A stretch of DNA of 64,000 nucleotides from Paeniglutamicibacter kerguelensis. GTDB taxonomy: Bacteria; Actinomycetota; Actinomycetes; Actinomycetales; Micrococcaceae. The notes under the pieces are model-generated. The model did no database searches and had not been told where the DNA came from. It saw only the letters and a program-made list of their open reading frames with translations. Where the stretch lies: the NCBI RefSeq assembly GCF_017876535.1, contig NZ_JAGIOF010000001.1:3906001-3970000 (forward strand), read 5' to 3'. The first letter of the stretch is position 1. Each line of letters starts with the position of its first letter. Shown piece by piece: positions 1 to 64,000 of the stretch. The translations under genes and the position numbers were made by a program.

Positions 1-605
1 AAGGACCCCGCACCGACAAAATGCAGCCCGGTGAACAGCACCACGGAGATGGCAACGCACACCCACACGTTGATCTTGCGGCTCAATTTCCCGATGAGCA
101 GGTGCCGGAAAACGTACTCCTCCACAAATGGTCCCAGGAGCGCCGTGACAACAAACATCGTCAGGAACGGCACCGAACGGGTCATGCCCTCGATGGCCAG
201 CTGGTTTTCGCTCTTCACCGGGTTGCCCAGCGTCACCATCACGGCCGCCCCGATAAACAGCGTGGCCAGCCAGGCGCCCGGGATCGCCAGGGCCTTGACC
301 CACGGGTAGTACTTGAACGTCGCAAAGGAACTTCGCAGCGCATCGAATCCCATGATGATCGCCGCGGTGAAAACCACGACATAGGCGATCATGTTCACGC
401 CGAAGATCGCGGATTCCTGGTCGTTGAAGGCCTCGGTGAATCCCGGGATCATGGCCATCAGGCCGGCCGCGCCGAAGATGAACAGCACCGTGTACAGGCC
501 AATGACCACCCAATCCCCGCGGCGCATCTTGCCCGAATCGAAGACAGGTTGGCGCGGCCGCGGCGCAGGCGGCACGTAGGGGTGCTGGGGGTACGGTTGG
601 TGCAT
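1..605 (-). CDS. CPBP-family intramembrane metalloprotease (3' part cut by window edge)
   Basis: Reading leftwards from ATG at 605, the frame stays open to base 1, so about 201 N-terminal residues are present and the C-terminus lies outside. The protein starts with a cytoplasmic proline-rich stretch (residues 4-20), then hydrophobic segments near residues 33-52, 68-86, 107-125 and 147-160. The CPBP/Abi (PF02517) signature is clear: Glu-Glu at 162-163 in VEEYVFRHLLIG, Arg167, and a later His195 in FTGLHF, which are the putative active-site residues of these membrane glutamic/metallo-endopeptidases (type II CAAX prenyl endopeptidase, bacteriocin self-immunity). The substrate is not predictable. 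It is not visibly operonic with the next gene, which lies 54 bases away on the same strand. Confidence 0.88.
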   Translation of the reverse strand, partial: MHQPYPQHPYVPPAPRPRQPVFDSGKMRRGDWVVIGLYTVLFIFGAAGLMAMIPGFTEAFNDQESAIFGVNMIAYVVVFTAAIIMGFDALRSSFATFKYYPWVKALAIPGAWLATLFIGAAVMVTLGNPVKSENQLAIEGMTRSVPFLTMFVVTALLGPFVEEYVFRHLLIGKLSRKINVWVCVAISVVLFTGLHFVGAGS

Positions 606-659
606 AACCACCACCCTATCGAGCCAAGCTGGACATTGGGGTCCAGCGTGAATGCGGAA

Positions 660-1316
660 CTACTCGATTTTGAGGCCCAGCTCGCCGGCCAGGATCGGGG
701 CTAGGTCCATGAGCTGCTCATAGGTGACGGTCGCCCCCTTCAACGAGGAAATGCCCGAAAGCGTGCGCAGGCGGGCCCCGCGCAGGTCCACGTCCTTGAG
801 CTTGGCGCCGTTGAGCACCAACGTGTCGATCGTGCAGTCGACGAAGGAGACGCGCTCCAGGTTTGCGGTGCCGGCATCCAATTCCTCGATGTGCACGTCA
901 CGGAACATCACGTCCTTGATCTTGGCGCGGCGCAGGTTCAGGTAGCCGAGCTTGGCGCGCTCAAAAAGCACCGAGCGGAACGTCGCCCCGTAGAGTTCGG
1001 CCGAGCCGATGCGCCCGCCGACGACGGCAGTGTTCCACCAACCCGATTCGGGGGCCTCGAGCACCGGGGCGTTGACCTCCTCGATGCGGCAGTCACCGAA
1101 AGTCACCCGGGCCATCGGGGCACCCTGCAACGCGACGGAACGGAAGATGCACTCCGTGAAAACCGCATCCTCGAGGTCGACCCCGTCCGCGTCGTCGGAT
1201 TCGAAGAGCAGCCCCTCGGCACGCCCGTCGAGGTCCAGCCCGGTCAGGTCGCCCGATCCTTGCGTGGTCGGTTCCTTAAAGGCAGGCAGGCGGGGTGCTT
1301 TCACGGGTGCAGACAT
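660..1316 (-). CDS. Pentapeptide-repeat protein
   Basis: The predicted 218-residue soluble protein begins MSAPVKAPRLP. From about residue 45 on it consists of tandem A(D/N/K)LxX-type pentads, for example GAKLKDVDLRGARLRTL near the C-terminus. Such repeats fold as a right-handed quadrilateral beta-helix. Family members range from DNA-gyrase-protecting DNA mimics (MfpA/Qnr) to proteins of unknown role, and nothing here picks between them. I chose ATG at 1316; an in-frame TTG at 1415 would add 33 residues without repeat character. No convincing ribosome site is seen for either start, so the start is uncertain. Confidence 0.82.
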   Translation of the reverse strand: MSAPVKAPRLPAFKEPTTQGSGDLTGLDLDGRAEGLLFESDDADGVDLEDAVFTECIFRSVALQGAPMARVTFGDCRIEEVNAPVLEAPESGWWNTAVVGGRIGSAELYGATFRSVLFERAKLGYLNLRRAKIKDVMFRDVHIEELDAGTANLERVSFVDCTIDTLVLNGAKLKDVDLRGARLRTLSGISSLKGATVTYEQLMDLAPILAGELGLKIE

Positions 1317-1506
1317 GGGCAATAGCTTATGCCGGTCAAGGGACAGGTGCTTACCGAAAACCGCGTTGGCATTCTCACCCAACCCCGGCTTGACGAACCC
1401 GTGACCACATGGCAAAGCCGCCCCCGGACACCGAAATGAAACGGTGGCCTGAGGCGGCCCTGTGGATTACGGTCCGGAAACCGCAGTTTTCCGCCGCGGC
1501 GGCGTG

Positions 1507-1550
1507 GCTAGGACGCTAGGACGCTAGGACGCTAGGACGCTAGGACGCTA
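1507..1550. repeat. 8-bp tandem repeat, 5.5 copies
   Basis: The unit GCTAGGAC is repeated perfectly from 1507, 1515, 1523, 1531 and 1539, followed by half a unit (GCTA, 1547-1550). The last half-unit contains the stop codon (TAG on the minus strand) of the lipoprotein gene ending at 1548, so the array lies directly 3' of that gene. Copy-number change would not alter the protein, because the stop is in the gene-proximal unit. Confidence 0.95.
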
Positions 1551-1964
1551 GCATTTCAGGTCTTCGCCGACAGCCTCCTGCGCCGCCTCGACCTTGGCGA
1601 CATCATCTGACAGCGATGCCTTGGCTTCGGGAACCGTCATGCTCGAACTCACGTCGTTTACCGCCTTGTTCAGGTCATTCCAGGCGGTGTCGAGCTCGCC
1701 CTTGCGATCCTCGGCGACATTTTCCATCGACTTTCGCAGGTCGTCGTAGGTGGAGGCGACCTTGTCGCGCGCCGCCTGGATATCGCCCACGGTGGAGCCG
1801 CTGTCCAGGGAGGTTTTCACCTCGGCGACGGAACCGACAAATGCCGCGTATGATTCGCAAGCGGCGGCCGTGTTTTCCTCCGGCGTGGAACTGCACGCCG
1901 CCAGGGAAACCCCCAAAAGGGCGGTCAAGGTCAGGGACGTGAACATCTTGGTGGTGTTGCGCAT
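1548..1964 (-). CDS. Small secreted lipoprotein, function unknown
   Basis: A 138-residue protein with a typical lipoprotein signal: MRNTTK basic start, hydrophobic core, and lipobox LAAC with the lipidated Cys at residue 24. The mature part is acidic and helical with Lys/Glu/Ala-rich heptad-like stretches and ends in Cys (EDLKC). Start choice is firm: AAGGAG lies seven bases before ATG at 1964, while longer upstream frames include the signal only internally. It is probably anchored on the outer face of the membrane. No family is recognised. Confidence 0.85.
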   Translation of the reverse strand: MRNTTKMFTSLTLTALLGVSLAACSSTPEENTAAACESYAAFVGSVAEVKTSLDSGSTVGDIQAARDKVASTYDDLRKSMENVAEDRKGELDTAWNDLNKAVNDVSSSMTVPEAKASLSDDVAKVEAAQEAVGEDLKC

Positions 1965-2225
1965 GAAAGGCTCCTTAGGGTCGTGCTTGGTGTCGGATAC
2001 GGTAGCCCCTTTGGCGGGGCTTGCTGCTGGAACAGCTCCTCTATACCCGCAGGCGGGAAGTTCCACGGCTTCGGTCTCAAAGGCTTGCGTGTCCTCCGCT
2101 TTCATTCATGGTTACGGTTGTCCCCGTCGTCTCGGGTCTTGTCTAATCGTCCATTCCCTTTCGAAGTAAGACATCACCTTTCTCGGATGATGCCGCACTT
2201 CGTACGCGTCGCGACGCAGCGGCGC

Positions 2226-3854
2226 TCAGGATGCTTCCGGCGCACTGAACGCGTCGTCCATCGAATCGAACACGCGGTCTTCCTCGCTCAACCCCCGGTA
2301 CCAAGCCGTCTTCATGGCCATCGCCGCCGACATGTCGGACACGCATGCCAAGCGCAGCATAATTCCCATTTCGGCGAGCTCATGGTCGAGGTCCACCAGT
2401 GTGTCCAGGACCGTGACCGAGGTCTGGTGCATGAGTGTGAGGTCAAGAACCACGGTGTCGATGCCTTCTTGTTCGCCGGCCAGGCGCAAGACCAGGTTCT
2501 CGGTCTCCAAGGCATTTGCCGTGTATAGCGGTCCCCCGACCGCTAGGCAGAGCGCAGATCCCCGGCGCTCGACCACGCTCAAGCGCACGCGGCCCAATTC
2601 ATGGAGCAGCAGGCCGAAGGTCGCCCCGACGCCGACGGCAACGGCCGCGAGCAAGCCCACCGTGAGACCGACAACGGCCGTCGCGAGCGCAATCCAGAAT
2701 TCGCGGGGACTGATCCGCGCCAACCGGGCAAGCCCCTTGACGTCAATCAAGCCGAACACCGCGACGAACACCAGGGAGGCAAGGGTGGCGCTGGGCAGCA
2801 GGCTCAGCACCGGGCCCAGGAAGAGGGCAACCAGGATCGCAAGGGCCACCGTCACCATGCCGGAGAACTGCGATTTGGCCCCGGCCCCCTGGTTGACGGC
2901 GCTTTGGGAGAAGCCGCCCGCCGCCGGCATTGTCTGGAAGAGGGAACCTGCAACGTTGGCGGCCGCCGTGGCAAGAAGCTCCTGGTTGCTGTCGATCCGG
3001 TGCTCTCCGGCCTGGCGGATGCCGCGGGCCACCGCAGCGGATTCAAGGAAGGCCATGATCGAGATGGCCAGCGCCCCCGGCAACAGGGCCCCGATGTTCT
3101 CAAAGGAGGGAAGCCCCGGCAACGGCAGCCCCTGCGGAACCTTGTCGATCAGCTGCACCCCGGCATCCCGCAGCCCGGTGAAGGCGACAAGCAGGATCCC
3201 GGCGGCCACCACGACCAGTGGCCCGGGCACCCGGGGGGCAAAGCGCTTGAGCAGGAACAGCGTGGCGATCGACCCGGCGGAGAGCGCGAACGTGGCCCCG
3301 TTGAGCTGCGGCAGCGCCTCAACGGTCGCGGTCACCGAGCGGATGAAGCCGTGCCCGGTGAACCCGCTGTCCACCCCGAACAGCGTGGGCAGTTGCCCCG
3401 CCGCAACGGTGGCGCCCACACCGACCTGGATGCCGGTGATCGTTGCCTTGTTGATGTTTTCGACAATGGATCCGAGTTTCAACAGCCTGGCAAGCATGAG
3501 GATGGCCCCGACGAGCAGGGTGAGCATCATCAGGTTGCCGATGGCATCCTCCGAGCCCGACGCGACCCCGGCGGAAACCAGCGTGGTCGCGGTCAGCGTG
3601 GCGATGGTCGAGGTTGTTGAAACGCTCATGGCCCGCGAGCCGCCGAGCATCGCGTACACAAGCATGGGAACCATGCACGTGTACAAGCCGATCTGCACCG
3701 GAAGGTTCGCGATGGTCGCGTAGGCCATGGCCTGCGGGATCACCACTGCCCCGGCCGAAACCCCCGCGAGGATGTCACTCCTGAGCCACCGGTGCTGGTA
3801 GCCGGCCAGGGTGGGCGGCAGCCAGCCGCGCCGCCCACCTGTTGTCGAATTCAT
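2226..3854 (-). CDS. SulP-family sulfate/anion permease with STAS domain
   Basis: A 542-residue SLC26/SulP transporter. The N-terminal part (about 15-410) has the sulfate-transporter (PF00916) pattern, with signature AGVSAGAVVIPQAMAYA near residue 31 and about 12 hydrophobic segments. The C-terminal region (about 430-530) is a STAS domain with LDLTLMHQTSVTVLDTL, including the conserved Ser region. It probably moves sulfate or a similar anion across the cytoplasmic membrane, coupled to H+ or Na+. It starts 12 bases after the arylsulfatase stop, so the two are very likely co-transcribed; sulfate released by the sulfatase is an obvious substrate or waste anion. The anion and the direction of transport are inference. 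Confidence 0.88.
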   Translation of the reverse strand: MNSTTGGRRGWLPPTLAGYQHRWLRSDILAGVSAGAVVIPQAMAYATIANLPVQIGLYTCMVPMLVYAMLGGSRAMSVSTTSTIATLTATTLVSAGVASGSEDAIGNLMMLTLLVGAILMLARLLKLGSIVENINKATITGIQVGVGATVAAGQLPTLFGVDSGFTGHGFIRSVTATVEALPQLNGATFALSAGSIATLFLLKRFAPRVPGPLVVVAAGILLVAFTGLRDAGVQLIDKVPQGLPLPGLPSFENIGALLPGALAISIMAFLESAAVARGIRQAGEHRIDSNQELLATAAANVAGSLFQTMPAAGGFSQSAVNQGAGAKSQFSGMVTVALAILVALFLGPVLSLLPSATLASLVFVAVFGLIDVKGLARLARISPREFWIALATAVVGLTVGLLAAVAVGVGATFGLLLHELGRVRLSVVERRGSALCLAVGGPLYTANALETENLVLRLAGEQEGIDTVVLDLTLMHQTSVTVLDTLVDLDHELAEMGIMLRLACVSDMSAAMAMKTAWYRGLSEEDRVFDSMDDAFSAPEAS

Positions 3855-3866
3855 GACGAACCTGCG

Positions 3867-6230
3867 CTACTGCCTAGTCATAGCGATGTTCACCAAATGC
3901 TGCTGATCGATCAGGTGGTCGTGGTTGTCATCGCCGAGGTCAAGGCGAATCCACGAGATTTCTCCCGTGAACTGGTTGTCGCTCGGCCCGTAGTCGCTCG
4001 ACACCGGAGAGGCAACATCCTCACCGATGTCCAGGGTTTCATCAATGGAAAACAGGAACGGCTGAGTACGTTCAACCCGGCCCGTCGCATAGTCGGTGCC
4101 GTCTGCGGAGATCGTCACCGTTCCGCCCTTGCCAAGTCCCCCGCCGTCGTAGACGAAGTGCACAACCAGCGAATGTTCACCGGGCTCAAGCACCTTTTCC
4201 GAGCGCGTGAAGTCGGTGCTCAGGCCCAGCACGTTGTACGCAAACGCGGGCTTGCCGTCGGTCAGATACACCGACCAGCCTCCGAACGCGCCACCCTGGG
4301 CAATGAGCACGCCGTTCGCACCGCCGTCCGGAACCGTGATGGCCGCAGTGACGGTGAACGACTTGTTCTTGATGCTCAGGACGGAGCCCTCGCTCAAGCG
4401 CTTCATGCCGGGGTGGAAGGTCTGCGACGCGCCCTTCAGCAACTGGGGCCTGCCGGCGATGTCAGCATTGATGCGTTCGGCCGAGCGGATGTCCATCGGC
4501 AACACGTTGAACCGGGCTGCCTGGATGAGGAACAAGCGCTGCAGCTCGGCCAGTTTCTCCGGTTCCTGGGCCGCGAGGTCGTTTGTCTGGGTCCAGTCCT
4601 CCTCGACGTTGTACAGCTCCCAGACATCGTCGTCGAGTCCGTGGTCGGAGGCGAGCCAAGGCTTCTTGTGGATGGCCACGGCCGTCCACCCGTTGTGGAA
4701 GATCGCGCGGTTGCCAAGCATCTCGAAGTACTGGGTGGTGTGCCGCTCCGGTGCGTCGACGGACTCGAAACTGTAGTTCATCGGCGTGCCCTCATAGGGA
4801 CGCTGGGTCACGCCGTTCACGGTGGAGGGCTCCGGGATGCCCGCGGCCTCCAAAACGGTGGGTGCCACGTCGATGACGTGGGCGAACTGGTTGCGGATCT
4901 CGCCCCGCGCCGCGATCCCGTTGGGCCAGGAGACGATCGTTCCGTTCCGCGTGCCGCCCCAGTGCGAAGCCACCTGCTTGGTCCACTGGTACGGCGTGTC
5001 CATCGCATGGGCCCACCCGACCGCATAGTGGTTGTAGGAGGCCGGCGTGCCCAAGTCGTCGATGTGGGCGAGCTTGAATGCGGCATCCTCCATGTCGGTC
5101 ATGTGGTTCATGGTGAAAATCTCGTTGGTTGTACCCTCCATCGTGCCCTCGGCCGATGCCCCGTTGTCACCGATGATCACGTACAGCAGCGTGTCATCGA
5201 GCACCTCGAGTTCCTCGAGCGCGTCCAGGAGCATCCCGACGTGGTGGTCGGCGTATTCGAGGTAGCCTGCGTAGACTTCCATTTCGCGTGCGAGCAGCGG
5301 CTTGAGCTGCTCGTCCATCTCATCCCACGACGGGATTCCCTCGCTGCGGGTCGTGAGATTCGCACCCTCGGGAATGACCCCCAGGGCCTTCTGCCGGGCG
5401 TACGTCTCTTCGCGCAGCTTGTCCCAGCCCTGGTCGAACTTTCCCTTGTACTTGTCCGCCCACTCGGCCGGGACATGGTGCGGTGCGTGCGTCGCACCGG
5501 GGGCAAAGTAGGTGAAGAACGGCTTGTCAGGTGCGAGCGACTTTTGCTGCTTGGTCCAGTTGATGGCCCGTTGAGTCATGTCGTCCATGAAGTGGTACCC
5601 CTCTTCGGGGGTTCCCCACGGTTCAACGGGCGTCGTTCCCTCGTAGATTGCCGGGTACCACTGGTTCGTCTCGCCGCCGATGAACCCGTAGAAGTACTCG
5701 AAGCCGCCACCTGGCGTCGGCCAGTGGTCAAACGGGCCGACCGCGCTCGTTTCCCACACCGGCACCTCATGGCATTTGCCGAACTGTGCCGTGCTGTATC
5801 CATTGAGTCGAAGCGTCTCGGCCAGCGGTGCACAGTTGTTCGGCCGCACCGAACTGTACCCCGGTGCGCTCGTCGCGATTTCCGTGATGCCGCCCATCCC
5901 GACCGTGTGGTGGTTGCGGCCCGAGAGCAACGCGGCCCGTGTGGGGGAGCAAATCGCCGTCGTGTGGAAGCGGGTGTACTTCAACCCGGCTGCGGCGACC
6001 CGCTCAAAATTCGGGGTGTGGATCGGGCCGCCGAAGGCGCTGGACGCCCCGAATCCGACATCGTCAAGCAGGACCACGAGCACGTTCGGCGCGCCCTCCG
6101 GCGGGAGCAACCGCTTGATCGGCGGGTATTTCGTGTCGGGCGAGGTCGCGTCGTATGTGACGGTGCCTGTGTAGGCAAGGTCCGGGATCGGAAGCGCTGA
6201 ACGTTGGATGTCATTCGAGTTGTTCGCCAT
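3867..6230 (-). CDS. Arylsulfatase (formylglycine-type), cytoplasmic
   Basis: A 787-residue family S1 sulfatase that hydrolyses sulfate esters. Metal-binding LLDDVGFG lies at residues 54-61. The formylglycine consensus CSPTR starts at Cys94, the residue oxidised by FGE; a matching FGE gene lies at 13086-14039. The alkaline-phosphatase-like core runs to about residue 560, followed by a beta-rich C-terminal domain ending in MTRQ. The N-terminus has no signal peptide or twin-arginine motif, so the enzyme appears cytoplasmic and its substrate would have to be imported. The start at 6230 (MANNSNDIQR) is preceded by a purine-rich GAAGAAGAGAGA site. The next gene, a SulP permease, follows after 12 bases. 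A regulon palindrome lies 117 bases upstream. Confidence 0.92.
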   Translation of the reverse strand: MANNSNDIQRSALPIPDLAYTGTVTYDATSPDTKYPPIKRLLPPEGAPNVLVVLLDDVGFGASSAFGGPIHTPNFERVAAAGLKYTRFHTTAICSPTRAALLSGRNHHTVGMGGITEIATSAPGYSSVRPNNCAPLAETLRLNGYSTAQFGKCHEVPVWETSAVGPFDHWPTPGGGFEYFYGFIGGETNQWYPAIYEGTTPVEPWGTPEEGYHFMDDMTQRAINWTKQQKSLAPDKPFFTYFAPGATHAPHHVPAEWADKYKGKFDQGWDKLREETYARQKALGVIPEGANLTTRSEGIPSWDEMDEQLKPLLAREMEVYAGYLEYADHHVGMLLDALEELEVLDDTLLYVIIGDNGASAEGTMEGTTNEIFTMNHMTDMEDAAFKLAHIDDLGTPASYNHYAVGWAHAMDTPYQWTKQVASHWGGTRNGTIVSWPNGIAARGEIRNQFAHVIDVAPTVLEAAGIPEPSTVNGVTQRPYEGTPMNYSFESVDAPERHTTQYFEMLGNRAIFHNGWTAVAIHKKPWLASDHGLDDDVWELYNVEEDWTQTNDLAAQEPEKLAELQRLFLIQAARFNVLPMDIRSAERINADIAGRPQLLKGASQTFHPGMKRLSEGSVLSIKNKSFTVTAAITVPDGGANGVLIAQGGAFGGWSVYLTDGKPAFAYNVLGLSTDFTRSEKVLEPGEHSLVVHFVYDGGGLGKGGTVTISADGTDYATGRVERTQPFLFSIDETLDIGEDVASPVSSDYGPSDNQFTGEISWIRLDLGDDNHDHLIDQQHLVNIAMTRQ

Positions 6231-6347
6231 TTCTCTCTTCTTCCTCATGCTTTCGATGTGATGTCTGCTGGAGATTTTTTTGGCGCACCCGGTTTCGGTG
6301 GCCCGCCGACCCTCCACAGCCCGTCTGCGGTGGGCTTCTTGTACCGG

Positions 6348-6367
6348 GCACACCCATACAGGGTGAG
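6348..6367 (-). promoter_or_regulatory. Regulon palindrome, site D (upstream of arylsulfatase-SulP)
   Basis: On the minus strand the site reads CTCACCCTGTATGGGTGTGC. It matches the consensus YTCACCC-N6-GGTGATG shared by five other sites in this region, with a degenerate right end. It lies 117 bases upstream of the arylsulfatase start. Assignment to the LAL regulator is inference. Confidence 0.55.
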
Positions 6368-6487
6368 GTCGATGTTGGAATTCAACGAATCAACCAAAAT
6401 GGTGGCGGCATTCTCCCCTCACCCGCAGACTGCCGGCATCGCGCCTGGCCCGAGCCGCATCAAGAATTGTTTGCCGACGCCGAACGG

Positions 6488-6589
6488 GTGTGGACACGGA
6501 CACCGCTGGACGCAAATTCGACGGGCTACAACGCGGAATACACATTCGGCGACGGCTGGCCCCGAGACGACTTCGAACTCCTCGAGTGA
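6488..6589 (+). pseudogene. Possible 3' remnant of a lost gene
   Basis: In one frame the DNA before the stop at 6587-6589 reads with strong protein character (…TGYNAEYTFGDGWPRDDFELLE), and the frame stays open leftwards to about 6290. No plausible start or ribosome site precedes it, and upstream composition is poor. A hairpin terminator follows 44 bases later, as expected for the end of a real gene. I read this as the decayed tail of a deleted gene; the family is not recognised. A GTG at 6488 would give only 33 residues. Confidence 0.35.
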
Positions 6590-6633
6590 CCGGCCGGCCG
6601 GCCCATGGGCGGCATGCGGGATCCGGAAAGCGG

Positions 6634-6656
6634 AACCCCTTCTCCCGAGGGGTTTT
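6634..6656 (+). terminator. Rho-independent terminator
   Basis: The 7-bp stem AACCCCT/AGGGGTT (6634-6640 with 6648-6654), loop TCTCCCG, is followed by TTTT. It has no intact gene in front of it now, which supports a gene loss just upstream. Confidence 0.65.
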
Positions 6657-7019
6657 GCTCGTTTCGTGGCGTGCCGGTCGAGACCTGGTTCATCGAACCA
6701 CCGGGACCGCACGTTCACTCGAATGCGGCCGGAGAACTCAATGCTCGGAGCCGTTCTCCGAATGAAACGCCACAGGCACCAGCTGGCGGCCGCTTTCCCT
6801 GGACCTGCGCCACCCGGCAGACGCGGGAAGACACGTCTGGAACTTCAGGAGAATTTTCGGTGTTCCCCGGTTGCGAAACCCGCACTCACTGGGATTCCCG
6901 CATTTTTGGAACCGGATTACAAGCGTCTAAAGACCCTAGAGAAACCTGCTGCCGATCGGTTACGCTGACGCTGCCCACGCTATGCCGCCTAAGTGCTCCC
7001 ATTTGGAGGTCGATGAAGG

Positions 7020-9581
7020 ATGCAAGAAGAGCAACAACTGAAGACAATTGTCAACCCATTGCCGGGAGTTCCGCCGCAAGGTGCCCGATTCGTAAGCCGA
7101 CCACGGCTCGATGCAACACTCGACGAGCTCCTCGCCGGTTCACACCGGGCGATCACCATCTGGAGCGCTGCCGGGTCGGGCAAGACGACACTGCTTGCGC
7201 ATTGGGCGCGCCGGCTAGCGGCGGCAGGCCTCAAGGTCACCTGGATCATGGAAGAGGACCTGGGGCAGGTACCCGAAATCCTTGAGGACATCATCGAAAC
7301 CGACACCGAGAGGCTCATGCACACCCATCCCCCCAGACGCATCGTGATCATCGATGATATCCATTTGCTCGCGGCCGGCAGGGCCAAATCCACAGCGGCA
7401 GCACTCGTCAAGACGCTGCCTTCTTTGGCGGGGTTCATCGTCGCCGGGCGCTACCAACCCTTTGCCGCGCTTAGGGACTTGCAAGCGGCCGGGGTACTGG
7501 CGGAATTGCGCACTGCCGATCTTTCCTTCACCCGTGCGGAGCTGGACGTATTGGTCGAGCACCACGAATGCGAACTCGACGATTCCGCTGCCCAGGTGCT
7601 GCTGCGCAGAACGGCCGGATGGGCGACGGCATTGACCCTCGCCGTTCCGTGGTTGAAGGGCAGGCACAATGCGAATGCGGCTGTCACCGGGTTCGATGGC
7701 GACCATCGCGCTGTTGCCGATTACTTGGTGAGCGAGGTTCTGGAAAGTTTGAGCGTTGAGGAGCGATCCGTGCTCTCCCGGACGGCCATCAGAAGTGACG
7801 TGCCCTTCGAACTGGCCTTTCACTTGGCAGGCATGCCAAACACCGGCGAGTTGCTGCACCATGTAGCCCAACGGAATTCATTGCTGGTCGAGGACTCGGA
7901 TGGCTACCACTACCACCCGGTGCTGCTCAGCTTCCTGCAAGCCGATGCCCGCCGCAAGGACGCGGAGGCCTTCGCTGCGGCCCATGCGAGCGCCTGCAGA
8001 TGGTTCAGCGCCCAGGAAGACGCCACGAATGCGCTGGAGGAGGCCATCGCTTCTGCCCGGCCGACCACCATCCAGCAGACCATCGAGCATTTCGGCCTGG
8101 AACTCATCCTCGCCGGCGAAACCGACCTTGTAACCCGCGCCGCGGCCACCCTGCCTGCACACTGCGCACCCGTGGCGCTCTTGGCAACGAACCTCCTGCT
8201 CGAGGCGCCGTACTTCGCCGACGTGACGCGGACGTCCCATTTGTTCCTAAAAGCCTTAAAACATGACACAACGGACGCGGCAACACAGGACCAATGGCTG
8301 GCCGCCGCCATCGCCGTCCACTGCCTGGACGGCCGCTCGAAACTACAGCTCGCCGAGCGAGTCGAACGCCTGCGAAAAGACGACATCTCGGCCCTGCGCA
8401 GGGAGAGCCTTGCCCTGGACCTACTGGCCGAAACGGCGGAGGCCTGGTGCATCGGCCAGCTGGGCGAGTCTGCGGACGGACTGCGGATGCTGCGTGAGGT
8501 GGGAATCAGCGCCGACCGTGCCGGCTACACCTGGCTGACATTGCTCGCGACCGAGCTGGGGGCGCAGGTGGCAGCTCTTTCGGGGCAGTGGGAGAAGGCC
8601 GCCGCGTTCGAAGACGAAATCACCGTCCGGGTTCTGGACGGCCCGCGCACCCAGCACGACTGGGTGCGTTCGGCCGCGACCATCATGTCTGCGGCACGGT
8701 CGTTCAGGCGCTGCGAGCAGGTGCCCCTCGAAGAGCTCGACGAGATCATCACCGCCGATGCGTACCATGCGACCCACGGCACGCTGGTGCCGGCCATCGC
8801 CCTGCGCAGCTTCCCCGATTTGGATTCGGAAGCCAATCCGCGGGTCTCGCTGGAAACGGTGGACCGCCTGCTGCGCGACCACGGCGACCAGTATCCCAGG
8901 GTGTTCGCCCCGGCCGCCCTGCGTGTGGCCAGCCTGCACCTGAAGCTGGACGGACGATCCGAAGCGCTGGAGAGCGCCGAAGAAATCTTCAATGCATTCG
9001 GGGAAAACACCCTGGAATCGGAAACCGTTCGATTCGCACTCGCGTTTCCGTCGCGAACCGGCGATGCCGCGGAAGAACAGCTTCTTTCTGCGCTCGACCG
9101 CAGGGCGCAGACTTGGCATGCGGGCGCCCCCGTTGGAGCATGGATCTTGCTGGCCCGCGCCGCCGAGCTCCAGGGGCGCGGCAGCGAGGCGGACCTGCGA
9201 CTGGCCAAGGCACTAAAGCTGGCGCACCGGTTCGATGCGGTGCAGCCGTTCGCGGCACGCGGCGGTGAGGGCGCTGCCATGCTCGGCGCGCGGATCGGCC
9301 GCCTCGGCCACCTGGACGAATTCGCTGCCCACATACATCGCCGGGTGCGGATGATCCTTCCTGAAGAGCCCGTCGGCGCTACCAGCGGCGAGACCTTGAC
9401 ACCGCGGGAACATGAGATCCTCAAGGAATTGCCGGTGCATCAAAGTGTTGCCGAAATCGCCCGCAAACTGACGCTGAGCGTGAATACCGTGAAGACGCAT
9501 TTGCGCAGCATCTACCAGAAGCTCGGCGTTTCCGACCGCAGCGAAGCCGTCTCAGTTGCCCAAAACAGGGGGCTGCTCTGA
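7020..9581 (+). CDS. LAL-type LuxR-family transcriptional regulator (MalT-like ATPase)
   Basis: An 853-residue regulator. The Walker A loop SAAGSGKTT is at residues 49-57, and a Walker B-like run IVIIDDIHLLAAG is near 103-115, making an STAND/MalT-type NTPase. A helical, TPR-like middle (about 300-780) follows. The C-terminal LuxR helix-turn-helix (PF00196, about 793-853) carries LTPREHEILKEL, SVAEIARKLTLSVNTVKTHLRSIYQKLGV. Such proteins are ATP-dependent activators that respond to a bound inducer. GGAGGT sits nine bases before the ATG. Its position between the sulfatase unit and several units sharing one palindrome makes it the best candidate for their regulator; that link is inference. Confidence 0.93.
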   Translation: MQEEQQLKTIVNPLPGVPPQGARFVSRPRLDATLDELLAGSHRAITIWSAAGSGKTTLLAHWARRLAAAGLKVTWIMEEDLGQVPEILEDIIETDTERLMHTHPPRRIVIIDDIHLLAAGRAKSTAAALVKTLPSLAGFIVAGRYQPFAALRDLQAAGVLAELRTADLSFTRAELDVLVEHHECELDDSAAQVLLRRTAGWATALTLAVPWLKGRHNANAAVTGFDGDHRAVADYLVSEVLESLSVEERSVLSRTAIRSDVPFELAFHLAGMPNTGELLHHVAQRNSLLVEDSDGYHYHPVLLSFLQADARRKDAEAFAAAHASACRWFSAQEDATNALEEAIASARPTTIQQTIEHFGLELILAGETDLVTRAAATLPAHCAPVALLATNLLLEAPYFADVTRTSHLFLKALKHDTTDAATQDQWLAAAIAVHCLDGRSKLQLAERVERLRKDDISALRRESLALDLLAETAEAWCIGQLGESADGLRMLREVGISADRAGYTWLTLLATELGAQVAALSGQWEKAAAFEDEITVRVLDGPRTQHDWVRSAATIMSAARSFRRCEQVPLEELDEIITADAYHATHGTLVPAIALRSFPDLDSEANPRVSLETVDRLLRDHGDQYPRVFAPAALRVASLHLKLDGRSEALESAEEIFNAFGENTLESETVRFALAFPSRTGDAAEEQLLSALDRRAQTWHAGAPVGAWILLARAAELQGRGSEADLRLAKALKLAHRFDAVQPFAARGGEGAAMLGARIGRLGHLDEFAAHIHRRVRMILPEEPVGATSGETLTPREHEILKELPVHQSVAEIARKLTLSVNTVKTHLRSIYQKLGVSDRSEAVSVAQNRGLL

Positions 9582-9614
9582 CCCGTTCCCTTGCTTTCGC
9601 GAAGGTCACCGGGG

Positions 9615-9634
9615 TTCACCCGCGCGAGGTGATG
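9615..9634 (+). promoter_or_regulatory. Regulon palindrome, site A (upstream of the 9722 small gene)
   Basis: TTCACCCGCGCGAGGTGATG matches YTCACCC-N6-GGTGATG exactly and lies 87 bases before the start codon at 9722 and 33 bases after the LAL gene stop. Confidence 0.6.
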
Positions 9635-9721
9635 TGTGGGCGCTGGCGCCGCGGGAAGATCGAAGAGTCTTCTGGAACCGGGGGATGAAAAGGCTCCTTG
9701 CACCCGGAGGTGGTTGTGGTC

Positions 9722-9931
9722 ATGAATCGCTACGAAATCCGACTCCCTTACGCCCTGTCGGATAGTCTTGCGGCGGCGTTCCCGGAGTTGGACGCCGTGC
9801 AGATCACCCCATCGACGACCGTACTCACCGGCATGCTCCATGACCAAGCCGAACTCCACGGGATCCTGGCCCGGATCGCGGACATGGGCTTGGAACTCGC
9901 CGAAGTCCATGTGCGCAAGGAATCCTCCTAG
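9722..9931 (+). CDS. Small protein of unknown family, 3' end altered by IS insertion
   Basis: A 69-residue protein starting MNRYEIRLPYALSDSL, with GGAGGT ten bases before the ATG. Alternating beta/alpha predictions (strand at 2-8, helix 9-17, strands near 20-30, helix 35-48, strand 50-57) resemble a small ferredoxin-like or ACT-like fold, but I recognise no family. The stop codon TAG (9929-9931) is formed by the first bases of the left inverted repeat of the IS982-type element, so the original C-terminus has been replaced. It lies behind regulon site A and directly after the LAL regulator, which suggests a role in the same circuit. Confidence 0.6.
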   Translation: MNRYEIRLPYALSDSLAAAFPELDAVQITPSTTVLTGMLHDQAELHGILARIADMGLELAEVHVRKESS

Positions 9932-10962
9932 ATGAGTAATTCCAAGGGATGACATCGCGGGCAAGGGTGTCCAAAATCGAGGTGCAACAACCAACATGTG
10001 AACCTGGAGAGTTCCGATGGACAACGACCTGGACACCCTTGCCACAGCCTTCTATGTCGCAGCGGATGACTTGTTGAAGGACCATCCGGAGCGGGTTCCC
10101 TACCGTCCTCGGATCGGGATCAGCCCGCGTATTTCGGACGCCGAACCGATGACGCTGGCCTTGATGCAGGCGTTTCTGGGCTTCGTGTCCCAGGCCCGCT
10201 GGCTGCGCCATGCCCGGGCACAATTCGAGGGCATGTTTCCCTGCCTGCCGGGCCAGACGGGCTACAACAAGCGTCTGCGCAGGCTTTATCCGACGATGAC
10301 CTGGCTCATGGGCACCCTGGTGCGGGCCGCCGATGTCGGTGCGGATGATGTGTGGGTGGTTGATTCGACCCCGGTAGAGTGCGGGCGTTCCCGCGAGACG
10401 GCGCAGCGCTCGGACCTGGCGGGGTGGGCGGAGTACGGGTATTGCGCCTCGCATTCGCGTTGGTTCTGGGGGTTTCGCCTGCACTTGGCCTGCACCCTGC
10501 AGGGGCTTCCGGTCGGCTTCGCGCTGACCGGCGCGAAGGCCGGTGAGCGCCAGATGTTCCTCGACATCCTCGACGGCACCGAAACCATGAACCAGCTGCA
10601 GGAGGGCGGGATCCGCCAGCTCCTGATCGGGGACAGAGAGTACTACGGCGCCGACTTTGAGGACACCGTGGATGCGGCCGGCATCGAGATGCTGCGCCCG
10701 GGCCCGCAAGGGCGAGAAACTCCGGCCCGGTTCCCGGTTCGTCAAGCCCTTGCGGCAGGTCATAGAATCCATCCACGACACCCTCAAGGGGCAGCTTGAC
10801 CCGGAACGGCACGGAGGACGCACCCCGGCGGGTGTCATCACCCGCGTGGTGCAGCGGCTGCTGGCGATGACGGCGGCGATCTGGCACAACGAGAACATCG
10901 GTGCCGCGATCCGCCACTCATTGGTGGTTTACGACCAACTAAGCCTTGGAATTACTCATCTA
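9929..10962 (+). mobile_element. IS982-family insertion sequence
   Basis: The element is about 1.03 kb, bounded by 19-bp perfect inverted repeats (TAGATGAGTAATTCCAAGG at 9929-9947 and its reverse complement at 10944-10962). It carries one transposase frame, broken by a frameshift. No obvious target-site duplication flanks it (…AATCCTCC on the left, GCGGCTCC… on the right), so the insertion may be old or rearranged. The left end supplies the stop codon of the preceding gene. Confidence 0.88.
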
Positions 10963-11001
10963 GCGGCTCCGAAGCCCTCGGTATGGCCTCAATGCCAATG
11001 A
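10017..11001 (+). pseudogene. IS982-family transposase, frameshifted
   Basis: The first frame from ATG 10017 gives MDNDLDTLATAFYVAADDLL… with DDE-type features WVVDSTPVECGRSRE and LLIGDREYYGAD. It then goes out of frame near 10697-10705; as read it continues off-frame to 10799. The second frame resumes with RKGEKLRPGSRF, VIESIHDTLKGQLDPERHGGRT and ends in the family-typical SLVVYDQLSLG. One extra G in CCGGGCCCGCAAG would explain the break. The second frame has no stop before the right inverted repeat and runs out into host DNA to 11001. The enzyme is presumably inactive unless a ribosomal slip restores it. Confidence 0.85.
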
Positions 11002-11050
11002 CGTTGAAGAGACTACACTTCCGGGACGTCCGCAACAGCCACGGAAATGG

Positions 11051-12169
11051 CTATGGCGACTCTTCGTCGCCTCTGCGTTCCCCGCGGCGTGTCCGCCGGG
11101 CTTCCTTCGCCACTGCGTCGTCCTCCATGAGCAAACGGCGAGTCTCAGTGACGTCCCCGATGGCCGGGCGCCACAGCCGGACTTTCGGATCCGAATCAAC
11201 CAGCACGGCACGGAAAATCAACGTCAGCGGGATGGCCAGAATGGCACCGATTGGCCCGAACACGACGGCCCAGAACAGTACCGAGAAGAACGTGAGTGAC
11301 TGGCTCAGCGCCACCGCGTTGCCGACGACCCGCGGCTGGATGATGGACTGAACCACGCCGTTGATCAGCCCGTACGCGATGACGACGGCAATCATTGTTG
11401 ACCAGCCGCCGACAAAGAACCCGAACACCATGGGCGGGATGATCGCCAGGAAATATCCGACGTTCGGAATGAAACTGCACAGGAACGCCAGCAGGCCCCA
11501 GAGAATGGCGGCGGGAACGTGAAGGACGAAAAGCACCAAGGTATTCAGCACGCCTTGGACGACGCCGAGCACCGTGGTGACGACCATGTAGCGCCGCACG
11601 TTGGATGCGTAGCTCGTCAACGCAACGACGAGGTCTTTTTGCGTTACGGCCAGTTGCCGCAGGATCGTGGGAACGTATACGGCATCCGCCGCCATCAGGA
11701 TCAACATGGTCAGGATGATCACCAGGGAACCCGTGATGCTGAAGACGCTTCCGAAGAGCCCGGTTGCCAATGCCACAAGTTTGCCCGGGTCGATGCCCTT
11801 GATAATGGCTTGGGTCTGTTCCGTGCCGATCCCGATGCTGCCCAGCCATTCGGTGACCACCGTGCCGAGTTGGGCGAGCTGGCCGGCAAACTGCGGCAGC
11901 ATCGTGACGAACTGGGCGAAGGCGATGATCAACGCAAAGATGAACCCCGCCAGCAGCAGGAAGACGACAAGGATGACGGATCCGGTGGCGAGCCCGTGCG
12001 GAACCCCCCGCTTCTCCATCGCCACCCGGACCGGGTGGGCGCAAATGGTCAGGATCAGCGTCAGGATGACCGGGGCTAGGATGTGCCGGATCGAGCTCAT
12101 CCCGATTGCTGCGACCGTCGCGGCCGCGAGCGCGAGCAAGATCATCGTTCCTCGACGGGTGCTTTCCAC
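11051..12169 (-). CDS. AI-2E-family (PF01594) membrane transporter
   Basis: A 372-residue multi-pass protein with about eight hydrophobic segments, the AI-2E/TqsA pattern with a long central helix pair, and the conserved late segment LAFLCSFIPNVGYFLAIIPP then PRVVGNAVALSQSLTFFSVLFW. A charged arginine-rich tail closes it. Members export AI-2 or act as Na+/H+ antiporters; the substrate here is unknown. I chose GTG at 12169 because GGAGGAGG lies six bases before it; the ATG at 12184 contains that ribosome site inside its own codons. Regulon palindrome E lies 95 bases upstream, between this gene and the divergent GAP-type gene. Confidence 0.85.
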   Translation of the reverse strand: MESTRRGTMILLALAAATVAAIGMSSIRHILAPVILTLILTICAHPVRVAMEKRGVPHGLATGSVILVVFLLLAGFIFALIIAFAQFVTMLPQFAGQLAQLGTVVTEWLGSIGIGTEQTQAIIKGIDPGKLVALATGLFGSVFSITGSLVIILTMLILMAADAVYVPTILRQLAVTQKDLVVALTSYASNVRRYMVVTTVLGVVQGVLNTLVLFVLHVPAAILWGLLAFLCSFIPNVGYFLAIIPPMVFGFFVGGWSTMIAVVIAYGLINGVVQSIIQPRVVGNAVALSQSLTFFSVLFWAVVFGPIGAILAIPLTLIFRAVLVDSDPKVRLWRPAIGDVTETRRLLMEDDAVAKEARRTRRGERRGDEESP

Positions 12170-12264
12170 AGTAGCCTCCTCCATTGGCGGGCAACGGTTC
12201 GCGCGGTTCCGGGTGCCCCGAAGACCGGTCCGGCCCAAACGCTACGTGGTGCCTGATCCCAAAA

Positions 12265-12284
12265 CATCATCTTGTCTGGGTGAG
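12265..12284 (-). promoter_or_regulatory. Regulon palindrome, site E (between AI-2E and GAP-type genes)
   Basis: The minus strand reads CTCACCCAGACAAGATGATG, one or two changes from the consensus YTCACCC-N6-GGTGATG. It lies 95 bases upstream of the AI-2E-type gene and 65 bases before the divergent gene at 12350, so it could serve both. Confidence 0.5.
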
Positions 12285-12314
12285 ACATCGCGGCGACGGC
12301 CCTTTTAGGGTTTA

Positions 12315-12332
12315 CATACGCCTGTATGCGTA
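12315..12332 (+). promoter_or_regulatory. Short palindrome before the GAP-type gene
   Basis: Two overlapping inverted repeats (CATAC-GCCT-GTATG and TACGC-N6-GCGTA) lie 18-35 bases before the ATG at 12350. It could be an operator or a leader hairpin. There is no second copy elsewhere in the window. Confidence 0.3.
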
Positions 12333-12349
12333 CAAGGGGAGCTGCCTGC

Positions 12350-13024
12350 ATGATCATGATCCTTCAAGCCATTGGGCACTTGCTGCCGCTGGCCGTGGCG
12401 ATGGCGATCAGTTCCGTGCCCATCACCGCAGCGCTGCTAATCCTGCTCTCCCCGAACCCCGGGCGTTCACCCATCGCGTACCTGTCCGGCTGGATCCTGG
12501 GAATCATTGTGGTGGTGGTGCTCTTCGCGCTCGGGGCGGCCACGCTCCCCGCCCACGTGGACCTCCAACCGGTGTTCCTCGTGGGCATCTTCCTGATCGC
12601 CATCGGCCTCACGATGGAGGCCTTCGCGCTGGTGCTGTGGCGGCGCTCCGATCGGACGGCCGCCAGCGAACTGCCAAAATGGCTGCGGGCAGTGGGCGCG
12701 GTGCGGCCTTGGCAGGCGTTCGGCTTCGGGTTCGCACTGAACCTCCGACCCAAGTCCCTGCTGATCGGTGTCGCCGCGGGCGTTGTGCTTACGGCCCACC
12801 CGCTCACGGTCGCAGACGCGACGATTGCCGTTGCGGTGTACACCGCACTGTCCGCGTCAACCGTCGGCATCCCCGTGGTGTTCGCCTTCGTGAGCCCCGA
12901 ACGCGCCGAACCGCACCTGGTGCTGGTGCACGACTGGATTATCGCGAACAACCGCGTCATCACCATCCTGGTCATGGTCCTCATCGGATTTGTCATCATC
13001 GGCACCGGAATGACCATGCTGTAG
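12350..13024 (+). CDS. GAP-family (SfLAP-like, PF11139) membrane protein
   Basis: A 224-residue integral membrane protein with six predicted hydrophobic segments, starting MIMILQAIGHLLPLAVAMAISSVPITAALLIL. The pattern LLPLAVAMAISSVPI…LLSPN…GWILGI and FALNLRPKSLLIG matches the Sap/sulfolipid-1-addressing family, which includes mycobacterial GAP proteins needed for cell-envelope lipid translocation and is related to LysE exporters. AGGGGAG lies nine bases before the ATG. A paralogue (15914-16585) follows the second SulP gene. The substrate is unknown; envelope lipid or sulfated-compound export is only suggested by the family. Confidence 0.8.
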   Translation: MIMILQAIGHLLPLAVAMAISSVPITAALLILLSPNPGRSPIAYLSGWILGIIVVVVLFALGAATLPAHVDLQPVFLVGIFLIAIGLTMEAFALVLWRRSDRTAASELPKWLRAVGAVRPWQAFGFGFALNLRPKSLLIGVAAGVVLTAHPLTVADATIAVAVYTALSASTVGIPVVFAFVSPERAEPHLVLVHDWIIANNRVITILVMVLIGFVIIGTGMTML

Positions 13025-13085
13025 GACGGCGCCAAACCACGTACCCAAGGCCGGGTGCTGCACCGTCGATGCGGCGAAGCAACCT

Positions 13086-14039
13086 TTAGGGCCTGGCGCA
13101 GCGGAACCCGATGTGGCTTGTCGCCGAGTCTTCGGTCTGCGGCGAGCGCGCCGCCGGGCGGTAGCGCAGGCAGTACTCGGGTGCGCACAGGTGGGAGCCG
13201 CCCTTCAGGACCCGGCGCGGCGCGGCGGAACCCGGTTCCGCGCTCTGCGCGGCGAGCCGCGAATCCTGCGAGCCGCAACTGCAACCGCCTGCCGGTGCGG
13301 CCGGCCCGGTCCGGGTCGCCTCATGCGAGCTGGTGTAGTAATCGGCCGTCCACTCCCACACGTTGCCGATGCAGTCGTACAACCCGTACCCGTTGGCGGG
13401 GAATGCCCCAACCGGGGAGGTGCCGGCCCATCCGGCCGAGCCGGTGTTCAGGTACGGGAACCGGCCGTGCCACGTGTTGGCCATGGCGGTCCCGCCCGGG
13501 TCGCGCTGCCTGCCCCACACGTAGGGGTCCGGGGCGGCTCCGCCGGAGGCCGCATACTCGTGTTCCGCTTCGGTGGGCAGCCGGGCCCCAGCCCATTGGG
13601 CGTAGCTGAGCGCGTCGGCATAGGAAACCTGCACCACGGGGTGGTTTTCCTTGCCAGCCAGGTCGCTACCGGGTCCCAGCGGGTGGCGCCATTGCGCTCC
13701 GGGCACCCACGCCCACCACTGTTGCCAGTCCCCCAGGTCCACCGGCCCGCCCGTGGGGGTGAACACCAGAGAACCCGGGGCGCGTTCGGCCTCGTCCAGG
13801 TGCGGGAAATCGACGGCGGACAGGGCCCGCTCCGCGACCGTCACATAGCCTGTCGCCTCGATGAATGCGGCGAACTGCGCGTTGGTCGTCGGGCCGGCCG
13901 CAATCTGGAAGCCGCCGACGGACCGTTCGTGCCGGGGGGCCTCGTCGGGGTAGAAGTCATGGGAACCCATCTGGAAGGTCCCGGCCGGAATCGTTTTCCA
14001 TTCGGGGTGCCCCGCGGTGTTGGTCGCTGCTTCCGGCAT
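13086..14039 (-). CDS. Formylglycine-generating enzyme (sulfatase-maturating oxidase)
   Basis: A 317-residue SUMF1/FGE (PF03781) protein. It begins with WKTIPAGTFQMGSHDFYPDEAPRH, continues with the core ARLPTEAEHEYAASGG and GYGLYDCIGNVWEW, and has the catalytic pair Cys285/Cys290 in GGSHLCAPEYCLRYRPAAR, the CxxxxC arrangement of copper-dependent aerobic FGEs. It oxidises the Cys of CxPxR motifs to formylglycine; the sulfatase at 3867-6230 has such a motif at Cys94. I took ATG 14039 (AGGGGA nine bases upstream); a GTG two codons earlier is possible. It is divergent from the SulP gene, with palindrome B between them. Confidence 0.93.
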   Translation of the reverse strand: MPEAATNTAGHPEWKTIPAGTFQMGSHDFYPDEAPRHERSVGGFQIAAGPTTNAQFAAFIEATGYVTVAERALSAVDFPHLDEAERAPGSLVFTPTGGPVDLGDWQQWWAWVPGAQWRHPLGPGSDLAGKENHPVVQVSYADALSYAQWAGARLPTEAEHEYAASGGAAPDPYVWGRQRDPGGTAMANTWHGRFPYLNTGSAGWAGTSPVGAFPANGYGLYDCIGNVWEWTADYYTSSHEATRTGPAAPAGGCSCGSQDSRLAAQSAEPGSAAPRRVLKGGSHLCAPEYCLRYRPAARSPQTEDSATSHIGFRCARP

Positions 14040-14155
14040 CTTCACAATTCCCCTACCCTCGCTTATGCCCTGCCTTCCGAACCATTCTGCCCTGCCCGTG
14101 GGGCGGCGAGGGTCATCCGTTACAGATGAAGCCGGCTGATCGCCATCTACCGCGG

Positions 14156-14175
14156 TTCACCCGGGCGGGGTGATG
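14156..14175 (+). promoter_or_regulatory. Regulon palindrome, site B (between FGE and SulP-GAP)
   Basis: TTCACCCGGGCGGGGTGATG is an exact consensus match, 59 bases before the SulP start at 14235 and 116 bases before the divergent FGE start. The downstream sequence up to the ATG is nearly duplicated behind site C (16634). Confidence 0.65.
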
Positions 14176-14234
14176 CCTCCCCGATCTGCCTCGAATGACC
14201 ATTGGTGCAGACAACCACATCTCCGGAGGCAAAC

Positions 14235-15911
14235 ATGCAGCGACCCCTGGCCGGGCTCACACGGGGCAACCTCGTGCAAGAGCTGGTCGCCGGCGTGACG
14301 CTGCTCGCCATCGCGATTCCGCTGAACATCGGCTACGCGCAGATTGCCGGGTTGCCGCCCACCGCGGGCCTGTACGCGTTGGTCCTCCCGGCCATCGTGT
14401 ACGCGCTGACGGTGTCCTCGCGACAGCTGGTGGCTTCGCCGGATGCTGCTGCCGCGGCCCTCGTCGCGTCCTCGATCGGAGGGCTCGCTGTCGCCGGAAG
14501 CGCGGAGTATTCAACCCTTGCCTTCGCCCAGGCGATCATCATCGGCATCATGTTCATCCTGCTGTCGGTGTTCAAGCTCGGGTTCTTGGCCAATTTCCTT
14601 TCCAAGCCGATTCTCGTCGGGTTCGTCGGCGGCCTGGCCCTGGACATCATGGTCAGCCAGATCGCAAAGATGCTGGGCGTGCACATCAACTCGGGCGGAG
14701 AGTTCGTGGAAAAGGTCGGCGACCTGCTCTCGGGTCTCGGCACCGCCAATGTGTACTCGATGCTGATCGCCGCGGGCTCCGTCGCCGTGCTGTTGGGCGG
14801 GCGCAAGCTCTTGGCTGCGGTGCCGTGGGCGCTCGTGGTTCTCGTCGTCTCCACCGTGGTCGTGGTCCTCACCAACGCACAGGCGGCAGGTGTCAACGTG
14901 CTGGGGGAAGTCCCGGCCGGACCGCCGCAGCTGTCCTGGCCCGTGCTCGACTGGTCGATGTGGATTGCGCTCATCCCCGCGGCCGCGGCCCTGACGATGG
15001 TCACGACGGCCGAAGGCCTGCTGGTCTCGCGATCCTACGGCGAGAAACGGGACTATGAGACCAATCCCAATCGCGACCTGTTCGCATTCGGCGTCGGCAA
15101 CATCGCCGCCGGGGCCTCGGCGAGCTTCACATTGGGTTCTTCAACCTCCCGCACCGCAGCCATGGACCAGGCAGGCTCCCGCACGCAGCTGCCCACCCTG
15201 GTGATGGCCGCCGGGACGCTGCTGCTGCTGGTGTTCGGCACGGCGCTGCTGGCCGACATCCCCTCGCCGGCGATCGGCGCTGTCGTTGGAGTGGCAATCA
15301 TTCCGCTGCTGGGCATCAAGGAATTCAGGGAACTGTGGCGCCAAGACCGCTTCGAATTCATCATCGGCGCCGTCTGTTTCCTCACGACCCTCCTCGTCGG
15401 GTCCATCATCGGCATCCTCGTCGCGTTCGTACTCGCCTTGGTCAACCTCGCCAAACGCGCCTCCAACCCGGCCATCGACGTGCTGAAGGCATCCGGGGAA
15501 CCCGGTGAGTCATTGCTGGAGGACGCATCCGCCGGCTCCATGACCACTCCCGGCGTGCTCGTCATCCGCCTGGCCGCTCCACTGTTCTTCGCCAACGGCG
15601 ACGTGTTCGTCCAGGCGGCCAGGCGTGCCGTGCTGGCGGCCGACCCCGATAAGGTGGACCACCTGGTGATCGACATGGAAGCCGTGACAGACATCGACGT
15701 GACAGGTGCCGAATCATTCACGGCACTCCAGAACTGGCTCGCCGGACAAGACGTGGAGTTGAGCTTCAGCCGCGTGCGCCCGGAAGCCCGGGAGCGCCTC
15801 ACCCTTCTGGGCCTGCTCGACAAGCAGCGGGTTTTCCCGACCAATCGCTCCGCCATCGCGGCGCTGTCGACGAGTGCCGCAGTCTCCGGCCCGGCCAACG
15901 AAGAAGGATGA
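14235..15911 (+). CDS. SulP-family permease with STAS domain (second copy)
   Basis: A 558-residue SulP/SLC26 protein. MQRPLAGLTRGNLVQELVAGVTLLAIAIPLNIGYAQIAGLPP starts the transporter domain (about 15-400), followed by a STAS domain (about 435-545) with LVIDMEAVTDIDVTGAESFTALQNWL, carrying the typical Asp/Thr anti-sigma-antagonist-like loop. It is clearly diverged from the copy at 2226-3854. GGAGG stands five bases before ATG 14235. It overlaps or abuts the GAP-type gene (ATGA junction at 15908-15911), so the two are translationally coupled. Likely an inorganic anion transporter; the substrate is unproven. Confidence 0.87.
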   Translation: MQRPLAGLTRGNLVQELVAGVTLLAIAIPLNIGYAQIAGLPPTAGLYALVLPAIVYALTVSSRQLVASPDAAAAALVASSIGGLAVAGSAEYSTLAFAQAIIIGIMFILLSVFKLGFLANFLSKPILVGFVGGLALDIMVSQIAKMLGVHINSGGEFVEKVGDLLSGLGTANVYSMLIAAGSVAVLLGGRKLLAAVPWALVVLVVSTVVVVLTNAQAAGVNVLGEVPAGPPQLSWPVLDWSMWIALIPAAAALTMVTTAEGLLVSRSYGEKRDYETNPNRDLFAFGVGNIAAGASASFTLGSSTSRTAAMDQAGSRTQLPTLVMAAGTLLLLVFGTALLADIPSPAIGAVVGVAIIPLLGIKEFRELWRQDRFEFIIGAVCFLTTLLVGSIIGILVAFVLALVNLAKRASNPAIDVLKASGEPGESLLEDASAGSMTTPGVLVIRLAAPLFFANGDVFVQAARRAVLAADPDKVDHLVIDMEAVTDIDVTGAESFTALQNWLAGQDVELSFSRVRPEARERLTLLGLLDKQRVFPTNRSAIAALSTSAAVSGPANEEG

Positions 15912-15913
15912 CC

Positions 15914-16585
15914 ATGGTTCCCGTCATCGGGGAAATACTCCCGCTCGCTGTCGGCATTGCGATCAGCCCGTTGCCGGTCATTGCCGCGATCCTCATGCTT
16001 CTCTCCCCCAAGGCCCGGGTCACCTCCGTCGGGTTCCTGCTCGGCTGGGTTGTCGGCATCATAGTAGCCGTCACCGTCTTCACGCTGCTCTCCTCAATCC
16101 TGCCTGAGCAGGATCCGGAGGCTTCCAAACCCGTCCAAGGAATCATCCAGCTCCTGCTCGGGGCAGGGTTGCTCCTGCTGGCGATCGGCCAATGGCGCAA
16201 ACGGCCCAAGCCGGGCGAGGACCCCGCCCTGCCCAAGTGGATGCAGGCAATCGACAAGGTCACCTTCATCACCGCGCTCGGGTTGGGATTCCTGCTCTCG
16301 GCCCTGAATCCCAAGAACCTGATCATGGCGGCCGGCGCCGGGCTGGACATCGGCAGTGCCGAGCTGTCCACCGGGGCCGTCGTCCTCGTGGTTGCAATCT
16401 TCACGGTGATCGCGGCGTCAACCGTCATGGTCCCCGTGCTCGGCTACCTGATTGCCGCCGAGAAACTCCGCAGACCGCTAGATTCATTGCGCACCTGGCT
16501 CGCCAAGGAAAATGCGCTCATCATGGCAATCCTTTTGCTGCTGATCGGGGTGTCGATGATCGGCAAGGGAATCGGGCATTTCTAG
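15914..16585 (+). CDS. GAP-family (SfLAP-like) membrane protein (second copy)
   Basis: A 223-residue, six-segment membrane protein paralogous to the one at 12350: MVPVIGEILPLAVGIAISPLPVIAAILMLLSPK, later LPKWMQAIDKVTFITALGLGFLLSALNPKN. AGAAGG lies seven bases before ATG 15914; ATG 15908, overlapping the SulP stop, is possible but has its ribosome site directly against it. Translational coupling with SulP suggests that the two proteins work together, perhaps as a transporter and an accessory exporter. The role is unproven. Confidence 0.78.
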   Translation: MVPVIGEILPLAVGIAISPLPVIAAILMLLSPKARVTSVGFLLGWVVGIIVAVTVFTLLSSILPEQDPEASKPVQGIIQLLLGAGLLLLAIGQWRKRPKPGEDPALPKWMQAIDKVTFITALGLGFLLSALNPKNLIMAAGAGLDIGSAELSTGAVVLVVAIFTVIAASTVMVPVLGYLIAAEKLRRPLDSLRTWLAKENALIMAILLLLIGVSMIGKGIGHF

Positions 16586-16633
16586 ATACGAAACACGCCA
16601 CGCCACAGCCCGGCCCCGGGTCCGCCACTGAAG

Positions 16634-16653
16634 CTCACCCTGACAGGGTGATG
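16634..16653 (+). promoter_or_regulatory. Regulon palindrome, site C (before SulP-GAP relic and DUF6325-SHOCT)
   Basis: CTCACCCTGACAGGGTGATG is an exact consensus match and a near-perfect palindrome. The 60 bases that follow, up to ATG 16714, closely mirror those behind site B, including a shared ATTGGTGCAG and the CCCGGAGGCGAACATG ribosome site. Confidence 0.65.
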
Positions 16654-16713
16654 CTCGTCCAAGCGGCCGCGAAGGACTATTGGTGCAGGCAAGCACTTTT
16701 CCCGGAGGCGAAC

Positions 16714-16878
16714 ATGCAGCGACCCCTGGCAAGACTCACACGAGGCAGTCTCGTGCGGGCGCGGCTGACCCCACGCCCGAGATGGATGCAGCCGATTGAC
16801 AGGGGCACGGCAATCAAGGCGATTCCGTTGTCGTTCATCCAGGCCTCGTTAGGCAGCAACAGAAGCGGAAATTCCTAG
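16714..16878 (+). pseudogene. Fused relic of a third SulP-GAP gene pair
   Basis: The 54-codon frame begins MQRPLARLTRGSLV, nearly the same as the N-terminus of the SulP at 14235 (MQRPLAGLTRGNLV). It then turns into RPRWMQPIDRGTAIKAIPLSF, which aligns with the internal GAP-type segment LPKWMQAIDKVTFITALGLGF of the gene at 15914. So the 5' end of one SulP copy is joined to the middle of a GAP copy, and the rest has been lost. It ends 12 bases before the DUF6325-type gene. It keeps a good ribosome site and could still be translated as a leader peptide. Confidence 0.7.
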
Positions 16879-16890
16879 AAAGGAAATGCC

Positions 16891-17328
16891 ATGGGACAGT
16901 TCACATTTGGACCCGTCGAGCTCTACCTCATCGGGTTGGAGGGCAGCCGCCCCTCGGCGGGCGTGCTTGACGCTCTCGGGGAACTACTCGATGCGGGGCT
17001 CGTTCGGCTGCTGGACTTCGTGATCATTGCCAAGAGCGATGGCGGGGAAGTCTCGGTCACCGAGCTCGAGACCGGCGACGACGAATATGGACTGGCCGGC
17101 ACGGAAATGGCTGCGATCGGCATTGCCGGGGACGACGACATCGAAGAGCTCTCCGAGCTTGTCCCGCCGGGAAGCTCGGCGGCACTCGTCGTGTTGGAGC
17201 TCGCGTGGGCCAGGACCCTCAGCCAGCGGTTCGCCGCGTCCGGCGCTGAAGTGCTGAATGTCGAGCGCATCCCCGCCCCCGTTGTCAACGGCCTCGTTGA
17301 CGCCCTCCACGGTCTGAACGAAGAGTAA
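16891..17328 (+). CDS. DUF6325-type protein
   Basis: A 145-residue acidic protein: MGQFTFGPVELYLIGLEGSRPSAGVLDALGELLDAGLVRLLDFVIIAKSDGG, later IEELSELVPPGSSAALVVLELAWARTL. The pattern (beta strand, long helix, IDFVxIxK, PPGSSAAVxLxE) is that of DUF6325/DUF1269-like proteins, small soluble or membrane-associated proteins of unknown function in actinobacteria. AAAGGA lies six bases before the ATG. It is 12 bases from the SHOCT gene downstream, with which this family often pairs. Probably transcribed from the promoter behind site C. Confidence 0.75.
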   Translation: MGQFTFGPVELYLIGLEGSRPSAGVLDALGELLDAGLVRLLDFVIIAKSDGGEVSVTELETGDDEYGLAGTEMAAIGIAGDDDIEELSELVPPGSSAALVVLELAWARTLSQRFAASGAEVLNVERIPAPVVNGLVDALHGLNEE

Positions 17329-17340
17329 AGGAAAACCATC

Positions 17341-17697
17341 ATGCTAAGAAGAGGACGTCCGGGCCTCATCGGCCTGGCAGCTCGTACCGCTGTCGTCGCC
17401 GGCACCGCGACCGCAGTCCAAGGAGGTATGGCCAATCGCCAGCAGAGGAAGGCACAGTCCTCGTACGAGCAGGAACAGTACGAGGCGGCCCAGCAACAGG
17501 CCATGATGCAACAGGCGGCGCAGGATGCCGTGGCCCAGCAGCAAGCCGCCGCGCCTCCCCCACCGGCGGCGGCGCCCGCGGCGGCGGCACCGGGCATCGA
17601 CCTCATCGCCGAGTTGCAGAAGCTGGCCTCGCTCAAGGACGCGGGTGTACTCACCGATGCCGAGTTCACCGCGGCGAAGTCCAAATTGCTCGGCTGA
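17341..17697 (+). CDS. SHOCT-domain protein
   Basis: A 118-residue protein. An N-terminal MLRRGRPGLIGLAARTAVVAGTATAVQGG hydrophobic/glycine-rich stretch is followed by a Gln-rich linker (about 35-65), an Ala/Pro-rich segment, and a C-terminal SHOCT motif (DLIAELQKLASLKDAGVLTDAEFTAAKSKLL, the final 31 residues), a short oligomerisation or targeting motif. It starts 12 bases after the DUF6325-type gene and is followed by a strong terminator at 17838-17885. It may anchor or scaffold the partner at the membrane. Function unknown. Confidence 0.82.
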   Translation: MLRRGRPGLIGLAARTAVVAGTATAVQGGMANRQQRKAQSSYEQEQYEAAQQQAMMQQAAQDAVAQQQAAAPPPPAAAPAAAAPGIDLIAELQKLASLKDAGVLTDAEFTAAKSKLLG

Positions 17698-18109
17698 GAC
17701 GCCCGTCGGTGTTCGATTGGAAAAGCGGGAGTGAGGGCTGGCCAAACCAATCCTCCAGTTAATTCCGCTGGCTTTCGGTATCGGGTGCAGAACCCGCTCG
17801 CCGTCGTGGCGCTCGTGTCCTCCGTGTCTCGAAGCCTGCCAGGGCCCGAACGGCACTACACAGACAATGCCGTTCGGGCCCTGGCTCTTCTATGCGTTCG
17901 ACGTGAAAATCGTGCCCGAGTCGACCCCGAGACCTTCGTGGTGCGCCTGGTTCTGGGCGCGTTCCTAATCTTGGCGACGGTGTGGGCGTACCGGCGCGGT
18001 ACCGACACGTTGAGGGAAATTTCTATGCCCGCAACATCCATGGAGGTAGGCCCCGGAGACTGCGGCGAATGGCCGGCGTTGGGATCCAAAAACCCGACGC
18101 GACAATCGT
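17698..18109. other. Intergenic stretch with a terminator
   Basis: It contains the hairpin at 17838-17885. Between 17900 and 18109 one plus frame shows a short hydrophobic run (FVVRLVLGAFLILATVWAYRRG) that could be the relic of a membrane protein, but it has no start signal and runs into the end of the opposite gene. I do not call a gene. Confidence 0.5.
17838..17885 (+). terminator. Strong hairpin terminator
   Basis: The 18-bp perfect stem (GCCAGGGCCCGAACGGCA, 17838-17855, with 17868-17885) has a 12-base loop and lies 140 bases after the SHOCT gene stop. The T-tract is weak (TCTTCT). Confidence 0.75.
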
Positions 18110-19096
18110 CTAGACCGGGGTGCGAACCTTCCGCACCCGTTGGATGATCGCCGGGATCAGCGCACCAAACAGCAATGCAAGGGAGATGCCGAGCAGAGTC
18201 TCCATGGTGCGTTCCACAAAACGATCGCCCGGGGACTCGGTTGTGTCTGCCTGCATGATGAACGTGAGCACGATGAATGACGCAAACCCCGGCGTCACGT
18301 ACCAGCGGCTCGCCGTGGTCGCGGCCATCGCTGCAACGACCACGCCAACAACCAATGCGGTACCCAAGCCCTGCGTGCTGAACACCGCGAACGCGGCCGC
18401 GGCAAGCGAGCCCAGGAGAACTGATGCAGCACGGCCAATGCTTCTGAGCACGAGCTGGGATCTCGCGGGCCGCATCACGAGCAGCACGGCTCCCGTCGGC
18501 CAGCCAACGTGTTCAAGGTCAAGGAGGTAGCCGATCGCCGCGGCACTGGCAGCCGCTAGCCCCAGGAGCGTCCCGTAGACGAACATGGTGTTCAACGGCA
18601 ATTTCGGAGGCGGAACGGGTGCCGTTGGCGGCACCCGTTCGGGCCAGAGCAACGACACCAGCCACGCATAGACGGATCCAGCAACCATGAGCCCACCAAG
18701 AATCACGGCCGTTCCAAAACTGTGGATGCTGAGCCCAATACCCGTGAGCGGGAGCGCGAGAAACAGGGTGAGCGTACCGAAACGGCTTGCGCGCGACCAA
18801 ACGCTCGTAAGCACGGCCAGAACAAATATTGCAGGCACCGCGACCGCGGGAACGTTTGTGAGGAGCGATCCTATTTGCAAGGCTACTGCGCACAGGACTC
18901 CGACGATTATGATCGTATGTCTCTCCTGGCGGACGCCAGGTAGCTTGAAGGCGGCCGCTGGCAAGACGCCGAGCGCCAAGGCCAGTCCCGCCATGGGATT
19001 AGTCGGGATGACGAGTGCTGCAGGCAAAGCCATGACGAGACCGTAAATGAACAGGGGCCAATCCCAGGTGATCCCGCGGGGTGCACGTGCCTTCAT
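18110..19096 (-). CDS. FUSC-family (aromatic acid exporter-like) membrane protein
   Basis: A 328-residue protein with two blocks of hydrophobic segments (about 12-150 and 180-300). In the second block, VGWPTGAVLLVMRPARSQLVLRSIGRAASVLLGSLAAAA matches the FUSC_2 (PF13515) core, which has a conserved Arg-rich turn. FUSC proteins include fusaric acid and aromatic carboxylate exporters. It is shorter than full-length YccS/AaeB, so it is probably the membrane module alone. I chose ATG 19096 (MKARAPRGITWDWPLF); a GTG four codons earlier is possible. Palindrome F lies 101 bases upstream, linking it to the same putative regulon. Confidence 0.75.
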   Translation of the reverse strand: MKARAPRGITWDWPLFIYGLVMALPAALVIPTNPMAGLALALGVLPAAAFKLPGVRQERHTIIIVGVLCAVALQIGSLLTNVPAVAVPAIFVLAVLTSVWSRASRFGTLTLFLALPLTGIGLSIHSFGTAVILGGLMVAGSVYAWLVSLLWPERVPPTAPVPPPKLPLNTMFVYGTLLGLAAASAAAIGYLLDLEHVGWPTGAVLLVMRPARSQLVLRSIGRAASVLLGSLAAAAFAVFSTQGLGTALVVGVVVAAMAATTASRWYVTPGFASFIVLTFIMQADTTESPGDRFVERTMETLLGISLALLFGALIPAIIQRVRKVRTPV

Positions 19097-19197
19097 GGCG
19101 CACCCCACACGGGCAAGAGGCAGCGTGCCGGCGTGTTTGCGCGTGTTCGGGAGAGAACCATCACGGCTTTGACGCTAGCGTTCACCTACAGGATTTT

Positions 19198-19217
19198 CAT
19201 CGCCCGCAAAGGGTGAA
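19198..19217 (-). promoter_or_regulatory. Regulon palindrome, site F (upstream of FUSC gene)
   Basis: The minus strand reads TTCACCCTTTGCGGGCGATG, one mismatch from the consensus right half (GGCGATG for GGTGATG), 101 bases before the FUSC start. Confidence 0.5.
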
Positions 19218-19403
19218 GAATGCCCCGAAAATGCGTGCGCGGGGGCACTAGTGGGCAATTCAGTTTATCTTCAATAATTAGAAACAAGCTGTCGTTGACA
19301 ACACGGAATCCAATGGCCAACACTGGGAAAGCAACGGCTCGCCGTGCACAGAAAATTCCTATCCCCGGGCTTTAGACGCCCCAAAGTGCGAAGGAAAACG
19401 ACA

Positions 19404-19817
19404 GTGGAATTTTGGTCATCTTTCTGGAATATCATTTGGTTTTTCATCTGGGCGTTTGTTTTCATCGCCTACCTGATGGCGCTCTTCTCGATCATCGCCG
19501 ATCTCTTTCGAGACCGAGAGCTCAATGGATGGTGGAAGGCGGTATGGCTCATCACTATGGTCTTCATCCCGTTCCTGACCGCGCTGGTCTACCTGATCTT
19601 CCGCGGCAAGGGCATGGCGGAACGAAACTACAAGAATGCCGTTGACAAAACCGTGGCCACCGAAGACTACATCCGCAGCCTTGCGCAGGTGAGCCCGAGC
19701 GACGAGATTGTCAAGGCCAAGGCGCTCCTTGAGAGCGGAACCATCACCGCCGACGAGTACGAAAATCTGAAGCAGCGTGCCATGGGCCGCATAAACGCGA
19801 CGACCGCCGACGTATGA
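19404..19817 (+). CDS. Small membrane protein with N-terminal PLDc_N-like and C-terminal SHOCT motifs
   Basis: A 137-residue protein. Two transmembrane helices (about 5-30 and 45-65: FWNIIWFFIWAFVFIAYLMALF and WKAVWLITMVFIPFLTALVYL) frame DLFRDRELNGWWKA, as in cardiolipinase_N/PLDc_N domain proteins. A C-terminal SHOCT-like helix pair follows (IVKAKALLESGTITADEYENLKQRA). I chose GTG 19404 because AAGGA lies eight bases before it; the ATG at 19344 would add 20 basic residues without a ribosome site. Function unknown; such proteins are typical of actinobacterial membrane-stress loci. Confidence 0.75.
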   Translation: MEFWSSFWNIIWFFIWAFVFIAYLMALFSIIADLFRDRELNGWWKAVWLITMVFIPFLTALVYLIFRGKGMAERNYKNAVDKTVATEDYIRSLAQVSPSDEIVKAKALLESGTITADEYENLKQRAMGRINATTADV

Positions 19818-19884
19818 GCATGGCGTAGTTTGGGATCTCACCGACACCGTATTCCGAGCGCCGAGCCCTTCGTACTTGACAGCC

Positions 19885-19956
19885 GAAAGGGTGCACCGAA
19901 TCAGGAAACCAGGGCCTCCGTGCCTGGTTCTCGCCGGTTCGATGGTGCACCCTTTC
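19885..19956 (+). terminator. Nested two-stem hairpin, probable terminator
   Basis: The outer perfect 13-bp stem GAAAGGGTGCACC/GGTGCACCCTTTC (19885-19897 with 19944-19956) encloses an inner 7-bp stem AACCAGG/CCTGGTT (19907-19913 with 19923-19929). It lies 67 bases after the gene ending at 19817. The T-run is weak (TTTC in the stem, then TGCGTTTAT). Confidence 0.6.
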
Positions 19957-20254
19957 TGCGTTTATAAGGTGCCCAAATTTTCGCACTTATCGTCACTCCG
20001 AACGGACAACCGCGGAATTCGGGGAGTATGGCGGCAAGGAGCATGGGCTCGACATCTGCAAGGTCGACGATGGTTTCGCTCCGGGTGGCCCGCCGGCAAT
20101 GCGGGATAATCTGCTAGGTCGCCGGCATCCGCAGGTAGCTTTCAATCCCATGCCGTCAACAAAAAATCGCAGCGACCCAGAGCACAAGAACAAGGGGAAA
20201 CGCAGGCTTCCTTGTGACGCAACGTATCGGGTCTTGCGAGGTTTGCTAGGAGTC

Positions 20255-20289
20255 ACCGTGGTTCCTTGACGCGGAACCACGGTCCTTTT
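20255..20289 (+). terminator. Hairpin plus T-tract in front of the 20302 gene
   Basis: The 11-bp stem ACCGTGGTTCC/GGAACCACGGT (20255-20265 with 20273-20283), loop TTGACGC, is followed by CCTTTT. The ATG at 20302 is only 18 bases further on, so it is either a terminator of upstream transcription with the promoter hidden, or a leader attenuator. Confidence 0.55.
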
Positions 20290-20301
20290 ACGATCAGCAA
20301 C

Positions 20302-20688
20302 ATGATCATCTTCCTGATTCGGGTAGCGATTTACATTGGAAGCGCAGCGATAGGTTTGTTGGTCGCTTCATGGATACTTCCTAATTTTGTGCTCACGGCC
20401 AACGGATTCATCGTTGCGGTAGTGGTCTTTGCAGTAGTCCAAACAGTTCTCTCGCGGGTAGGTTCCTGGACTGCCTCCAAATTTGCTCCACTCGCGGCGG
20501 GCGGAGTCGGGTTGCTCTCGACATTCGTTGCACTCTTCGTGGCCCAAATATTCCCCGAGGGCTTGGGCATTCACGGTATAGATACTTGGATCCTTGCGCC
20601 ACTCATTGTTTGGATCATCACGACGCTGGGCTCTTGGCTGTTGCCCATGGTTTTCTTAAAGAAGCGCTTGGCCGCAAAGAAGCATTGA
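20302..20688 (+). CDS. Four-helix membrane protein of the phage-holin-like family (PF04020)
   Basis: A 128-residue protein with four predicted transmembrane helices (IIFLIRVAIYIGSAAIGLLVASWILP; GFIVAVVVFAVVQTVLS; AAGGVGLLSTFVALFVAQIF; WILAPLIVWIITTLGSWLLP) and a lysine-rich tail. The size and spacing resemble the mycobacterial four-TMS holin superfamily. No phage genes are near, so I take it as a chromosomal membrane protein of unknown function. No clear ribosome site precedes the ATG; a leader hairpin ends 18 bases before it. Confidence 0.7.
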   Translation: MIIFLIRVAIYIGSAAIGLLVASWILPNFVLTANGFIVAVVVFAVVQTVLSRVGSWTASKFAPLAAGGVGLLSTFVALFVAQIFPEGLGIHGIDTWILAPLIVWIITTLGSWLLPMVFLKKRLAAKKH

Positions 20689-20791
20689 ATGCTCGGGGCA
20701 ACCGGAACCTCGTGACCAACACCGGGACGTTGCCCAGGGCAACACCGGCTGGCAAACCAGTATCGGGGACGAAGGATCCGAACAGGAGATT

Positions 20792-20845
20792 AAACAAGCG
20801 CAGGACCGGCAAGGATTTTCATCCACGCCGGTCCTGCGCTTGTTT
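20792..20845. terminator. Bidirectional terminator between convergent genes
   Basis: The 19-bp perfect stem AAACAAGCGCAGGACCGGC (20792-20810) pairs with 20827-20845 around a 16-base loop. A-rich and T-rich ends on both sides allow termination of the gene ending at 20688 and of the ABC operon ending at 20892. Confidence 0.85.
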
Positions 20846-20891
20846 CGCCCCTAGGCGCTTGCGATTTATCCCGACCAGGGGGCAGCGGTTG

Positions 20892-22967
20892 CTAGCTCGT
20901 GGCGCCCGAGCCCTGTGCATCCTCCGGCGCAAAGACCCCTTCCAGGGGCGCGCCGCCGCCTGCCTGCACGGTGTCGTCCTCCACCGGGCCGGCGAATTGC
21001 GACTGGTACAGGCGGTAGTAGGCGCCACGGACCGTAAGCAGTTCGCGGTGGTTGCCCTGCTCTACGATCCGGCCCTCCTCCATCACCAAAATGGTGTCTG
21101 CATCGCGGATCGTGGAGAGTCGGTGCGCGATCACGAAGCTTGTCCGGTCGCTGCGCAGCGCTGCCATGGCGTGCTGAACCAGCAGCTCGGTGCGCGTGTC
21201 AACGCTCGAGGTCGCCTCGTCCAGGATTAGCAGCGACGGGTTGGCAACGAATGCGCGGGCGATGGTGATCAACTGCTTTTCACCGGCCGACACGTTGGTG
21301 CCTTCCTCGTCGATGACCGTCTCGTAGCCGTCGGGCAGCGCACGGACGAACCTGTCCACGAAGGTGGCCTTGGCCGCGGCCATGACCTCGGCATCGGTTG
21401 CATCAAGGCGTCCGTAGCGGATGTTTTCCATGATGGTTCCACCGAAGAGCCAGGCATCCTGCAACACCATGCCAACCTTGGAACGCAGGTCGGCGCGTGA
21501 GATCGCGGTGATGTCCACGCCGTCCAGGGTGATGCGCCCTGAGTTGAGTTCGTAGAAACGCATGACCAGGTTCACCAGCGTGGTCTTGCCGGCGCCGGTG
21601 GGGCCGACGATCGCCACGGTGTGGCCCGGGTGCGCCTCGAAGGACAGGTCCTCGATCAGCGGCTTTTCCGGCGAGTAGGAGAAGCTGACGTTCTCGAACT
21701 CGACGTGCCCGTCGGTGCGGGCGGGCAGCTTGTCGGTGATGGTGTCCGGATCCTGTTCCTCGGCATCCAGCAGCTCGAAGGTGCGCTCCGCGGAGGCCAC
21801 GCCGGACTGGAGCATGTTGGCCATGCCGGCCATCTGGCCCAGCGGCTGGGTGAACTCGCGGGAGTACTGGATGAATGCGGTGGCATCGCCAAGGCTCATC
21901 TGGCCCGAGGCCACGCGCAGACCGCCGACCACGGCAATGCCGACGTAGGACAGGTAAGAAATGAAGTTCATGACCGGGAAGATCATGCCGGAAACAAACT
22001 GGGCACCGAAGGATGCCTCGTAGAGTTCGTCGTTCTTCTCGTGGAAGCGGTCGAGCATGTCCTTTTCGCGTCCGAAGACCTTCATGAGGTCGTGGCCGGA
22101 GAAGGATTCCTCGATCTGCCCGTTCAGGGCGCCGGTGTTCTTCCACTGCGCGGTGAACAGACCCTGCGCGCGCGAGCCGATGACGCCCGCGGCAACCGCG
22201 GAAAGCGGCAGCGCGATCAACGCGATCAACGCCATCTGCCAGGAGACGATGAACATCATGATGACAATGCCGACGACCGTGAGCAGCGACTGCACCAGCT
22301 GGCTGACCGCCTGCTGCAACGCGTTCTGGATGTTGTCCACGTCGTTTGTCACGCGGGAGAGCAGGTCTCCGCGCTGTCGGGTGTCGAAGTAGTTCAGCGG
22401 CAGCTTGTTGAGCTTGTCCTCGACGTCCTTGCGCAGCTTGTAGACGACCTTCATGACCAGGCGGTTCAGCAGCCAGCCCTGCGCCCACATGAACAGCGAG
22501 GAGACGAAGTACATTGCCAGCACAATGAGGATGTAGCGGCTGAGCAGCGTGAAGTCGATGCCGACCCCGGGAACCAGGTTCATCTTGGACATCATGTCCG
22601 CGAGGTCGTTCTGGCCCGATTGGCGCAGGCCCTCGACGACCTGGTCGACGGGCACGTTGGGATCCATCTGCTTGCTGAAGGCGCCGGCGAAGATGACGTC
22701 CATGGCCTCGCCCAGGATCTTCGGGGCAATGACCGAGAGCACGACTCCCGCTGCGACCAGAACGAGCACCAGGCTCATGCCGACCTTTTGCGGGGCCAGC
22801 AGGCCGATCAGGCGCTTGGCCGACGGCCAGAAGTGCTTGGCCTTGCGGACGGGCACCGAGTCGCCGAACATGTCGGAGGACCCGGCGGTGTCGAACTCGT
22901 CGATCTCGTCGATCTCGTCGGTTGCTTCAACCGCTGGTGCGGCGTTTTCCTTGGTACGTTTTGCCAT
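20892..22967 (-). CDS. ABC exporter half-transporter, permease-ATPase (second subunit)
   Basis: A 691-residue type IV ABC exporter. An N-terminal acidic extension (residues 1-45, with EIDEIDEFD) precedes a six-helix membrane domain (about 55-400). The nucleotide-binding domain has Walker A VGPTGAGKTTLVNL, Q-loop VLQDAWLF, a degenerate signature VSAGEKQL, and canonical Walker B LLILDEATSSVDTRTE with an H-loop VIAHRLSTI. Together with the gene just upstream (TAA followed at once by this ATG, GGAGGT inside that gene's last codons) it forms a heterodimeric multidrug-type exporter (TmrAB/BmrCD class). The substrate is unknown. Confidence 0.93.
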   Translation of the reverse strand: MAKRTKENAAPAVEATDEIDEIDEFDTAGSSDMFGDSVPVRKAKHFWPSAKRLIGLLAPQKVGMSLVLVLVAAGVVLSVIAPKILGEAMDVIFAGAFSKQMDPNVPVDQVVEGLRQSGQNDLADMMSKMNLVPGVGIDFTLLSRYILIVLAMYFVSSLFMWAQGWLLNRLVMKVVYKLRKDVEDKLNKLPLNYFDTRQRGDLLSRVTNDVDNIQNALQQAVSQLVQSLLTVVGIVIMMFIVSWQMALIALIALPLSAVAAGVIGSRAQGLFTAQWKNTGALNGQIEESFSGHDLMKVFGREKDMLDRFHEKNDELYEASFGAQFVSGMIFPVMNFISYLSYVGIAVVGGLRVASGQMSLGDATAFIQYSREFTQPLGQMAGMANMLQSGVASAERTFELLDAEEQDPDTITDKLPARTDGHVEFENVSFSYSPEKPLIEDLSFEAHPGHTVAIVGPTGAGKTTLVNLVMRFYELNSGRITLDGVDITAISRADLRSKVGMVLQDAWLFGGTIMENIRYGRLDATDAEVMAAAKATFVDRFVRALPDGYETVIDEEGTNVSAGEKQLITIARAFVANPSLLILDEATSSVDTRTELLVQHAMAALRSDRTSFVIAHRLSTIRDADTILVMEEGRIVEQGNHRELLTVRGAYYRLYQSQFAGPVEDDTVQAGGGAPLEGVFAPEDAQGSGATS

Positions 22968-24701
22968 TTAGGCCACCTCCTCCACTGCCAGCTGCGATGT
23001 CACGATTTCTTGGTAGGTTTCCGATGACTCAAGCAGTTCCTCGTGGGTTCCGCGGGCGACGATTTCGCCGTGGTCCAACACCAGGATCTGGTCGGCCCCG
23101 GTGATCGTGGAAACGCGCTGGGCAACGATGATGACCGCCGCGTCCCGGGTCGGTTCCCGAAGGGCGGAGCGCAAACGCGCGTCGGTTGCCACGTCGAGCG
23201 CGGAGAACGAATCGTCAAAGAGGTAGATCTCCGGCTTTGCCGCAAGCGCACGGGCAATGCACAAACGCTGGCGCTGGCCACCGGAAACGTTGGTGCCGCC
23301 CTGCGAGATCCGGCCTTCAAGGCCGTCCTCGCGCGCCGAGACAAACTCGTGGGCCTGGGCAACGTCGAGCGCCGCCCAGAGTTCCTCGTCGGTGGCCGTG
23401 TCGGCGCCGAAACGCAGGTTGCTCGCCACGGTTCCGGAGAACAGGTACGGGCGTTGCGGGACGGTGGCGACGCTGTTGGACAGCTGTGCACGGGTCAGTT
23501 CGGTGACGGGTGCGCCGCCAACCAGCACCTGGCCTTCGCCGGCGTCGTAGAGGCGCGGGATCAGGTTCAACAGGGTGGATTTGCCCGAACCGGTCGATCC
23601 GATGATTGCGGTGGTTTCGCCGCGCTTGGCGGTGAAGGACACGTTGTTGAGCACCGGGGCCTCGGCTCCCGGGTAGCCGAAGGTCACGTTGCGGAATTCA
23701 ACGGTTCCCGGGGCGGTCATGTCCGTAATGTGGTCGGTCTGGTCCATCAGGCTTGGCTCGAGGGTGACGACCTCGTTGATGCGCTCGGCGCACACGATGG
23801 CGCGCGGGATCATCATGGCCATAAAGGTACCCATCATGACCGCCATGAGGATCTGCAGCAGGTACTGCAGGAAAGCGGTCAGCGCACCGATCTGCATTTC
23901 ACCGGTGTCGACACGGTGTCCGCCGAACCAGAGGACAGAGGCCGTGGCGATGTGCAGGATCATACCGATCAGAGGGAACATCAGCACAAAGAGGTTGCCG
24001 ACCTTCACGCCCACGCGGGTGAGCTTGGCGTTGGCGTCCTCGAAACGTTCGGTTTCGTGGGGCTCGCGCACGAAGGCGCGCACCACGCGGATGCCGGTGA
24101 TCTGCTCGCGCAGCACCCCGTTGATGCTGTCGATGCGGTCCTGCATCTGGCGGAAGAGCGGCATCAGGAAGAACACGAGCGTGCCCACCACGGCGATGAG
24201 TACGGGCACCGAGACCCACACCAGCCAGGAGAGTCCGACGTCTTCGCGTACGGCCATGATGATGCCGCCGATGCACATGATCGGCGCCGAAACCATGAAG
24301 TTCAGTCCCATCAGAACGAGCATCTGTACCTGCTGCACGTCGTTGGTGCCTCGGGTGATCAGCGTTGCGGCACCGAACTTGTTGACGTCCTGTGCGGAGA
24401 ACGAAGTGACGGAGTCAAACACGGAGTGGCGCAGGTCCCGGCCGATGGCCATGGCCGTTTTTGCGCCGAAATAGACGGCGGCAATGGCCGTGATGACCTG
24501 GACGAATGCGACGGCGAGCATGACGCCGCCGGTGCGCCAGATGAAGTCGGTGTCGCCCTTGACCACACCGGTGTCAATGATGCGTGCATTGAGGCTTGGC
24601 AGGAACAAAGTGGCGATCGTGGTTGCCAGCTGGAAGAACAGCACGGCAACGATCCACCCCTTGTAGGGCTTTGAGTATCTGAGTATGAGTTTTAAGAGCA
24701 T
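22968..24701 (-). CDS. ABC exporter half-transporter, permease-ATPase (first subunit)
   Basis: A 577-residue half-transporter. The membrane domain (about 10-310) is followed by an ATPase domain with Walker A IGSTGSGKSTLLNL, canonical signature VSGGQRQRLCIARAL, and Walker B IYLFDDSFSALD, in which the usual catalytic Glu is Asp; the H-loop is replaced by IIVAQRVSTI. Asp for Glu here plus the degenerate signature in the partner gives one inactive and one active ATP site, as in known heterodimeric exporters. It is first in the two-gene operon, and its promoter region is shared with the divergent peroxiredoxin gene. Confidence 0.92.
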   Translation of the reverse strand: MLLKLILRYSKPYKGWIVAVLFFQLATTIATLFLPSLNARIIDTGVVKGDTDFIWRTGGVMLAVAFVQVITAIAAVYFGAKTAMAIGRDLRHSVFDSVTSFSAQDVNKFGAATLITRGTNDVQQVQMLVLMGLNFMVSAPIMCIGGIIMAVREDVGLSWLVWVSVPVLIAVVGTLVFFLMPLFRQMQDRIDSINGVLREQITGIRVVRAFVREPHETERFEDANAKLTRVGVKVGNLFVLMFPLIGMILHIATASVLWFGGHRVDTGEMQIGALTAFLQYLLQILMAVMMGTFMAMMIPRAIVCAERINEVVTLEPSLMDQTDHITDMTAPGTVEFRNVTFGYPGAEAPVLNNVSFTAKRGETTAIIGSTGSGKSTLLNLIPRLYDAGEGQVLVGGAPVTELTRAQLSNSVATVPQRPYLFSGTVASNLRFGADTATDEELWAALDVAQAHEFVSAREDGLEGRISQGGTNVSGGQRQRLCIARALAAKPEIYLFDDSFSALDVATDARLRSALREPTRDAAVIIVAQRVSTITGADQILVLDHGEIVARGTHEELLESSETYQEIVTSQLAVEEVA

Positions 24702-24992
24702 CTAGTGGGTGTCCTCATGGTGTTAGCTTCACAAAGGGCCGGTGGCTCCGGGCTTTGATTTAGCGGTCCGGCGGTGGTTCTCGGCCGAAGCATTGGCCAC
24801 TCTACACTCGATCGCCCATGCGTTGACCCTCCCTGGGGGTGATTTTTGCGCTACCGCCTACATCATTTGGAGTATCGCCCGGCCAACGGTGTCGTGCATT
24901 CAATTCACCGTCATCCACTACCTGTTGGATGGACCACAAATCCCCTAGGATGAAAATGCAATACCACCATGCGAAAATGAATGGAGTTCTTT

Positions 24993-25469
24993 GTGTCGGA
25001 CCTTTCAACACCTTTGACAGTCGGCGAGCGCGCGCCCGAATTTTCCTTGGCCGATGCGCGAGGCAACAAGATTTCGCTTTCCGACTACGCCGGCAAAAAT
25101 GTCGTTGTGTATTTCTACCCGAAGGCAGCCACCCCAGGGTGCACCACCGAGGCCTGCGATTTCCGCGACAACCTCAATTCGTTGCGCTCGGCAGGCTACG
25201 AAGTACTGGGTATCTCCCCCGACCAGGGTGAGGCCCTCGCGTCCTTTGCTGAGGCGGAATCCCTGAATTTCCCATTGCTGTCCGACCCCGACCTCGCCGT
25301 CACCAAGGCCTACGGCTCCTTCGGTGAAAAGGAAGTCAACGGCAACCAAGTCGAAGGCCTACTGCGCAGCACCGTCGTGGTCGGTCCCGACGGCAGGGTC
25401 ACTCTGGCCGAGTACAAGGTCGCTGCCAGTGGGCACGTTGCCCGGTTGCGTGAAGAGCTAGGCGTTTAG
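24993..25469 (+). CDS. bcp: Thioredoxin-dependent peroxiredoxin, BCP/PrxQ type
   Basis: A 158-residue peroxiredoxin that reduces H2O2 and organic hydroperoxides. The AhpC/TSA fold has NVVVYFYPKAATPGCTTEAC; peroxidatic Cys50 and resolving Cys55 are five residues apart, the helix-alpha2 atypical two-Cys arrangement of PrxQ. The C-terminal part RSTVVVGPDGRVTLAEYKV is typical. GTG 24993 is chosen because GGAG lies six bases upstream; an ATG four codons earlier contains the ribosome site. It is divergent from the ABC exporter and convergent with the membrane protein at 25511. Confidence 0.93.
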   Translation: MSDLSTPLTVGERAPEFSLADARGNKISLSDYAGKNVVVYFYPKAATPGCTTEACDFRDNLNSLRSAGYEVLGISPDQGEALASFAEAESLNFPLLSDPDLAVTKAYGSFGEKEVNGNQVEGLLRSTVVVGPDGRVTLAEYKVAASGHVARLREELGV

Positions 25470-25510
25470 CCGGCCCGCGGTAACTACACGGACGGGCGGC
25501 CGGGGCGGAT

Positions 25511-26119
25511 TCAAAGCGCCTCGGGCCGTCCTGCCGACCACGTAGGTTCGATGACCTGCGGATTTCCACCAAGTCGAAGGCAGCTGGCCAGCTCCGAAAG
25601 CTGTCTGCGCTCCGCCTCGGTCCATGTCTCGACGGCGCGCACCGTACCGTCGATCAGTGTCACCCAAAGTTGTTCCCGGTGACGCTCATCTTCGCCGTCG
25701 TCGTCCCAAGCGACATATCTGATCTTCGCCGAGTTCAGCGGGACCGTGAACAAGCTGCCCATGGTGCGTTCAAAGACCAGGCCCATCTCATAAACGTGGG
25801 CCAAGAGCATTCCACGCACCCCAACTCGGTACTTGTGCACGAGATCCCGGGCGAAGATCGCCATCAGGCTTAGGCCAACGACCCCCAGAGCCAGGACGAC
25901 CACCCATAGTTCAAGGGCTTGCGGATGCCATCTGGCAAGAAACAAGACGCTGGCGGTTGTCACGATGGCACCCACGATCATGCCAACCACGTCGTTGGTG
26001 CGTGACTTCTTGTCCTCTTCCTTGTTCAGGCGGAGAGTCGTTCTCCAATTACCCAAATCCGCGGCCATGGCTTGCTCGTGCGCGCGGATCGTCGAACTCC
26101 ATCCTTGGATGGTACTCAT
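25511..26119 (-). CDS. Two-helix membrane protein, function unknown
   Basis: A 202-residue protein. An N-terminal soluble helix (1-40, with Lys/Glu-rich NKEEDKKSRTND) precedes two transmembrane segments (about 42-62 VVGMIVGAIVTTASVLFLA and 68-88 ELWVVVLALGVVGLSLMAIFA). A cytoplasmic domain with alternating beta strands (MLLAHVYEMGLVFERT…QLWVTLIDGTVRAVETW) follows. It resembles PH-like or YcxB-like sensory membrane proteins, but I do not recognise a family. The 3' end faces the peroxiredoxin gene. Confidence 0.65.
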   Translation of the reverse strand: MSTIQGWSSTIRAHEQAMAADLGNWRTTLRLNKEEDKKSRTNDVVGMIVGAIVTTASVLFLARWHPQALELWVVVLALGVVGLSLMAIFARDLVHKYRVGVRGMLLAHVYEMGLVFERTMGSLFTVPLNSAKIRYVAWDDDGEDERHREQLWVTLIDGTVRAVETWTEAERRQLSELASCLRLGGNPQVIEPTWSAGRPEAL

Positions 26120-26499
26120 GACGGATCGAGGTTCGAGGACGTGCAGTGAAGGGGGATGAACATTGCTGGCGGCAGTAGCTTGCTCATGCTGCGAGGCTAG
26201 CAGGGCCGGGCATAAAAGTATCCGGCCCTTGGCAGTGAATTCTTAATACCTCGGGGCAATCGTGGTCCGGCGTTCCTCAAGATGGTCGATCGTGGCTGCG
26301 CCCGGCGCCAATACCCCTTTGGATATCCCCGTGCCCGCGTTGGTAGTCAACAACGCGGGCACGGGGATCCGATTGGCGCGGGGCACGTGCGCTGCATCTG
26401 CCGGACTTGCGCGTGTCTGGGTTACTTTTCCGAACCCCATTAGGCAAGACTCTTGCTAGGCAACCCCACTGTCCAGTCCCCCGCAGGAGCGTGTCGCAG
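26120..26499. other. 380-bp divergent intergenic region with a large hairpin
   Basis: It contains a perfect 18-bp inverted repeat (26335-26352 with 26361-26378, loop of eight). No gene was recognised. The lipoprotein promoter should lie between 26380 and 26480. Confidence 0.6.
26335..26378. repeat. 18-bp perfect inverted repeat (hairpin)
   Basis: ATCCCCGTGCCCGCGTTG pairs perfectly with 26361-26378 around GTAGTCAA. There is no T-tract on either side, and it lies between divergent genes, so it does not look like an ordinary terminator. Confidence 0.85.
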
Positions 26500-27807
26500 A
26501 TGAAGAAACAGTCATTGGTGGGCCGTCTTTGCCTCCTCGGGCTCGGCGCCCTGTTGCTGCCCGCGTGCACCACCCTGACCACCCCGGACGGCGCCACCAC
26601 CCCGGCTCCCGCCTCGGGCTCCGCAGTGCTCTCCCCTCCATCACCGGGGCCCTCGGCACTGCGCGTGCCAGGACTCAAATGGCCCGAGGACCCGGACTTC
26701 ATTGACACCCGGCTCAATCTCGGGGACGCCGTGGCTGCGCGGCCCGGCACGGATTACCGGAAGGAGTACAACACGCAGGACCTTGCAAAGGACGGCCGGG
26801 TCCTGGTTCCCTTTGCCTTGACTGAACAGGGGTCGCTGGTTGGGTCCACCGGCAAACAGGAAGACTACGAACACGTACTCGACGCCCTGTCCGCCACTGA
26901 CAGTGTAGGAACCTACGCCGGCGGGAAGTTCACGCCATTCACCACCGCGGGTGCCGACACCAAGGCACGCAAGCCGAATTTCGTTGCGGGCGGTTCCGCA
27001 ACGGAGGCGGGAACCGTGTGGGCGGAACTCGATGAAGATTCGTTCATGGAAGGCACCTGGAAAATCATGGGCGTTCCCGCGGGCCAGAAGACGGCGAGGG
27101 TGCTGTCCACCTCGAAGGAGGCCTCGGTTCCGGCAGACTCGCCAATGGCGTTCGTCATGCCGGTGCCCATCATTGCCAACGACCGCGCCTATTGGCATGT
27201 GGCATTCCCCGCCGACACCGCCAGGGGCTACGAAGCGCGGGTCCTGTCGGCCCCGCTGGAGGGCGGGAAGGACCTTCGGGTCGAGCGCACGCAGGCGTAC
27301 GCACCGGCGAACTTTGGCTCTGACGTTGCGGTCCTTGGCACCGAGCACACGGGCAGCGAGTTCGCCGACAACAAGAGCACCTCGCTGATTGAATCCAGCC
27401 ACGGTGACGTCGATCTGGTCCGCATCTCGGCGTCGGCACCGGAGGGCAGCTCCTTGGAATCGCTGGGCGCCGATGGAAACATCTTCAGCTTTACCTATCT
27501 GGGCGACTTCTACATCGCGAACACCACCTCCGGAAAGGTCGTCGCAATCCCCCTGCCGGGCACGACGCATGTGGCGAATGTCGCGCATTGCGGCGACCGC
27601 GCCACGTGGTCTTTTGTCGACCAGAATTCCAGTCCCGCGGAATCACGCTATGTGTACAACGCCCTGGACGCCTCGCTGCGGGTGCTCACCGACCCGGCAT
27701 TCACCGGCACCGCCCAGTGCGGCGGTGACTACCTCTCCTGGGGTGTCAGCGGATCAATCGGGGGCAATCCCGCCGTCTGGGATGTGGTGACCCGATGGGA
27801 AAACTAG
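26500..27807 (+). CDS. Secreted lipoprotein, paralogue 1, probable beta-propeller
   Basis: A 435-residue protein. The lipoprotein signal MKKQSLVGRLCLLGLGALLLPAC has the lipobox Cys at 23, followed by a Thr/Pro/Ser-rich linker (24-65). The mature part has repeated blocks of the form YVGxxFxPFxTxG, GTVWAE, WKIMGVPAG, RVLST, FSFTYLGDFYIAN and ends with the strongly conserved CGGDYLSWGVSGSIGGNPAVWDVVTRWEN. Repeats and spacing suggest a propeller-like extracellular domain. It is 35 bases from a clear paralogue downstream, so the two form an operon. No known family could be named. Confidence 0.75.
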   Translation: MKKQSLVGRLCLLGLGALLLPACTTLTTPDGATTPAPASGSAVLSPPSPGPSALRVPGLKWPEDPDFIDTRLNLGDAVAARPGTDYRKEYNTQDLAKDGRVLVPFALTEQGSLVGSTGKQEDYEHVLDALSATDSVGTYAGGKFTPFTTAGADTKARKPNFVAGGSATEAGTVWAELDEDSFMEGTWKIMGVPAGQKTARVLSTSKEASVPADSPMAFVMPVPIIANDRAYWHVAFPADTARGYEARVLSAPLEGGKDLRVERTQAYAPANFGSDVAVLGTEHTGSEFADNKSTSLIESSHGDVDLVRISASAPEGSSLESLGADGNIFSFTYLGDFYIANTTSGKVVAIPLPGTTHVANVAHCGDRATWSFVDQNSSPAESRYVYNALDASLRVLTDPAFTGTAQCGGDYLSWGVSGSIGGNPAVWDVVTRWEN

Positions 27808-27842
27808 ACGGGTCGTCACCAACCGCACCAATAAGGAGCAGC

Positions 27843-29189
27843 ATGCACGGCACTTTCCGCACCCTCTTCACCCTTGGAGCTGCCTGCGCGGCGATGTCCC
27901 TCGGCCTCACGGGCTGCACCCCGCTGACCCAACCTTCCGGCGCTGGCAGCACCCCGCCGTCCAGCAAGTCCGCACAGCCGGTGTCACCCGAGTTCGCACT
28001 GGTGTGGGCAGACGGAACCGAGGTCGCCGCCAATGAGCGAAGCATCGACGAGGCCCGTGAAGCAACCAAGGACAAGGACTTCACCGAAGTATTCTCGACT
28101 GTTGACATGAAGACGGCTGAAACGGCCTTCGTGCCATTGGGAGTGGAAGCCTCGGGCACCCCGGTGGGTCTTCATGGAACCCGCCTGTCGGAGGAGGAAT
28201 TCGAGGAGACCGGGAATCGAATCGATCCTGAATCCATGCAGATCGGGCGCTACGTGGGGAAGTCATTTGAACCCTTCGCCACTTCGGGAGCGTTGAAGAA
28301 AAAGTACATCCCGCACGGCATCACCAGCATTTCGGTCACCGACGCCGGGATCATTTGGAGCGAAAACTTTTCCAGGGATCCTGAAACCGGTGGATGGAGG
28401 ATCCTTGGAGTCTCCCCGGGAACCACCGATGTCCGGGTTCTGGCAACGCAGACGCCGCTAGACGGCCAAGAAACTGGCTGGGATCCCCAAACCGTCTCCG
28501 ACCCAATCCTTGTGAACGAACGCGTCTACTGGAACAGCTTCCAACCCCACGATGCCGAAGGATCAGCCGTCTACAAAATGCTGTCCGTCGACTTCAAGAA
28601 ACCCGCCGCAATGCGCGAAGAACTCGGACCGGATGGCGCCGACCGCCAATTGGATGGGGAAAACCTGTACACCTGGGGAGATGGTCTGGCTTCCGTTGCC
28701 GAAGTCCAGGACGACAGCGACCTCGGAATCTCCCAGACGGTCAGCGCCTACCTCCCGGGAGAAGAACGGCGGGAAATCCTGCATCTGGAGCGTTTGGAGC
28801 CCCTGAAAGAAGAGGACACCGACGACACGTCACGAATGGCGCTACGGGGCTCCGATGGGCAAGTGCTCTCGGTGGTCCATGGCGGAGACCTGTTCCTCGT
28901 TGATCCGGACACTCGTCAAACAGAACTGTTCCGGGGCCCCGAGCTCTCCCAAGTTGTGGGGGTGACGCACTGCGGGACCCGAATCTCATGGACCTATGCA
29001 CAGGAATCCGAAGACATGCCCACCGAGCGCTACGTGTTTGATCGCGACTCCAATGAACTCACCGTGGTGCCCGATGCGCAGCAGACCGGAGCCGGCTATT
29101 GCACAGGCGACTACATCGGCTGGTCCCCGGTTGGCCCCGAGGGCAGCGGAGCCGACACATGGGACGTCATCACCCGGTGGGCCTCGTAG
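27843..29189 (+). CDS. Secreted lipoprotein, paralogue 2, probable beta-propeller
   Basis: A 448-residue protein with signal MHGTFRTLFTLGAACAAMSLGLTGC (Cys25). Shared blocks with the preceding gene include IGRYVGKSFEPFATSGA, AGIIWSENFS, WRILGVSPGTTDVRVLAT, VHGGDLFLVDPDT and the end CTGDYIGWSPVGPEGSGADTWDVITRWAS. AAGGAG lies five bases before ATG 27843. Tandem duplication with moderate divergence suggests paired or subdivided function on the cell surface. Its last 20 bases overlap the convergent GNAT gene. Confidence 0.75.
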   Translation: MHGTFRTLFTLGAACAAMSLGLTGCTPLTQPSGAGSTPPSSKSAQPVSPEFALVWADGTEVAANERSIDEAREATKDKDFTEVFSTVDMKTAETAFVPLGVEASGTPVGLHGTRLSEEEFEETGNRIDPESMQIGRYVGKSFEPFATSGALKKKYIPHGITSISVTDAGIIWSENFSRDPETGGWRILGVSPGTTDVRVLATQTPLDGQETGWDPQTVSDPILVNERVYWNSFQPHDAEGSAVYKMLSVDFKKPAAMREELGPDGADRQLDGENLYTWGDGLASVAEVQDDSDLGISQTVSAYLPGEERREILHLERLEPLKEEDTDDTSRMALRGSDGQVLSVVHGGDLFLVDPDTRQTELFRGPELSQVVGVTHCGTRISWTYAQESEDMPTERYVFDRDSNELTVVPDAQQTGAGYCTGDYIGWSPVGPEGSGADTWDVITRWAS

Positions 29190-29646
29190 ATTCGGCAACG
29201 CTCACGGTGGCCACCTCGTAAAACGGGTGCGCAGCGGTGTCGTTGTGCTCGTTGGCGTTGAAGCCCAGCCGCGCATAGAACTCGACGGCGCCCACGGAGG
29301 ACTGCCATTCCATCCAGTACACATCCGGCCGCTCGGCCGCCCACAGCCGGGCCCGCTCAAACAGCGCCCGGCCAATGCCCGAACGGCGCTGCCCCTCAAC
29401 CACAAACAGGTCATGGAGCCGGGCGGCCCTCCTGCGGGCCCGGATGGTGGGACCGCGGTCCTGGACGGCGGCGTTGCCCACCAGCTCGCCATCGAGTTCG
29501 GCAACAAAAATCCCGTGGAACGGGTCCTTCAGCAGGGCCGCAATGTTCGCCTTGCTCTGTTCCAGGTCCAGGTCCATCGCTTCAACCATCACCGCCAGCG
29601 CCGGGACATCGCCGGGCACGGCCGGACGGACCAGATAGGAGCTCAT
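29170..29646 (-). CDS. GNAT-family N-acetyltransferase
   Basis: A 158-residue acetyltransferase starting MSSYLVRPAVPGDVPALAVMVEAM. The acetyl-CoA-binding motif is LHDLFVVEGQRRSGIGRALFERA (R/QxxGxG/A as RRSGIG) near residues 90-112, followed by the VYWMEWQSSVGAVEFYARLGF motif B. The acceptor is unknown. GAGAGG stands about nine bases upstream of ATG 29646; earlier in-frame codons lie in poor sequence. Its 3' end overlaps the lipoprotein gene by 20 bases. Confidence 0.87.
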   Translation of the reverse strand: MSSYLVRPAVPGDVPALAVMVEAMDLDLEQSKANIAALLKDPFHGIFVAELDGELVGNAAVQDRGPTIRARRRAARLHDLFVVEGQRRSGIGRALFERARLWAAERPDVYWMEWQSSVGAVEFYARLGFNANEHNDTAAHPFYEVATVSVAESTRPTG

Positions 29647-29771
29647 GGGTGCGGGCCTCTCGTCATGCGCCGGGCATTGCCCGGTGCGCTCAGCGGTTAA
29701 CAACCAGCGTAGGTGCTCAACCCGTGTTCCGCACCCCCTCATCGGGCCGCGCGGCACAGTCCGGAAGCATG

Positions 29772-29826
29772 AAAAAAACCCGGGCCGCCCCTTCTTGATC
29801 GCCGGAACGAGAGGGAGTGGCCCGGG
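29772..29826 (-). terminator. Terminator of the glyoxylate/allantoin operon
   Basis: The 8-bp GC stem CCCGGGCC/GGCCCGGG (29779-29786 with 29819-29826) carries extra internal pairing. On the minus strand it is followed by a run of seven T (29772-29778), 23 bases after the allB stop. Confidence 0.85.
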
Positions 29827-29848
29827 AAATTTCCGGTGTTACTACGGC

Positions 29849-31246
29849 TTAGATCTCGCCGCGGCGGATCAGCTGGCCCTTGGGGGTCTTGAAGTCGACC
29901 TCGGTGCCGCGGACGAACGTGCGGCGGACCTTGCCGGCCAGCACCTTGCCCTGGTACGGGGAGATCGGGTTCTTGTGGTGCAACTTGTTCACGTCGACCA
30001 CAAAGCTGTCGCCCGGGGCGAAGAACGCGAAGTCGGCGTCGTTGCCCAGCGCGATGGCGCCCTTGTGGTGCAGCCCGGCGATTTCCGCCGGACGGGTGGA
30101 CATCCACTTGAGCACGGTTTCCAGCTTGATGCCGCGGCGCTGCGCCTCGGTCCAGATCAGGGCCAGGCCCAGCTGCAGCGATGCGACGCCGCCCCAGGCC
30201 ACCCCGAAGTCGCCGTTTTCGATGTCCTTCAGATCCAGCGTGGAGGGCGAGTGGTCGGAGACGATGCAGTCGATGACCCCGTCCTCCAGGCCCTTCCAGA
30301 GCAGCTCGCGGTTGGAGGCCTCGCGGATCGGCGGGCAGCACTTGAACGCGGTGGCGCCGTCCGGGATCTCCTCGGCCAGCAGCGTGAGGTAGTGCGGGCA
30401 CGTCTCGACCGTCAGCTTCACGCCGTCGCGCTTGGCCGACGAAATCATGGCCAGCGCGTCGGAGGAGGACAGGTGCAGGATGTGGGCGCGGGCCCCGGTC
30501 CAGCGTGCTCGTTCGATGACCTCCGCGACGGCAACGTTCTCGGCGCCGCGCGGGCGGGAGGCCAGGAAGCGGTCGTAGTGGTCGCCCTCGGCGTTCGGTG
30601 CGCGGTCGATGGCGCGCGAGTCTTCGGCGTGGACAAGCATCATGGAGTCGAACGATGCGATCTCACCCATGTCCTCTTCCATCTCGTCCGGCTCAAGGTA
30701 CGGGAATTCCTCGACGCCCGAGTGCAGCAGGAAGCACTTGAAGCCGAAGACTCCGGCATCGTGCAGCTTGCGCAGGTCGGTCTTGTTGCCCGGGATGGCG
30801 CCGCCCCAGAATCCCACGTCGACGAACGCCTTGGGGCGCGCGGCAGCCTGCTTGAGCTCCAGCGACTCGACGTTGACGGTCGGCGGGATGGAGTTCAGCG
30901 GCATGTCCACGATGGTGGTCACGCCGCCGGCGGCCGCTGCCTTGGTGGCGGACTCGAAGCCTTCCCATTCGGTGCGGCCGGGCTCGTTGACGTGCACGTG
31001 GGTGTCCACGAGGCCGGGGATCAGCACCTCCTCGTCGGTCAGGTCAATGGTCTTCTCGCCACGCAGGTTGTTGCCCAGCGGCTCGATGGCGACGATCTTG
31101 CCGGCGCGGATGCCGACCTCGCGTGCGACGGTGCCTGCGGTGGTGACGATGTGCTCGCCACGAATCACCAGGTCGAAATCGGCACCGGCGCCATGCGCTG
31201 AATCATCGCTTGGCGTCGTGTCCTCGGCGAGCTCTGTGTTGCTCAT
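29849..31246 (-). CDS. allB: Allantoinase
   Basis: A 465-residue cyclic amidohydrolase that opens (S)-allantoin to allantoate in the cytoplasm. Metal ligands: HVH (His83, His85) in DTHVHVNEPGRTEWEGF, carbamylated Lys170 in VFGFKCFLLHSG, then ETCPHY and HILHLSS histidines and Asp in VSDHSPS. The allantoinase-typical EPGRTEWEG separates it from dihydropyrimidinases and DHOases. AAGGA is nine bases before ATG 31246. It is the last gene of the hyi-glxR-gcl-glxK-allB unit, after which the terminator follows. Confidence 0.95.
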   Translation of the reverse strand: MSNTELAEDTTPSDDSAHGAGADFDLVIRGEHIVTTAGTVAREVGIRAGKIVAIEPLGNNLRGEKTIDLTDEEVLIPGLVDTHVHVNEPGRTEWEGFESATKAAAAGGVTTIVDMPLNSIPPTVNVESLELKQAAARPKAFVDVGFWGGAIPGNKTDLRKLHDAGVFGFKCFLLHSGVEEFPYLEPDEMEEDMGEIASFDSMMLVHAEDSRAIDRAPNAEGDHYDRFLASRPRGAENVAVAEVIERARWTGARAHILHLSSSDALAMISSAKRDGVKLTVETCPHYLTLLAEEIPDGATAFKCCPPIREASNRELLWKGLEDGVIDCIVSDHSPSTLDLKDIENGDFGVAWGGVASLQLGLALIWTEAQRRGIKLETVLKWMSTRPAEIAGLHHKGAIALGNDADFAFFAPGDSFVVDVNKLHHKNPISPYQGKVLAGKVRRTFVRGTEVDFKTPKGQLIRRGEI

Positions 31247-31282
31247 GGGATTCATTCCTTACGTTGTTGAGGGTGGTGGGGG

Positions 31283-32449
31283 CTAGCTGGTCACGGTGTT
31301 CAGGCCGGAAGGGTCGGTGGTGCGCAGCAGCACCGGTGCGATGCGCTCGGCGGCCTGGGCCACCAGGGCCTCGGCGTTGTCCATTGAACGGCGCACATCC
31401 GGTTCGAGTTCATGCAGGGAGACAACGTGCACGAATCCCGCGGCCTTCAGTTCCTCCGCGCCCAGCAGCGTGCGCCCGCAGATGGCAAAGACGGGGACCG
31501 AGTGGCGGGCGGCAAGCTCGGCCACCCCGATCGGCGTCTTGCCCTCGAGCGACTGGCTGTCAAGGCTGCCCTCGCCGGTGATCACCGCGTCGGCGCCCTC
31601 GAGCGCGCGTTCCAGCCCCGTGAGTTCCAGCACCACGTCGATGCCGCGCCTGCGCGTTGCGCCCAGGACGGCCAGGGCCGCGAAGCCCACGCCGCCGGCG
31701 GCGCCGGCACCGGGGGCCGCGGCCTGGGCCGCCACCTTGTCCGCATCCAGCGCCAGGCCAAGCACACGAGCAAAGTTGGCAAGGCCCGCGTCGAGGAGTT
31801 CAACGTCCTGCCGGGTTGCGCCCTTCTGCGGCCCGAACACCACCGCTGCCCCGTTGGGGCCGGTCAGCGGGTTGTCCACATCTGCGGCAAGGACCACGGT
31901 GCTTTCGGCGATGCGCGGGTCAAGCCCGCCCAGGTCTACGCTCGCCAGGTTGCCCAGGGCCCCGCCGCCGCGTGGCAGCTCGGCGCCCGAGGCATCCAGC
32001 AAGCGGGCACCCAGGGCCTGGATCATTCCGGCTCCGCCGTCGGTGCAGGCGCTGCCGCCGACGCCGAGCACGATTTCCCGTGCCCCGGCATCCAGCGCCG
32101 CAGCGATGAGTTCACCCGTTCCGTAGCTGGTAGCCCCCAAGGGATCCTTTGTCCCATCCGGAAGCAGGTCCAGTCCGGAGGCGGTCGCCAATTCGACGAC
32201 CGCGGTTCCTTCGCGGAGCCCGATGGAGCCCGGAACGGGCTCCCCGGTGGGGCCCGCGACCGCCAGCTCGCGGGCAAGGAATCCGGCCTCAAGGGCCGCA
32301 CTGAGCGTACCCTCGCCGCCGTCCGCCACGGGCACCACGCGGGTGCGCAGCCCTGGAATCTTACGGCCCAGGCCCGTCTCGACGGCGCGGGCCACCTGGG
32401 CTCCCGTGAGGGAGCCCTTGAACTTGTCGGAGGCGATGACTACCAGCAT
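31283..32449 (-). CDS. glxK: Glycerate kinase (type I, GlxK/GarK family)
   Basis: A 388-residue kinase that phosphorylates D-glycerate (2-phosphoglycerate in this class) to feed glycolysis. It opens with the family signature VIASDKFKGSLTGAQVARAVETGL, followed by VVPVADGGEGTLSA, GVGGSACTDGGAGMIQALGARL and the late VITGEGSLDSQSLEGKTPIGVAELA. It lies 15 bases after gcl and 36 before allB. It completes the glyoxylate-to-glycerate route begun by Gcl and GlxR. Confidence 0.94.
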   Translation of the reverse strand: MLVVIASDKFKGSLTGAQVARAVETGLGRKIPGLRTRVVPVADGGEGTLSAALEAGFLARELAVAGPTGEPVPGSIGLREGTAVVELATASGLDLLPDGTKDPLGATSYGTGELIAAALDAGAREIVLGVGGSACTDGGAGMIQALGARLLDASGAELPRGGGALGNLASVDLGGLDPRIAESTVVLAADVDNPLTGPNGAAVVFGPQKGATRQDVELLDAGLANFARVLGLALDADKVAAQAAAPGAGAAGGVGFAALAVLGATRRRGIDVVLELTGLERALEGADAVITGEGSLDSQSLEGKTPIGVAELAARHSVPVFAICGRTLLGAEELKAAGFVHVVSLHELEPDVRRSMDNAEALVAQAAERIAPVLLRTTDPSGLNTVTS

Positions 32450-32464
32450 GATCGGAGGTTTCCT

Positions 32465-34270
<1,806 letters not shown>

Positions 34271-34365
34271 GGGTCTTCGTCCTTAGCTTGTGGCCCGGGT
34301 TCCGACCTGACTGGTGCGGTTGGCCATCCGGGAAAAAATTGTGAATCGTTGGGAAGTCTTACGGT

Positions 34366-34441
34366 CGCCGGCACCCATCAGGGAACGAATACCGGCGACC
34401 GGTTCTTGCCGGGCCCCCGCCAGGAGGTGGGGAGGGGGCCC
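34366..34441 (-). terminator. Two hairpins between glxR and gcl
   Basis: CGCCGG/CCGGCG (34366-34371 with 34392-34397) and GGGCCCCC/GGGGGCCC (34411-34418 with 34434-34441) lie in the 177-base glxR-gcl gap. They may attenuate or process the operon mRNA; no T-tract makes them full terminators. Confidence 0.45.
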
Positions 34442-34447
34442 GAAGCC

Positions 34448-35359
34448 TTAGGAAGCGGAAAGGGCCGCAACCTCGGATTTGCCCGAGAGGCGTTCGACAC
34501 CGCGGAACAGTGCCGAGTGGTCAAGCGCGCCGTCGCCGCTGGCCACGGTGGAGGCCACGAGCTGGGCCACAATGGCACCGAGCGGGAGGATCACCCCGGC
34601 TTCGCGGGCGGCGGAGGTCACGATGCCCATGTCCTTGTGGTGCAGGGCCAGGCGGAAGCCGGGCTCGAAGTTGCGGTCCAGGATCTTCTGGCCCTTCTGG
34701 TCAAGGACCTTGGAGCCGGCCAGGCCGCCGCCGAGCACCTTGAGCGCGGCGTCGGTGTCCACGCCGTAGGCCTCGAGGAAGACCACTGCTTCGCTGAGCG
34801 CCTGGATGTTGGCGGCAACGATCAGCTGGTTGGCTGCCTTGACGGTCTGTCCGGAGCCGGAGGGTCCCACGTGGACGATGGTCTTGCCCACCGCGTTGAG
34901 GACCGGCTCTGCATCCGCGAAGTCGGCGCTGTCGCCACCGACCATGATGGAAAGAACAGCGTCGATGGCGCCAGCCTCGCCGCCGGAGACCGGGGCGTCG
35001 AGCGGGCGGATGCCTGCGGCGCGGGCCTCGTTGGACAGGCGTGCAGCCACGTCCGGGCGGATCGAGGAGTTGTCGATCCACAGGGCGCCGACCTTCGCGT
35101 GGGCGAAGGCGCCGGCCTCGCCGGAAACAACGCCTTCGACGTCCGCGGAATCCGGAACCATGGTGATGATGACGTCGGCGCCGGCGACGGCCTCGGCAAT
35201 GCTGGTGGCCCCCGTGCCGCCGGCGGCGACGAGTTCTGCCACCTTTTCCGGGCTGCGGTTGTAACCCGTGACGTTGAATCCGGCCTTGGTCAGGTTGATG
35301 GCCATGGGCAGGCCCATGATTCCGAGACCGATGAAGGCGATGTTTTTGGTGTTCGACAT
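34448..35359 (-). CDS. glxR: 2-hydroxy-3-oxopropionate (tartronate semialdehyde) reductase
   Basis: A 303-residue beta-hydroxyacid dehydrogenase. Rossmann motif IAFIGLGIMGLPMAINLTKAG, substrate loop DAPVSGGEAGA, and catalytic Lys in SGSGQTVKAANQLIVAANI. It reduces tartronate semialdehyde to D-glycerate with NAD(P)H. It lies between hyi and gcl, an arrangement that fixes the function more firmly than the motifs alone. Confidence 0.94.
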   Translation of the reverse strand: MSNTKNIAFIGLGIMGLPMAINLTKAGFNVTGYNRSPEKVAELVAAGGTGATSIAEAVAGADVIITMVPDSADVEGVVSGEAGAFAHAKVGALWIDNSSIRPDVAARLSNEARAAGIRPLDAPVSGGEAGAIDAVLSIMVGGDSADFADAEPVLNAVGKTIVHVGPSGSGQTVKAANQLIVAANIQALSEAVVFLEAYGVDTDAALKVLGGGLAGSKVLDQKGQKILDRNFEPGFRLALHHKDMGIVTSAAREAGVILPLGAIVAQLVASTVASGDGALDHSALFRGVERLSGKSEVAALSAS

Positions 35360-35404
35360 ATCTAGCTCCTGAAAATTCTTGGGTCCGTGACGGGGAAGCG
35401 GCGT

Positions 35405-36196
35405 TTAGGCGTTCTGGCGAATCAGCCAGTTGAAGGCGGTTTCGCGTTCCTGCTTGTACTCCAGGGCGATGCCGCCGTTGTAGCCAAGTTCGCGGGACCG
35501 GGTGATCCACTCGCCCAGCGGCAGGTTTCCGGTTCCCGGTGCGCCGCGGCCCGGCGCGTCGGCGATCTGCACGTGGCCGAACTCGTGGGCGTGCTTTTCG
35601 ATGACATCGGCAACGTCGTCGCCATTGACCGACAGGTGGTAGAAATCGGCGAGCAGCGCGATGTTCCCGGCGCCCGCTTCCTTGACCTTGTTGACAACCG
35701 ACAGCGCGTCGGCGGCGGTCTTCAGCGGGTAGGCGGGGGTGCCGGAAACGGGCTCGATGAGCACGGTGCCGCCGATCGGCGCCACCCCGGCGGTTGCGGC
35801 GAGCAGGTTCTTCAAGGCGAGCTCATCCTGTTCCTCCGGGGTGTGCTCGTCCTGGCGGTTTCCGTACAGGGCGTTGAAGGCCTTGCAGCCGGTGGCCGCG
35901 CCAATGGCTGCAACCACGGAGACGTTGTCCTTGAATTCCGAGCTGCGTCCGATCCAGGAAACGAGCCCTCGGTCGCCCGCGGGCATGTCGCCTGCGAAGA
36001 AGTTAAGCCCGGCAAGTTGAACGCCGGCGTTCTTGATGGAGGCAATGAAGGCGTCCACGTCTGCTTCGGCGGGGACTGCCTCGGCAAATGGCCACCAGAA
36101 TTCGACGCTGTCGAACCCCGCCGCTTTGGCCGCTTCGGCGCGTTCGAGCAGCGGAAGCTCGGTCAGCAGGATTGAACAGTTGACGGTGTAAGACAT
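35405..36196 (-). CDS. hyi: Hydroxypyruvate isomerase
   Basis: A 263-residue TIM-barrel (AP endonuclease 2-like) enzyme that interconverts hydroxypyruvate and tartronate semialdehyde. Features are VEFWWPFAE, LNFFAGDMPAGDRG, VLIEPVSGTPAYPL, ADFYHLSVNGDDV and VQIADAPGRGAPGTG, with the conserved metal Glu/Asp/His set of Hyi. GAAGGAG lies six bases before ATG 36196; the longer frame to 36211 only adds the ribosome site. It is first in the five-gene minus operon and has a 17-bp palindrome just upstream. Confidence 0.92.
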   Translation of the reverse strand: MSYTVNCSILLTELPLLERAEAAKAAGFDSVEFWWPFAEAVPAEADVDAFIASIKNAGVQLAGLNFFAGDMPAGDRGLVSWIGRSSEFKDNVSVVAAIGAATGCKAFNALYGNRQDEHTPEEQDELALKNLLAATAGVAPIGGTVLIEPVSGTPAYPLKTAADALSVVNKVKEAGAGNIALLADFYHLSVNGDDVADVIEKHAHEFGHVQIADAPGRGAPGTGNLPLGEWITRSRELGYNGGIALEYKQERETAFNWLIRQNA

Positions 36197-36218
36197 CTTC
36201 GACTCCTTCACAGGATTA

Positions 36219-36235
36219 TTTCCGCAGAGCGAAAT
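36219..36235. promoter_or_regulatory. IclR-type palindrome before hyi
   Basis: TTTCCGCAGAGCGAAAT lies 22 bases from the hyi start. It fits the consensus WTTYC-RC-N3-RCGAAAW shared, with varying fidelity, by four other sites in the purine island. The binding protein is inferred to be the IclR-family regulator at 45204. Confidence 0.5.
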
Positions 36236-36378
36236 ATGATTATTGCTTTATGAGAACTCTAGCGAGTGGCCTCGGTCACTGTCAAGGGGTTTCAAAGGCG
36301 ATCAATGAGTGACTTTGCCGCTCAGCCACGGCGATGTTACTGCCTCGCGACGGCCGCGACCTGCGTATTTATGGTCAA

Positions 36379-36400
36379 CACTTTTCCACCACTTTTCCAC
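36379..36400 (+). repeat. 11-bp direct tandem repeat before the NCS1 gene
   Basis: CACTTTTCCAC is repeated twice without spacer (36379-36389, 36390-36400), one helical turn apart, and the second copy runs into the palindrome at 36394-36410. It lies about 100 bases before the permease start, a position suited to regulator binding. Confidence 0.7.
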
Positions 36401-36410
36401 CATGCGAAAA
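36394..36410. promoter_or_regulatory. IclR-type palindrome before the NCS1 permease
   Basis: TTTCCACCATGCGAAAA matches the hyi site at 12 of 17 positions and lies 86 bases before the permease start. Confidence 0.4.
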
Positions 36411-36496
36411 CGCTTTTCTTTTGGGTGGAATCGTGTCATCATTTTTCTCAGCAGCTGTAATCCCCATCACACCGCTCGGCCGAAAGGCGCAATCCC

Positions 36497-38014
36497 ATGA
36501 CCACCCCAAACGTGAGCACCCCGCGATTGAAGGCTCCGGCCGAAGTCGCGTCACTCGAGCTCAACCCCCACGACCTCAGTGCAACGCTCTACAACAACGA
36601 CTTGGCCCCGACCACTAGGAAGGGTCGGACTTGGTCCAGCTACAGCATCTTCACGCTGTGGGCCAACGATGTACACTCCCTTGGAAACTATGCGTTTGCC
36701 ATCGGACTCTTCGCTCTTGGTTTGGGTGGCTGGCAGATCCTGCTGGCCCTCGGATTCGGCGCAATCCTGCTCTTCGCACTCCTGAACTTCTCCGGGTTCA
36801 TGGGCGAAAAGACCGGCGTCCCGTTCCCGGTCATGAGCCGCATCGCCTTCGGCATCCGCGGGGCGCAAATCCCGGCCCTGATCCGTGGCGCAGTCGCCGT
36901 TGCCTGGTTCGGCATCCAGACCTATTTGGCCTCGGTCGTCTTGGTGGTCATGGTCCTTGCAGTGGCACCTGGTGCCGCGGCAATCAATTCCAACAACTTC
37001 CTCGGGCTCTCCACACTCGGCTGGATCTGCTTCGTGTCCCTGTGGGCCATCCAGCTGGTCATCGTCAGCTACGGCATGGAAATGATCCGTAAGTACGAGG
37101 CCTTCGCCGGCCCCGTCATTCTTTTCACCATGGGCGCCCTGGCGCTGTGGATGTTCATCCAGGCCGGCGGTTCCATCGCATGGTCCACCGGCGAAGCCAA
37201 GACCGGCGCGGACATGTGGCTCAGCATCCTGGGCGGCGGCGCACTGTGGGTTTCCATCTACGCCACCTTCGTGCTGAACTTCTGCGACTTCACCCGCAAC
37301 GCCATCTCCAAGAAGTCGGTCGTTCGTGGCAACTTCTTCGGCATTCCGCTGAACATGCTGCTCTTCGGCGTGATCGTTGTCATGATGACCGGCGCCCAGT
37401 TCAAGATCGACGGCACCATCATCACGAGCCCCTCGGATGTTGTTGAATCCATCCCGAACGTCTTCCTGCTGCTGGCCGCCTCGACGGCCCTGCTGGTCCT
37501 GACCATTGCCGTGAACCTGATGGCAAACTTCGTCGCCCCGATCTACGCACTGACGAACCTCTTCCCGAAGCACCTGAACTTCCGCCGGGCCGGAATAATC
37601 TCGGGCACCATCGGCCTGCTGATCCTGCCGTGGAACCTCTACAACTCCCCCGCGGTCATCACCTACTTCCTGGGTGGCCTGGGCGCCATCCTCGGCCCGC
37701 TGTTCGGCATCATCATGGCCGACTACTGGATCATGCGCCGTGCCAAGGTCAACATCCCCGACCTGTACCGGACAAGCCCCACCGGCACCTACTTCTTCAC
37801 CCGCGGCGTGAACTTCCGGGCAGTCATTGCCCTGGCCGTTTCCGCGGTCGCGGCCCTGGTGCTCGCGTTCTCGCCGGCATTCGCCCATCTCTCCTCCTTT
37901 GCCTGGTTCATCGGCTCCGGACTGGGTGCGGTCATTTACCTGGCCATCGCCAAGCACGGCCAGGAGTACAAGGACGTCAGCGGCGAAGAAATCGCAGTCG
38001 CCCCAACTCACTAA
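36497..38014 (+). CDS. NCS1-family permease, probable allantoin/hydantoin transporter
   Basis: A 505-residue, 12-helix symporter. LYNNDLAPTTRKGRTWSSYSIFTLWANDVHSLGNYAFAIGLFALGL and the helix-3 motif GVPFPVMSRIAFGIRGAQIPALIRGAVAVAWFGIQTY are characteristic of the allantoin/hydantoin/uracil branch (PucI, Mhp1). It takes up allantoin (or a hydantoin) with Na+ or H+; the choice of substrate is by neighbourhood, since it is divergent from hyi-allB and followed 40 bases later by the racemase-family gene. Confidence 0.9.
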   Translation: MTTPNVSTPRLKAPAEVASLELNPHDLSATLYNNDLAPTTRKGRTWSSYSIFTLWANDVHSLGNYAFAIGLFALGLGGWQILLALGFGAILLFALLNFSGFMGEKTGVPFPVMSRIAFGIRGAQIPALIRGAVAVAWFGIQTYLASVVLVVMVLAVAPGAAAINSNNFLGLSTLGWICFVSLWAIQLVIVSYGMEMIRKYEAFAGPVILFTMGALALWMFIQAGGSIAWSTGEAKTGADMWLSILGGGALWVSIYATFVLNFCDFTRNAISKKSVVRGNFFGIPLNMLLFGVIVVMMTGAQFKIDGTIITSPSDVVESIPNVFLLLAASTALLVLTIAVNLMANFVAPIYALTNLFPKHLNFRRAGIISGTIGLLILPWNLYNSPAVITYFLGGLGAILGPLFGIIMADYWIMRRAKVNIPDLYRTSPTGTYFFTRGVNFRAVIALAVSAVAALVLAFSPAFAHLSSFAWFIGSGLGAVIYLAIAKHGQEYKDVSGEEIAVAPTH

Positions 38015-38054
38015 CCACCCCAACCCACTTCGATAGGCTCCAAGGAGTTTCACC

Positions 38055-38801
38055 ATGCGAATTCTGGTCCTCAACGTCAACACGACGGCCAGCATGACCC
38101 GTTCGATCGGCGACTCGGCCCGTTCGGCAGCCTCGCCAGGCACCGAAATCATCGAGCTGACCCCGAATTTCGGCGCAGATTCCTGCGAAGGCAACTTTGA
38201 AAGCTACCTGGCGGCTATCGCGGTGATGGACAAAGTTGTGAACTACACCGAGCCATTCGATGCGGTTATCCAGGCAGGTTACGGAGAACACGGCCGCGAG
38301 GGCCTGCAGGAACTGCTCGACGTTCCGGTCGTGGACATCACCGAGGCTGCCGCCTCGACGGCCCAGTTCCTGGGCCACAAGTACTCTGTGGTGACCACGC
38401 TGGATCGCACCGTCCCGCTGATCGAGGATCGGCTGAAGTTGGCCGGACTCACCGATCGTTGCGCCTCGGTCCGGGCCAGCGGGTTGGGCGTGCTCGAACT
38501 CGAATCCGATCCGGAGCGCGCGGTGGCAGCAATCGTGGAGCAGTCACGCCAGGCCGTGGAAAACGACAAGGCCGAGGTCATCGTGCTCGGTTGCGGCGGC
38601 ATGGCGGAACTCGAGGCAAAGGTTGCCGCGGCGACCGGGGTTCCCATCGTGGATGGAGTTCGGGCAGCGGTGACCATCGCCGAGTCCCTGGTTCGCCTGG
38701 GCTTGAGCACCTCCAAGGTCCGCACCTACGCCACCCCGCGTCCCAAGGTCGTGACCGGGTGGCCGATCACCAAGGAAAGCATCGAAGTCAACGCCGACTA
38801 G
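38055..38801 (+). CDS. Hydantoin/allantoin racemase-family protein (one catalytic Cys missing)
   Basis: A 248-residue Asp/Glu/hydantoin racemase. The fold pattern is clear: MRILVLNVNTTASMT, VVDITEAAASTA, YSVVTTLDRTVPLIEDRL, EVIVLGCGGMAEL. The second Cys (Cys180) is present, but the first catalytic position, usually Cys in a (A)CFGDPG loop, reads AGYGEHG (Gly75). Racemisation normally needs both Cys, so this protein may be a stereospecific isomerase of altered mechanism, or another enzyme. With uptake of racemic allantoin next to an (S)-specific allantoinase, an allantoin racemase would make sense. Confidence 0.75.
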   Translation: MRILVLNVNTTASMTRSIGDSARSAASPGTEIIELTPNFGADSCEGNFESYLAAIAVMDKVVNYTEPFDAVIQAGYGEHGREGLQELLDVPVVDITEAAASTAQFLGHKYSVVTTLDRTVPLIEDRLKLAGLTDRCASVRASGLGVLELESDPERAVAAIVEQSRQAVENDKAEVIVLGCGGMAELEAKVAAATGVPIVDGVRAAVTIAESLVRLGLSTSKVRTYATPRPKVVTGWPITKESIEVNAD

Positions 38802-38826
38802 CAGCAAAGCCAGCCAGCAGAAATTT

Positions 38827-38874
38827 CACATCCAACCGCCCCCGTCGATCAATCGACGGGGGCGGTTGGATGTG
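38827..38874. terminator. 23-bp perfect palindrome, bidirectional terminator
   Basis: CACATCCAACCGCCCCCGTC… (38827-38849) pairs perfectly with 38852-38874 around a 2-base loop (CA). It sits between the racemase gene and the convergent MocR remnant, whose stop codon spans the loop. Confidence 0.85.
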
Positions 38875-39844
38875 GGGGCAGCAACGCGGCCAGGCGCCGC
38901 ATCCCCTCCGGAATCTTTTCGGCACGGATCACGCCGAACCCAACCCGGATGAAACCGCTCCCGTCCGCCGGGTTGGAGAAGTAGTGGTCTCCGGCATCAA
39001 TCAGGATTCCCCGTTCGCGGGCATCGGCGGCGATTTCGCGCGCGGGGCGCTCCGCACCGGTGCGCAGCCACAGACCGGTGCCCCCGGGAGGCAGGATCTG
39101 TCCCGGCGGGAACAATTCCAGCGCAGACTCCGTGGCGGCCCGCCACCGTAGGCGCAGGTCGTTCCTGTAGCGCCGGTAGGACCGGGCCAGGTCCCCGGCG
39201 TTCATGAGCAGCGCTATGGCACGCTGGATGTGGCCCGGCGGTTGGCGGTGGGCATACCGACGGCGCTGGCGAAGCGCGGCAATGAACTTCCTCGGCCCGA
39301 CCACGTATCCGACGCGGAGTCCCGGGGCCAGGATCTTGGAGATGGTGCCCACGTAGATGGTGCTCCCATTGGGATCAAGGCTGGCCATGCAGGGACTGGT
39401 CTGGCCGCTGTACTGAAGTTCGGCGTCATAGTCGTCCTCGACGATGAGGAAATCCTGCTCTTCGGCCCCCCGGGCAATCATCTGCAGGCGGCGCTCCAGC
39501 GACAGGGTCACGTTGGTTGGGTGCTGGTGGCTCGGCGTGACATAGACCAACCGTGCACCAGCATAATCCCGCTGCGGCACGGCCCCCTGGGCATCCACCG
39601 GAACGTCGAGCAGCTGGGCCCCGGCGCGATGGAAAACATGGCGCGCATCGATGTAGCCGGGATTTTCCATGGCGACCCTGTCGCCCCAGCGCAGCGTCGT
39701 CTCGGCAATCACTGGCCCGGAGGCGTTGCCTTGGGCATCCACGGCCGTCACCGTGTTGTTCACGCACGCGCCGCCGACCACGCGGGGTACCCTCACAACG
39801 CAAAAAACCGGGTGCGTTTGAATCCAGGAAGATTGGATTCTCAC
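38849..39844 (-). pseudogene. N-terminally truncated MocR-type (GntR-HTH/aminotransferase) regulator
   Basis: From about codon 43 the frame reads as the C-terminal two-thirds of a MocR/GabR aminotransferase-like domain: LRWGDRVAMENPGYIDARHVFHRAGAQLLDVPVDAQG, YVTPSHQHPTNVTLSLERR, VEDDYDAELQY, and the PLP-lysine region YVGTISKILAPGLRVGYV. The winged-helix DNA-binding domain and the first part of the aminotransferase fold are absent. The first 40 codons run through the neighbouring terminator (39804-39856) and look non-coding. It is likely a decayed regulator of the adjacent purine genes. Confidence 0.75.
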
Positions 39845-39856
39845 GCACCCGGTTTT
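39804..39856. terminator. Bidirectional terminator after allE
   Basis: AAAACCGGGTGCGT (39804-39817) pairs with 39843-39856, with a second internal stem GAATCC/GGATTC. It lies 23 bases past the allE stop on the minus strand, and T-rich ends are present on both strands. Confidence 0.85.
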
Positions 39857-39878
39857 GGCTATTGAACCTGGTGATTGC

Positions 39879-40715
39879 CTACAAGGCGATCTGGCGGTTC
39901 TGGTCCTTGTACAGCAGGTAGCGGAAGTTCGACGGTCCGCCGGCGTAGCAAGCCTGCGGGCAGAAGGCGCGCAGCGACATGTAGTCCCCGGCCTCGACCT
40001 CGACCCAGTCGGCGTTCAGGCGGTAAACGGCCTTGCCCTCGAGCACGTACAGGCCGTGCTCCATGACATGGGTTTCCGCGAACGGAATCGAGGCGCCCGG
40101 CTCGAAGGTCACGATGTTCACGCCGAAGTCGAATGCCAAATCCTCGGGATCAAGCATGCGCGTGGTGCGCCACTTGCCCTCGGTGCCTGGCATTGCGCCC
40201 GGCACGACGTCCTTTTCGTTGCCAACGACCGCACCCGGGGCCGCGACGCCGGCCAGCGGCTCGTAGCGCTTGCGGATCCAGTGGAAGGTGGTGATGTCGC
40301 CGCCGTTGTTCAGCACGGACCAGTCGGCGCCGGCCGGAACGTAGGCGAAGCCGCCCTCTTCCAGCTTGTGCTCGGTGCCGTTGATCGTCACCGTCAGCAC
40401 GCCGGCGACGACAAAGATGAACGACTGGACCTCGGCCTGCGGTTCCGGCTTCTGCGAACCGCCACCCGGGGTGACCTCCACGATCGACTGGGCGAAGGTA
40501 GTCGAACCGCCGGCGACCGGGCGGTTAAGCACCCAAGCCCGGGTGCCCGTCCACTCGGGGAAGACGGAGGTGACGATGTCGCGCAGCACGCCGCGCGGGA
40601 TCACAGTGTACGCCTCGGTGACGATGGCGCGGTCGGTCAGCAGGTCGGTCTGCGGCGGGTGTCCGCCGTAGTTGGTGTAGTAGCTTGCATCGGCACGAGT
40701 CTCGATGTTAGGCAT
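39879..40715 (-). CDS. allE: (S)-ureidoglycine aminohydrolase
   Basis: A 278-residue bicupin that releases ammonia from (S)-ureidoglycine to give (S)-ureidoglycolate, with Mn2+. The N-terminal cupin (about 60-130) has SFIFVVAGVLTVTINGTEHKLEEGGFAYVPAG; the C-terminal cupin (about 190-265) carries the metal site VTFEPGASIPFAETHVMEHGLYVLEGKAVYRL (Glu/His/His/Glu pattern). GGAGGAA precedes ATG 40715, and the ATG overlaps the end of the DUF6986-type gene by eight bases, so the two are coupled. Ureidoglycine would come from allantoate, whose hydrolase is not in the window. Confidence 0.93.
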   Translation of the reverse strand: MPNIETRADASYYTNYGGHPPQTDLLTDRAIVTEAYTVIPRGVLRDIVTSVFPEWTGTRAWVLNRPVAGGSTTFAQSIVEVTPGGGSQKPEPQAEVQSFIFVVAGVLTVTINGTEHKLEEGGFAYVPAGADWSVLNNGGDITTFHWIRKRYEPLAGVAAPGAVVGNEKDVVPGAMPGTEGKWRTTRMLDPEDLAFDFGVNIVTFEPGASIPFAETHVMEHGLYVLEGKAVYRLNADWVEVEAGDYMSLRAFCPQACYAGGPSNFRYLLYKDQNRQIAL

Positions 40716-41985
40716 TGGATTCCTCCGTCTGTGTTGCTCGCGCCAGGGCGATCGATTCAAGGGTGGTTACGGAAATCTCGGCCTTGGCGGTGATTTCCTC
40801 GGCGGTCAGCGCGCCGCAGATCATGCCGCGGCGGATGAAGTTTGCAAGCGCCTTGGCAGTTGCAGGCTCGTCCATGATCGCGGATTCGACCTTGTGCACG
40901 TAGTTGCGCAGGCGGGCCGCGGCTGCCTCGAAACCCTCGCGGTAGAACGCGTAGGTTGCCAGGTAGCGGGTGGCCAGCTGGTTCTGGTGCAGGTCCCAGC
41001 CCTGGTAGATGCCGCGTTCCAGGTGACGGCGCACCAGGCGGGCATGCAGCGCCCAGGCGCTTTCCATGGCTTCGGCATCGCCCAGCGGCAGGATGTTCGT
41101 CGAGCCGTCGGAGAGGTGCACGCCGGTGCCGGCGACCGCCACCTGCATGACGTTCTTGGCGTAGTCCGCCGCCGGGTGTTCCATCGACTGGTAGGCCGCC
41201 GCGATGCCGAGGGAGGCCGAGTAGTCGTAGGTGCCGTAGTGCAGCGAGGAAACGCGTCCCTTGCCGGCGTGGATCAACGCGGCGGAGGGCACGGTGCCCT
41301 CGTGCGAGAGGATCAGCTGCGGGGTTTCCATCTGCACCTCGAAGCGCAGGCGGCCTGCGGGCAGGCCGTGCACCTCCTCGAGCTTCTCGCAGACGTAGAC
41401 CATGGCCTCGACCTGATCGATCGTGGTGACCTTGGGCAGCGTCAGCACGAGTCCTTCCGGCAGCGGACCCTGGGCGACGAGCTCGGAAATGAACAGGTCA
41501 AGGGTGCGCAACGCGCGGGCACGGGTGGGTGCCTCGAAGCACTTGAAGCGGATGCCGATGAAGGGCGGCGCCACGCCGTCGGCGACGGCCTGGGCCACCT
41601 GGCGGGCGGCCTCGACGACGGCGGCGTCTTCCTCGGCGTCACTGCGGACACCGAATCCGTCCTCGAAGTCCAGTCGCAGGTCCTCAATGGGTTCGCTGTT
41701 CAGCTTCGCCGCCACCAGCTCTGCCAGGGCTGCGGGGTCTTCCAACCCGAGCTTCTGGGCCAGGGCGGCCAGGCCGGCAAAGCCGCCCGCGGCGTTCAGC
41801 GCGTCGGCTCCCCATTGGGCGGGAAGCTCGGGCGCGAAACGGTCGGCGGGGACGTAGGCGGTGTGGATGGGCTGGCGGCGCCCGTCGTCACCCGGGTAGC
41901 TGTTGGCCAGCAACTCGTCGGTGGCTGCCAGACGCGATTCAACCTCGGCCAGGGCCGCGGCATCCAGTGCGTGACGTGTGCTCAT
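40708..41985 (-). CDS. DUF6986 / HpcH-HpaI aldolase-like protein, unassigned step in purine/glyoxylate metabolism
   Basis: A 425-residue protein related to citrate-lyase beta/malyl-CoA-lyase-type aldolases (TIM barrel). It contains LRLDFEDGFGVRSDAEEDAAVVEAARQ (acidic metal site), FIGIRFKCFEA, LVLTLPKVTTIDQVEAMV, LRFEVQMETPQLIL (Glu metal ligand) and SSLHYGTYDYSASLGIAA. The reaction is unknown. It is bracketed by malate synthase (ATGA overlap at 41982-41985) and allE (8-base overlap), so it probably acts between ureidoglycolate and glyoxylate or on glyoxylate itself. A lyase releasing urea from ureidoglycolate is a testable guess. Confidence 0.8.
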   Translation of the reverse strand: MSTRHALDAAALAEVESRLAATDELLANSYPGDDGRRQPIHTAYVPADRFAPELPAQWGADALNAAGGFAGLAALAQKLGLEDPAALAELVAAKLNSEPIEDLRLDFEDGFGVRSDAEEDAAVVEAARQVAQAVADGVAPPFIGIRFKCFEAPTRARALRTLDLFISELVAQGPLPEGLVLTLPKVTTIDQVEAMVYVCEKLEEVHGLPAGRLRFEVQMETPQLILSHEGTVPSAALIHAGKGRVSSLHYGTYDYSASLGIAAAYQSMEHPAADYAKNVMQVAVAGTGVHLSDGSTNILPLGDAEAMESAWALHARLVRRHLERGIYQGWDLHQNQLATRYLATYAFYREGFEAAAARLRNYVHKVESAIMDEPATAKALANFIRRGMICGALTAEEITAKAEISVTTLESIALARATQTEESNA

Positions 41986-43607
41986 TTGGCGGCCACTCCG
42001 GTGTCCAGCAGGCGGTAGGCGGGAAGGGTGAGGAAGTCCTCAAAGTCTTCCTCGCGGCCCGAGACCAGGCGGCCGATGAGGGCGGCAGCCGGCACGTAGT
42101 ACTTCTCGAAGGTCTCGGCGTTGTCGACCTCACCGCGCAGCTTCTCCACCTGGACGGCGAGGGCCTTGGCGACGAGTTCGGCGGTGATGGTGTTGCCGGT
42201 GTCGGCTGCGACGACCTTGTTGTTGATCTGCTGCCAGATCTGCGAACGGGAGATCTCCGCGGTTGCGGCATCCTCCATGAGGTTGTGGATGGCCACGGCG
42301 CCGGTGCCCGAAAGCCACACGGCGGTGTAGGCGACTGCCACGTAGAGGTTGGCGTTGACCCCGGCCTCGGTGACCGAGCCCGGCGCCGAGGCGACGTCGA
42401 GCAGCTGGTCGGCAGTGACGGAGACCTCGGGGCGCTGGCGGTCGACCTGGTTCGACTTTTCGCCGAGCACCGAGTCGAAGACTTCACGGCAGATGGAGAC
42501 CAGGTCCGGGTGTGCAACCCAGGATCCGTCGAAGCCGTCGTTGGCCTCGCGGGTCTTGTCGTTGCGGACCTTGTCGAAGGCGGCGGCGGTGACTTCCGGT
42601 TCGCGGCGGTTCGGGATGACTGCGGCCATGCCGCCCATCGCGAAGGCGCCGCGCTTGTGGCAGGTCTGCACCAGGAGCTCGGTGTAAGCGCGCATCATCG
42701 GGGCCGTCATCGCCACATCGGCGCGGTCGGGCATGATGAACTTGTCGCCGGCCTCGCGGAAGTACTTGATGATGGAAAAGAGGTAGTCCCAGCGTCCGGC
42801 GTTCAGGCCCGAGGCGTAGTCACGCAGCTCGAAGAGCATCTCGTCCATCTGGAATGCCGCCGGGATGGTCTCGATGAGCATGGTGGCGCGGATGGTGCCG
42901 TGTTCGATGCCCAGCTCGGCCTCGGCGAAGGCGAAGACGTCGTTCCACAGGCGGGACTCGAGGGAGGACTCCATCTTGGGCAGGTAGTAGAACGGGCCCT
43001 GGCCCGACTCGCTGAGAACCTTGGCGTTGTGGAAGAAGTGCAGGCCGAAGTCGACGAGGGCGCCAACGGTTGCTTCGCCGTTGACCAGCAGGTTGGCTTC
43101 CTCCATGTGCCAGCCGCGCGGGCGGACCACGACGGTGGCCAGCGGCGCGTCGGTGCGCAGCGCGTATTCCTTGCCCTCCGGGGACACGAACGCCAAGGTT
43201 CCGCGTGCTGCGGCACCCAGGTTGGCCAGGGCGTCGATGACGTTGTGCCAGGTCGGGGTCGAGGCGTCCTCGAGGTCCGCGAGCCACACCTTGGCGCCGG
43301 AGTTCAGCGCGTTGATGGCCATCTTGGCCGGGGTTGCCGGGCCGGTGATTTCCACGCGGCGGTCCTGCAACGCTGCAGGTGCCGGGGCGACCTTCCAGTC
43401 GCCGTTGCGGATCTCGGCGGTGGCCGGGTCGAAGTCCAGGCTTCCGGTGCGGGCTGCCTCGGCGCGGGCCACGCCGCGGGCCTCAAGCAGGGAGTCGCGG
43501 GTGGGTGCGAACTTTTCTTGCAGCTTTCCGACAAAGGCCAGTGCCTCGGTGGAAAGGATCTCTTCGGCCTGTGCAACGGCCGGGTAGTGGGTGACGGTGA
43601 TAGTCAT
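41982..43607 (-). CDS. aceB: Malate synthase A
   Basis: A 541-residue enzyme condensing glyoxylate and acetyl-CoA to malate. VWLADLEDASTPTWHN, VVVRPRGWHMEEANLLVNGE (catalytic Arg), LPKMESSLESRLWNDVFAFAEAELGI (metal Glu), and GLNAGRWDYLFSIIKYF are the isoform-A signatures. The catalytic Asp region SWVAHPDLVSICREVFD is present. It follows malic enzyme by 18 bases. No isocitrate lyase is nearby, so here the enzyme serves glyoxylate from allantoin rather than the glyoxylate shunt. Confidence 0.95.
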   Translation of the reverse strand: MTITVTHYPAVAQAEEILSTEALAFVGKLQEKFAPTRDSLLEARGVARAEAARTGSLDFDPATAEIRNGDWKVAPAPAALQDRRVEITGPATPAKMAINALNSGAKVWLADLEDASTPTWHNVIDALANLGAAARGTLAFVSPEGKEYALRTDAPLATVVVRPRGWHMEEANLLVNGEATVGALVDFGLHFFHNAKVLSESGQGPFYYLPKMESSLESRLWNDVFAFAEAELGIEHGTIRATMLIETIPAAFQMDEMLFELRDYASGLNAGRWDYLFSIIKYFREAGDKFIMPDRADVAMTAPMMRAYTELLVQTCHKRGAFAMGGMAAVIPNRREPEVTAAAFDKVRNDKTREANDGFDGSWVAHPDLVSICREVFDSVLGEKSNQVDRQRPEVSVTADQLLDVASAPGSVTEAGVNANLYVAVAYTAVWLSGTGAVAIHNLMEDAATAEISRSQIWQQINNKVVAADTGNTITAELVAKALAVQVEKLRGEVDNAETFEKYYVPAAALIGRLVSGREEDFEDFLTLPAYRLLDTGVAAK

Positions 43608-43625
43608 TGGAGGCGCTCTTTCTTG

Positions 43626-45014
43626 CTACTTGTTCTTTGCTGCCGCGTGTGCAACGGCTTCGGCCACATCGGAGGCCACGTGCGGGTCAAAGACGCTCGG
43701 GATGATGAATCCCGGGTTCAGTTCGTCCTGGCTCACGCGGGCGGAGATGGCGTCGGCCGCGGCCAACAGCATCGAGTCGGTGATGTCCGAGACTCCGGCA
43801 TCGAGCAATCCGCGGAAGAATCCGGGGAAGGCAAGCACGTTGTTGATCTGGTTCGGGAAGTCGGAACGACCCGTGGCGACGATGGCCGCGTGGCGCCCTG
43901 CTGCGATCGGGTCGACCTCGGGATCCGGGTTCGCCATGGCGAAGACGATTGCATCCGTGTTCATGGAGGCGATGTGCTCTTCTTCGAGGATGTTCGGTGC
44001 GGAAACGCCGATGAAGACGTCGGCGCCGGCAATGGCCTCGTGCAGGGAACCCTTGAAGTTCTCGGGGTTGGTGTTCTCGGCCAGCCAGTTGCGGTGCGCG
44101 TCCGCCGAGACATCATCGCGGCTGATGGCGCCGTTGCGACCGCAGGCAATGATGTTCTTTGCGCCGCGTGCGGCCAGGAGCTGGATGATCGCGTTGCCCG
44201 CGGCGCCGACGCCGGAGACAACGATCTTGATCTGGTCGATCTGCTTGCCAACCACCAGCAGCGCGTTGGTCAACGCGGCGAGGGTGACGATTGCGGTGCC
44301 GTGCTGGTCATCGTGGAAGACCGGAATGTCGAGTTCCTCGCGCAGGCGGGCTTCGATCTCGAAGCAGCGCGGGGCTGCGATGTCTTCGAGGTTCACGCCG
44401 CCGTAGACGGGGGCGAGAGCCTTGACGATCATGATGATTTCCTCGGTGTCCTGGGTGTCCAGGCAGACCGGCCAGGCGTCGACGTTGGCGAACTGCTTGA
44501 ACAGTGCGGCCTTGCCTTCCATGACCGGCAGGGCCGCGGCAGGGCCGATGTTGCCCAGGCCCAGGACGGCGGAACCGTCGGTGACCACGGCAATGGTGTT
44601 GCGCTTGATGGTGAGGTTGCGGGCGGCCGCTGGGTTCTCGGCGATTGCCAAACAGACGCGGGCAACACCCGGGGTGTAGGCGCGAGAGAGATCGTCGCGG
44701 TTGCGAAGTGCCACCTTGGGGACGACCTCGAGCTTGCCGCCGAGGTGCATCAGGAAGGTGCGGTCGGAGACGTTACGGACCGTGACACCTTCGAGCGCGT
44801 TAAGTGCGTCGCGGATGAGGTCGCCGTGGGCCGCATCGGTGGTGTTGCAGCTGACGTCGACAACCATGTGCTCATGGCCGGATTCGGTCACATCCAACGC
44901 GGTAATCGAACCGCCGGCCTTGCCAACGGCAGCGGCGAGCTCGCTCGTCGCGGTAATCGTGGCAGGGGTTTCTACCCTAAGGGTCAATGAATAGCCTGGG
45001 CTAGGTACAGCCAT
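43626..45014 (-). CDS. Malic enzyme with N-terminal ACT-like domain
   Basis: A 462-residue oxidative decarboxylase of malate to pyruvate. Residues 1-80 form an ACT-like regulatory domain (YSLTLRVETPATITATSELAAAVGKAGGSI). The malic core has RAYTPGVARVCLAIAENP, VTDGSAVLGLGNIGP, FHDDQHGTAIVTLAAL and the NAD(P) loop VVSGVGAAGNAIIQLL. GAGGAGG precedes the ATG. It is first in the malic enzyme-aceB-DUF6986-allE operon and divergent from the IclR regulator. Paired with malate synthase it can carry glyoxylate carbon to pyruvate. Confidence 0.93.
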   Translation of the reverse strand: MAVPSPGYSLTLRVETPATITATSELAAAVGKAGGSITALDVTESGHEHMVVDVSCNTTDAAHGDLIRDALNALEGVTVRNVSDRTFLMHLGGKLEVVPKVALRNRDDLSRAYTPGVARVCLAIAENPAAARNLTIKRNTIAVVTDGSAVLGLGNIGPAAALPVMEGKAALFKQFANVDAWPVCLDTQDTEEIIMIVKALAPVYGGVNLEDIAAPRCFEIEARLREELDIPVFHDDQHGTAIVTLAALTNALLVVGKQIDQIKIVVSGVGAAGNAIIQLLAARGAKNIIACGRNGAISRDDVSADAHRNWLAENTNPENFKGSLHEAIAGADVFIGVSAPNILEEEHIASMNTDAIVFAMANPDPEVDPIAAGRHAAIVATGRSDFPNQINNVLAFPGFFRGLLDAGVSDITDSMLLAAADAISARVSQDELNPGFIIPSVFDPHVASDVAEAVAHAAAKNK

Positions 45015-45035
45015 GAGGTCCTCCTCGAGAAAAGT

Positions 45036-45056
45036 TTTCCGTATAGTGGATACTAT
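45036..45056. promoter_or_regulatory. IclR-type palindrome between malic enzyme and iclR-type gene
   Basis: TTTCCGTATAGTGGATA (45036-45052) fits the site family loosely, and ATAGT-GGAT-ACTAT (45043-45056) is a perfect short palindrome within it. Only 22 bases from the malic enzyme start, it would overlap that promoter; this is the expected place for autoregulation of the regulator. Confidence 0.45.
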
Positions 45057-45203
45057 TATCTACAGGATGAAAATACAAGCCCTAAATGTGGCTTGGCTCA
45101 TACATTTTCCGCCGCACTTCCGGATCGCGGAATAATTATCACGCTCTCCGGTAAGTTAAGTACAGACCCTTCCATCGATCCCCCATATACGAGGAGTTTC
45201 GCA

Positions 45204-45968
45204 ATGTCCGAACCCAAGGCGGCGTCCGGCGTCCAGTCCGTTGAACGTGCATTTGAGCTGCTGGAAGTCATCGCCCGCGCGGGCGGAGAGGCTGCTCTCA
45301 GCGAACTCGCGGTCGATACTCCGCTACCTCTGCCGACCATCCACCGCTTGCTGCGGACCCTCGTTGGCATCGGCTATGTCCGTCAGCTGGCAAACCGTCG
45401 ATACTCCTTGGGCCCGCGACTTATCCGCCTGGGCGAGGTGGCCAACCGTCAGCTCGGCGCCCTGGCCACCCCGGTGCTCAAGAACCTGGTGAACACCCTG
45501 GGGGAATCGGCAAACATTGCCGTCCTGGACGGCGACATGGTCACGTACATCGCCCAGGCGCAGTCTCCGCAGTCCATGCGCATGATCACCGAGGTCGGGC
45601 GCCGTTCCACCCTTCACGGAACCGGCGTCGGCAAGGCCATCCTGTCCGTCCTGGATGATGACCGGGTCCGTCGCCTTGTCGATCAGGCCGGAATGGCCGT
45701 GTACACGCCGAACACGATCACCACCGTGAGCCGGCTCTTCGCCGATCTTGAACAGATTCGCCGTCGGGGATACGCAATCGACGAAGAAGAACAGGAACTT
45801 GGCGTCCGCTGCTTTGCCATGGCAGTGCCTGGCGCGCCGACGCCGATGGCAATCTCCATCTCCGGGCCCGTCACGCGTGTCACCGAGGACTTCGCCGAGC
45901 GCGCGATTCCCGAACTCAGGAGCGCTGCCCTGCAACTGTCCAATTCGCTTGCGGTGCGCGTCGACTAA
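45204..45968 (+). CDS. IclR-family transcriptional regulator of allantoin/glyoxylate genes
   Basis: A 254-residue regulator. The N-terminal winged helix (about 10-70: SVERAFELLEVIARAGGEAALSELAVDTPLPLPTIHRLLRTL) precedes the IclR effector domain (about 85-250) with LHGTGVGKAILSVLDDDRVRRLV and RRGYAIDEEEQELGVRCFAMAV. AllR-type IclR proteins bind glyoxylate or allantoin. GAGGAG lies seven bases before ATG 45204; an upstream ATG at 45093 lacks a ribosome site. Its position divergent from malic enzyme, beside conserved palindromes, makes it the probable local regulator. Effector and targets are inferred. Confidence 0.9.
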   Translation: MSEPKAASGVQSVERAFELLEVIARAGGEAALSELAVDTPLPLPTIHRLLRTLVGIGYVRQLANRRYSLGPRLIRLGEVANRQLGALATPVLKNLVNTLGESANIAVLDGDMVTYIAQAQSPQSMRMITEVGRRSTLHGTGVGKAILSVLDDDRVRRLVDQAGMAVYTPNTITTVSRLFADLEQIRRRGYAIDEEEQELGVRCFAMAVPGAPTPMAISISGPVTRVTEDFAERAIPELRSAALQLSNSLAVRVD

Positions 45969-46020
45969 TCGTTCACGCGCAATCGGTCAAGGCAGCATTC
46001 GAGCCAGGTCAAGCACGTAA

Positions 46021-46054
46021 ATCACCCGGGGCCGCCCATGCGGCCCCGGGTGAT
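46021..46054. terminator. Terminator of the IclR-type gene
   Basis: The 15-bp perfect stem ATCACCCGGGGCCGC (46021-46035) pairs with 46040-46054, loop CCAT, and is followed by GTTCTTTT on the plus strand, 53 bases after the regulator stop. Confidence 0.85.
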
Positions 46055-46095
46055 GTTCTTTTCGGCCGCACATGGCACCGAACCCCAAAAGCGGA

Positions 46096-46144
46096 GCGGG
46101 TGATCCGAAGGCCCATCCCCCTCGGATCACCCGCCCCGCCAGTC
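46096..46144 (-). terminator. Hairpin after the NCS2 permease gene
   Basis: GCGGGTGATCCGA (46096-46108) pairs with 46132-46144. It lies 30 bases beyond the NCS2 stop on the minus strand. Confidence 0.65.
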
Positions 46145-46173
46145 ATCTCGTTAGCAGTTGTATTCCCCGCCCG

Positions 46174-47754
46174 CTAGGCGTGTTTGAACTCACTTCCTTT
46201 CGCCCTGTGCCCGGTATTTTCAGCCGGAACCCGAATACCGACCCCGGCCAGCTCCTGTTGGTGCTGTTCAAGGGCCTGCTTGAACTCTTCGTCGCTCACC
46301 ACCGGCACTTCCTCGCCGTTGGCGTCGATCAGCTTGCCTGCCTCATAGTGGTCCCCGTCCAGCAGGCTGCGGACTTCCTCTTCACGCACCATGCGCGGCG
46401 GAGCCGCGACGAACACCGAGGCATCCTTCTTAGGCGTTCCGAACTTCATTTCGTTGAACAGCAGGTTCAGCAGGATGGCCATGACCGCGGCCGAGCTGAT
46501 TCCCGAGTGGAAAATCGTCCCGAACCAAGTGGGGAACGCATCGTAGAAATCTGGCTTGACGATCGGGAGGCAGCCGAAGGCAATCGAGGTGGCAACGATG
46601 ATCAGGTTGAGGTTTCCCTCGTACTTGACCTTGCTCAACGTGCGGATGCCGGAAGCGGCAACGGTGCCGAAGAGTACGATCCCCGCGCCGCCTAACACCG
46701 CGGTGGGCACTGCGGCAACGACCCTGCCCAAGACCGGTAGGAGGCCAAGTACCACCAGGATGCCGCCGCCAGCGGTCACCACAAAGCGGCTCTTGACACC
46801 GGTGATGGCCACCAGGCCCACGTTCTGGGCGAAGGCGCTCTGCGTGAATGTGTTCAGGAACGGCGCCACAATGCTTGATGCCATGTCGGCGCGCAGGCCG
46901 TCGGCGATGCGGCGCGAGTCGACCTTGGTGCCGGCAATCTCACCCACGGCCAGGATGTCGGCGGTGGTTTCCGTGAGGATCACCAGGACAACGATGATCA
47001 TCGAAATGATGCCGCCGAGTTCAAAGACGGGCCAGCCGAAGGCCAGCGGCTGCGGGAAGGCAAAGAGTGCACCCTGGCCGACCTTGGAGAAGTCCGCCAT
47101 GCCCAAAAGCAGCGCCAAGACGGTTCCGAGCACCATTGCCAGCAGGATCGAAAGACGGGAGATCGCGGCATTGCCGAGCTTGGAAAGCAGCAGCGCAATC
47201 AAAAGCGTGGCGGCGGCGAGCCCGATGTTCTCAAGGCTTCCGTAGTTCTCGGCCTTGGCGTTTCCGCCCATGGCCCAGTTGGCTGCCACCGGCGTCAGCG
47301 AAATGCCGATCATGGTGATGACCACGCCGGTGACAACGGGCGGGAAGAAGCGCACGATCCTGGCGAAGAAGGGAGCTATCAGGAAGCCGACGGCAGAGGC
47401 CGCGAGTACGGCGCCGAACACGGCCTGGATTCCCCCGCCGCCGTTGACGATCGCCACCATGGTGGCCACCGAGGCAAACGAGGTGCCCTGCACCAGCGGC
47501 AGCTGGCAACCGAAGAACGGGATGCCCACCGTCTGCAGGATGGTCGCGAGCCCACCGACAAAGAGACAGCTGGCGATCAAGACGCCGATCTCTTCCGAAG
47601 AGAGCCCCGCGGCACCGCCAATGATCAGGGGCGGCGCGATGATGCCCCCGTACATGGTCAGCACATGCTGCAATCCATAGGCGATGGTTCTGCCCAAGGG
47701 AAGGCGCTCGTCCTCGGGTCGAAGTTTGGTAGTTTTGTCTTGCGTAGCGTTCAC
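46174..47754 (-). CDS. NCS2-family permease, probable urate/xanthine transporter
   Basis: A 526-residue NAT/NCS2 symporter with about 12-14 hydrophobic segments. GLQHVLTMYGGIIAPPLIIG (helix 1 His), GCQLPLVQGTSFASVATM, ITETTADILAVGEI-type helix 8 (LTETTADILAVGEIAGTKVDSRRIADGLRADM) and TFTQSAFAQNVGLVAITGVKSRFV match purine permeases; the QNVGL motif is retained. A hydrophilic C-terminal tail of about 90 residues is longer than usual. GTG start at 47754 with AGGAGGT nearby. Last of the uraD-uraH-uricase-permease unit, so it most likely imports urate. Confidence 0.9.
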   Translation of the reverse strand: MNATQDKTTKLRPEDERLPLGRTIAYGLQHVLTMYGGIIAPPLIIGGAAGLSSEEIGVLIASCLFVGGLATILQTVGIPFFGCQLPLVQGTSFASVATMVAIVNGGGGIQAVFGAVLAASAVGFLIAPFFARIVRFFPPVVTGVVITMIGISLTPVAANWAMGGNAKAENYGSLENIGLAAATLLIALLLSKLGNAAISRLSILLAMVLGTVLALLLGMADFSKVGQGALFAFPQPLAFGWPVFELGGIISMIIVVLVILTETTADILAVGEIAGTKVDSRRIADGLRADMASSIVAPFLNTFTQSAFAQNVGLVAITGVKSRFVVTAGGGILVVLGLLPVLGRVVAAVPTAVLGGAGIVLFGTVAASGIRTLSKVKYEGNLNLIIVATSIAFGCLPIVKPDFYDAFPTWFGTIFHSGISSAAVMAILLNLLFNEMKFGTPKKDASVFVAAPPRMVREEEVRSLLDGDHYEAGKLIDANGEEVPVVSDEEFKQALEQHQQELAGVGIRVPAENTGHRAKGSEFKHA

Positions 47755-47785
47755 AACTGACCTCCTAGTCGGTTGCTGCGATGAA

Positions 47786-47817
47786 GGGTGCGCCGGTGCT
47801 GCTACATCGGCGCACCC
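47786..47817 (-). terminator. Hairpin between uricase and NCS2 genes
   Basis: The 10-bp stem GGGTGCGCCG/CGGCGCACCC (47786-47795 with 47808-47817) lies 14 bases beyond the uricase stop. With NCS2 starting 32 bases later, it could attenuate permease expression relative to the enzymes. Confidence 0.6.
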
Positions 47818-47830
47818 TGTTACTCATCGC

Positions 47831-48757
47831 TTAGCAAAAACCGGGTGTGTTTTCCCAGATCGGATGCGTGGCGGGGACTCCCTCACGCGTGATGGTTGCT
47901 TCAATGAGTCCATACGGGCGATCTGCCGCGAAGAAGACTTCGTTGGGGTTGTCCTGGCCGAACGGAGTGAGGTCCACCAGGAAGTGGTGTTTGTTGGGCA
48001 GCGACATCTTGATCTCATCGATTTCGGGATGCGCCTCGAGTACCGCACGGCCCATTTCAAACATGGTCTGCTGCAGCGCGTACGAGTGGTTGTTGGCGAA
48101 TTCCGAGAGCAGGTGCCCCCGGACCGAGGTGTAGATCGCATCGAAGTCGAGCTCTCCCTCGTTGACGACCTTGGTGTTGTAGCGCCAACGGGCGGTGACA
48201 TCAGTGGCCAGGATGCGGTCCGAGGTTTCCTGCAGCGTGGTGTAGCGGTCAACGGGGAAACCGTTGAATTCGCTGCCCGTGGACTTCAGGACCGTCAGCC
48301 CCTGGATGCCGGCAACAATGTTCTTCTCGCCGTTGACGATCTCGAGAACCGCGGTGCGGACCTCGGACTTGTTGCGGGAGAACGCGTGGTCGTGGTCGTT
48401 GATGCGGTCCCAGAAGTACTGCTCGGCCGACCAACGGCCACCGGTGATCCAGTCGAATTCGCCGGTGAAGTGCGTTCCCAACCGGACCAGGAAGTTCTCG
48501 ACGGCGCCCACGCCGTCGCGGGCCAGCCCGTAAACCGTGTTCTTCTGGGTGTCGGTGGGCACCACCAGGGCGTTGTCGCCATCGATGTGCGCCCGGGTGA
48601 AATCGCCATGGAGTTGCGAAGTGACGTTCAGGTCCTCGATCTCGTGGCGCTTGGTGTCGCGGGTGATCTTGACGAGCCGGACTTCGGCCTTGCCGTACTG
48701 GTTCTGTCCCAGGACGATCTTGGTCGAAACAGGGGTTTCGATCTTTGTGGCAGTCAT
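47831..48757 (-). CDS. pucL: Urate oxidase (uricase)
   Basis: A 308-residue cofactor-free uricase with two T-fold domains; it oxidises urate to 5-hydroxyisourate using O2. Recognisable segments: GQNQYGKAEVRLVKITRDTKRHEIEDLNVTSQLHGDF (catalytic Lys/Thr region), PTDTQKNTVYGLAR, GSEFNGFPVDRYTTLQETSDRI, NNHSYALQQTMFEMG, SLPNKHHFLVDLTPFG. GAGGGAG lies eight bases before ATG 48757. It is immediately downstream of uraH (4 bases). Confidence 0.95.
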   Translation of the reverse strand: MTATKIETPVSTKIVLGQNQYGKAEVRLVKITRDTKRHEIEDLNVTSQLHGDFTRAHIDGDNALVVPTDTQKNTVYGLARDGVGAVENFLVRLGTHFTGEFDWITGGRWSAEQYFWDRINDHDHAFSRNKSEVRTAVLEIVNGEKNIVAGIQGLTVLKSTGSEFNGFPVDRYTTLQETSDRILATDVTARWRYNTKVVNEGELDFDAIYTSVRGHLLSEFANNHSYALQQTMFEMGRAVLEAHPEIDEIKMSLPNKHHFLVDLTPFGQDNPNEVFFAADRPYGLIEATITREGVPATHPIWENTPGFC

Positions 48758-48761
48758 TGTA

Positions 48762-49106
48762 TTAGCTCCCTCGGTACGTGGAAAATGCAAACGGGCTGAT
48801 AAGAAGGGGTACGTGGTAGTGATCAGCGGTGTTGCTCACCAGGAAATTGATCGTTACCGCGGGGAAGAAGGTTTCCGTACCCTTCGACCCGAAGTAGGCA
48901 CCGGTCTCGAATGAAACCCGGTATTCACCTGCTTCAACCTGCACCGGACCAAGGTTTGCGATCCGACCATCACTGTCGGTCACCCCGGTTCCGATTTCTT
49001 GCCAACCGGATGCCGTCTTGGCTTCCAGCGTGGCCTTGACACCGGAGGAAGGCCTCCCGGTCCCGGTGTCGAGTACATGGGTTGTGATGTGGCTGCGATT
49101 TGTCAT
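48762..49106 (-). CDS. uraH: 5-hydroxyisourate hydrolase (transthyretin-like)
   Basis: A 114-residue TLP-family protein that hydrolyses 5-hydroxyisourate to OHCU. It carries the N-terminal SHITTHVLDTGTGRPSSGVK (catalytic His), the mid region RVSFETGAYFG, the HYHVPLLISPFAFSTYRGS terminus, and the diagnostic C-terminal YRGS. It lies between uraD and uricase; the start at 49106 follows GGAG ten bases upstream. Confidence 0.95.
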   Translation of the reverse strand: MTNRSHITTHVLDTGTGRPSSGVKATLEAKTASGWQEIGTGVTDSDGRIANLGPVQVEAGEYRVSFETGAYFGSKGTETFFPAVTINFLVSNTADHYHVPLLISPFAFSTYRGS

Positions 49107-49151
49107 GATTGCGGGCTCCGAGCTCCTCAAAGATGGTTTTGGCGAATGCCG

Positions 49152-49658
49152 CTAGCGTGCGGAAACGGATTCGAAGAGCGCGCGGAGGCGAAGCAATGCG
49201 ATTTCACGCAACTGCTGCCCGACCTCGCGCGTTTCCTCTTCGTCGTCGTTCAAGAGGCGCCGATCAAGCTCGGCCAGGATCTCTTCACTGCTGCGGCCGG
49301 CCGCGCGAATAAGAAAGACGCGGTCAAACCGCTGTTCATAGGCCCGGTTTCCCGCGGAGAGGGATTCCTTGATGCCCTCGCCCAGGGTGAGTGTCGACTG
49401 TTCCGCGCGACTCAGTGTCGCTTCGGTCGAACCGCCCTCGGCGCGCTCGCCAATACGAGGGTGGTGGGCCAGCGCCGAGGCAATTTCTTCCTCGGATAGC
49501 GGCGCCGCGGCAAGCCCTGCGTGCGCAACAAGATCGTCGATCGATGCGAAGGGGCGCTTGCAGACAATGGAATCAATCCACCTGTCAACGTCAAGGCAGG
49601 GACGAAGGACGCCTGCAGCGGCAGGGGTGTCAAGGGTGTTGAAATGCAATAAGTTCAT
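49152..49658 (-). CDS. uraD: OHCU decarboxylase
   Basis: A 168-residue all-helical decarboxylase giving (S)-allantoin from 2-oxo-4-hydroxy-4-carboxy-5-ureidoimidazoline. The family hallmark SALAHHPRIGERAEG carries the catalytic His, and the C-terminal helix VGQQLREIALLRLRALF is typical. It is first in the minus unit uraD-uraH-uricase-NCS2, with 45 bases to uraH. Confidence 0.93.
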   Translation of the reverse strand: MNLLHFNTLDTPAAAGVLRPCLDVDRWIDSIVCKRPFASIDDLVAHAGLAAAPLSEEEIASALAHHPRIGERAEGGSTEATLSRAEQSTLTLGEGIKESLSAGNRAYEQRFDRVFLIRAAGRSSEEILAELDRRLLNDDEEETREVGQQLREIALLRLRALFESVSAR

Positions 49659-49976
49659 GGGTGATCAGCTCTTTCAATACTTTTAGGCCACGCCCAAACG
49701 CTGAACACCCTTACCACCGGCAACGCCGGCTTCGACTCGATGTTTTTGAATCGTGGAATCTTTCCTTCGATACATGTAACCCCCATCACATCACTGCCGT
49801 CAAGCGTTTCGCCGAAAAAGTCTTTTCGGCTTCTTTGTAGGGACGAAACATTTGGCTCCCGCGGCAACTTTTTCCCGCCGAACCCTTGTGCATGCGCCGA
49901 GAATGTGATGATAATTATTCCATCAGACAAAATCCGTATTCCGCAATACGAAATTAATCACCTCGAAGGGGGTAAC
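49659..49976. other. 318-bp intergenic region with regulatory palindromes
   Basis: It contains an IR CCGAAAA-AGTC-TTTTCGG (about 49812-49829) within 175 bases of uraD, and the IclR-type site at 49938-49954. No gene was recognised. Confidence 0.6.
49938..49954. promoter_or_regulatory. IclR-type palindrome before the 49977 ORF
   Basis: ATTCCGCAATACGAAAT shares 13 of 17 positions with the hyi site and 13 of 17 with the aceE site. It lies 23 bases before ATG 49977 and 280 bases before the divergent uraD. Confidence 0.45.
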
Positions 49977-50174
49977 ATGAACACCGTCGATTCGGCAGCT
50001 GAATCATCCAAAGGACATGAGGCACTGGCATCCGGAGAACTATCCGTGAGGCCTTTCATCACGATGTTCGAACCCATTCGAGGCCTAGATCCCGACTTCG
50101 GATCCGGGACTTCGCGGAACAGGAAGTCGACATCGTGGTGGTCTTGGTTGCACCGCAGCAAGGCACGCAGCTAA
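49977..50174 (+). pseudogene. Short, probably frameshifted ORF
   Basis: GAAGGGGGT three bases before ATG 49977 is a strong ribosome site, and MNTVDSAAESSKGHEALASGELSVRPFITMFEPIRGLDPDFG reads well. After about 50095 the frame becomes poor (TSRNRKSTSWWSWLHR), while the +2 frame reads IRDFAEQEVDIVVVLVAPQQGTQLKPRTQ and ends at about 50190, just before a terminator (50218-50253). A single-base deletion would join them into a ~71-residue protein. The family is unknown. Confidence 0.45.
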
Positions 50175-50217
50175 AACCACGGACGCAGTAGCAAGCAACA
50201 ACACCCCACCAGTCCAC

Positions 50218-50253
50218 GAGGGGATGCTATTGGAGGCGCCATGGCATCCCCTC
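50218..50253 (+). terminator. Terminator after the 49977 ORF
   Basis: The 10-bp stem GAGGGGATGC/GCATCCCCTC (50218-50227 with 50244-50253) is followed by GTTTGTGGTGTTT. Confidence 0.75.
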
Positions 50254-50644
50254 GTTTGTGGTGTTTAAAGCCTGGCAAGCTTTGGGCGGGCGTCCCCCGG
50301 CGATCTCTCACAACATGGCTCACCCGCAAGACGGAGCCTGCCCGTCCACATGCGCGGGCTCCTGCGTGTGCTCTGGGCCTCGCTGCCCCTCGGGGCGGTA
50401 CGCCGGGGCCCATGACCGCATGCTGCGATTTCCAACGCCCCCCTGAAGTCGAGCGCCGTTCCCGTGCCACGGCTTCCTGCGCGCTCTTACGCGGCTCCTA
50501 CGCGTCTTCTTGCCCGGTTCGCCCCGAGGTGAAACACCCATCATGCCTGCCCGCAACAAAACCACGGCGATGGAAGCAAACAGTCCAGATTCCCGGCGGC
50601 CACACCCGGCAAACCAGGAATTGTCTCGGCATAAAGGGCAAAGA

Positions 50645-50675
50645 AAATGTCCTCGGCACATAGCTGAGGACATTT
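50645..50675 (-). terminator. Terminator of aceE
   Basis: The 10-bp stem AAATGTCCTC (50645-50654) pairs with 50666-50675. On the minus strand a TTTTCTTT run follows. It lies 104 bases past the aceE stop. Confidence 0.8.
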
Positions 50676-50778
50676 CCCCACAATCGATGTCGCGGGCCAC
50701 GCTTGGAACGTGTCTCGCGACGTCGCAGGCGGGTTCCGTTCTGAAACGACCCCGCGCTGCCCGTGCGAGCCCTAAGTG

Positions 50779-53496
50779 CTAGGCTTCGCCGCCGGCGCTT
50801 CCGCTGGTGCCGGCGTTGACGTCGTTCAGCTGGTACTTGGCGAAGGCTGCGGCCGGTGCCGAGGCGTCGACCTCCCCGCGCTTGGCCAGCATCTGCAGGG
50901 TGCGGACAACCATTGACTGGGCGTCGATCTTGAAGAAGCGGCGCGCGGCGGCGCGGGTGTCGGAGAAGCCGAACCCGTCGGCACCCAGGGTCGCGAACTC
51001 GTTCGGGACGAACTGGCGGATCTGGTCCGGGACCAAAGACATGTAGTCGGTGGCGGCGATAACCGGTCCCTGCGCACCCTCAAGCTGCCGGGCGACGAAC
51101 GGGACGCGCGGCTCCGAGCCGGGGTTCATGAAGTTCTCCCGCTCGGCAGCCAGGCCGTCGCGGCGCAACTCGTTCCACGAGGTCACGGACCAGACATCGG
51201 CCGAGACGCCCCACTCCTCGGCCAGCAGGCGCTGTGCCTCGAGTGCCCACGGAACCGCAACGCCCGAAGCCATGAGCTGGGCACGGGGGCCTTCCATGTG
51301 GTTCTCGGAGACCCGGTAGATTCCCTTGACGATGCCCTCGACATCCAGGTCTTCCGGTTCCTTGGGCTGCCGGTACGGCTCGTTGTAGAGCGTGATGTAG
51401 TACATCACGTTCGGGTCCTCGTGCGCCCCGCCGTACATGCGCTCCAGGCCGGCACGCATGATGTGGCCGATCTCGTAGCCGTAGGCCGGGTCGTAGGTCA
51501 GGACCGCGGAGTTGGTGGCCGCGAGGATCGGGGAGTGCCCGTCCGCGTGCTGCAGGCCCTCGCCGGTCAGCGTGGTGCGGCCCGCGGTGGCGCCCATGAT
51601 GAAGCCCCGGGCCATCTGGTCGGCGGCGGCCCAGAAGGAGTCGCCGGTGCGCTGGAAGCCGAACATCGAGTAGAACACGTAGATCGGGATCAACGGCTCG
51701 TCGTGGGTGGAGTAGGAGGTGCCCGCGGCGGTGAACGCCGCGACGGCTCCGGCCTCGTTGATGCCCGGGTGGATCAGCTGCCCGGCCGGGGATTCCTTGT
51801 AGGCCAGGACCAGGTCGCGGTCCACGGAGAGGTAGTTCTGGCCGGCCGGGTTGTAGATCTTGGCGGTCGGGAAGAACGCGTCCATGCCGAAGGTGCGCGA
51901 CTCGTCGGGCACGATCGGGACCACGCGCTTGCCGAAGTCCTTGTCGCGCATCAGGTCCTTGAGCAGGCGGACGAACGCCATGGTGGTGGCGGCCTGCTGC
52001 TTGCCCGAGCCGCGCGAAGCGGTGTCGTAGGCCTTGTCCTCGGGGAGGTGGATCTCCTTGGACGTGGTGCGGCGCGACGGCACGGCGCCGCCGAGCGCGG
52101 CGCGGCGCTCCATCATGTACTTGTACTCGGCCGAGTCGTCGGCCGGGCGGTAGTACGGCGGCAGGTACGGGTCCGCCTCCAGCTGCTCGTCGGTGATCGG
52201 GATGCGCAGGTGGTCGCGGAAGCCCTTGAGGTCCTCCAGGGTCATCTTCTTCATCTGGTGCGTCGCGTTGCGCGCCTCGAAGTGCGGGCCCAGGCCGTAG
52301 CCCTTGACCGTCTTGGTCAGGATGACCGTCGGCTTGCCCTTGAACTCGGTCGCTGCCTTGTAGGCGGCGTAGACCTTGTGGTAGTCGTGGCCGCCGCGCT
52401 TGAGGTTCCAGATGTCCTCGTCGGTGAGGTCGGCAACCATTTCCTTGGTTTCCGGGGTCTTGCCGAAGAAGTGCTCGCGCACGAAGGCGCCGTTCTCGGC
52501 CTTGTAGGTCTGGTAGTCCCCGTCCGGGGTCTGGTTCATGATGTCAACCAGGGCGCTGCCGGCGTCCTTTTCGAGCAGGGCATCCCACTCGCGGCCCCAG
52601 ACGACCTTGATGACGTTCCAGCCCGCGCCGCGGAAGAACGCCTCGAGCTCCTGCATGATCTTGCCGTTGCCGCGCACCGGGCCGTCCAGGCGCTGCAGGT
52701 TGCAGTTGACCACGAAGGTGAGGTTGTCGAGCTTCTCGTTGGCCGCCAGCTGCAGGAACCCACGAGCCTCCGGCTCGTCCATTTCGCCGTCGCCCAGGAA
52801 GGCCCAGACGTGCTGGCCGGAGGTGTCCTTGATGCCGCGGTTCTGCAGGTAGCGGTTGGACTGCGCCTGGTAGATCGCATTGGCCGGGCCGATGCCCATC
52901 GAGACGGTGGGGAACTCCCAGAAGTCCGGCAGCGAGCGCGGGTGCGGGTAGGAGGGCAGGGCGTGGCCGGCGCGGGACTTTTCCTGGCGGAAGCCGTCCA
53001 TGTCCTCCTCGGACAGGCGGCCTTCCATGAAGGCGCGGGCGTACATGCCCGGGGAGGCGTGGCCCTGGAAGAAGACCTGGTCGCCGCCGCCGGGGTGGTT
53101 CTTGCCGCGGAAGAAGTGGTTGAAGCCCACCTCGTACAGGGTGGCGGCGCCGGCGTAGGTGGAGATGTGCCCGCCGACGCCCACGCCGGGGCGCTGGCCG
53201 CGGTGCACCATGACGGCGGCGTTCCAGCGCATGTAGGCGCGGTAGCGGCGTTCGACCTGCTCGTCGCCCGGGAACTCGGGTTCCTGGTCCACGGGAATGG
53301 TGTTCACGTAATCCGTGGTGTGGACCAGCGGCAAATTCACGCTGGCCTGGCCCGCTCGACTCATGAGAGTGCTCATGATGCCTTCCGCGGTTTGCGTGCC
53401 GCGTGCCTGGACCAACGCATCAAATGATTCGATCCATTCAGAGGTTTCCTCTGGATCGAACGACGATGCTTGAGCGAACTCATCAACGAGGGTCAT
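50779..53496 (-). CDS. aceE: Pyruvate dehydrogenase E1 component, homodimeric type
   Basis: A 905-residue thiamine-diphosphate E1 that decarboxylates pyruvate and transfers the acetyl group to the E2 lipoyl domain. The ThDP motif is [44 protein letters not shown]; active-site loop features [36 protein letters not shown] and C-terminal [23 protein letters not shown] are typical. GAAGGAA lies six bases before ATG 53496. No E2 or E3 gene adjoins it, as usual in actinobacteria. Its promoter carries a palindrome like those of the purine genes, hinting at shared control. Confidence 0.96.
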
Positions 53497-53559
53497 GGGT
53501 GTTTCCTTCAGATGTGGAGAGGGGTGGCTACTTTTGGTCACCATTTGAAGCACGAGAGT

Positions 53560-53576
53560 ATTTCACTGTACGAAAT
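53560..53576. promoter_or_regulatory. IclR-type palindrome before aceE
   Basis: ATTTCACTGTACGAAAT, with ATTTC/GAAAT arms, is 64 bases from the aceE start; it shares TACGAAAT with the site at 49938. Confidence 0.4.
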
Positions 53577-53746
53577 CTTTCTCTCGCATACTAAGATTAA
53601 GTGAACGCTGTTTTAAGCCCAGAAGTCAACGCCGTGTCATGGATTACAGCAATATTCATAGAATCCCGTGCAGCTGGACACGTCCTCCGCGGACACATCC
53701 GCGCAACCGGCTTGCAATCGCAAAGGCATGCGGAAGACTTGAAACC

Positions 53747-54547
53747 ATGCCTCGCACACCCGAAAACACCGGGCCGTTCGCCTCCATCCCCGCAGGCACC
53801 GTGCAGCTGCGGGACGCCCGTTCCTCATCCACTCGCGCTGTGGCACTCGTGCCCTTCGAAATTGGAACCACCCCGGTTACCGCCGGCCAATGGTCCAACC
53901 CCGGAACAATGGCCAATCCGCAGGGTTCATTACCCGCGCACCCGGTGACCTGGTTCGAGGCAATACATTGGTGCAATGGTGCGTCAATTGTTGCCGGGCT
54001 GAAACCCGTGTACGACATCAACGACCGGGAGGTCGTCTGGGACGTGGGTGCCGACGGCTACAGGCTTCCCACGGAGGCCGAATGGGAATGGGCCTGCCGG
54101 GCGGGAACCGCCGGGCCTACCTACGGTCCCCTCGAAAACATCGCCTGGACGGCAGCTGACAACGTCGAGAAACCTCAGGGCGTTGCGCTGAAGCAGCCAA
54201 ACGGTTTCGACCTCTTCGACACCATCGGCAACGTCTGGGAATGGTGCTGGGATTACGCGGACACTGCCAGGTACGGGGATTACCGCAGCCTGCGCGGAGG
54301 CGGCTGGGCGGACAAAAGGTGGAGCTGCCGCGCCGCGGTGCGCCGTGGCAGTGCACCCGACGCCCTGTTGGAGGACGTCGGATTCCGGGTGGCGCGCGGT
54401 GCCGTCGGAGAACCGGGCGGCACCGTCGCACAAGGTTGGTCCGCCGAAGCCGACCGCCGGCGCGCCGATATCCGAGGGCCCCTGCCCGTTGGCTGGACGC
54501 CGTTGCGTGGCTTGCTCAAATCAAGCGGGAGCCTCGAAGGTCGCTGA
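53747..54547 (+). CDS. SUMF1/FGE-fold protein, not a canonical FGE
   Basis: A 266-residue FGE-sulfatase-modifying-factor fold (PF03781): FASIPAGTVQLRD, LVPFEIGTTPVTAGQW, HPVTWFEAIHWCNGAS, GYRLPTEAEWEWACRAG, FDLFDTIGNVWEWCWDYAD and GGGWADKRWSCRAAVRRG. The position of the first catalytic Cys of real FGEs (GGSxxC) is Asp here, while the second is retained in WSCR. So the protein probably does not make formylglycine; members of this fold also act in ergothioneine synthesis (EgtB), as PvdO-like tailoring enzymes, or are non-enzymatic. Start by ATG 53747; no clear ribosome site. Confidence 0.75.
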   Translation: MPRTPENTGPFASIPAGTVQLRDARSSSTRAVALVPFEIGTTPVTAGQWSNPGTMANPQGSLPAHPVTWFEAIHWCNGASIVAGLKPVYDINDREVVWDVGADGYRLPTEAEWEWACRAGTAGPTYGPLENIAWTAADNVEKPQGVALKQPNGFDLFDTIGNVWEWCWDYADTARYGDYRSLRGGGWADKRWSCRAAVRRGSAPDALLEDVGFRVARGAVGEPGGTVAQGWSAEADRRRADIRGPLPVGWTPLRGLLKSSGSLEGR

Positions 54548-54847
54548 ACCGCGGCCGATCGACGTGGCCGGGTTCCCGGCGGGCGTATAGTTTTCCCATG
54601 TTCGTTTTCATCTCGACCCAGCTGCCCACGCGGCGTCCGGAGGTTGCCGGCGTCTTTTCCGCCGGCTCGAGATAACGCTGTCTTTCGCGGTTCTTTTCCC
54701 GCGCCACACGGCGCGACGGATTCCGTCATGCGGTCTTGGCCCACCATCGGGCGCCCCTTGGACGGTTTCCTTCCCACCCGAATCACCTTCCCGCCTCGTG
54801 CCCGGCCACTGCCGCCGAGCGGAAAAGACAGTTAGGCAACATTTTTC
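54548..54847. other. 300-bp intergenic region
   Basis: It contains a short GCCGGCG/CGCCGGC hairpin (about 54647-54668). No gene or clear promoter motif was recognised. Confidence 0.5.
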
Positions 54848-55342
54848 ATGCTTCCCCTCACAGAACAACAAATCCGGTCATCGTTCATCAATGCCTCGCT
54901 CCGCGAGCGCAAGTCCCTCACGCTGCCAAGCAACTTTGACGAGCTCTCCTGGGAAAGCCTCGACTTCCTCGGCTGGCGCGACGAAAAACTTCCGCTCATT
55001 GGCTACGTGGTCACGTTCCTGGACGGCGAGCCCGTCGGCATCATTTTCCGCAAGGCCGAGGGAAAAACCCGCAGTCGTCCCCAGTGCTCATGGTGCGAGG
55101 ACATAAACCTGCCCAACGACGTGACGTTCTTCAACGCCAGGCAGGCCGGCCCCGCCGGGCGCAACGGCGACACCATCAGCACGTTGGTGTGTGAGAAGTT
55201 CGAATGCTCGGTCAACGTCCGCACACCCCAGTCCCTGCCGTATGTCGGCTTTGACCGGGAGGCGGCAATCGCACACAGGATCCAGGTTCTGCAGGACCAC
55301 GTACAAAACTTCACCCAGCGGGTCCGCGACGGAGAAAAATAG
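54848..55342 (+). CDS. FBP-domain (EF-G-binding/FusB-like) treble-clef zinc protein
   Basis: A 164-residue protein: MLPLTEQQIRSSFINASLRERKSLTLP, then DELSWESLDFLGWRDEKLPLIGYVV, and a zinc site from CSWCED (C-x2-C near 80) and CEKFEC (C-x4-C near 115). This is the FBP C-terminal treble-clef zinc-finger domain (PF16571) of FusB-like proteins that bind elongation factor G. It probably helps ribosome clearance or stress adaptation; fusidic acid protection is possible but not shown. Confidence 0.85.
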   Translation: MLPLTEQQIRSSFINASLRERKSLTLPSNFDELSWESLDFLGWRDEKLPLIGYVVTFLDGEPVGIIFRKAEGKTRSRPQCSWCEDINLPNDVTFFNARQAGPAGRNGDTISTLVCEKFECSVNVRTPQSLPYVGFDREAAIAHRIQVLQDHVQNFTQRVRDGEK

Positions 55343-55348
55343 GACTCT

Positions 55349-55381
55349 TCCGGCGCAGGAGAACGGCTCTTCTGCGCCGGA
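55349..55381 (+). terminator. Terminator after the FBP gene
   Basis: The 10-bp stem TCCGGCGCAG/CTGCGCCGGA (55349-55358 with 55372-55381) lies six bases after the stop; a short GGTTT follows. Confidence 0.75.
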
Positions 55382-55559
55382 GGTTTACCCGCCCGCCGCA
55401 GGTCGCTGCCGGGCAACGTGCGCACTGGCTTCAAGACCTTGCGCCTCAGTGCACAGGCCCGTCATGGCACTCAGCATCCGGAATGTTGGTTCGCTCAGCG
55501 CTTCACTCATGAGGGAAACCGGTTCTATCCGAAGGACCATGCGCAGCATGAAGTTTTTG

Positions 55560-56165
55560 CTATCCGCGGGAAGCCAGCCAACCCAGCATTCCCGGGTCAA
55601 GGTCGCGGTCGGCAAAAATGAGCCGTTGCACCGTTTCCTGCCCGACGGCCGCAATCGTTTCTTTCGAGGGAGCACCCTGCCACGCCAGCTTGAGGCCCGC
55701 CTTCTGCGCGACCTTGGCCGAGGCCGGGTTCGTTGACAACACCCTGGCGATCACCGGTGCCTCGGGATTCACCTCCCGCGCAATCCCCACGGCCCTGGCG
55801 GCGACCTCCGTGGCGAAGCCCCGCCCCCAACCTTCTGGCGCAATCCGGTATCCGAGATTCCAGAACGGGCTCGCCGCCGGAGGCTCAAAGAGGTGGACTC
55901 CCCCGGTACCTAGAAGCATCCCGGGACGAATCCGCGGATCCTCATGTTGCAGCCCCAGGCGCACGACCCAATTTGAAAGCCCGTGCGCGGTCCACCCCTC
56001 GCGAAACATTTCAACAAGCTCGGCGGTTTTCTTTGGGTCACTGCTTCGCTCCCCCGGAATGTGCGTCCACGTGCGCGGATCGCTGGCAATCGCAAAAATT
56101 TCCGCGCAGTCGCCCCTACTCGGGACGTCGAGGACCAGCCTCGAAGATTGCTGTTCTGAACCCAT
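55560..56165 (-). CDS. GNAT-family N-acetyltransferase (RimJ-like)
   Basis: A 201-residue acetyltransferase: LVLDVPSRGDCAEIFAIASDPRTWTHIP opens like RimJ/RimL enzymes, and the acetyl-CoA loop is LGYRIAPEGWGRGFATEVAARAVGIA (GWGRGFAT) with NPASAKVAQKAGLKLAWQG after it. The substrate is unknown. Stands alone, divergent from the SDR gene. Confidence 0.88.
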   Translation of the reverse strand: MGSEQQSSRLVLDVPSRGDCAEIFAIASDPRTWTHIPGERSSDPKKTAELVEMFREGWTAHGLSNWVVRLGLQHEDPRIRPGMLLGTGGVHLFEPPAASPFWNLGYRIAPEGWGRGFATEVAARAVGIAREVNPEAPVIARVLSTNPASAKVAQKAGLKLAWQGAPSKETIAAVGQETVQRLIFADRDLDPGMLGWLASRG

Positions 56166-56347
56166 GACTGTTCCAACCTATCCCCGGAACCCCACAGCCG
56201 ACCCGCATGAAACAGGTTTTTCCCGGTCTGTAACCGACATGCACGCAAGATATTTCGCACAGTAGGATCGGGGAAACCCACCCCCAAGACCCGTTCGGGG
56301 ACACCACCACGAATCACTCGACTCTTCAACAGCCAAGGACCACCCCC

Positions 56348-57124
56348 ATGAATGCTTCATCCCCGCAGCACACCGCCCCACACCCCATGCCCCGAACAAT
56401 TCTTGTCACCGGTGCAGGGTCGGGTATCGGGCAGGCGGTGACGCGGCGCATGCTGGCAGCGGGGTGGAATGTGGTGCTTGCCGGCCGCCGGGAACAGCCG
56501 CTGCTCGACACCGCGGCACAGCACCCGCAGGCACTGGTGGTTTCCGCAGACATCACGGATCCTGAGGCGGTTGAGCAGCTTTTTGCGGCGGCCATCGAAC
56601 GTTTCGGACGCATCGACGTGCTTTTCAACAACGCCGGGATCTTCGGGCCCGCGGCAAACATTGGCGAGCTCAGCCCCGCACAGTGGCAAGAGGTCTGCGC
56701 GGTGAACCTCAGCGGGGCCATGTACTGCGCAGGTTCGGCGTTCAGGCACATGCAGCGGTCCGGCGGCGGGCGGATCATCAACAACGGATCCATCAGCGCC
56801 CAGGTTCCACGCCCGTCAACGGTTGCCTACGCGGTCACCAAGCACGCAGTCACTGGCTTGACCAAGTCCATCGAACTGGACGGACGAGCCCACGGCATCA
56901 CTTGCTCCCAAATCGACATCGGGAACGCCGCCTCTGAAATGATGCAAGATGTCGGGGCCAACTCGGGCGCGCTTCAGGCAGACGGAAGCCGCAAGCCGGA
57001 ACCCACGTTTGATTTGGAGCAGGCTGCGGCAACCATCGAATTCATTGCAGCCTCCCCCGCCAATGTCGCAGTGAACCACGTGACCATCACGGCCGCGGGC
57101 ATGCCGTTCATCGGCAGGGGCTAA
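56348..57124 (+). CDS. Short-chain dehydrogenase/reductase
   Basis: A 258-residue classical SDR. Cofactor motif TGAGSGIGQ (residues 22-30 region), LFNNAGIFGPA (NNAG), catalytic Ser in NNGSISAQVPRPS and Tyr/Lys in YAVTKHAVTGLTKSIELDGR. Probable NADP(H) use from the Arg in ASKRWNVVLAGRREQ-type loop (AGWNVVLAGRRE). The substrate is not predictable. It converges on the SRPBCC gene four bases away. Confidence 0.88.
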   Translation: MNASSPQHTAPHPMPRTILVTGAGSGIGQAVTRRMLAAGWNVVLAGRREQPLLDTAAQHPQALVVSADITDPEAVEQLFAAAIERFGRIDVLFNNAGIFGPAANIGELSPAQWQEVCAVNLSGAMYCAGSAFRHMQRSGGGRIINNGSISAQVPRPSTVAYAVTKHAVTGLTKSIELDGRAHGITCSQIDIGNAASEMMQDVGANSGALQADGSRKPEPTFDLEQAAATIEFIAASPANVAVNHVTITAAGMPFIGRG

Positions 57125-57127
57125 GAG

Positions 57128-57574
57128 CTACATAAAGTCCGCGAAGACCTTCTCGAGCTTCGTGAAGGAGGATTCCCAGCCGGCACGGGCGGGTTCGATG
57201 ACCTCTGCCGGCAGCGGGCCCTGGGTGATCTTCAGCAGCGAACCGTTGGGGCGGTCGAAGAGCTCGACGCGCAATTCGATGACAAGGCTCAGCGTCATCT
57301 CGTGCGGGCCGTCCTGGCCCACGAGCAGCTCGTGCTCGCGCACCTCGGTGAACTTTGCCTTCACCGGAGAGGTTTGGGTCGGGTCCTCAAGAGAGTGCAT
57401 GACAAATTCCTGGACGCCGCCAACGCGCGGGTCAATGGTGACGGTGTCAAGGTGAACGCCCCAGCCCTCGGGACCAAACCATTCGGCTAGGATTTCGGGT
57501 TCAATAAAGGCCGCCCACAATGCGGGGCGCGGCACGGCGAATTCATGTTCAAGTACGAGTTGTCCCATATCCAT
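57128..57574 (-). CDS. SRPBCC (AHSA1-like) ligand-binding protein
   Basis: A 148-residue START-like protein: LVLEHEFAVPRPALWAAFIEPEILAEWFGPEGWGVHLDTVTIDPRVGGVQEFVM is the N-terminal AHSA1 pattern and the helix PARAGWESSFTKLEKVF ends it. Such domains bind small hydrophobic ligands, act in stress responses or as enzyme modules. ATG 57574 (MDMGQL) or 57568 are both possible starts. No ligand can be named. Confidence 0.85.
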   Translation of the reverse strand: MDMGQLVLEHEFAVPRPALWAAFIEPEILAEWFGPEGWGVHLDTVTIDPRVGGVQEFVMHSLEDPTQTSPVKAKFTEVREHELLVGQDGPHEMTLSLVIELRVELFDRPNGSLLKITQGPLPAEVIEPARAGWESSFTKLEKVFADFM

Positions 57575-57669
57575 GCGCCTGAGGTTACCGCTAAACCGCC
57601 GCCGAACCGAATGCCGGCCGCTCCTTCCGGGCTCCGCGCGAAGCCACACAGGGTGAAAGGATGGAGCCC

Positions 57670-58005
57670 ATGACAATACTCAAATCGGTTCTGCTCTTTG
57701 GTGTTGCGGCGTTCCTGGAAATCGGCGGTGCCTGGATGATCTGGCAGGGCGTCCGCGAAAACCGCGGCTGGCTGTGGATCGGGGCCGGTGCCATCGCGCT
57801 GGGCCTCTACGGTTTTGTCGCCACGCTGCAGCCGGATGCGAATTTCGGGCGAATCCTGGCCGCCTACGGCGGGGTCTTCGTCGCCGGTTCCCTGCTCTGG
57901 GGCGTGTTGGTCGACGGGTTCCGGCCCGACCGCTGGGATGTCGCCGGCGCCATCGTTGCCCTGGGTGGCGTAGCACTGATCATGTACGGACCGCGCAACG
58001 CCTAG
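57670..58005 (+). CDS. YnfA/UPF0060-family membrane protein
   Basis: A 111-residue, four-helix small membrane protein: [75 protein letters not shown] and [25 protein letters not shown] follow the UPF0060 family closely, related to small multidrug-resistance-type exporters. AAAGG lies nine bases before ATG 57670; ATG 57661 overlaps the ribosome site. The substrate is unknown. Confidence 0.9.
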
Positions 58006-58140
58006 GCATCGAAGTTGGGCTTGCCGGTCTCCGTGTCGACCGGCAGGACGGAACGTTCGTGGGCGGTCCTCTCTGCGGCGCGACCTTCACGCCATCTGCA
58101 GGCGGTGCCACACCCGGGGCACACCGGTTAGGCTGATCGC

Positions 58141-58806
58141 ATGATTCCGGAAACCCCGCCGTTCCCCGCGCTGAAGGCCCGGGCCCTGCTCTTTGACATG
58201 GACGGAACCCTCGTCGATTCCACGGCCGTCGTTGAGGACCTGTGGACGGATTTCGCGAGGCAATACGGGATCGACATCGGCGAACTGCTTGAATACTCGC
58301 ACGGACGCCAGACCCTGGACACCCTGCGCCGGTTCCTGCCTGGTTCCAACGGCGACCTGGCCAGACTCGCCGCCGAGCTCGAAGCGCAGGAGGTCACCCG
58401 CGTGGACGGAATCATCGAGGTGCCCGGCGCCGGGGCGTTCCTGGACCAGTTGGGAAAGATCCCCCATGCCGTTGTCACCTCGGCCGGGCGGACGCTGGCC
58501 GAAACCCGCCTGCGGGCCGCGGGCCTGCCCATCCCGGAGGTCCTGGTTGCCGCGGAGGACGTCATCGCCGGCAAGCCGTCGCCCGAGGGCTACCTGCAGG
58601 CGGCCGCGGAGCTGGGGGTCGACATTTCCGCCTGCGTGGTCTTCGAGGATGCACCCGCAGGGCTGCAGTCTGCGGTCAATTCGGGGGCCACTACCGTCGT
58701 CGTCGGAACCCACGAATCCCCGCTGACAAAACGCCTTTCCCGCATCGAAAACTTCAGGGGTTTGCTCTACGTCGACGGGTTCATCACGGTCGCCGACGGC
58801 CATTGA
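58141..58806 (+). CDS. HAD-superfamily sugar-phosphatase-like hydrolase
   Basis: A 221-residue HAD-IA enzyme. Motif I LLFDMDGTLVDST (nucleophile Asp and the acid Asp), helical cap domain with LLEYSHGRQTLDTLRRFLPG, motif II in VVTSAGRTLAETRL, motif III Lys in DVIAGKPSPEGYLQAAAELG, motif IV VVFEDAPAGLQSAVNSG. It resembles sugar-phosphate (GPP1/YfbT-type) phosphatases; the substrate is unassigned. Confidence 0.9.
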   Translation: MIPETPPFPALKARALLFDMDGTLVDSTAVVEDLWTDFARQYGIDIGELLEYSHGRQTLDTLRRFLPGSNGDLARLAAELEAQEVTRVDGIIEVPGAGAFLDQLGKIPHAVVTSAGRTLAETRLRAAGLPIPEVLVAAEDVIAGKPSPEGYLQAAAELGVDISACVVFEDAPAGLQSAVNSGATTVVVGTHESPLTKRLSRIENFRGLLYVDGFITVADGH

Positions 58807-58870
58807 AAACATCACGCCGAGGTCCGATCCACCCTTGAAATCGACCCCGGGCGATGTTGCACTGTTTCCC

Positions 58871-59974
58871 ATGGAAAACGACCAAAACACCGTGCTTGCC
58901 ATCGGAACCAAGAAGGGCCTCTGGCTGGCCCAGAGCCCGAACCGGCAGGATTGGACGCTCACCGGACCGCATTTCACCACCCTTGAGGTCCCGTCCGTCG
59001 CCATAGACACCCGCGGGGGCCGCACCAGGATCTTCGCCGGCGTCAACGACTGGCATTGGGGGCCCACCATCGTGCACAGCGACGACCTGGGGGCCACCTG
59101 GTCCGAGACCGAGAAGGGCGCGGTGAAGTTCCCCGAGGACACCGACACCGCGCTGGCCCGCATCTGGCACATCCGCCCCGACACCGCCGAGCGCCCGGGA
59201 GTCGTCTGGGCGGGCTGCGAGCCCATCTCCGTGTTCAAGTCCACCGACGACGGCGAAAACTTCGAGCTGAACCGCGGGCTCTGGGACCACCCGCACCGCA
59301 GCGAATGGGGTGCCGGCTTCGGCGGGGCCGCGGTGCACAGCATCGTGCCGAACGCGGCTGACCCGAACGTGGTCCACGCGGCGATGAGCACCGGCGGCGT
59401 GTACCGCAGCGCCGACGGCGGAGACTCCTGGGAACCGCGGAACAAGGGCATCAAGGCCGATTTCTTCCCCGACCCGTGGCCCGAGTTCGGCCAGTGCGTC
59501 CACCACATCACCGCGGACGCGGGAAACCCGGACAGGCTCTACGCCCAGAACCACGGCGGCGTGTACCGGACCGACAACGCGGGCGATGAATGGACAAGCA
59601 TCGCCCAGGGGCTTCCGGCCGATTTCGGCTTCGTGTTCCTCGCCCACCCGCGCACCCCCGGCATGGTCTGGACCATTCCGTTGAAGGCCGCCGAGGAGCG
59701 CAACCCAGTGGGCGGGCGGCTCTCGGTCTACCGCTCGACCGATGCCGGGAACAATTGGGCGGAACAGCACGACGGGCTTCCGGAACCCGACTACAACGCG
59801 GTGTTGCGCGACGCGGCGGCCGTGGACGACAACCCCGGATCCGTCGGGGTGTACTTCGGGACCCGCGGCGGCGAGGTCTTTGCGAGCCCCGACGAGGGGG
59901 CGCATTTCAACACCGTCGCGCAACGGCTGCCCGATGTGCTCAGCGTGCGCGCATCAGTGGTTGTTGGCGGCTGA
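58871..59974 (+). CDS. BNR/sialidase-type beta-propeller protein
   Basis: A 367-residue cytosolic propeller, starting MENDQNTVLAIGTKKGLWLAQS, with Asp-box repeats (S/T-x-D-x-G-x-T/S-W): HSDDLGATWSE, KSTDDGENFE, RSADGGDSWEP, RTDNAGDEWTS, RSTDAGNNWAE and SPDEGAHF, six blades or more. No signal peptide. The MoaD-like gene starts two bases after its stop, so the two proteins are tightly coupled. The role is unknown. Confidence 0.85.
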   Translation: MENDQNTVLAIGTKKGLWLAQSPNRQDWTLTGPHFTTLEVPSVAIDTRGGRTRIFAGVNDWHWGPTIVHSDDLGATWSETEKGAVKFPEDTDTALARIWHIRPDTAERPGVVWAGCEPISVFKSTDDGENFELNRGLWDHPHRSEWGAGFGGAAVHSIVPNAADPNVVHAAMSTGGVYRSADGGDSWEPRNKGIKADFFPDPWPEFGQCVHHITADAGNPDRLYAQNHGGVYRTDNAGDEWTSIAQGLPADFGFVFLAHPRTPGMVWTIPLKAAEERNPVGGRLSVYRSTDAGNNWAEQHDGLPEPDYNAVLRDAAAVDDNPGSVGVYFGTRGGEVFASPDEGAHFNTVAQRLPDVLSVRASVVVGG

Positions 59975-59976
59975 GC

Positions 59977-60264
59977 ATGCAAACGATCCAGATCGAGGTG
60001 CCGTCGGTGCTGGCCGCGACGCTGGGCGGGAACCGCAGGCTCGAGGCCCACATGCCTGCGGGTTCCAGCATCGGCAACCTTCTTGACGAGCTTGGGGAAG
60101 CGTACCCGCTGTTTGCCCGCCGGGTCAGGGACGAACGCGGGCAGGTGCGCCGCTTCGTGAACATCTTCATCGGTCCGGACAACATCCGCGCGCTGCGTGG
60201 GCTGGACTCCGAGCTGCCCGCCGGCTCCACGGTCATGATCATGCAATCGGTCGCCGGAGGCTGA
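59977..60264 (+). CDS. MoaD/ThiS-family ubiquitin-like protein
   Basis: A 95-residue beta-grasp protein: IQIEVPSVLAATLGGNRRLEAHMPAGSSIGNLLDELGEAYPLFARRVRDERGQVRRFVNIFIGPDNIRALRGLDSELPAGSTVMIMQSVAGG. It has the Gly-Gly C-terminus (SVAGG) needed for adenylation and thiocarboxylation. It may serve as a sulfur carrier; MoeB/ThiF partners and a target are not in the window. The pairing with a sialidase-like propeller recurs in actinobacteria but its purpose is unknown to me. Confidence 0.85.
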   Translation: MQTIQIEVPSVLAATLGGNRRLEAHMPAGSSIGNLLDELGEAYPLFARRVRDERGQVRRFVNIFIGPDNIRALRGLDSELPAGSTVMIMQSVAGG

Positions 60265-60373
60265 GGCGGGTCGGGCGGCGGGGTTTCACGGCGGCATCCG
60301 GGAGCGCTGGACACCGGCGGGCCTGCCCGTGGGTCCCCTCGCCGGATCCGGCGCCCGGCACTACGCTATGGTC

Positions 60374-61381
60374 ATGAGCAATCTCGAGACCGCACCCGAA
60401 GAACTTGTGTGCAGCGACCACCGCGCGTGCGCAGGCATCGAGCTGCTGGCCCCGCGGGACGTTCCGCTGGGCGGGCCTCGGGCCATGGATGTGCGCAGGA
60501 CCCTGCCGCAGAAGCAGCGCAGCCTGATCGGCGCCTGGTGCTTCCTCGACCACTACGGGCCGGACCCCGTGGGCGCATCCGGCGGCATGCGCGTTCCGCG
60601 CCACCCGCACACCGGCCTGCAAACGGTCTCCTGGCTCTTCACCGGCGAAATCGAGCACCGCGACTCCGCGGGGCACCACGCCATGGTCCGTCCGGGCGAG
60701 GTCAACCTGATGACCGCGGGGCGGGGCATCAGCCACTCCGAATTCTCGACCCCCGACACCACGGTGCTGCACGGCGCCCAGTTGTGGATCGCGCTGCCGG
60801 ACCGGGCCAGGCACACCGCGCCGACCTTCGTCCACCACCGCCCGGAGCCCATGGGAACCAACGACTGGACGGTGCGCGTGTTCCTTGGATCGCTCAGCGT
60901 TTCCGCGGACCGCGGGGCCGAGCACTACTCGGCCTCCCCCGTCCACACGCACACCGAGCTGGTGGGTGCCGAGATCCTGATGGAACCGGGCACGCGGATC
61001 AAGGTGGCGCTCAAGGCTCACCACGAACACGGCATCCTGCTCGATGCCGGATGCCTGAAGGTCGAGGCGGACGATGTCCCTGTCGACCATTTGGCGTTCC
61101 TGCCCGCCGGGTTCCAAACCGTCACGCTCACCGCCGGCAGCAAGCCCGTGCGCGCACTGTTGATCGGCGGCGAGCCGCTCCATGAGCAGATCCTCATGTG
61201 GTGGAACTTCGTGGGGCGCACCCACGAGGAAGTCGTGAAGTACCGCGAGCAGTGGCAGGCGGAAATCGGTGCCGAACCCGGGGACGCCTCGGCACGGCGC
61301 TTCGGCGCCTTCCCGGACGGCGAACCCGATCCGCTGCCCGCCCCGGTGTTGCCCACCGTCCGCCTGCGCCCGCGCAACTAG
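60374..61381 (+). CDS. Pirin-family bicupin
   Basis: A 335-residue pirin. The first cupin has the iron-site residues in VPRHPHTGLQTVSWLFTGEIEHRDSAGH and GRGISHSEFS (His, His, His, Glu); the C-terminal cupin ends in LLIGGEPLHEQILMWWNFVGRTHEEVVKYREQWQ, a strong pirin mark. Bacterial pirins act as quercetinases or modulators of metabolic enzymes; the role is open. ATG 60374 (MSNLET) is taken; ATG 60368 is in frame. Confidence 0.93.
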   Translation: MSNLETAPEELVCSDHRACAGIELLAPRDVPLGGPRAMDVRRTLPQKQRSLIGAWCFLDHYGPDPVGASGGMRVPRHPHTGLQTVSWLFTGEIEHRDSAGHHAMVRPGEVNLMTAGRGISHSEFSTPDTTVLHGAQLWIALPDRARHTAPTFVHHRPEPMGTNDWTVRVFLGSLSVSADRGAEHYSASPVHTHTELVGAEILMEPGTRIKVALKAHHEHGILLDAGCLKVEADDVPVDHLAFLPAGFQTVTLTAGSKPVRALLIGGEPLHEQILMWWNFVGRTHEEVVKYREQWQAEIGAEPGDASARRFGAFPDGEPDPLPAPVLPTVRLRPRN

Positions 61382-61444
61382 GCGCCGACCGCCCGATGAA
61401 TCCCGGACCCGCGACGTCGCGGGACGGCGGAGAGGAAGGAACCC

Positions 61445-61840
61445 ATGAGCCTGGAGACGGAGCTTGAACGGCTGCGGCGTTCGCTGAATGAACGGGCCGA
61501 GCTCGGCGACCTGCTCGAAGCCAAGCGCGAGGTGGAACATTTCGTTTCGTACGCCTCGGCGCAGCAGGCCCAGGACGCCTGTGCGCACTTTGAAAGCGCG
61601 GGCTGGTCGGTCGACCGTTCCGACGGGCAGGATGCCAACGGCCTGTTCCCGGTGCGCGTGTACCGGCGGCAGGCCATCGACGCGGAGAGCGCGGAGCGAT
61701 CCATCCGCGCCATCTACGCCATCAACGAGCAACACCACGGATACTACGACGGCTTCGGTGCCATGGTGGTCCTGGCCGAGGGCAGCGAGCCGCAGGGGTT
61801 TTTCAGCCGCCTGTTCGGCCGGCAAGGCAGCGACGGATAA
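61445..61840 (+). CDS. RraB-family regulator of RNase E-like protein
   Basis: A 131-residue protein: helical N-terminus ELERLRRSLNERAELGDLLEAKREVEHFVSYASAQQAQDACAHFESAGWSVDRS followed by a ferredoxin-like part. This matches RraB (PF06877, inhibitor of RNase E). Its actinobacterial function is not established. AGGAAGG lies near the ATG; the acetyltransferase-type gene follows after 10 bases. Confidence 0.8.
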   Translation: MSLETELERLRRSLNERAELGDLLEAKREVEHFVSYASAQQAQDACAHFESAGWSVDRSDGQDANGLFPVRVYRRQAIDAESAERSIRAIYAINEQHHGYYDGFGAMVVLAEGSEPQGFFSRLFGRQGSDG

Positions 61841-61850
61841 GGAGCCGGAA

Positions 61851-62183
61851 ATGAGCGAAATCCAGGTCGGGCAGCTCGCCGAGAGGCAGCGATATGCCCT
61901 GTTTGACGGCGAAAAAATCATCGGGGCGGCCCACTACCGGGACCTGTCAACCGACCACGGCATCGAGCGCGTCTTCTTCCACACCGTCGTCGACGAAGCC
62001 TTTTCCGGGCAGGGGCTGGCCTCGAAGCTTGCCGCCTTTGCCCTGGAAGACACCATTGCGCAGGGGCACAAGGTCGTGGCGGTGTGCCCGTACATCAAGG
62101 CGTACACGGCCAAGCACCACCAATACGATGCCCAACTCGTCACCCCGGGAAGCCAGCACCTGCGGATCCTGCCGACGGCGTAA
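61851..62183 (+). CDS. GNAT-family (YidJ/GtnA-like) N-acetyltransferase
   Basis: A 110-residue minimal GNAT protein: RYALFDGEKIIGAAHYRD, FFHTVVDEAFSGQGLASKLAAFALEDTIAQGHKVVAVCPYIKAYTAKHHQYD. This is the NAT_SF_1 single-domain type (PF14542), with the acetyl-CoA loop SGQGLASKL. GGAG is six bases before the ATG. The small size is normal for the family. Confidence 0.88.
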   Translation: MSEIQVGQLAERQRYALFDGEKIIGAAHYRDLSTDHGIERVFFHTVVDEAFSGQGLASKLAAFALEDTIAQGHKVVAVCPYIKAYTAKHHQYDAQLVTPGSQHLRILPTA

Positions 62184-62275
62184 GAGCCCGGGCCCCTGCC
62201 GCTGCGGGGCGTTGGTTTCCGGGGTTCCCACGATTTTGCGTGCCTCGATCGGTAGTCGGTGTGCAAGACCGGACT

Positions 62276-62467
62276 TCACTCGGCCAGCTCCGAGCCATTC
62301 TCCTGCAGCGCTTCGCGCAGGATCCGGATGGCCTTGGGTCCGACCCCGTGCATGGCCAACAGTTCCTTCTCGCCCCGGGCCGCGGCCTGTTCAAGTGTGG
62401 TGATTCCGTCGGCCTTCAGCGCCCCCGTTGCGGGGGCACCGATCTTCGGCAGTTCGTGATCGCTCAT
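62276..62467 (-). CDS. Helix-hairpin-helix protein
   Basis: A 63-residue protein, MSDHELPKIGAPATGALKADGITTLEQAAARGEKELLAMHGVGPKAIRILREALQENGSELAE. The second half is a helix-hairpin-helix (MHGVGPKAIRILREAL) as used for non-specific DNA binding (RecA/RuvA/ligase type) or RNA-polymerase alpha-CTD-like contacts. Its ATG overlaps the MFS gene stop (ATGA), so it is co-translated with that transporter. Confidence 0.85.
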   Translation of the reverse strand: MSDHELPKIGAPATGALKADGITTLEQAAARGEKELLAMHGVGPKAIRILREALQENGSELAE

Positions 62468-63867
62468 GCTCCGAGTGTATTCGTCACATCGGCAGCCGGC
62501 ACGGCCGTTTCAACGGCCCGCGTCCGCGGGGTCAAGACGATCAACGCCAACCCGATGAGCGCGGTGAAGGCGAAGACCGCGACGAACGAGTCGTTTCCGC
62601 TGAAGGCCGCGAAGATCAGTCCGGCGGCGGCCAGCGCCAACGCCGAGCCCATGGAATCGGCGATACCCAGCGCCGATGAATTGAAGCCCTGGTTGGCGGT
62701 GGTCGACAGCTTGATCATGTGCACGTTCTGCCTCGGGTACACCAGCCCCATGCCGGCTCCCCCGAGGGCCCAGGCCGCGATCGCCACGAAGGCGGGCCAG
62801 TGCCAGGCCGCGGTCGCCAAGACCAGGATGATTGCCGTCACGCCGAGCACAGAGCCGATGAGCATTGCCAGTTCATTGCCCAGCGTCTCTCCCAAACGAC
62901 CCTGGACCGCGGATCCCAGCGACCAGAAGATTGCAGCGCCGGTCAGCGCCAGGCCCGCCACGGCGGGAGTGAGTGCGTAGCGGTCCATCAGCAGGTATGG
63001 CAGGTACACCTCGGTGCCGAAGAACGCTGCCGCTGCCAATCCCCGAACCAGGATCGTGGTCGGCAGGCCACGCCCCGCACTCAGGGTCCTGCGCGGAAAC
63101 AGCGGGCGCACCGCCACGAGCACCACCACCAGGGACAGCACCATCAGCCATGTTCCCACGGTGGGGATGTCGGCCAGCAGATTCATGGCCAGGACCGCAG
63201 CCGCGGCCAGGGCCGCCCAGCCCAAGGGCATCCAGGCGATCTTGCCTTTCGGGTTCTCCCCGCCGCCGAGCCCGCGCAGCGACGGCACCACCGCGGCCAT
63301 GGCAAAGACCACGAGCCCCACAACGCCCAGAAACACCCAACGCCAACCAACCGTTTGCGCCGCAAGTCCCGCCGCAAACGGGCCGATCAGCGATGGAATG
63401 ACCCAGGCCGCGGCAAACGCGGCGAAAATCTTCGGATGCAGACGCGGAACGTAAACCCGTGCCACCACCACGTACAGCGCCACGGTGATGGCACCGCCGC
63501 CGAGTCCCTGGACCAGGCGCCCCACCACCAGCGCCTGCATGCTCGGTGCCAGGCCGCACAGCAGCAGTCCGACAATGAACACGATCGAGGACACGTAGAG
63601 TGGACCCGTCGGGCCCTTTCGGTCGGACCAGCCACCCGCGGCCACCATGCCGATGACGCCGCTGGCCATGGGCGCTGCGAACGCCAGCGCGTACATGGAC
63701 GCGCCATCCAGCTCCTTGCTGACCAGCGGCATGACCGTCGTGACGGCAAGCGATTCGAAGGCGACAAGGAACACCAGGGCGAACATTCCCACGGTGACCC
63801 AACGGTATTGGGGGGCGAAAAGACCGAGGGGCGCTTTCGCGCCGGATCCGGCAGCAGACAAGGTCAT
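62464..63867 (-). CDS. MFS drug-exporter-type transporter
   Basis: A 467-residue major-facilitator protein with 14 hydrophobic segments (DHA2-like). Cytoplasmic loop motif GGWSDRKGPTGPLYV and the antiporter motif region VGRLVQGLGGGAITVALYVVVARVYVP (motif C-like) are present. It probably exports small hydrophobic molecules with H+ antiport. It is followed by the helix-hairpin-helix gene in one operon. Its promoter lies between 63868 and 64000. Confidence 0.88.
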   Translation of the reverse strand: MTLSAAGSGAKAPLGLFAPQYRWVTVGMFALVFLVAFESLAVTTVMPLVSKELDGASMYALAFAAPMASGVIGMVAAGGWSDRKGPTGPLYVSSIVFIVGLLLCGLAPSMQALVVGRLVQGLGGGAITVALYVVVARVYVPRLHPKIFAAFAAAWVIPSLIGPFAAGLAAQTVGWRWVFLGVVGLVVFAMAAVVPSLRGLGGGENPKGKIAWMPLGWAALAAAAVLAMNLLADIPTVGTWLMVLSLVVVLVAVRPLFPRRTLSAGRGLPTTILVRGLAAAAFFGTEVYLPYLLMDRYALTPAVAGLALTGAAIFWSLGSAVQGRLGETLGNELAMLIGSVLGVTAIILVLATAAWHWPAFVAIAAWALGGAGMGLVYPRQNVHMIKLSTTANQGFNSSALGIADSMGSALALAAAGLIFAAFSGNDSFVAVFAFTALIGLALIVLTPRTRAVETAVPAADVTNTLGA

Positions 63868-63983
63868 GGTTAGAGCTTAAAGCTTGCGCTTTCCGCCGCC
63901 GCATCGTTCTGCGGAGTGTCTTGTCACCAATGCTTTTGGGGGACGCGTTTGCCCTTAAATAGGGGTGCCCACAGGTAGGGTTG

Positions 63984-64000
63984 CGAGCGTGGAGTTCACT
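63984..64000 (+). CDS. Possible start of a plus-strand gene cut by the window end
   Basis: GTGGAGTTCACT at 63989-64000 follows a purine-rich AGGTAGGG (about 63975-63982). Four codons only; nothing can be said of the product. Confidence 0.25.

Follow-up and report, generated by a model that had tools for sequence, protein, structure and literature searches.

In the window, a stretch of 64,000 nucleotides from Paeniglutamicibacter kerguelensis, the gene of a LAL regulator stands among genes for a sulfatase, a sulfatase maturase, SulP permeases and a series of small or membrane proteins, interspersed with eight copies of a short palindrome (Table 1). The sulfatase carries the sequence CSPTR, an instance of CxPxR, the motif that formylglycine-generating enzyme (FGE) converts in sulfatases, and it probably shares an operon with the SulP gene that follows it at 2226..3854.

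Table 1. Genes and predicted operators of the locus (positions within the window; "." marks operators given no strand)
Feature	Positions	Strand	Remarks
Lipoprotein-like small protein	1548..1964	-	label from N-terminus; no Pfam match
Operator	2174..2190	-	one departure; 17.7 bits, fourth best; 209 bp upstream of 1548-1964
SulP permease with STAS domain	2226..3854	-	PF00916, PF01740; 12 bp after sulfatase gene
Sulfatase	3867..6230	-	PF00884, E 1e-61 (search used longer ORF start)
Operator before sulfatase	6350..6366	.	one departure; 16.7 bits; -10 score 1.18, under background 90th percentile
LAL regulator, 853 aa	7020..9581	+	PF00196, E 1e-14; GSGKTT Walker A; C-terminal LuxR HTH
Operator	9616..9632	+	19.2 bits; -10-like score 5.37; just 3' of LAL gene, ahead of 71-aa gene
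71-aa protein, small family	9716..9931	+	no Pfam match
AI-2E family transporter	11051..12169	-	PF01594
Operator, divergent AI-2E/SfLAP promoter region	12267..12283	.	one departure; 17.0 bits; -10 score 3.43 (+), 2.71 (-)
SfLAP/GAP membrane protein	12350..13024	+	PF11139
FGE-like protein, sulfatase maturase	13086..14045	-	PF03781, E 9e-75
Operator on FGE side	14113..14129	-	one departure; 14.1 bits; 67 bp from FGE start; -10 score 4.52 toward FGE
Exact operator before SulP	14157..14173	+	22.4 bits; -10 score 3.68
SulP permease with STAS	14235..15911	+	PF00916, PF01740
Second SfLAP/GAP protein	15914..16585	+	PF11139
Exact operator	16635..16651	+	25.3 bits; -10 score 3.77
DUF6325 protein	16891..17328	+	PF19850
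SHOCT protein	17341..17697	+	PF09851
FUSC-family membrane protein	18110..19096	-	PF13515
Operator between FUSC and PLDc_N/SHOCT gene	19200..19216	.	one departure; 15.96 bits; -10 scores 2.15/1.25, weak both ways
PLDc_N/SHOCT small membrane protein	19404..19817	+	PF13396, PF09851 (SHOCT match slightly below Pfam cut-off)

The first-pass annotation had described six copies of a 20-bp palindrome, and all six were recovered where it had placed them, at 9615, 14156 and 16634 (exact matches to its pattern), 12265 and 19198 (one change) and 6348 (three changes). The palindrome is real, its symmetric core being the shorter, 17-bp TCACCC-N5-GGGTGA; the consensus across relatives is TCAYCC-N5-GGRTGA, which two window sites match exactly and six with one departure. 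The earlier statement that the window held no other copies proved wrong, since two further putative operators lie at 2174-2190 and 14113-14129, and the distance of 59-117 bp to start codons fails for DUF6325, whose gene starts 239 bp past site 16635, only a SulP relic being that near. This relic is part of a duplication of 122 bp from the site onward, in which the copies at 14156 and 16634 are 79.5% identical, so that these two sites are not independent and six separate origins were rejected.

With up to three mismatches the 20-bp pattern matches the window 30 times, against 13.75 expected (sd 4.07; none of 100 shuffles reached 30), and these matches are scattered along its entire length. A weight matrix was built from 39 sites of other genera only, including, like alignment A1, LAL loci from three genomes (G044, G116, G362) picked for having paired sites, and was then run on the window; its eight best matches, all intergenic and scoring between 14.1 and 25.3 bits, comprise the six sites first described plus 2174 and 14113. 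Fifty Markov-1 sequences of the same length (64 kb) gave a mean of 12.1 bits for the best match, with a highest single value of 22.6, and a mean of 9.8 for the second best. Elsewhere in the genome, sites at 911275 (within a gene), 1492769 (hairpin-like) and 3526923 have no convincing target. A search of window positions 1-25000 against Rfam gave no match.

The LAL protein encoded at 7020 displays, in its GSGKTT sequence, the N-terminal ATP-binding feature of such regulators, and its nSTAND Pfam match lies under the cut-off; the C-terminal HTH, which contains SVNTVKTHLRSIYQKLG, matches GerE (PF00196) at 53.9 bits, for a cut-off of 23.5. Against the MalT equivalog NF003420 (NCBIfam) the protein reaches 159.8 bits, below the cut-off of 537. 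It is a rare type, found in two of 395 family genomes at E<=1e-40, its own included; its only close relative, in genome G162 (43% identity), has a two-mismatch site between the LAL gene and a PLDc_N/SHOCT-like gene. A single-protein scan of the named genomes detected no relatives, and among genus-mates the best-scoring match beyond the genome itself is only 26% identical over residues 60-346. The genome encodes a second LAL (C1:1641303; L071:11303-13831) with a site-bearing cluster of its own, and it is conceivable, if rather unlikely, that the window sites are bound mainly by this protein, or by both within a shared regulon in which 7020 is not the main regulator. Both LALs have a Lys recognition helix and both adjoin sites, and relatives of the second are more widespread (19 of 395 family genomes at E<=1e-60, own genome counted), with an intergenic site of at most one mismatch in 12 of the 18 neighbourhoods retrieved. 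Against this reading stand the position of 7020 within the most site-rich cluster seen in the genome and the site carried by its G162 relative. From sequence comparison, 7020 is the best candidate for the protein that binds the window sites, and the second LAL may share them.

Association between LAL genes and sites extends well beyond this genome. In 79 named LAL loci, the N5 spacer yields 113 sites in 60 loci, and 13 other spacers together yield 18; this control, together with one that used a reversed pattern, carries the weight because the consensus was first derived from the window and the relatives were searched afterwards. An exact site occurs in 30 of the 34 family genomes that have a LAL at E<=1e-120 versus 75 of 361 others, and at least two sites in 22 of 34 versus 11 of 361. 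The four LAL genomes lacking exact sites comprise three with an Arg helix and one with one-mismatch sites beside its LAL. Among the 38 genomes with listed site positions, a LAL at E<=1e-50 occurs in 19, and in 17 of these an exact site lies within about 10 kb of it, as judged by comparing coordinates by eye. In six of ten inspected single-site genomes without a LAL (L159, L161-L169) the site falls within a gene; in three further genomes without a LAL (L234, L235, L237), the sites of L235 and L237 are extended hairpins and the remaining one is isolated. The first-pass annotation had proposed to look for the motif in related genomes and upstream of orthologues, taking its absence as a sign against a regulon; instead, genomes with such a LAL are much richer in sites than the rest, and in other genera related genes have sites in front of them. 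By this comparison, the pairing of switch and site recurs over many actinobacteria with similar target genes.

The operator also varies with the protein. LALs with a Lys helix have CC/GG sites in 59 of 79 loci and CA/TG sites in none, an exact site being missing in 20, whereas a clade with Arg in place of Lys in the recognition helix (HQR) has the palindrome TCATCA-N5-TGATGA, with CA/TG sites in three of four loci and CC/GG sites in none; helices were unreadable in 33 of 129 cases, and an earlier reading over 100 of 137 loci agrees with the later one. The fourth Arg case (L330), found regardless of sites, shows mixed half-sites only, and no new Arg-helix LALs were found in the genus of G036. 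On the tree, in which the window row was labelled by hand, the switch of helix and operator has a single origin and so counts as one event. These data bear on the proposal that the palindrome is bound by some other regulator, not linked to the LAL, which would have the LAL simply among its targets. In 19 loci the LAL gene does number among the targets, as that proposal would have it; site number, however, follows the presence of a LAL, the operator variant follows the recognition helix of the LAL, and deletion of the Actinoplanes LAL shows dependence on it (PMC7567727), making a separate regulator improbable.

Placement of the sites fits promoter elements. Of 178 classified sites, 176 are divergent or co-directional with neighbouring genes, 84 of them between divergent starts, and two lie in convergent regions, which make up 13% of background bases; the count includes loci L139-L157, chosen for having sites, and 14 sites (window, L071, L074, L075, L076, L079) that were placed by hand. 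The sequence ANNNT follows 23 bases past the site in 84 of 206 target-facing flanks versus 6 of 78 facing away, a fixed offset on the target side that fits an activator bound at -35; for the family as a whole, this -10-like element places the predicted operator over the -35 position. Near-identical strains are still represented once identical flanks have been removed. Within the window, a passing -10 exists in one direction at six of eight sites (6 of 12 flanks); site 2174 scores 3.94 toward the lipoprotein gene, the background 90th percentile being 3.2. Sites 6350 and 19200, which have no good -10, are the weakest. Transcription terminators or other hairpins could account for exact matches that are extended hairpins (1492769 here, and L235 and L237) and for the several sites closely 3' of a LAL stop codon; nevertheless, the near absence from convergent regions, the frequent position between divergent starts and the fixed -10 distance make this explanation very improbable, and intrinsic terminators were rejected. 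Accidental matches in GC-rich DNA, made to look more numerous by the duplication that two of the six sites share, can be dismissed for practical purposes, since despite the 22.6 bits reached by one random sequence the eight best matches fall within one 17-kb stretch and both the other-genera matrix and the spacer and reversed-pattern controls speak against them.

The genes behind the sites recur from genome to genome. The counts that follow include the window wherever it holds a member, and each cluster is named after the Pfam result of one or a few members. DUF6325 is the commonest target (29 loci, window among them), and a literature search for it found no paper; PLDc_N/SHOCT proteins (26 genes, 24 loci), lipoproteins (21 genes, 18 loci), AI-2E transporters (6 loci), SfLAP proteins (4 loci) and the 71-aa protein (4 loci) are likewise represented in the window. 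For an amidotransferase the count is 13 loci, and in this genome it lies beside the second LAL, outside the window. Two sulfatase families are targets in six and five loci, the five loci of the cluster of 3867..6230 including the window and Mycolicibacterium peregrinum (L257). The first-pass annotation had proposed a sulfatase/envelope regulon; sulfatases, FGE and SulP are indeed among the targets, but not specifically, as each of DUF6325, PLDc_N/SHOCT, lipoprotein, EgtC-like amidotransferase, DUF1269 and ClC is a target more often than either sulfatase family, and a purely sulfatase-specific regulon was rejected.

That a LAL regulator binds this regulon, as first suggested, is strongly supported by comparison, through the matrix, the spacers, the co-occurrence of LAL and site, the placement, the -10 distance and the helix/operator relationship. 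The palindromes are likely to be operators of a MalT-like, ATP-binding LAL activator with a LuxR-type HTH, and LALs of this kind very probably bind TCAYCC-N5-GGRTGA. Two LuxR-type HTH domains would read the palindrome over the -35 position, and RNA polymerase would start some 34-35 bases past the site, using a weak, activator-dependent -10 (xAnnnT). The 853-aa protein 7020 would most likely drive the units of 1548-19817, divergent as well as co-directional; scattered genes elsewhere in the genome, for a PLDc_N/SHOCT-like protein, a lipoprotein and a ClC channel, may also be driven by 7020 or by the second LAL. As to the signal, gene content permits a guess at membrane/ion or nutrient state.

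On a wider scale, it is proposed with moderate confidence that a phylum-wide LAL stimulon of Actinomycetota combines an ancestral operator code, TCAYCC-N5-GGRTGA with a Lys helix, kept across LALs about 20% identical, with a core of recurrent orphan membrane and envelope genes (DUF6325, PLDc_N/SHOCT, lipoprotein, EgtC-like amidotransferase, DUF1269, ClC and AI-2E) and lineage-specific sulfatase-FGE-SulP-SfLAP branches, one clade having switched both helix (Lys to Arg) and operator (to TCATCA-N5-TGATGA). Such a code would supply an operator prediction, and through it a regulon, for a large class of actinobacterial LALs with mostly unknown targets. It would bring DUF6325, SHOCT and similar proteins whose function is unknown under a single control circuit, add a sulfatase and its maturase to that circuit in this genome and among mycobacterial relatives, and offer a candidate for a specificity switch of one residue within a LuxR-type helix.

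Among known systems, the Streptomyces LAL SCO6993 also has short inverted repeats as binding sites, but differs in that no consensus could be given and in that it represses antibiotic activator genes (PMC9628970). E. coli MalT is likewise an ATP-binding LAL activator with a similar core half-site at -35; its target genes are others, and the MalT box, GGGGA(T/G)GAGG, is described as hexamer repeats rather than as a single N5 palindrome (PMC7567727, PMC9628970). The available portion of a paper on Arthrobacter luxR genes contains nothing on TCAYCC-N5-GGRTGA (PMC9659744). The one direct parallel among the literature matches listed is MalT (ACSP50_3915) of Actinoplanes sp. SE50/110, which governs a maltose-induced "maltose-regulated large genomic region" through the operator TCATCC-N5-GGATGA, and whose deletion lowered 42 of 51 genes (PMC7567727). 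The first-pass annotation knew of no such regulon; the near-identical operator of Actinoplanes qualifies that view, though SHOCT, sulfatase and chloride were not found in the main text of that study, and the half-site here is mostly TCACCC instead of TCATCC (PMC7567727). In both systems the LAL gene lies within a large cluster, with the same type of half-site and the same N5 spacer, and in the window the palindrome or a close variant precedes several units around the LAL; gene order is rearranged from species to species in both (PMC7567727). The class II amidotransferase and aminopeptidase P of the Actinoplanes region belong to families that also lie behind sites in the loci compared here (PMC7567727), and in Actinoplanes flavus (L298) LAL, site, amidotransferase and arginine deiminase occur together. 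Finally, the operator-to-start distance predicted here matches the 34.4 +/- 1.0 nt of the LAL-dependent Actinoplanes promoters (PMC7567727).

The palindromes around 7020, an LAL regulator gene, are best read as operators of a regulon, and both the regulon and its control by regulators of the LAL class, whose binding is predicted from sequence, are well supported by comparison between genomes. All six copies reported in the first-pass annotation were confirmed in place by a sequence check, with TCACCC-N5-GGGTGA as their symmetric core. That annotation noticed no others in the window, yet two more are added by a matrix trained on 39 sites that carry one mismatch or none and come from around LAL genes in other genera (L114-L134), excluding sites deep in genes. 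The top eight matrix positions are all intergenic; matches ranked below them score at most 13.1 bits and lie within genes. Each of the seven best sites scores at least 15.96, and fifty 64-kb Markov-1 control sequences gave a mean best score of 12.1 (maximum 22.6) and a mean second best of 9.8. Sites 14157 and 16635 are counted as one origin because both fall within a 122-bp duplication (79.5% identity).

Candidate operators and associated features of the window (operators by matrix rank) and of the rest of the genome
Feature	Position	Gene or content	Source or remark	Passing -10 score (one direction)
Operator	16635		first-pass	+
Operator	14157		first-pass	+
Operator	9616		first-pass	+
Operator	2174	before lipoprotein gene	new, other-genera matrix	-
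Operator	12267		first-pass	+
Operator	6350		first-pass	none
Operator	19200		first-pass	none
Operator	14113	before FGE gene	new, other-genera matrix; 44 bp from 14157	-
No called gene	6400-7000	~600 bases, sulfatase promoter to LAL gene	no Rfam match
Insertion element	9932-10959	between 71-aa gene and AI-2E, at 71-aa gene's end	inverted ends
Target duplication	9928-9931, 10960-10963	CTAG	read by eye
Transposase ORF	10017-10799	DDE_Tnp_1	Pfam
Relic	16652-16757	duplicated SulP start region, between 16635 and DUF6325	long leader remains
Site elsewhere	776266	before PLDc_N/SHOCT-like gene
Site elsewhere	1980437	before lipoprotein-like, then SHOCT-like gene
Site elsewhere	1845651	before ClC channel
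Site elsewhere	2485627	before M24 aminopeptidase	also in G392
Site elsewhere	1021648	before coiled-coil protein	~470 to 900 bp away
Site elsewhere	1378385	before alkyl sulfatase	~470 to 900 bp away
Sites elsewhere	911275 (in gene), 1492769, 3526923		among those without convincing target

Pfam and NCBIfam searches name the genes of the window as a sulfatase followed after 12 bp by SulP, the LAL regulator, AI-2E, SfLAP and FGE, SulP with SfLAP followed by DUF6325 with SHOCT, and finally FUSC and PLDc_N/SHOCT; the 71-aa protein had no match in these searches. The transposase ORF looks shortened, and an ORF with a similar start occurs at L084:18279-19187. The 4.8-Mb genome as a whole has seven exact core palindromes and no copy of the reversed pattern. 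A second LAL, at C1:1641303, has two one-mismatch sites beside amidotransferase, lipoprotein-like and PLDc_N/SHOCT-like genes. A near-identical pair of CMD-family genes (L081:5609 and L082:5637) carries an exact palindrome ~105 bp upstream of each copy, and this duplicated unit may be part of the regulon. A ClC channel with a YrhK-like C-terminal domain (L072:8054-10123) also has an exact candidate operator upstream.

Among 395 family genomes, 7020 has a single close relative at E<=1e-40 (G162, 43%), separated by a two-mismatch site from a PLDc_N/SHOCT-type gene. The second LAL has relatives in 19 of the 395, own genome included, and 12 of 18 neighbourhoods examined hold a site between genes that has one mismatch or none; no such site was found in L120, L121, L123, L126, L127 or L129. 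With a profile made from 22 LALs, and ignoring kinship, exact sites occur in 30 of the 34 genomes with an LAL at E<=1e-120 versus 75 of the remaining 361 (mean 2.74 versus 0.27 per genome), and at E<=1e-50 in 37 of 76 versus 68 of 319. Of the four strong-LAL genomes lacking an exact site, three are those with Arg-helix LALs; the other is G112, which has one-mismatch sites at its LAL. Site places were listed for 38 genomes, 19 of them with an LAL, and in 17 of these 19 an exact site lies within ~10 kb of it (exceptions G346, G090). Two or more sites without an LAL at 1e-120 are seen in 11 of 361 genomes, two of which (G176, G280) have a weaker match; of three loci from such genomes (L234, L235, L237), two have a site that is an extended hairpin, and in the third it is isolated. 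Lsr2-like genes lie close to LALs of this family in three related genomes (L220, L229, L233; Pfam-tested in L229 only).

The best 80 matches of a second search profile, A2, gave 79 loci from Arthrobacter, Cellulomonas, Microbacterium, Mycolicibacterium, Gordonia, Actinoplanes, Dactylosporangium, Lentzea, Nitriliruptoraceae and others, in which TCAYCC-N5-GGRTGA (CC/GG) occurs 113 times, in 60 loci; spacers of 0-4 and 6-13 together yield 18 copies, and the reversed pattern none at N5 and one over all spacers. A wider set of 140 loci yielded 191 distinct sites, eight deep in genes; the 178 with two neighbours comprise 84 divergent, 92 co-directional and two convergent, against a convergent share of 13% of intergenic bases. 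Clusters downstream of a site, named by Pfam/NCBIfam and counted in loci, are DUF6325 (29), PLDc_N/SHOCT (24), the LAL itself (19), lipoprotein (18), amidotransferase (13), DUF1269 (12), ClC (9), DUF7144 (8), DUF308 (7), AI-2E and alkyl sulfatase (6 each), arylsulfatase and coiled-coil protein (5 each), the 71-aa family, SfLAP and GH15 (4 each), and SulP, FGE and cardiolipin synthase (2 each). In mycobacterial LAL loci with a site, a sulfatase (L257, L260) or alkyl sulfatase (L256) adjoins it, and sulfatase or FGE genes lie farther off in L260, L262 and L293; the sulfatase link is therefore not private to this genome.

Operator type follows the recognition helix (33 of 129 helices, not read, are excluded). 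Of 79 loci whose LAL has a Lys helix (SVNTVKTH type), 59 carry CC/GG sites and none carries sites of the TCATCA-N5-TGATGA type (CA/TG); of four loci with an SVNTVRTHQR LAL, three carry CA/TG sites and none a CC/GG site. The remaining one, L330, chosen regardless of sites, has TCATCC-N5-TGATGA and TCACCA-N5-AGATGA at the corresponding divergent promoter; 13 LALs with RTHT or RSHT helices show neither type. The tree places the Arg clade inside the Lys/CC rows, with a single origin for the CA label, so that the helix/operator change counts as one event, not many. The Arg-helix clusters (L126, L127, L129, L330; palindrome altered, gene labels partly by eye) include DUF1254/DUF1214 proteins; three of them have SulP and SfLAP genes together with FGE-like starts, most have DUF6325- and SHOCT-like genes, and three have an ATPase-like gene adjoining the LAL.

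Past the site, in 206 target-facing flanks, ANNNT occurs 84 times at 23 bases and 39 times at 24, against a median of 6 across offsets, and TANNNT 13 times at offset 22 and at most three at any other; in away-facing flanks ANNNT is at offset 23 in 6 of 78. From this peak, a fixed ANNNT position would put the start point 34-35 bases past the site. The open-access literature searched (one library) yielded neither the regulon's gene set nor its breadth across the phylum. The operator and promoter layout is already known from the Actinoplanes LAL regulon: in PMC7567727, TCATCC-N5-GGATGA has its end 34.4 +/- 1.0 nt short of the mapped start points, overlapping the -35 region, and deletion of the LAL gene malT lowers transcription of 42 of 51 genes. 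The layout predicted here for both operator and promoter is the same.
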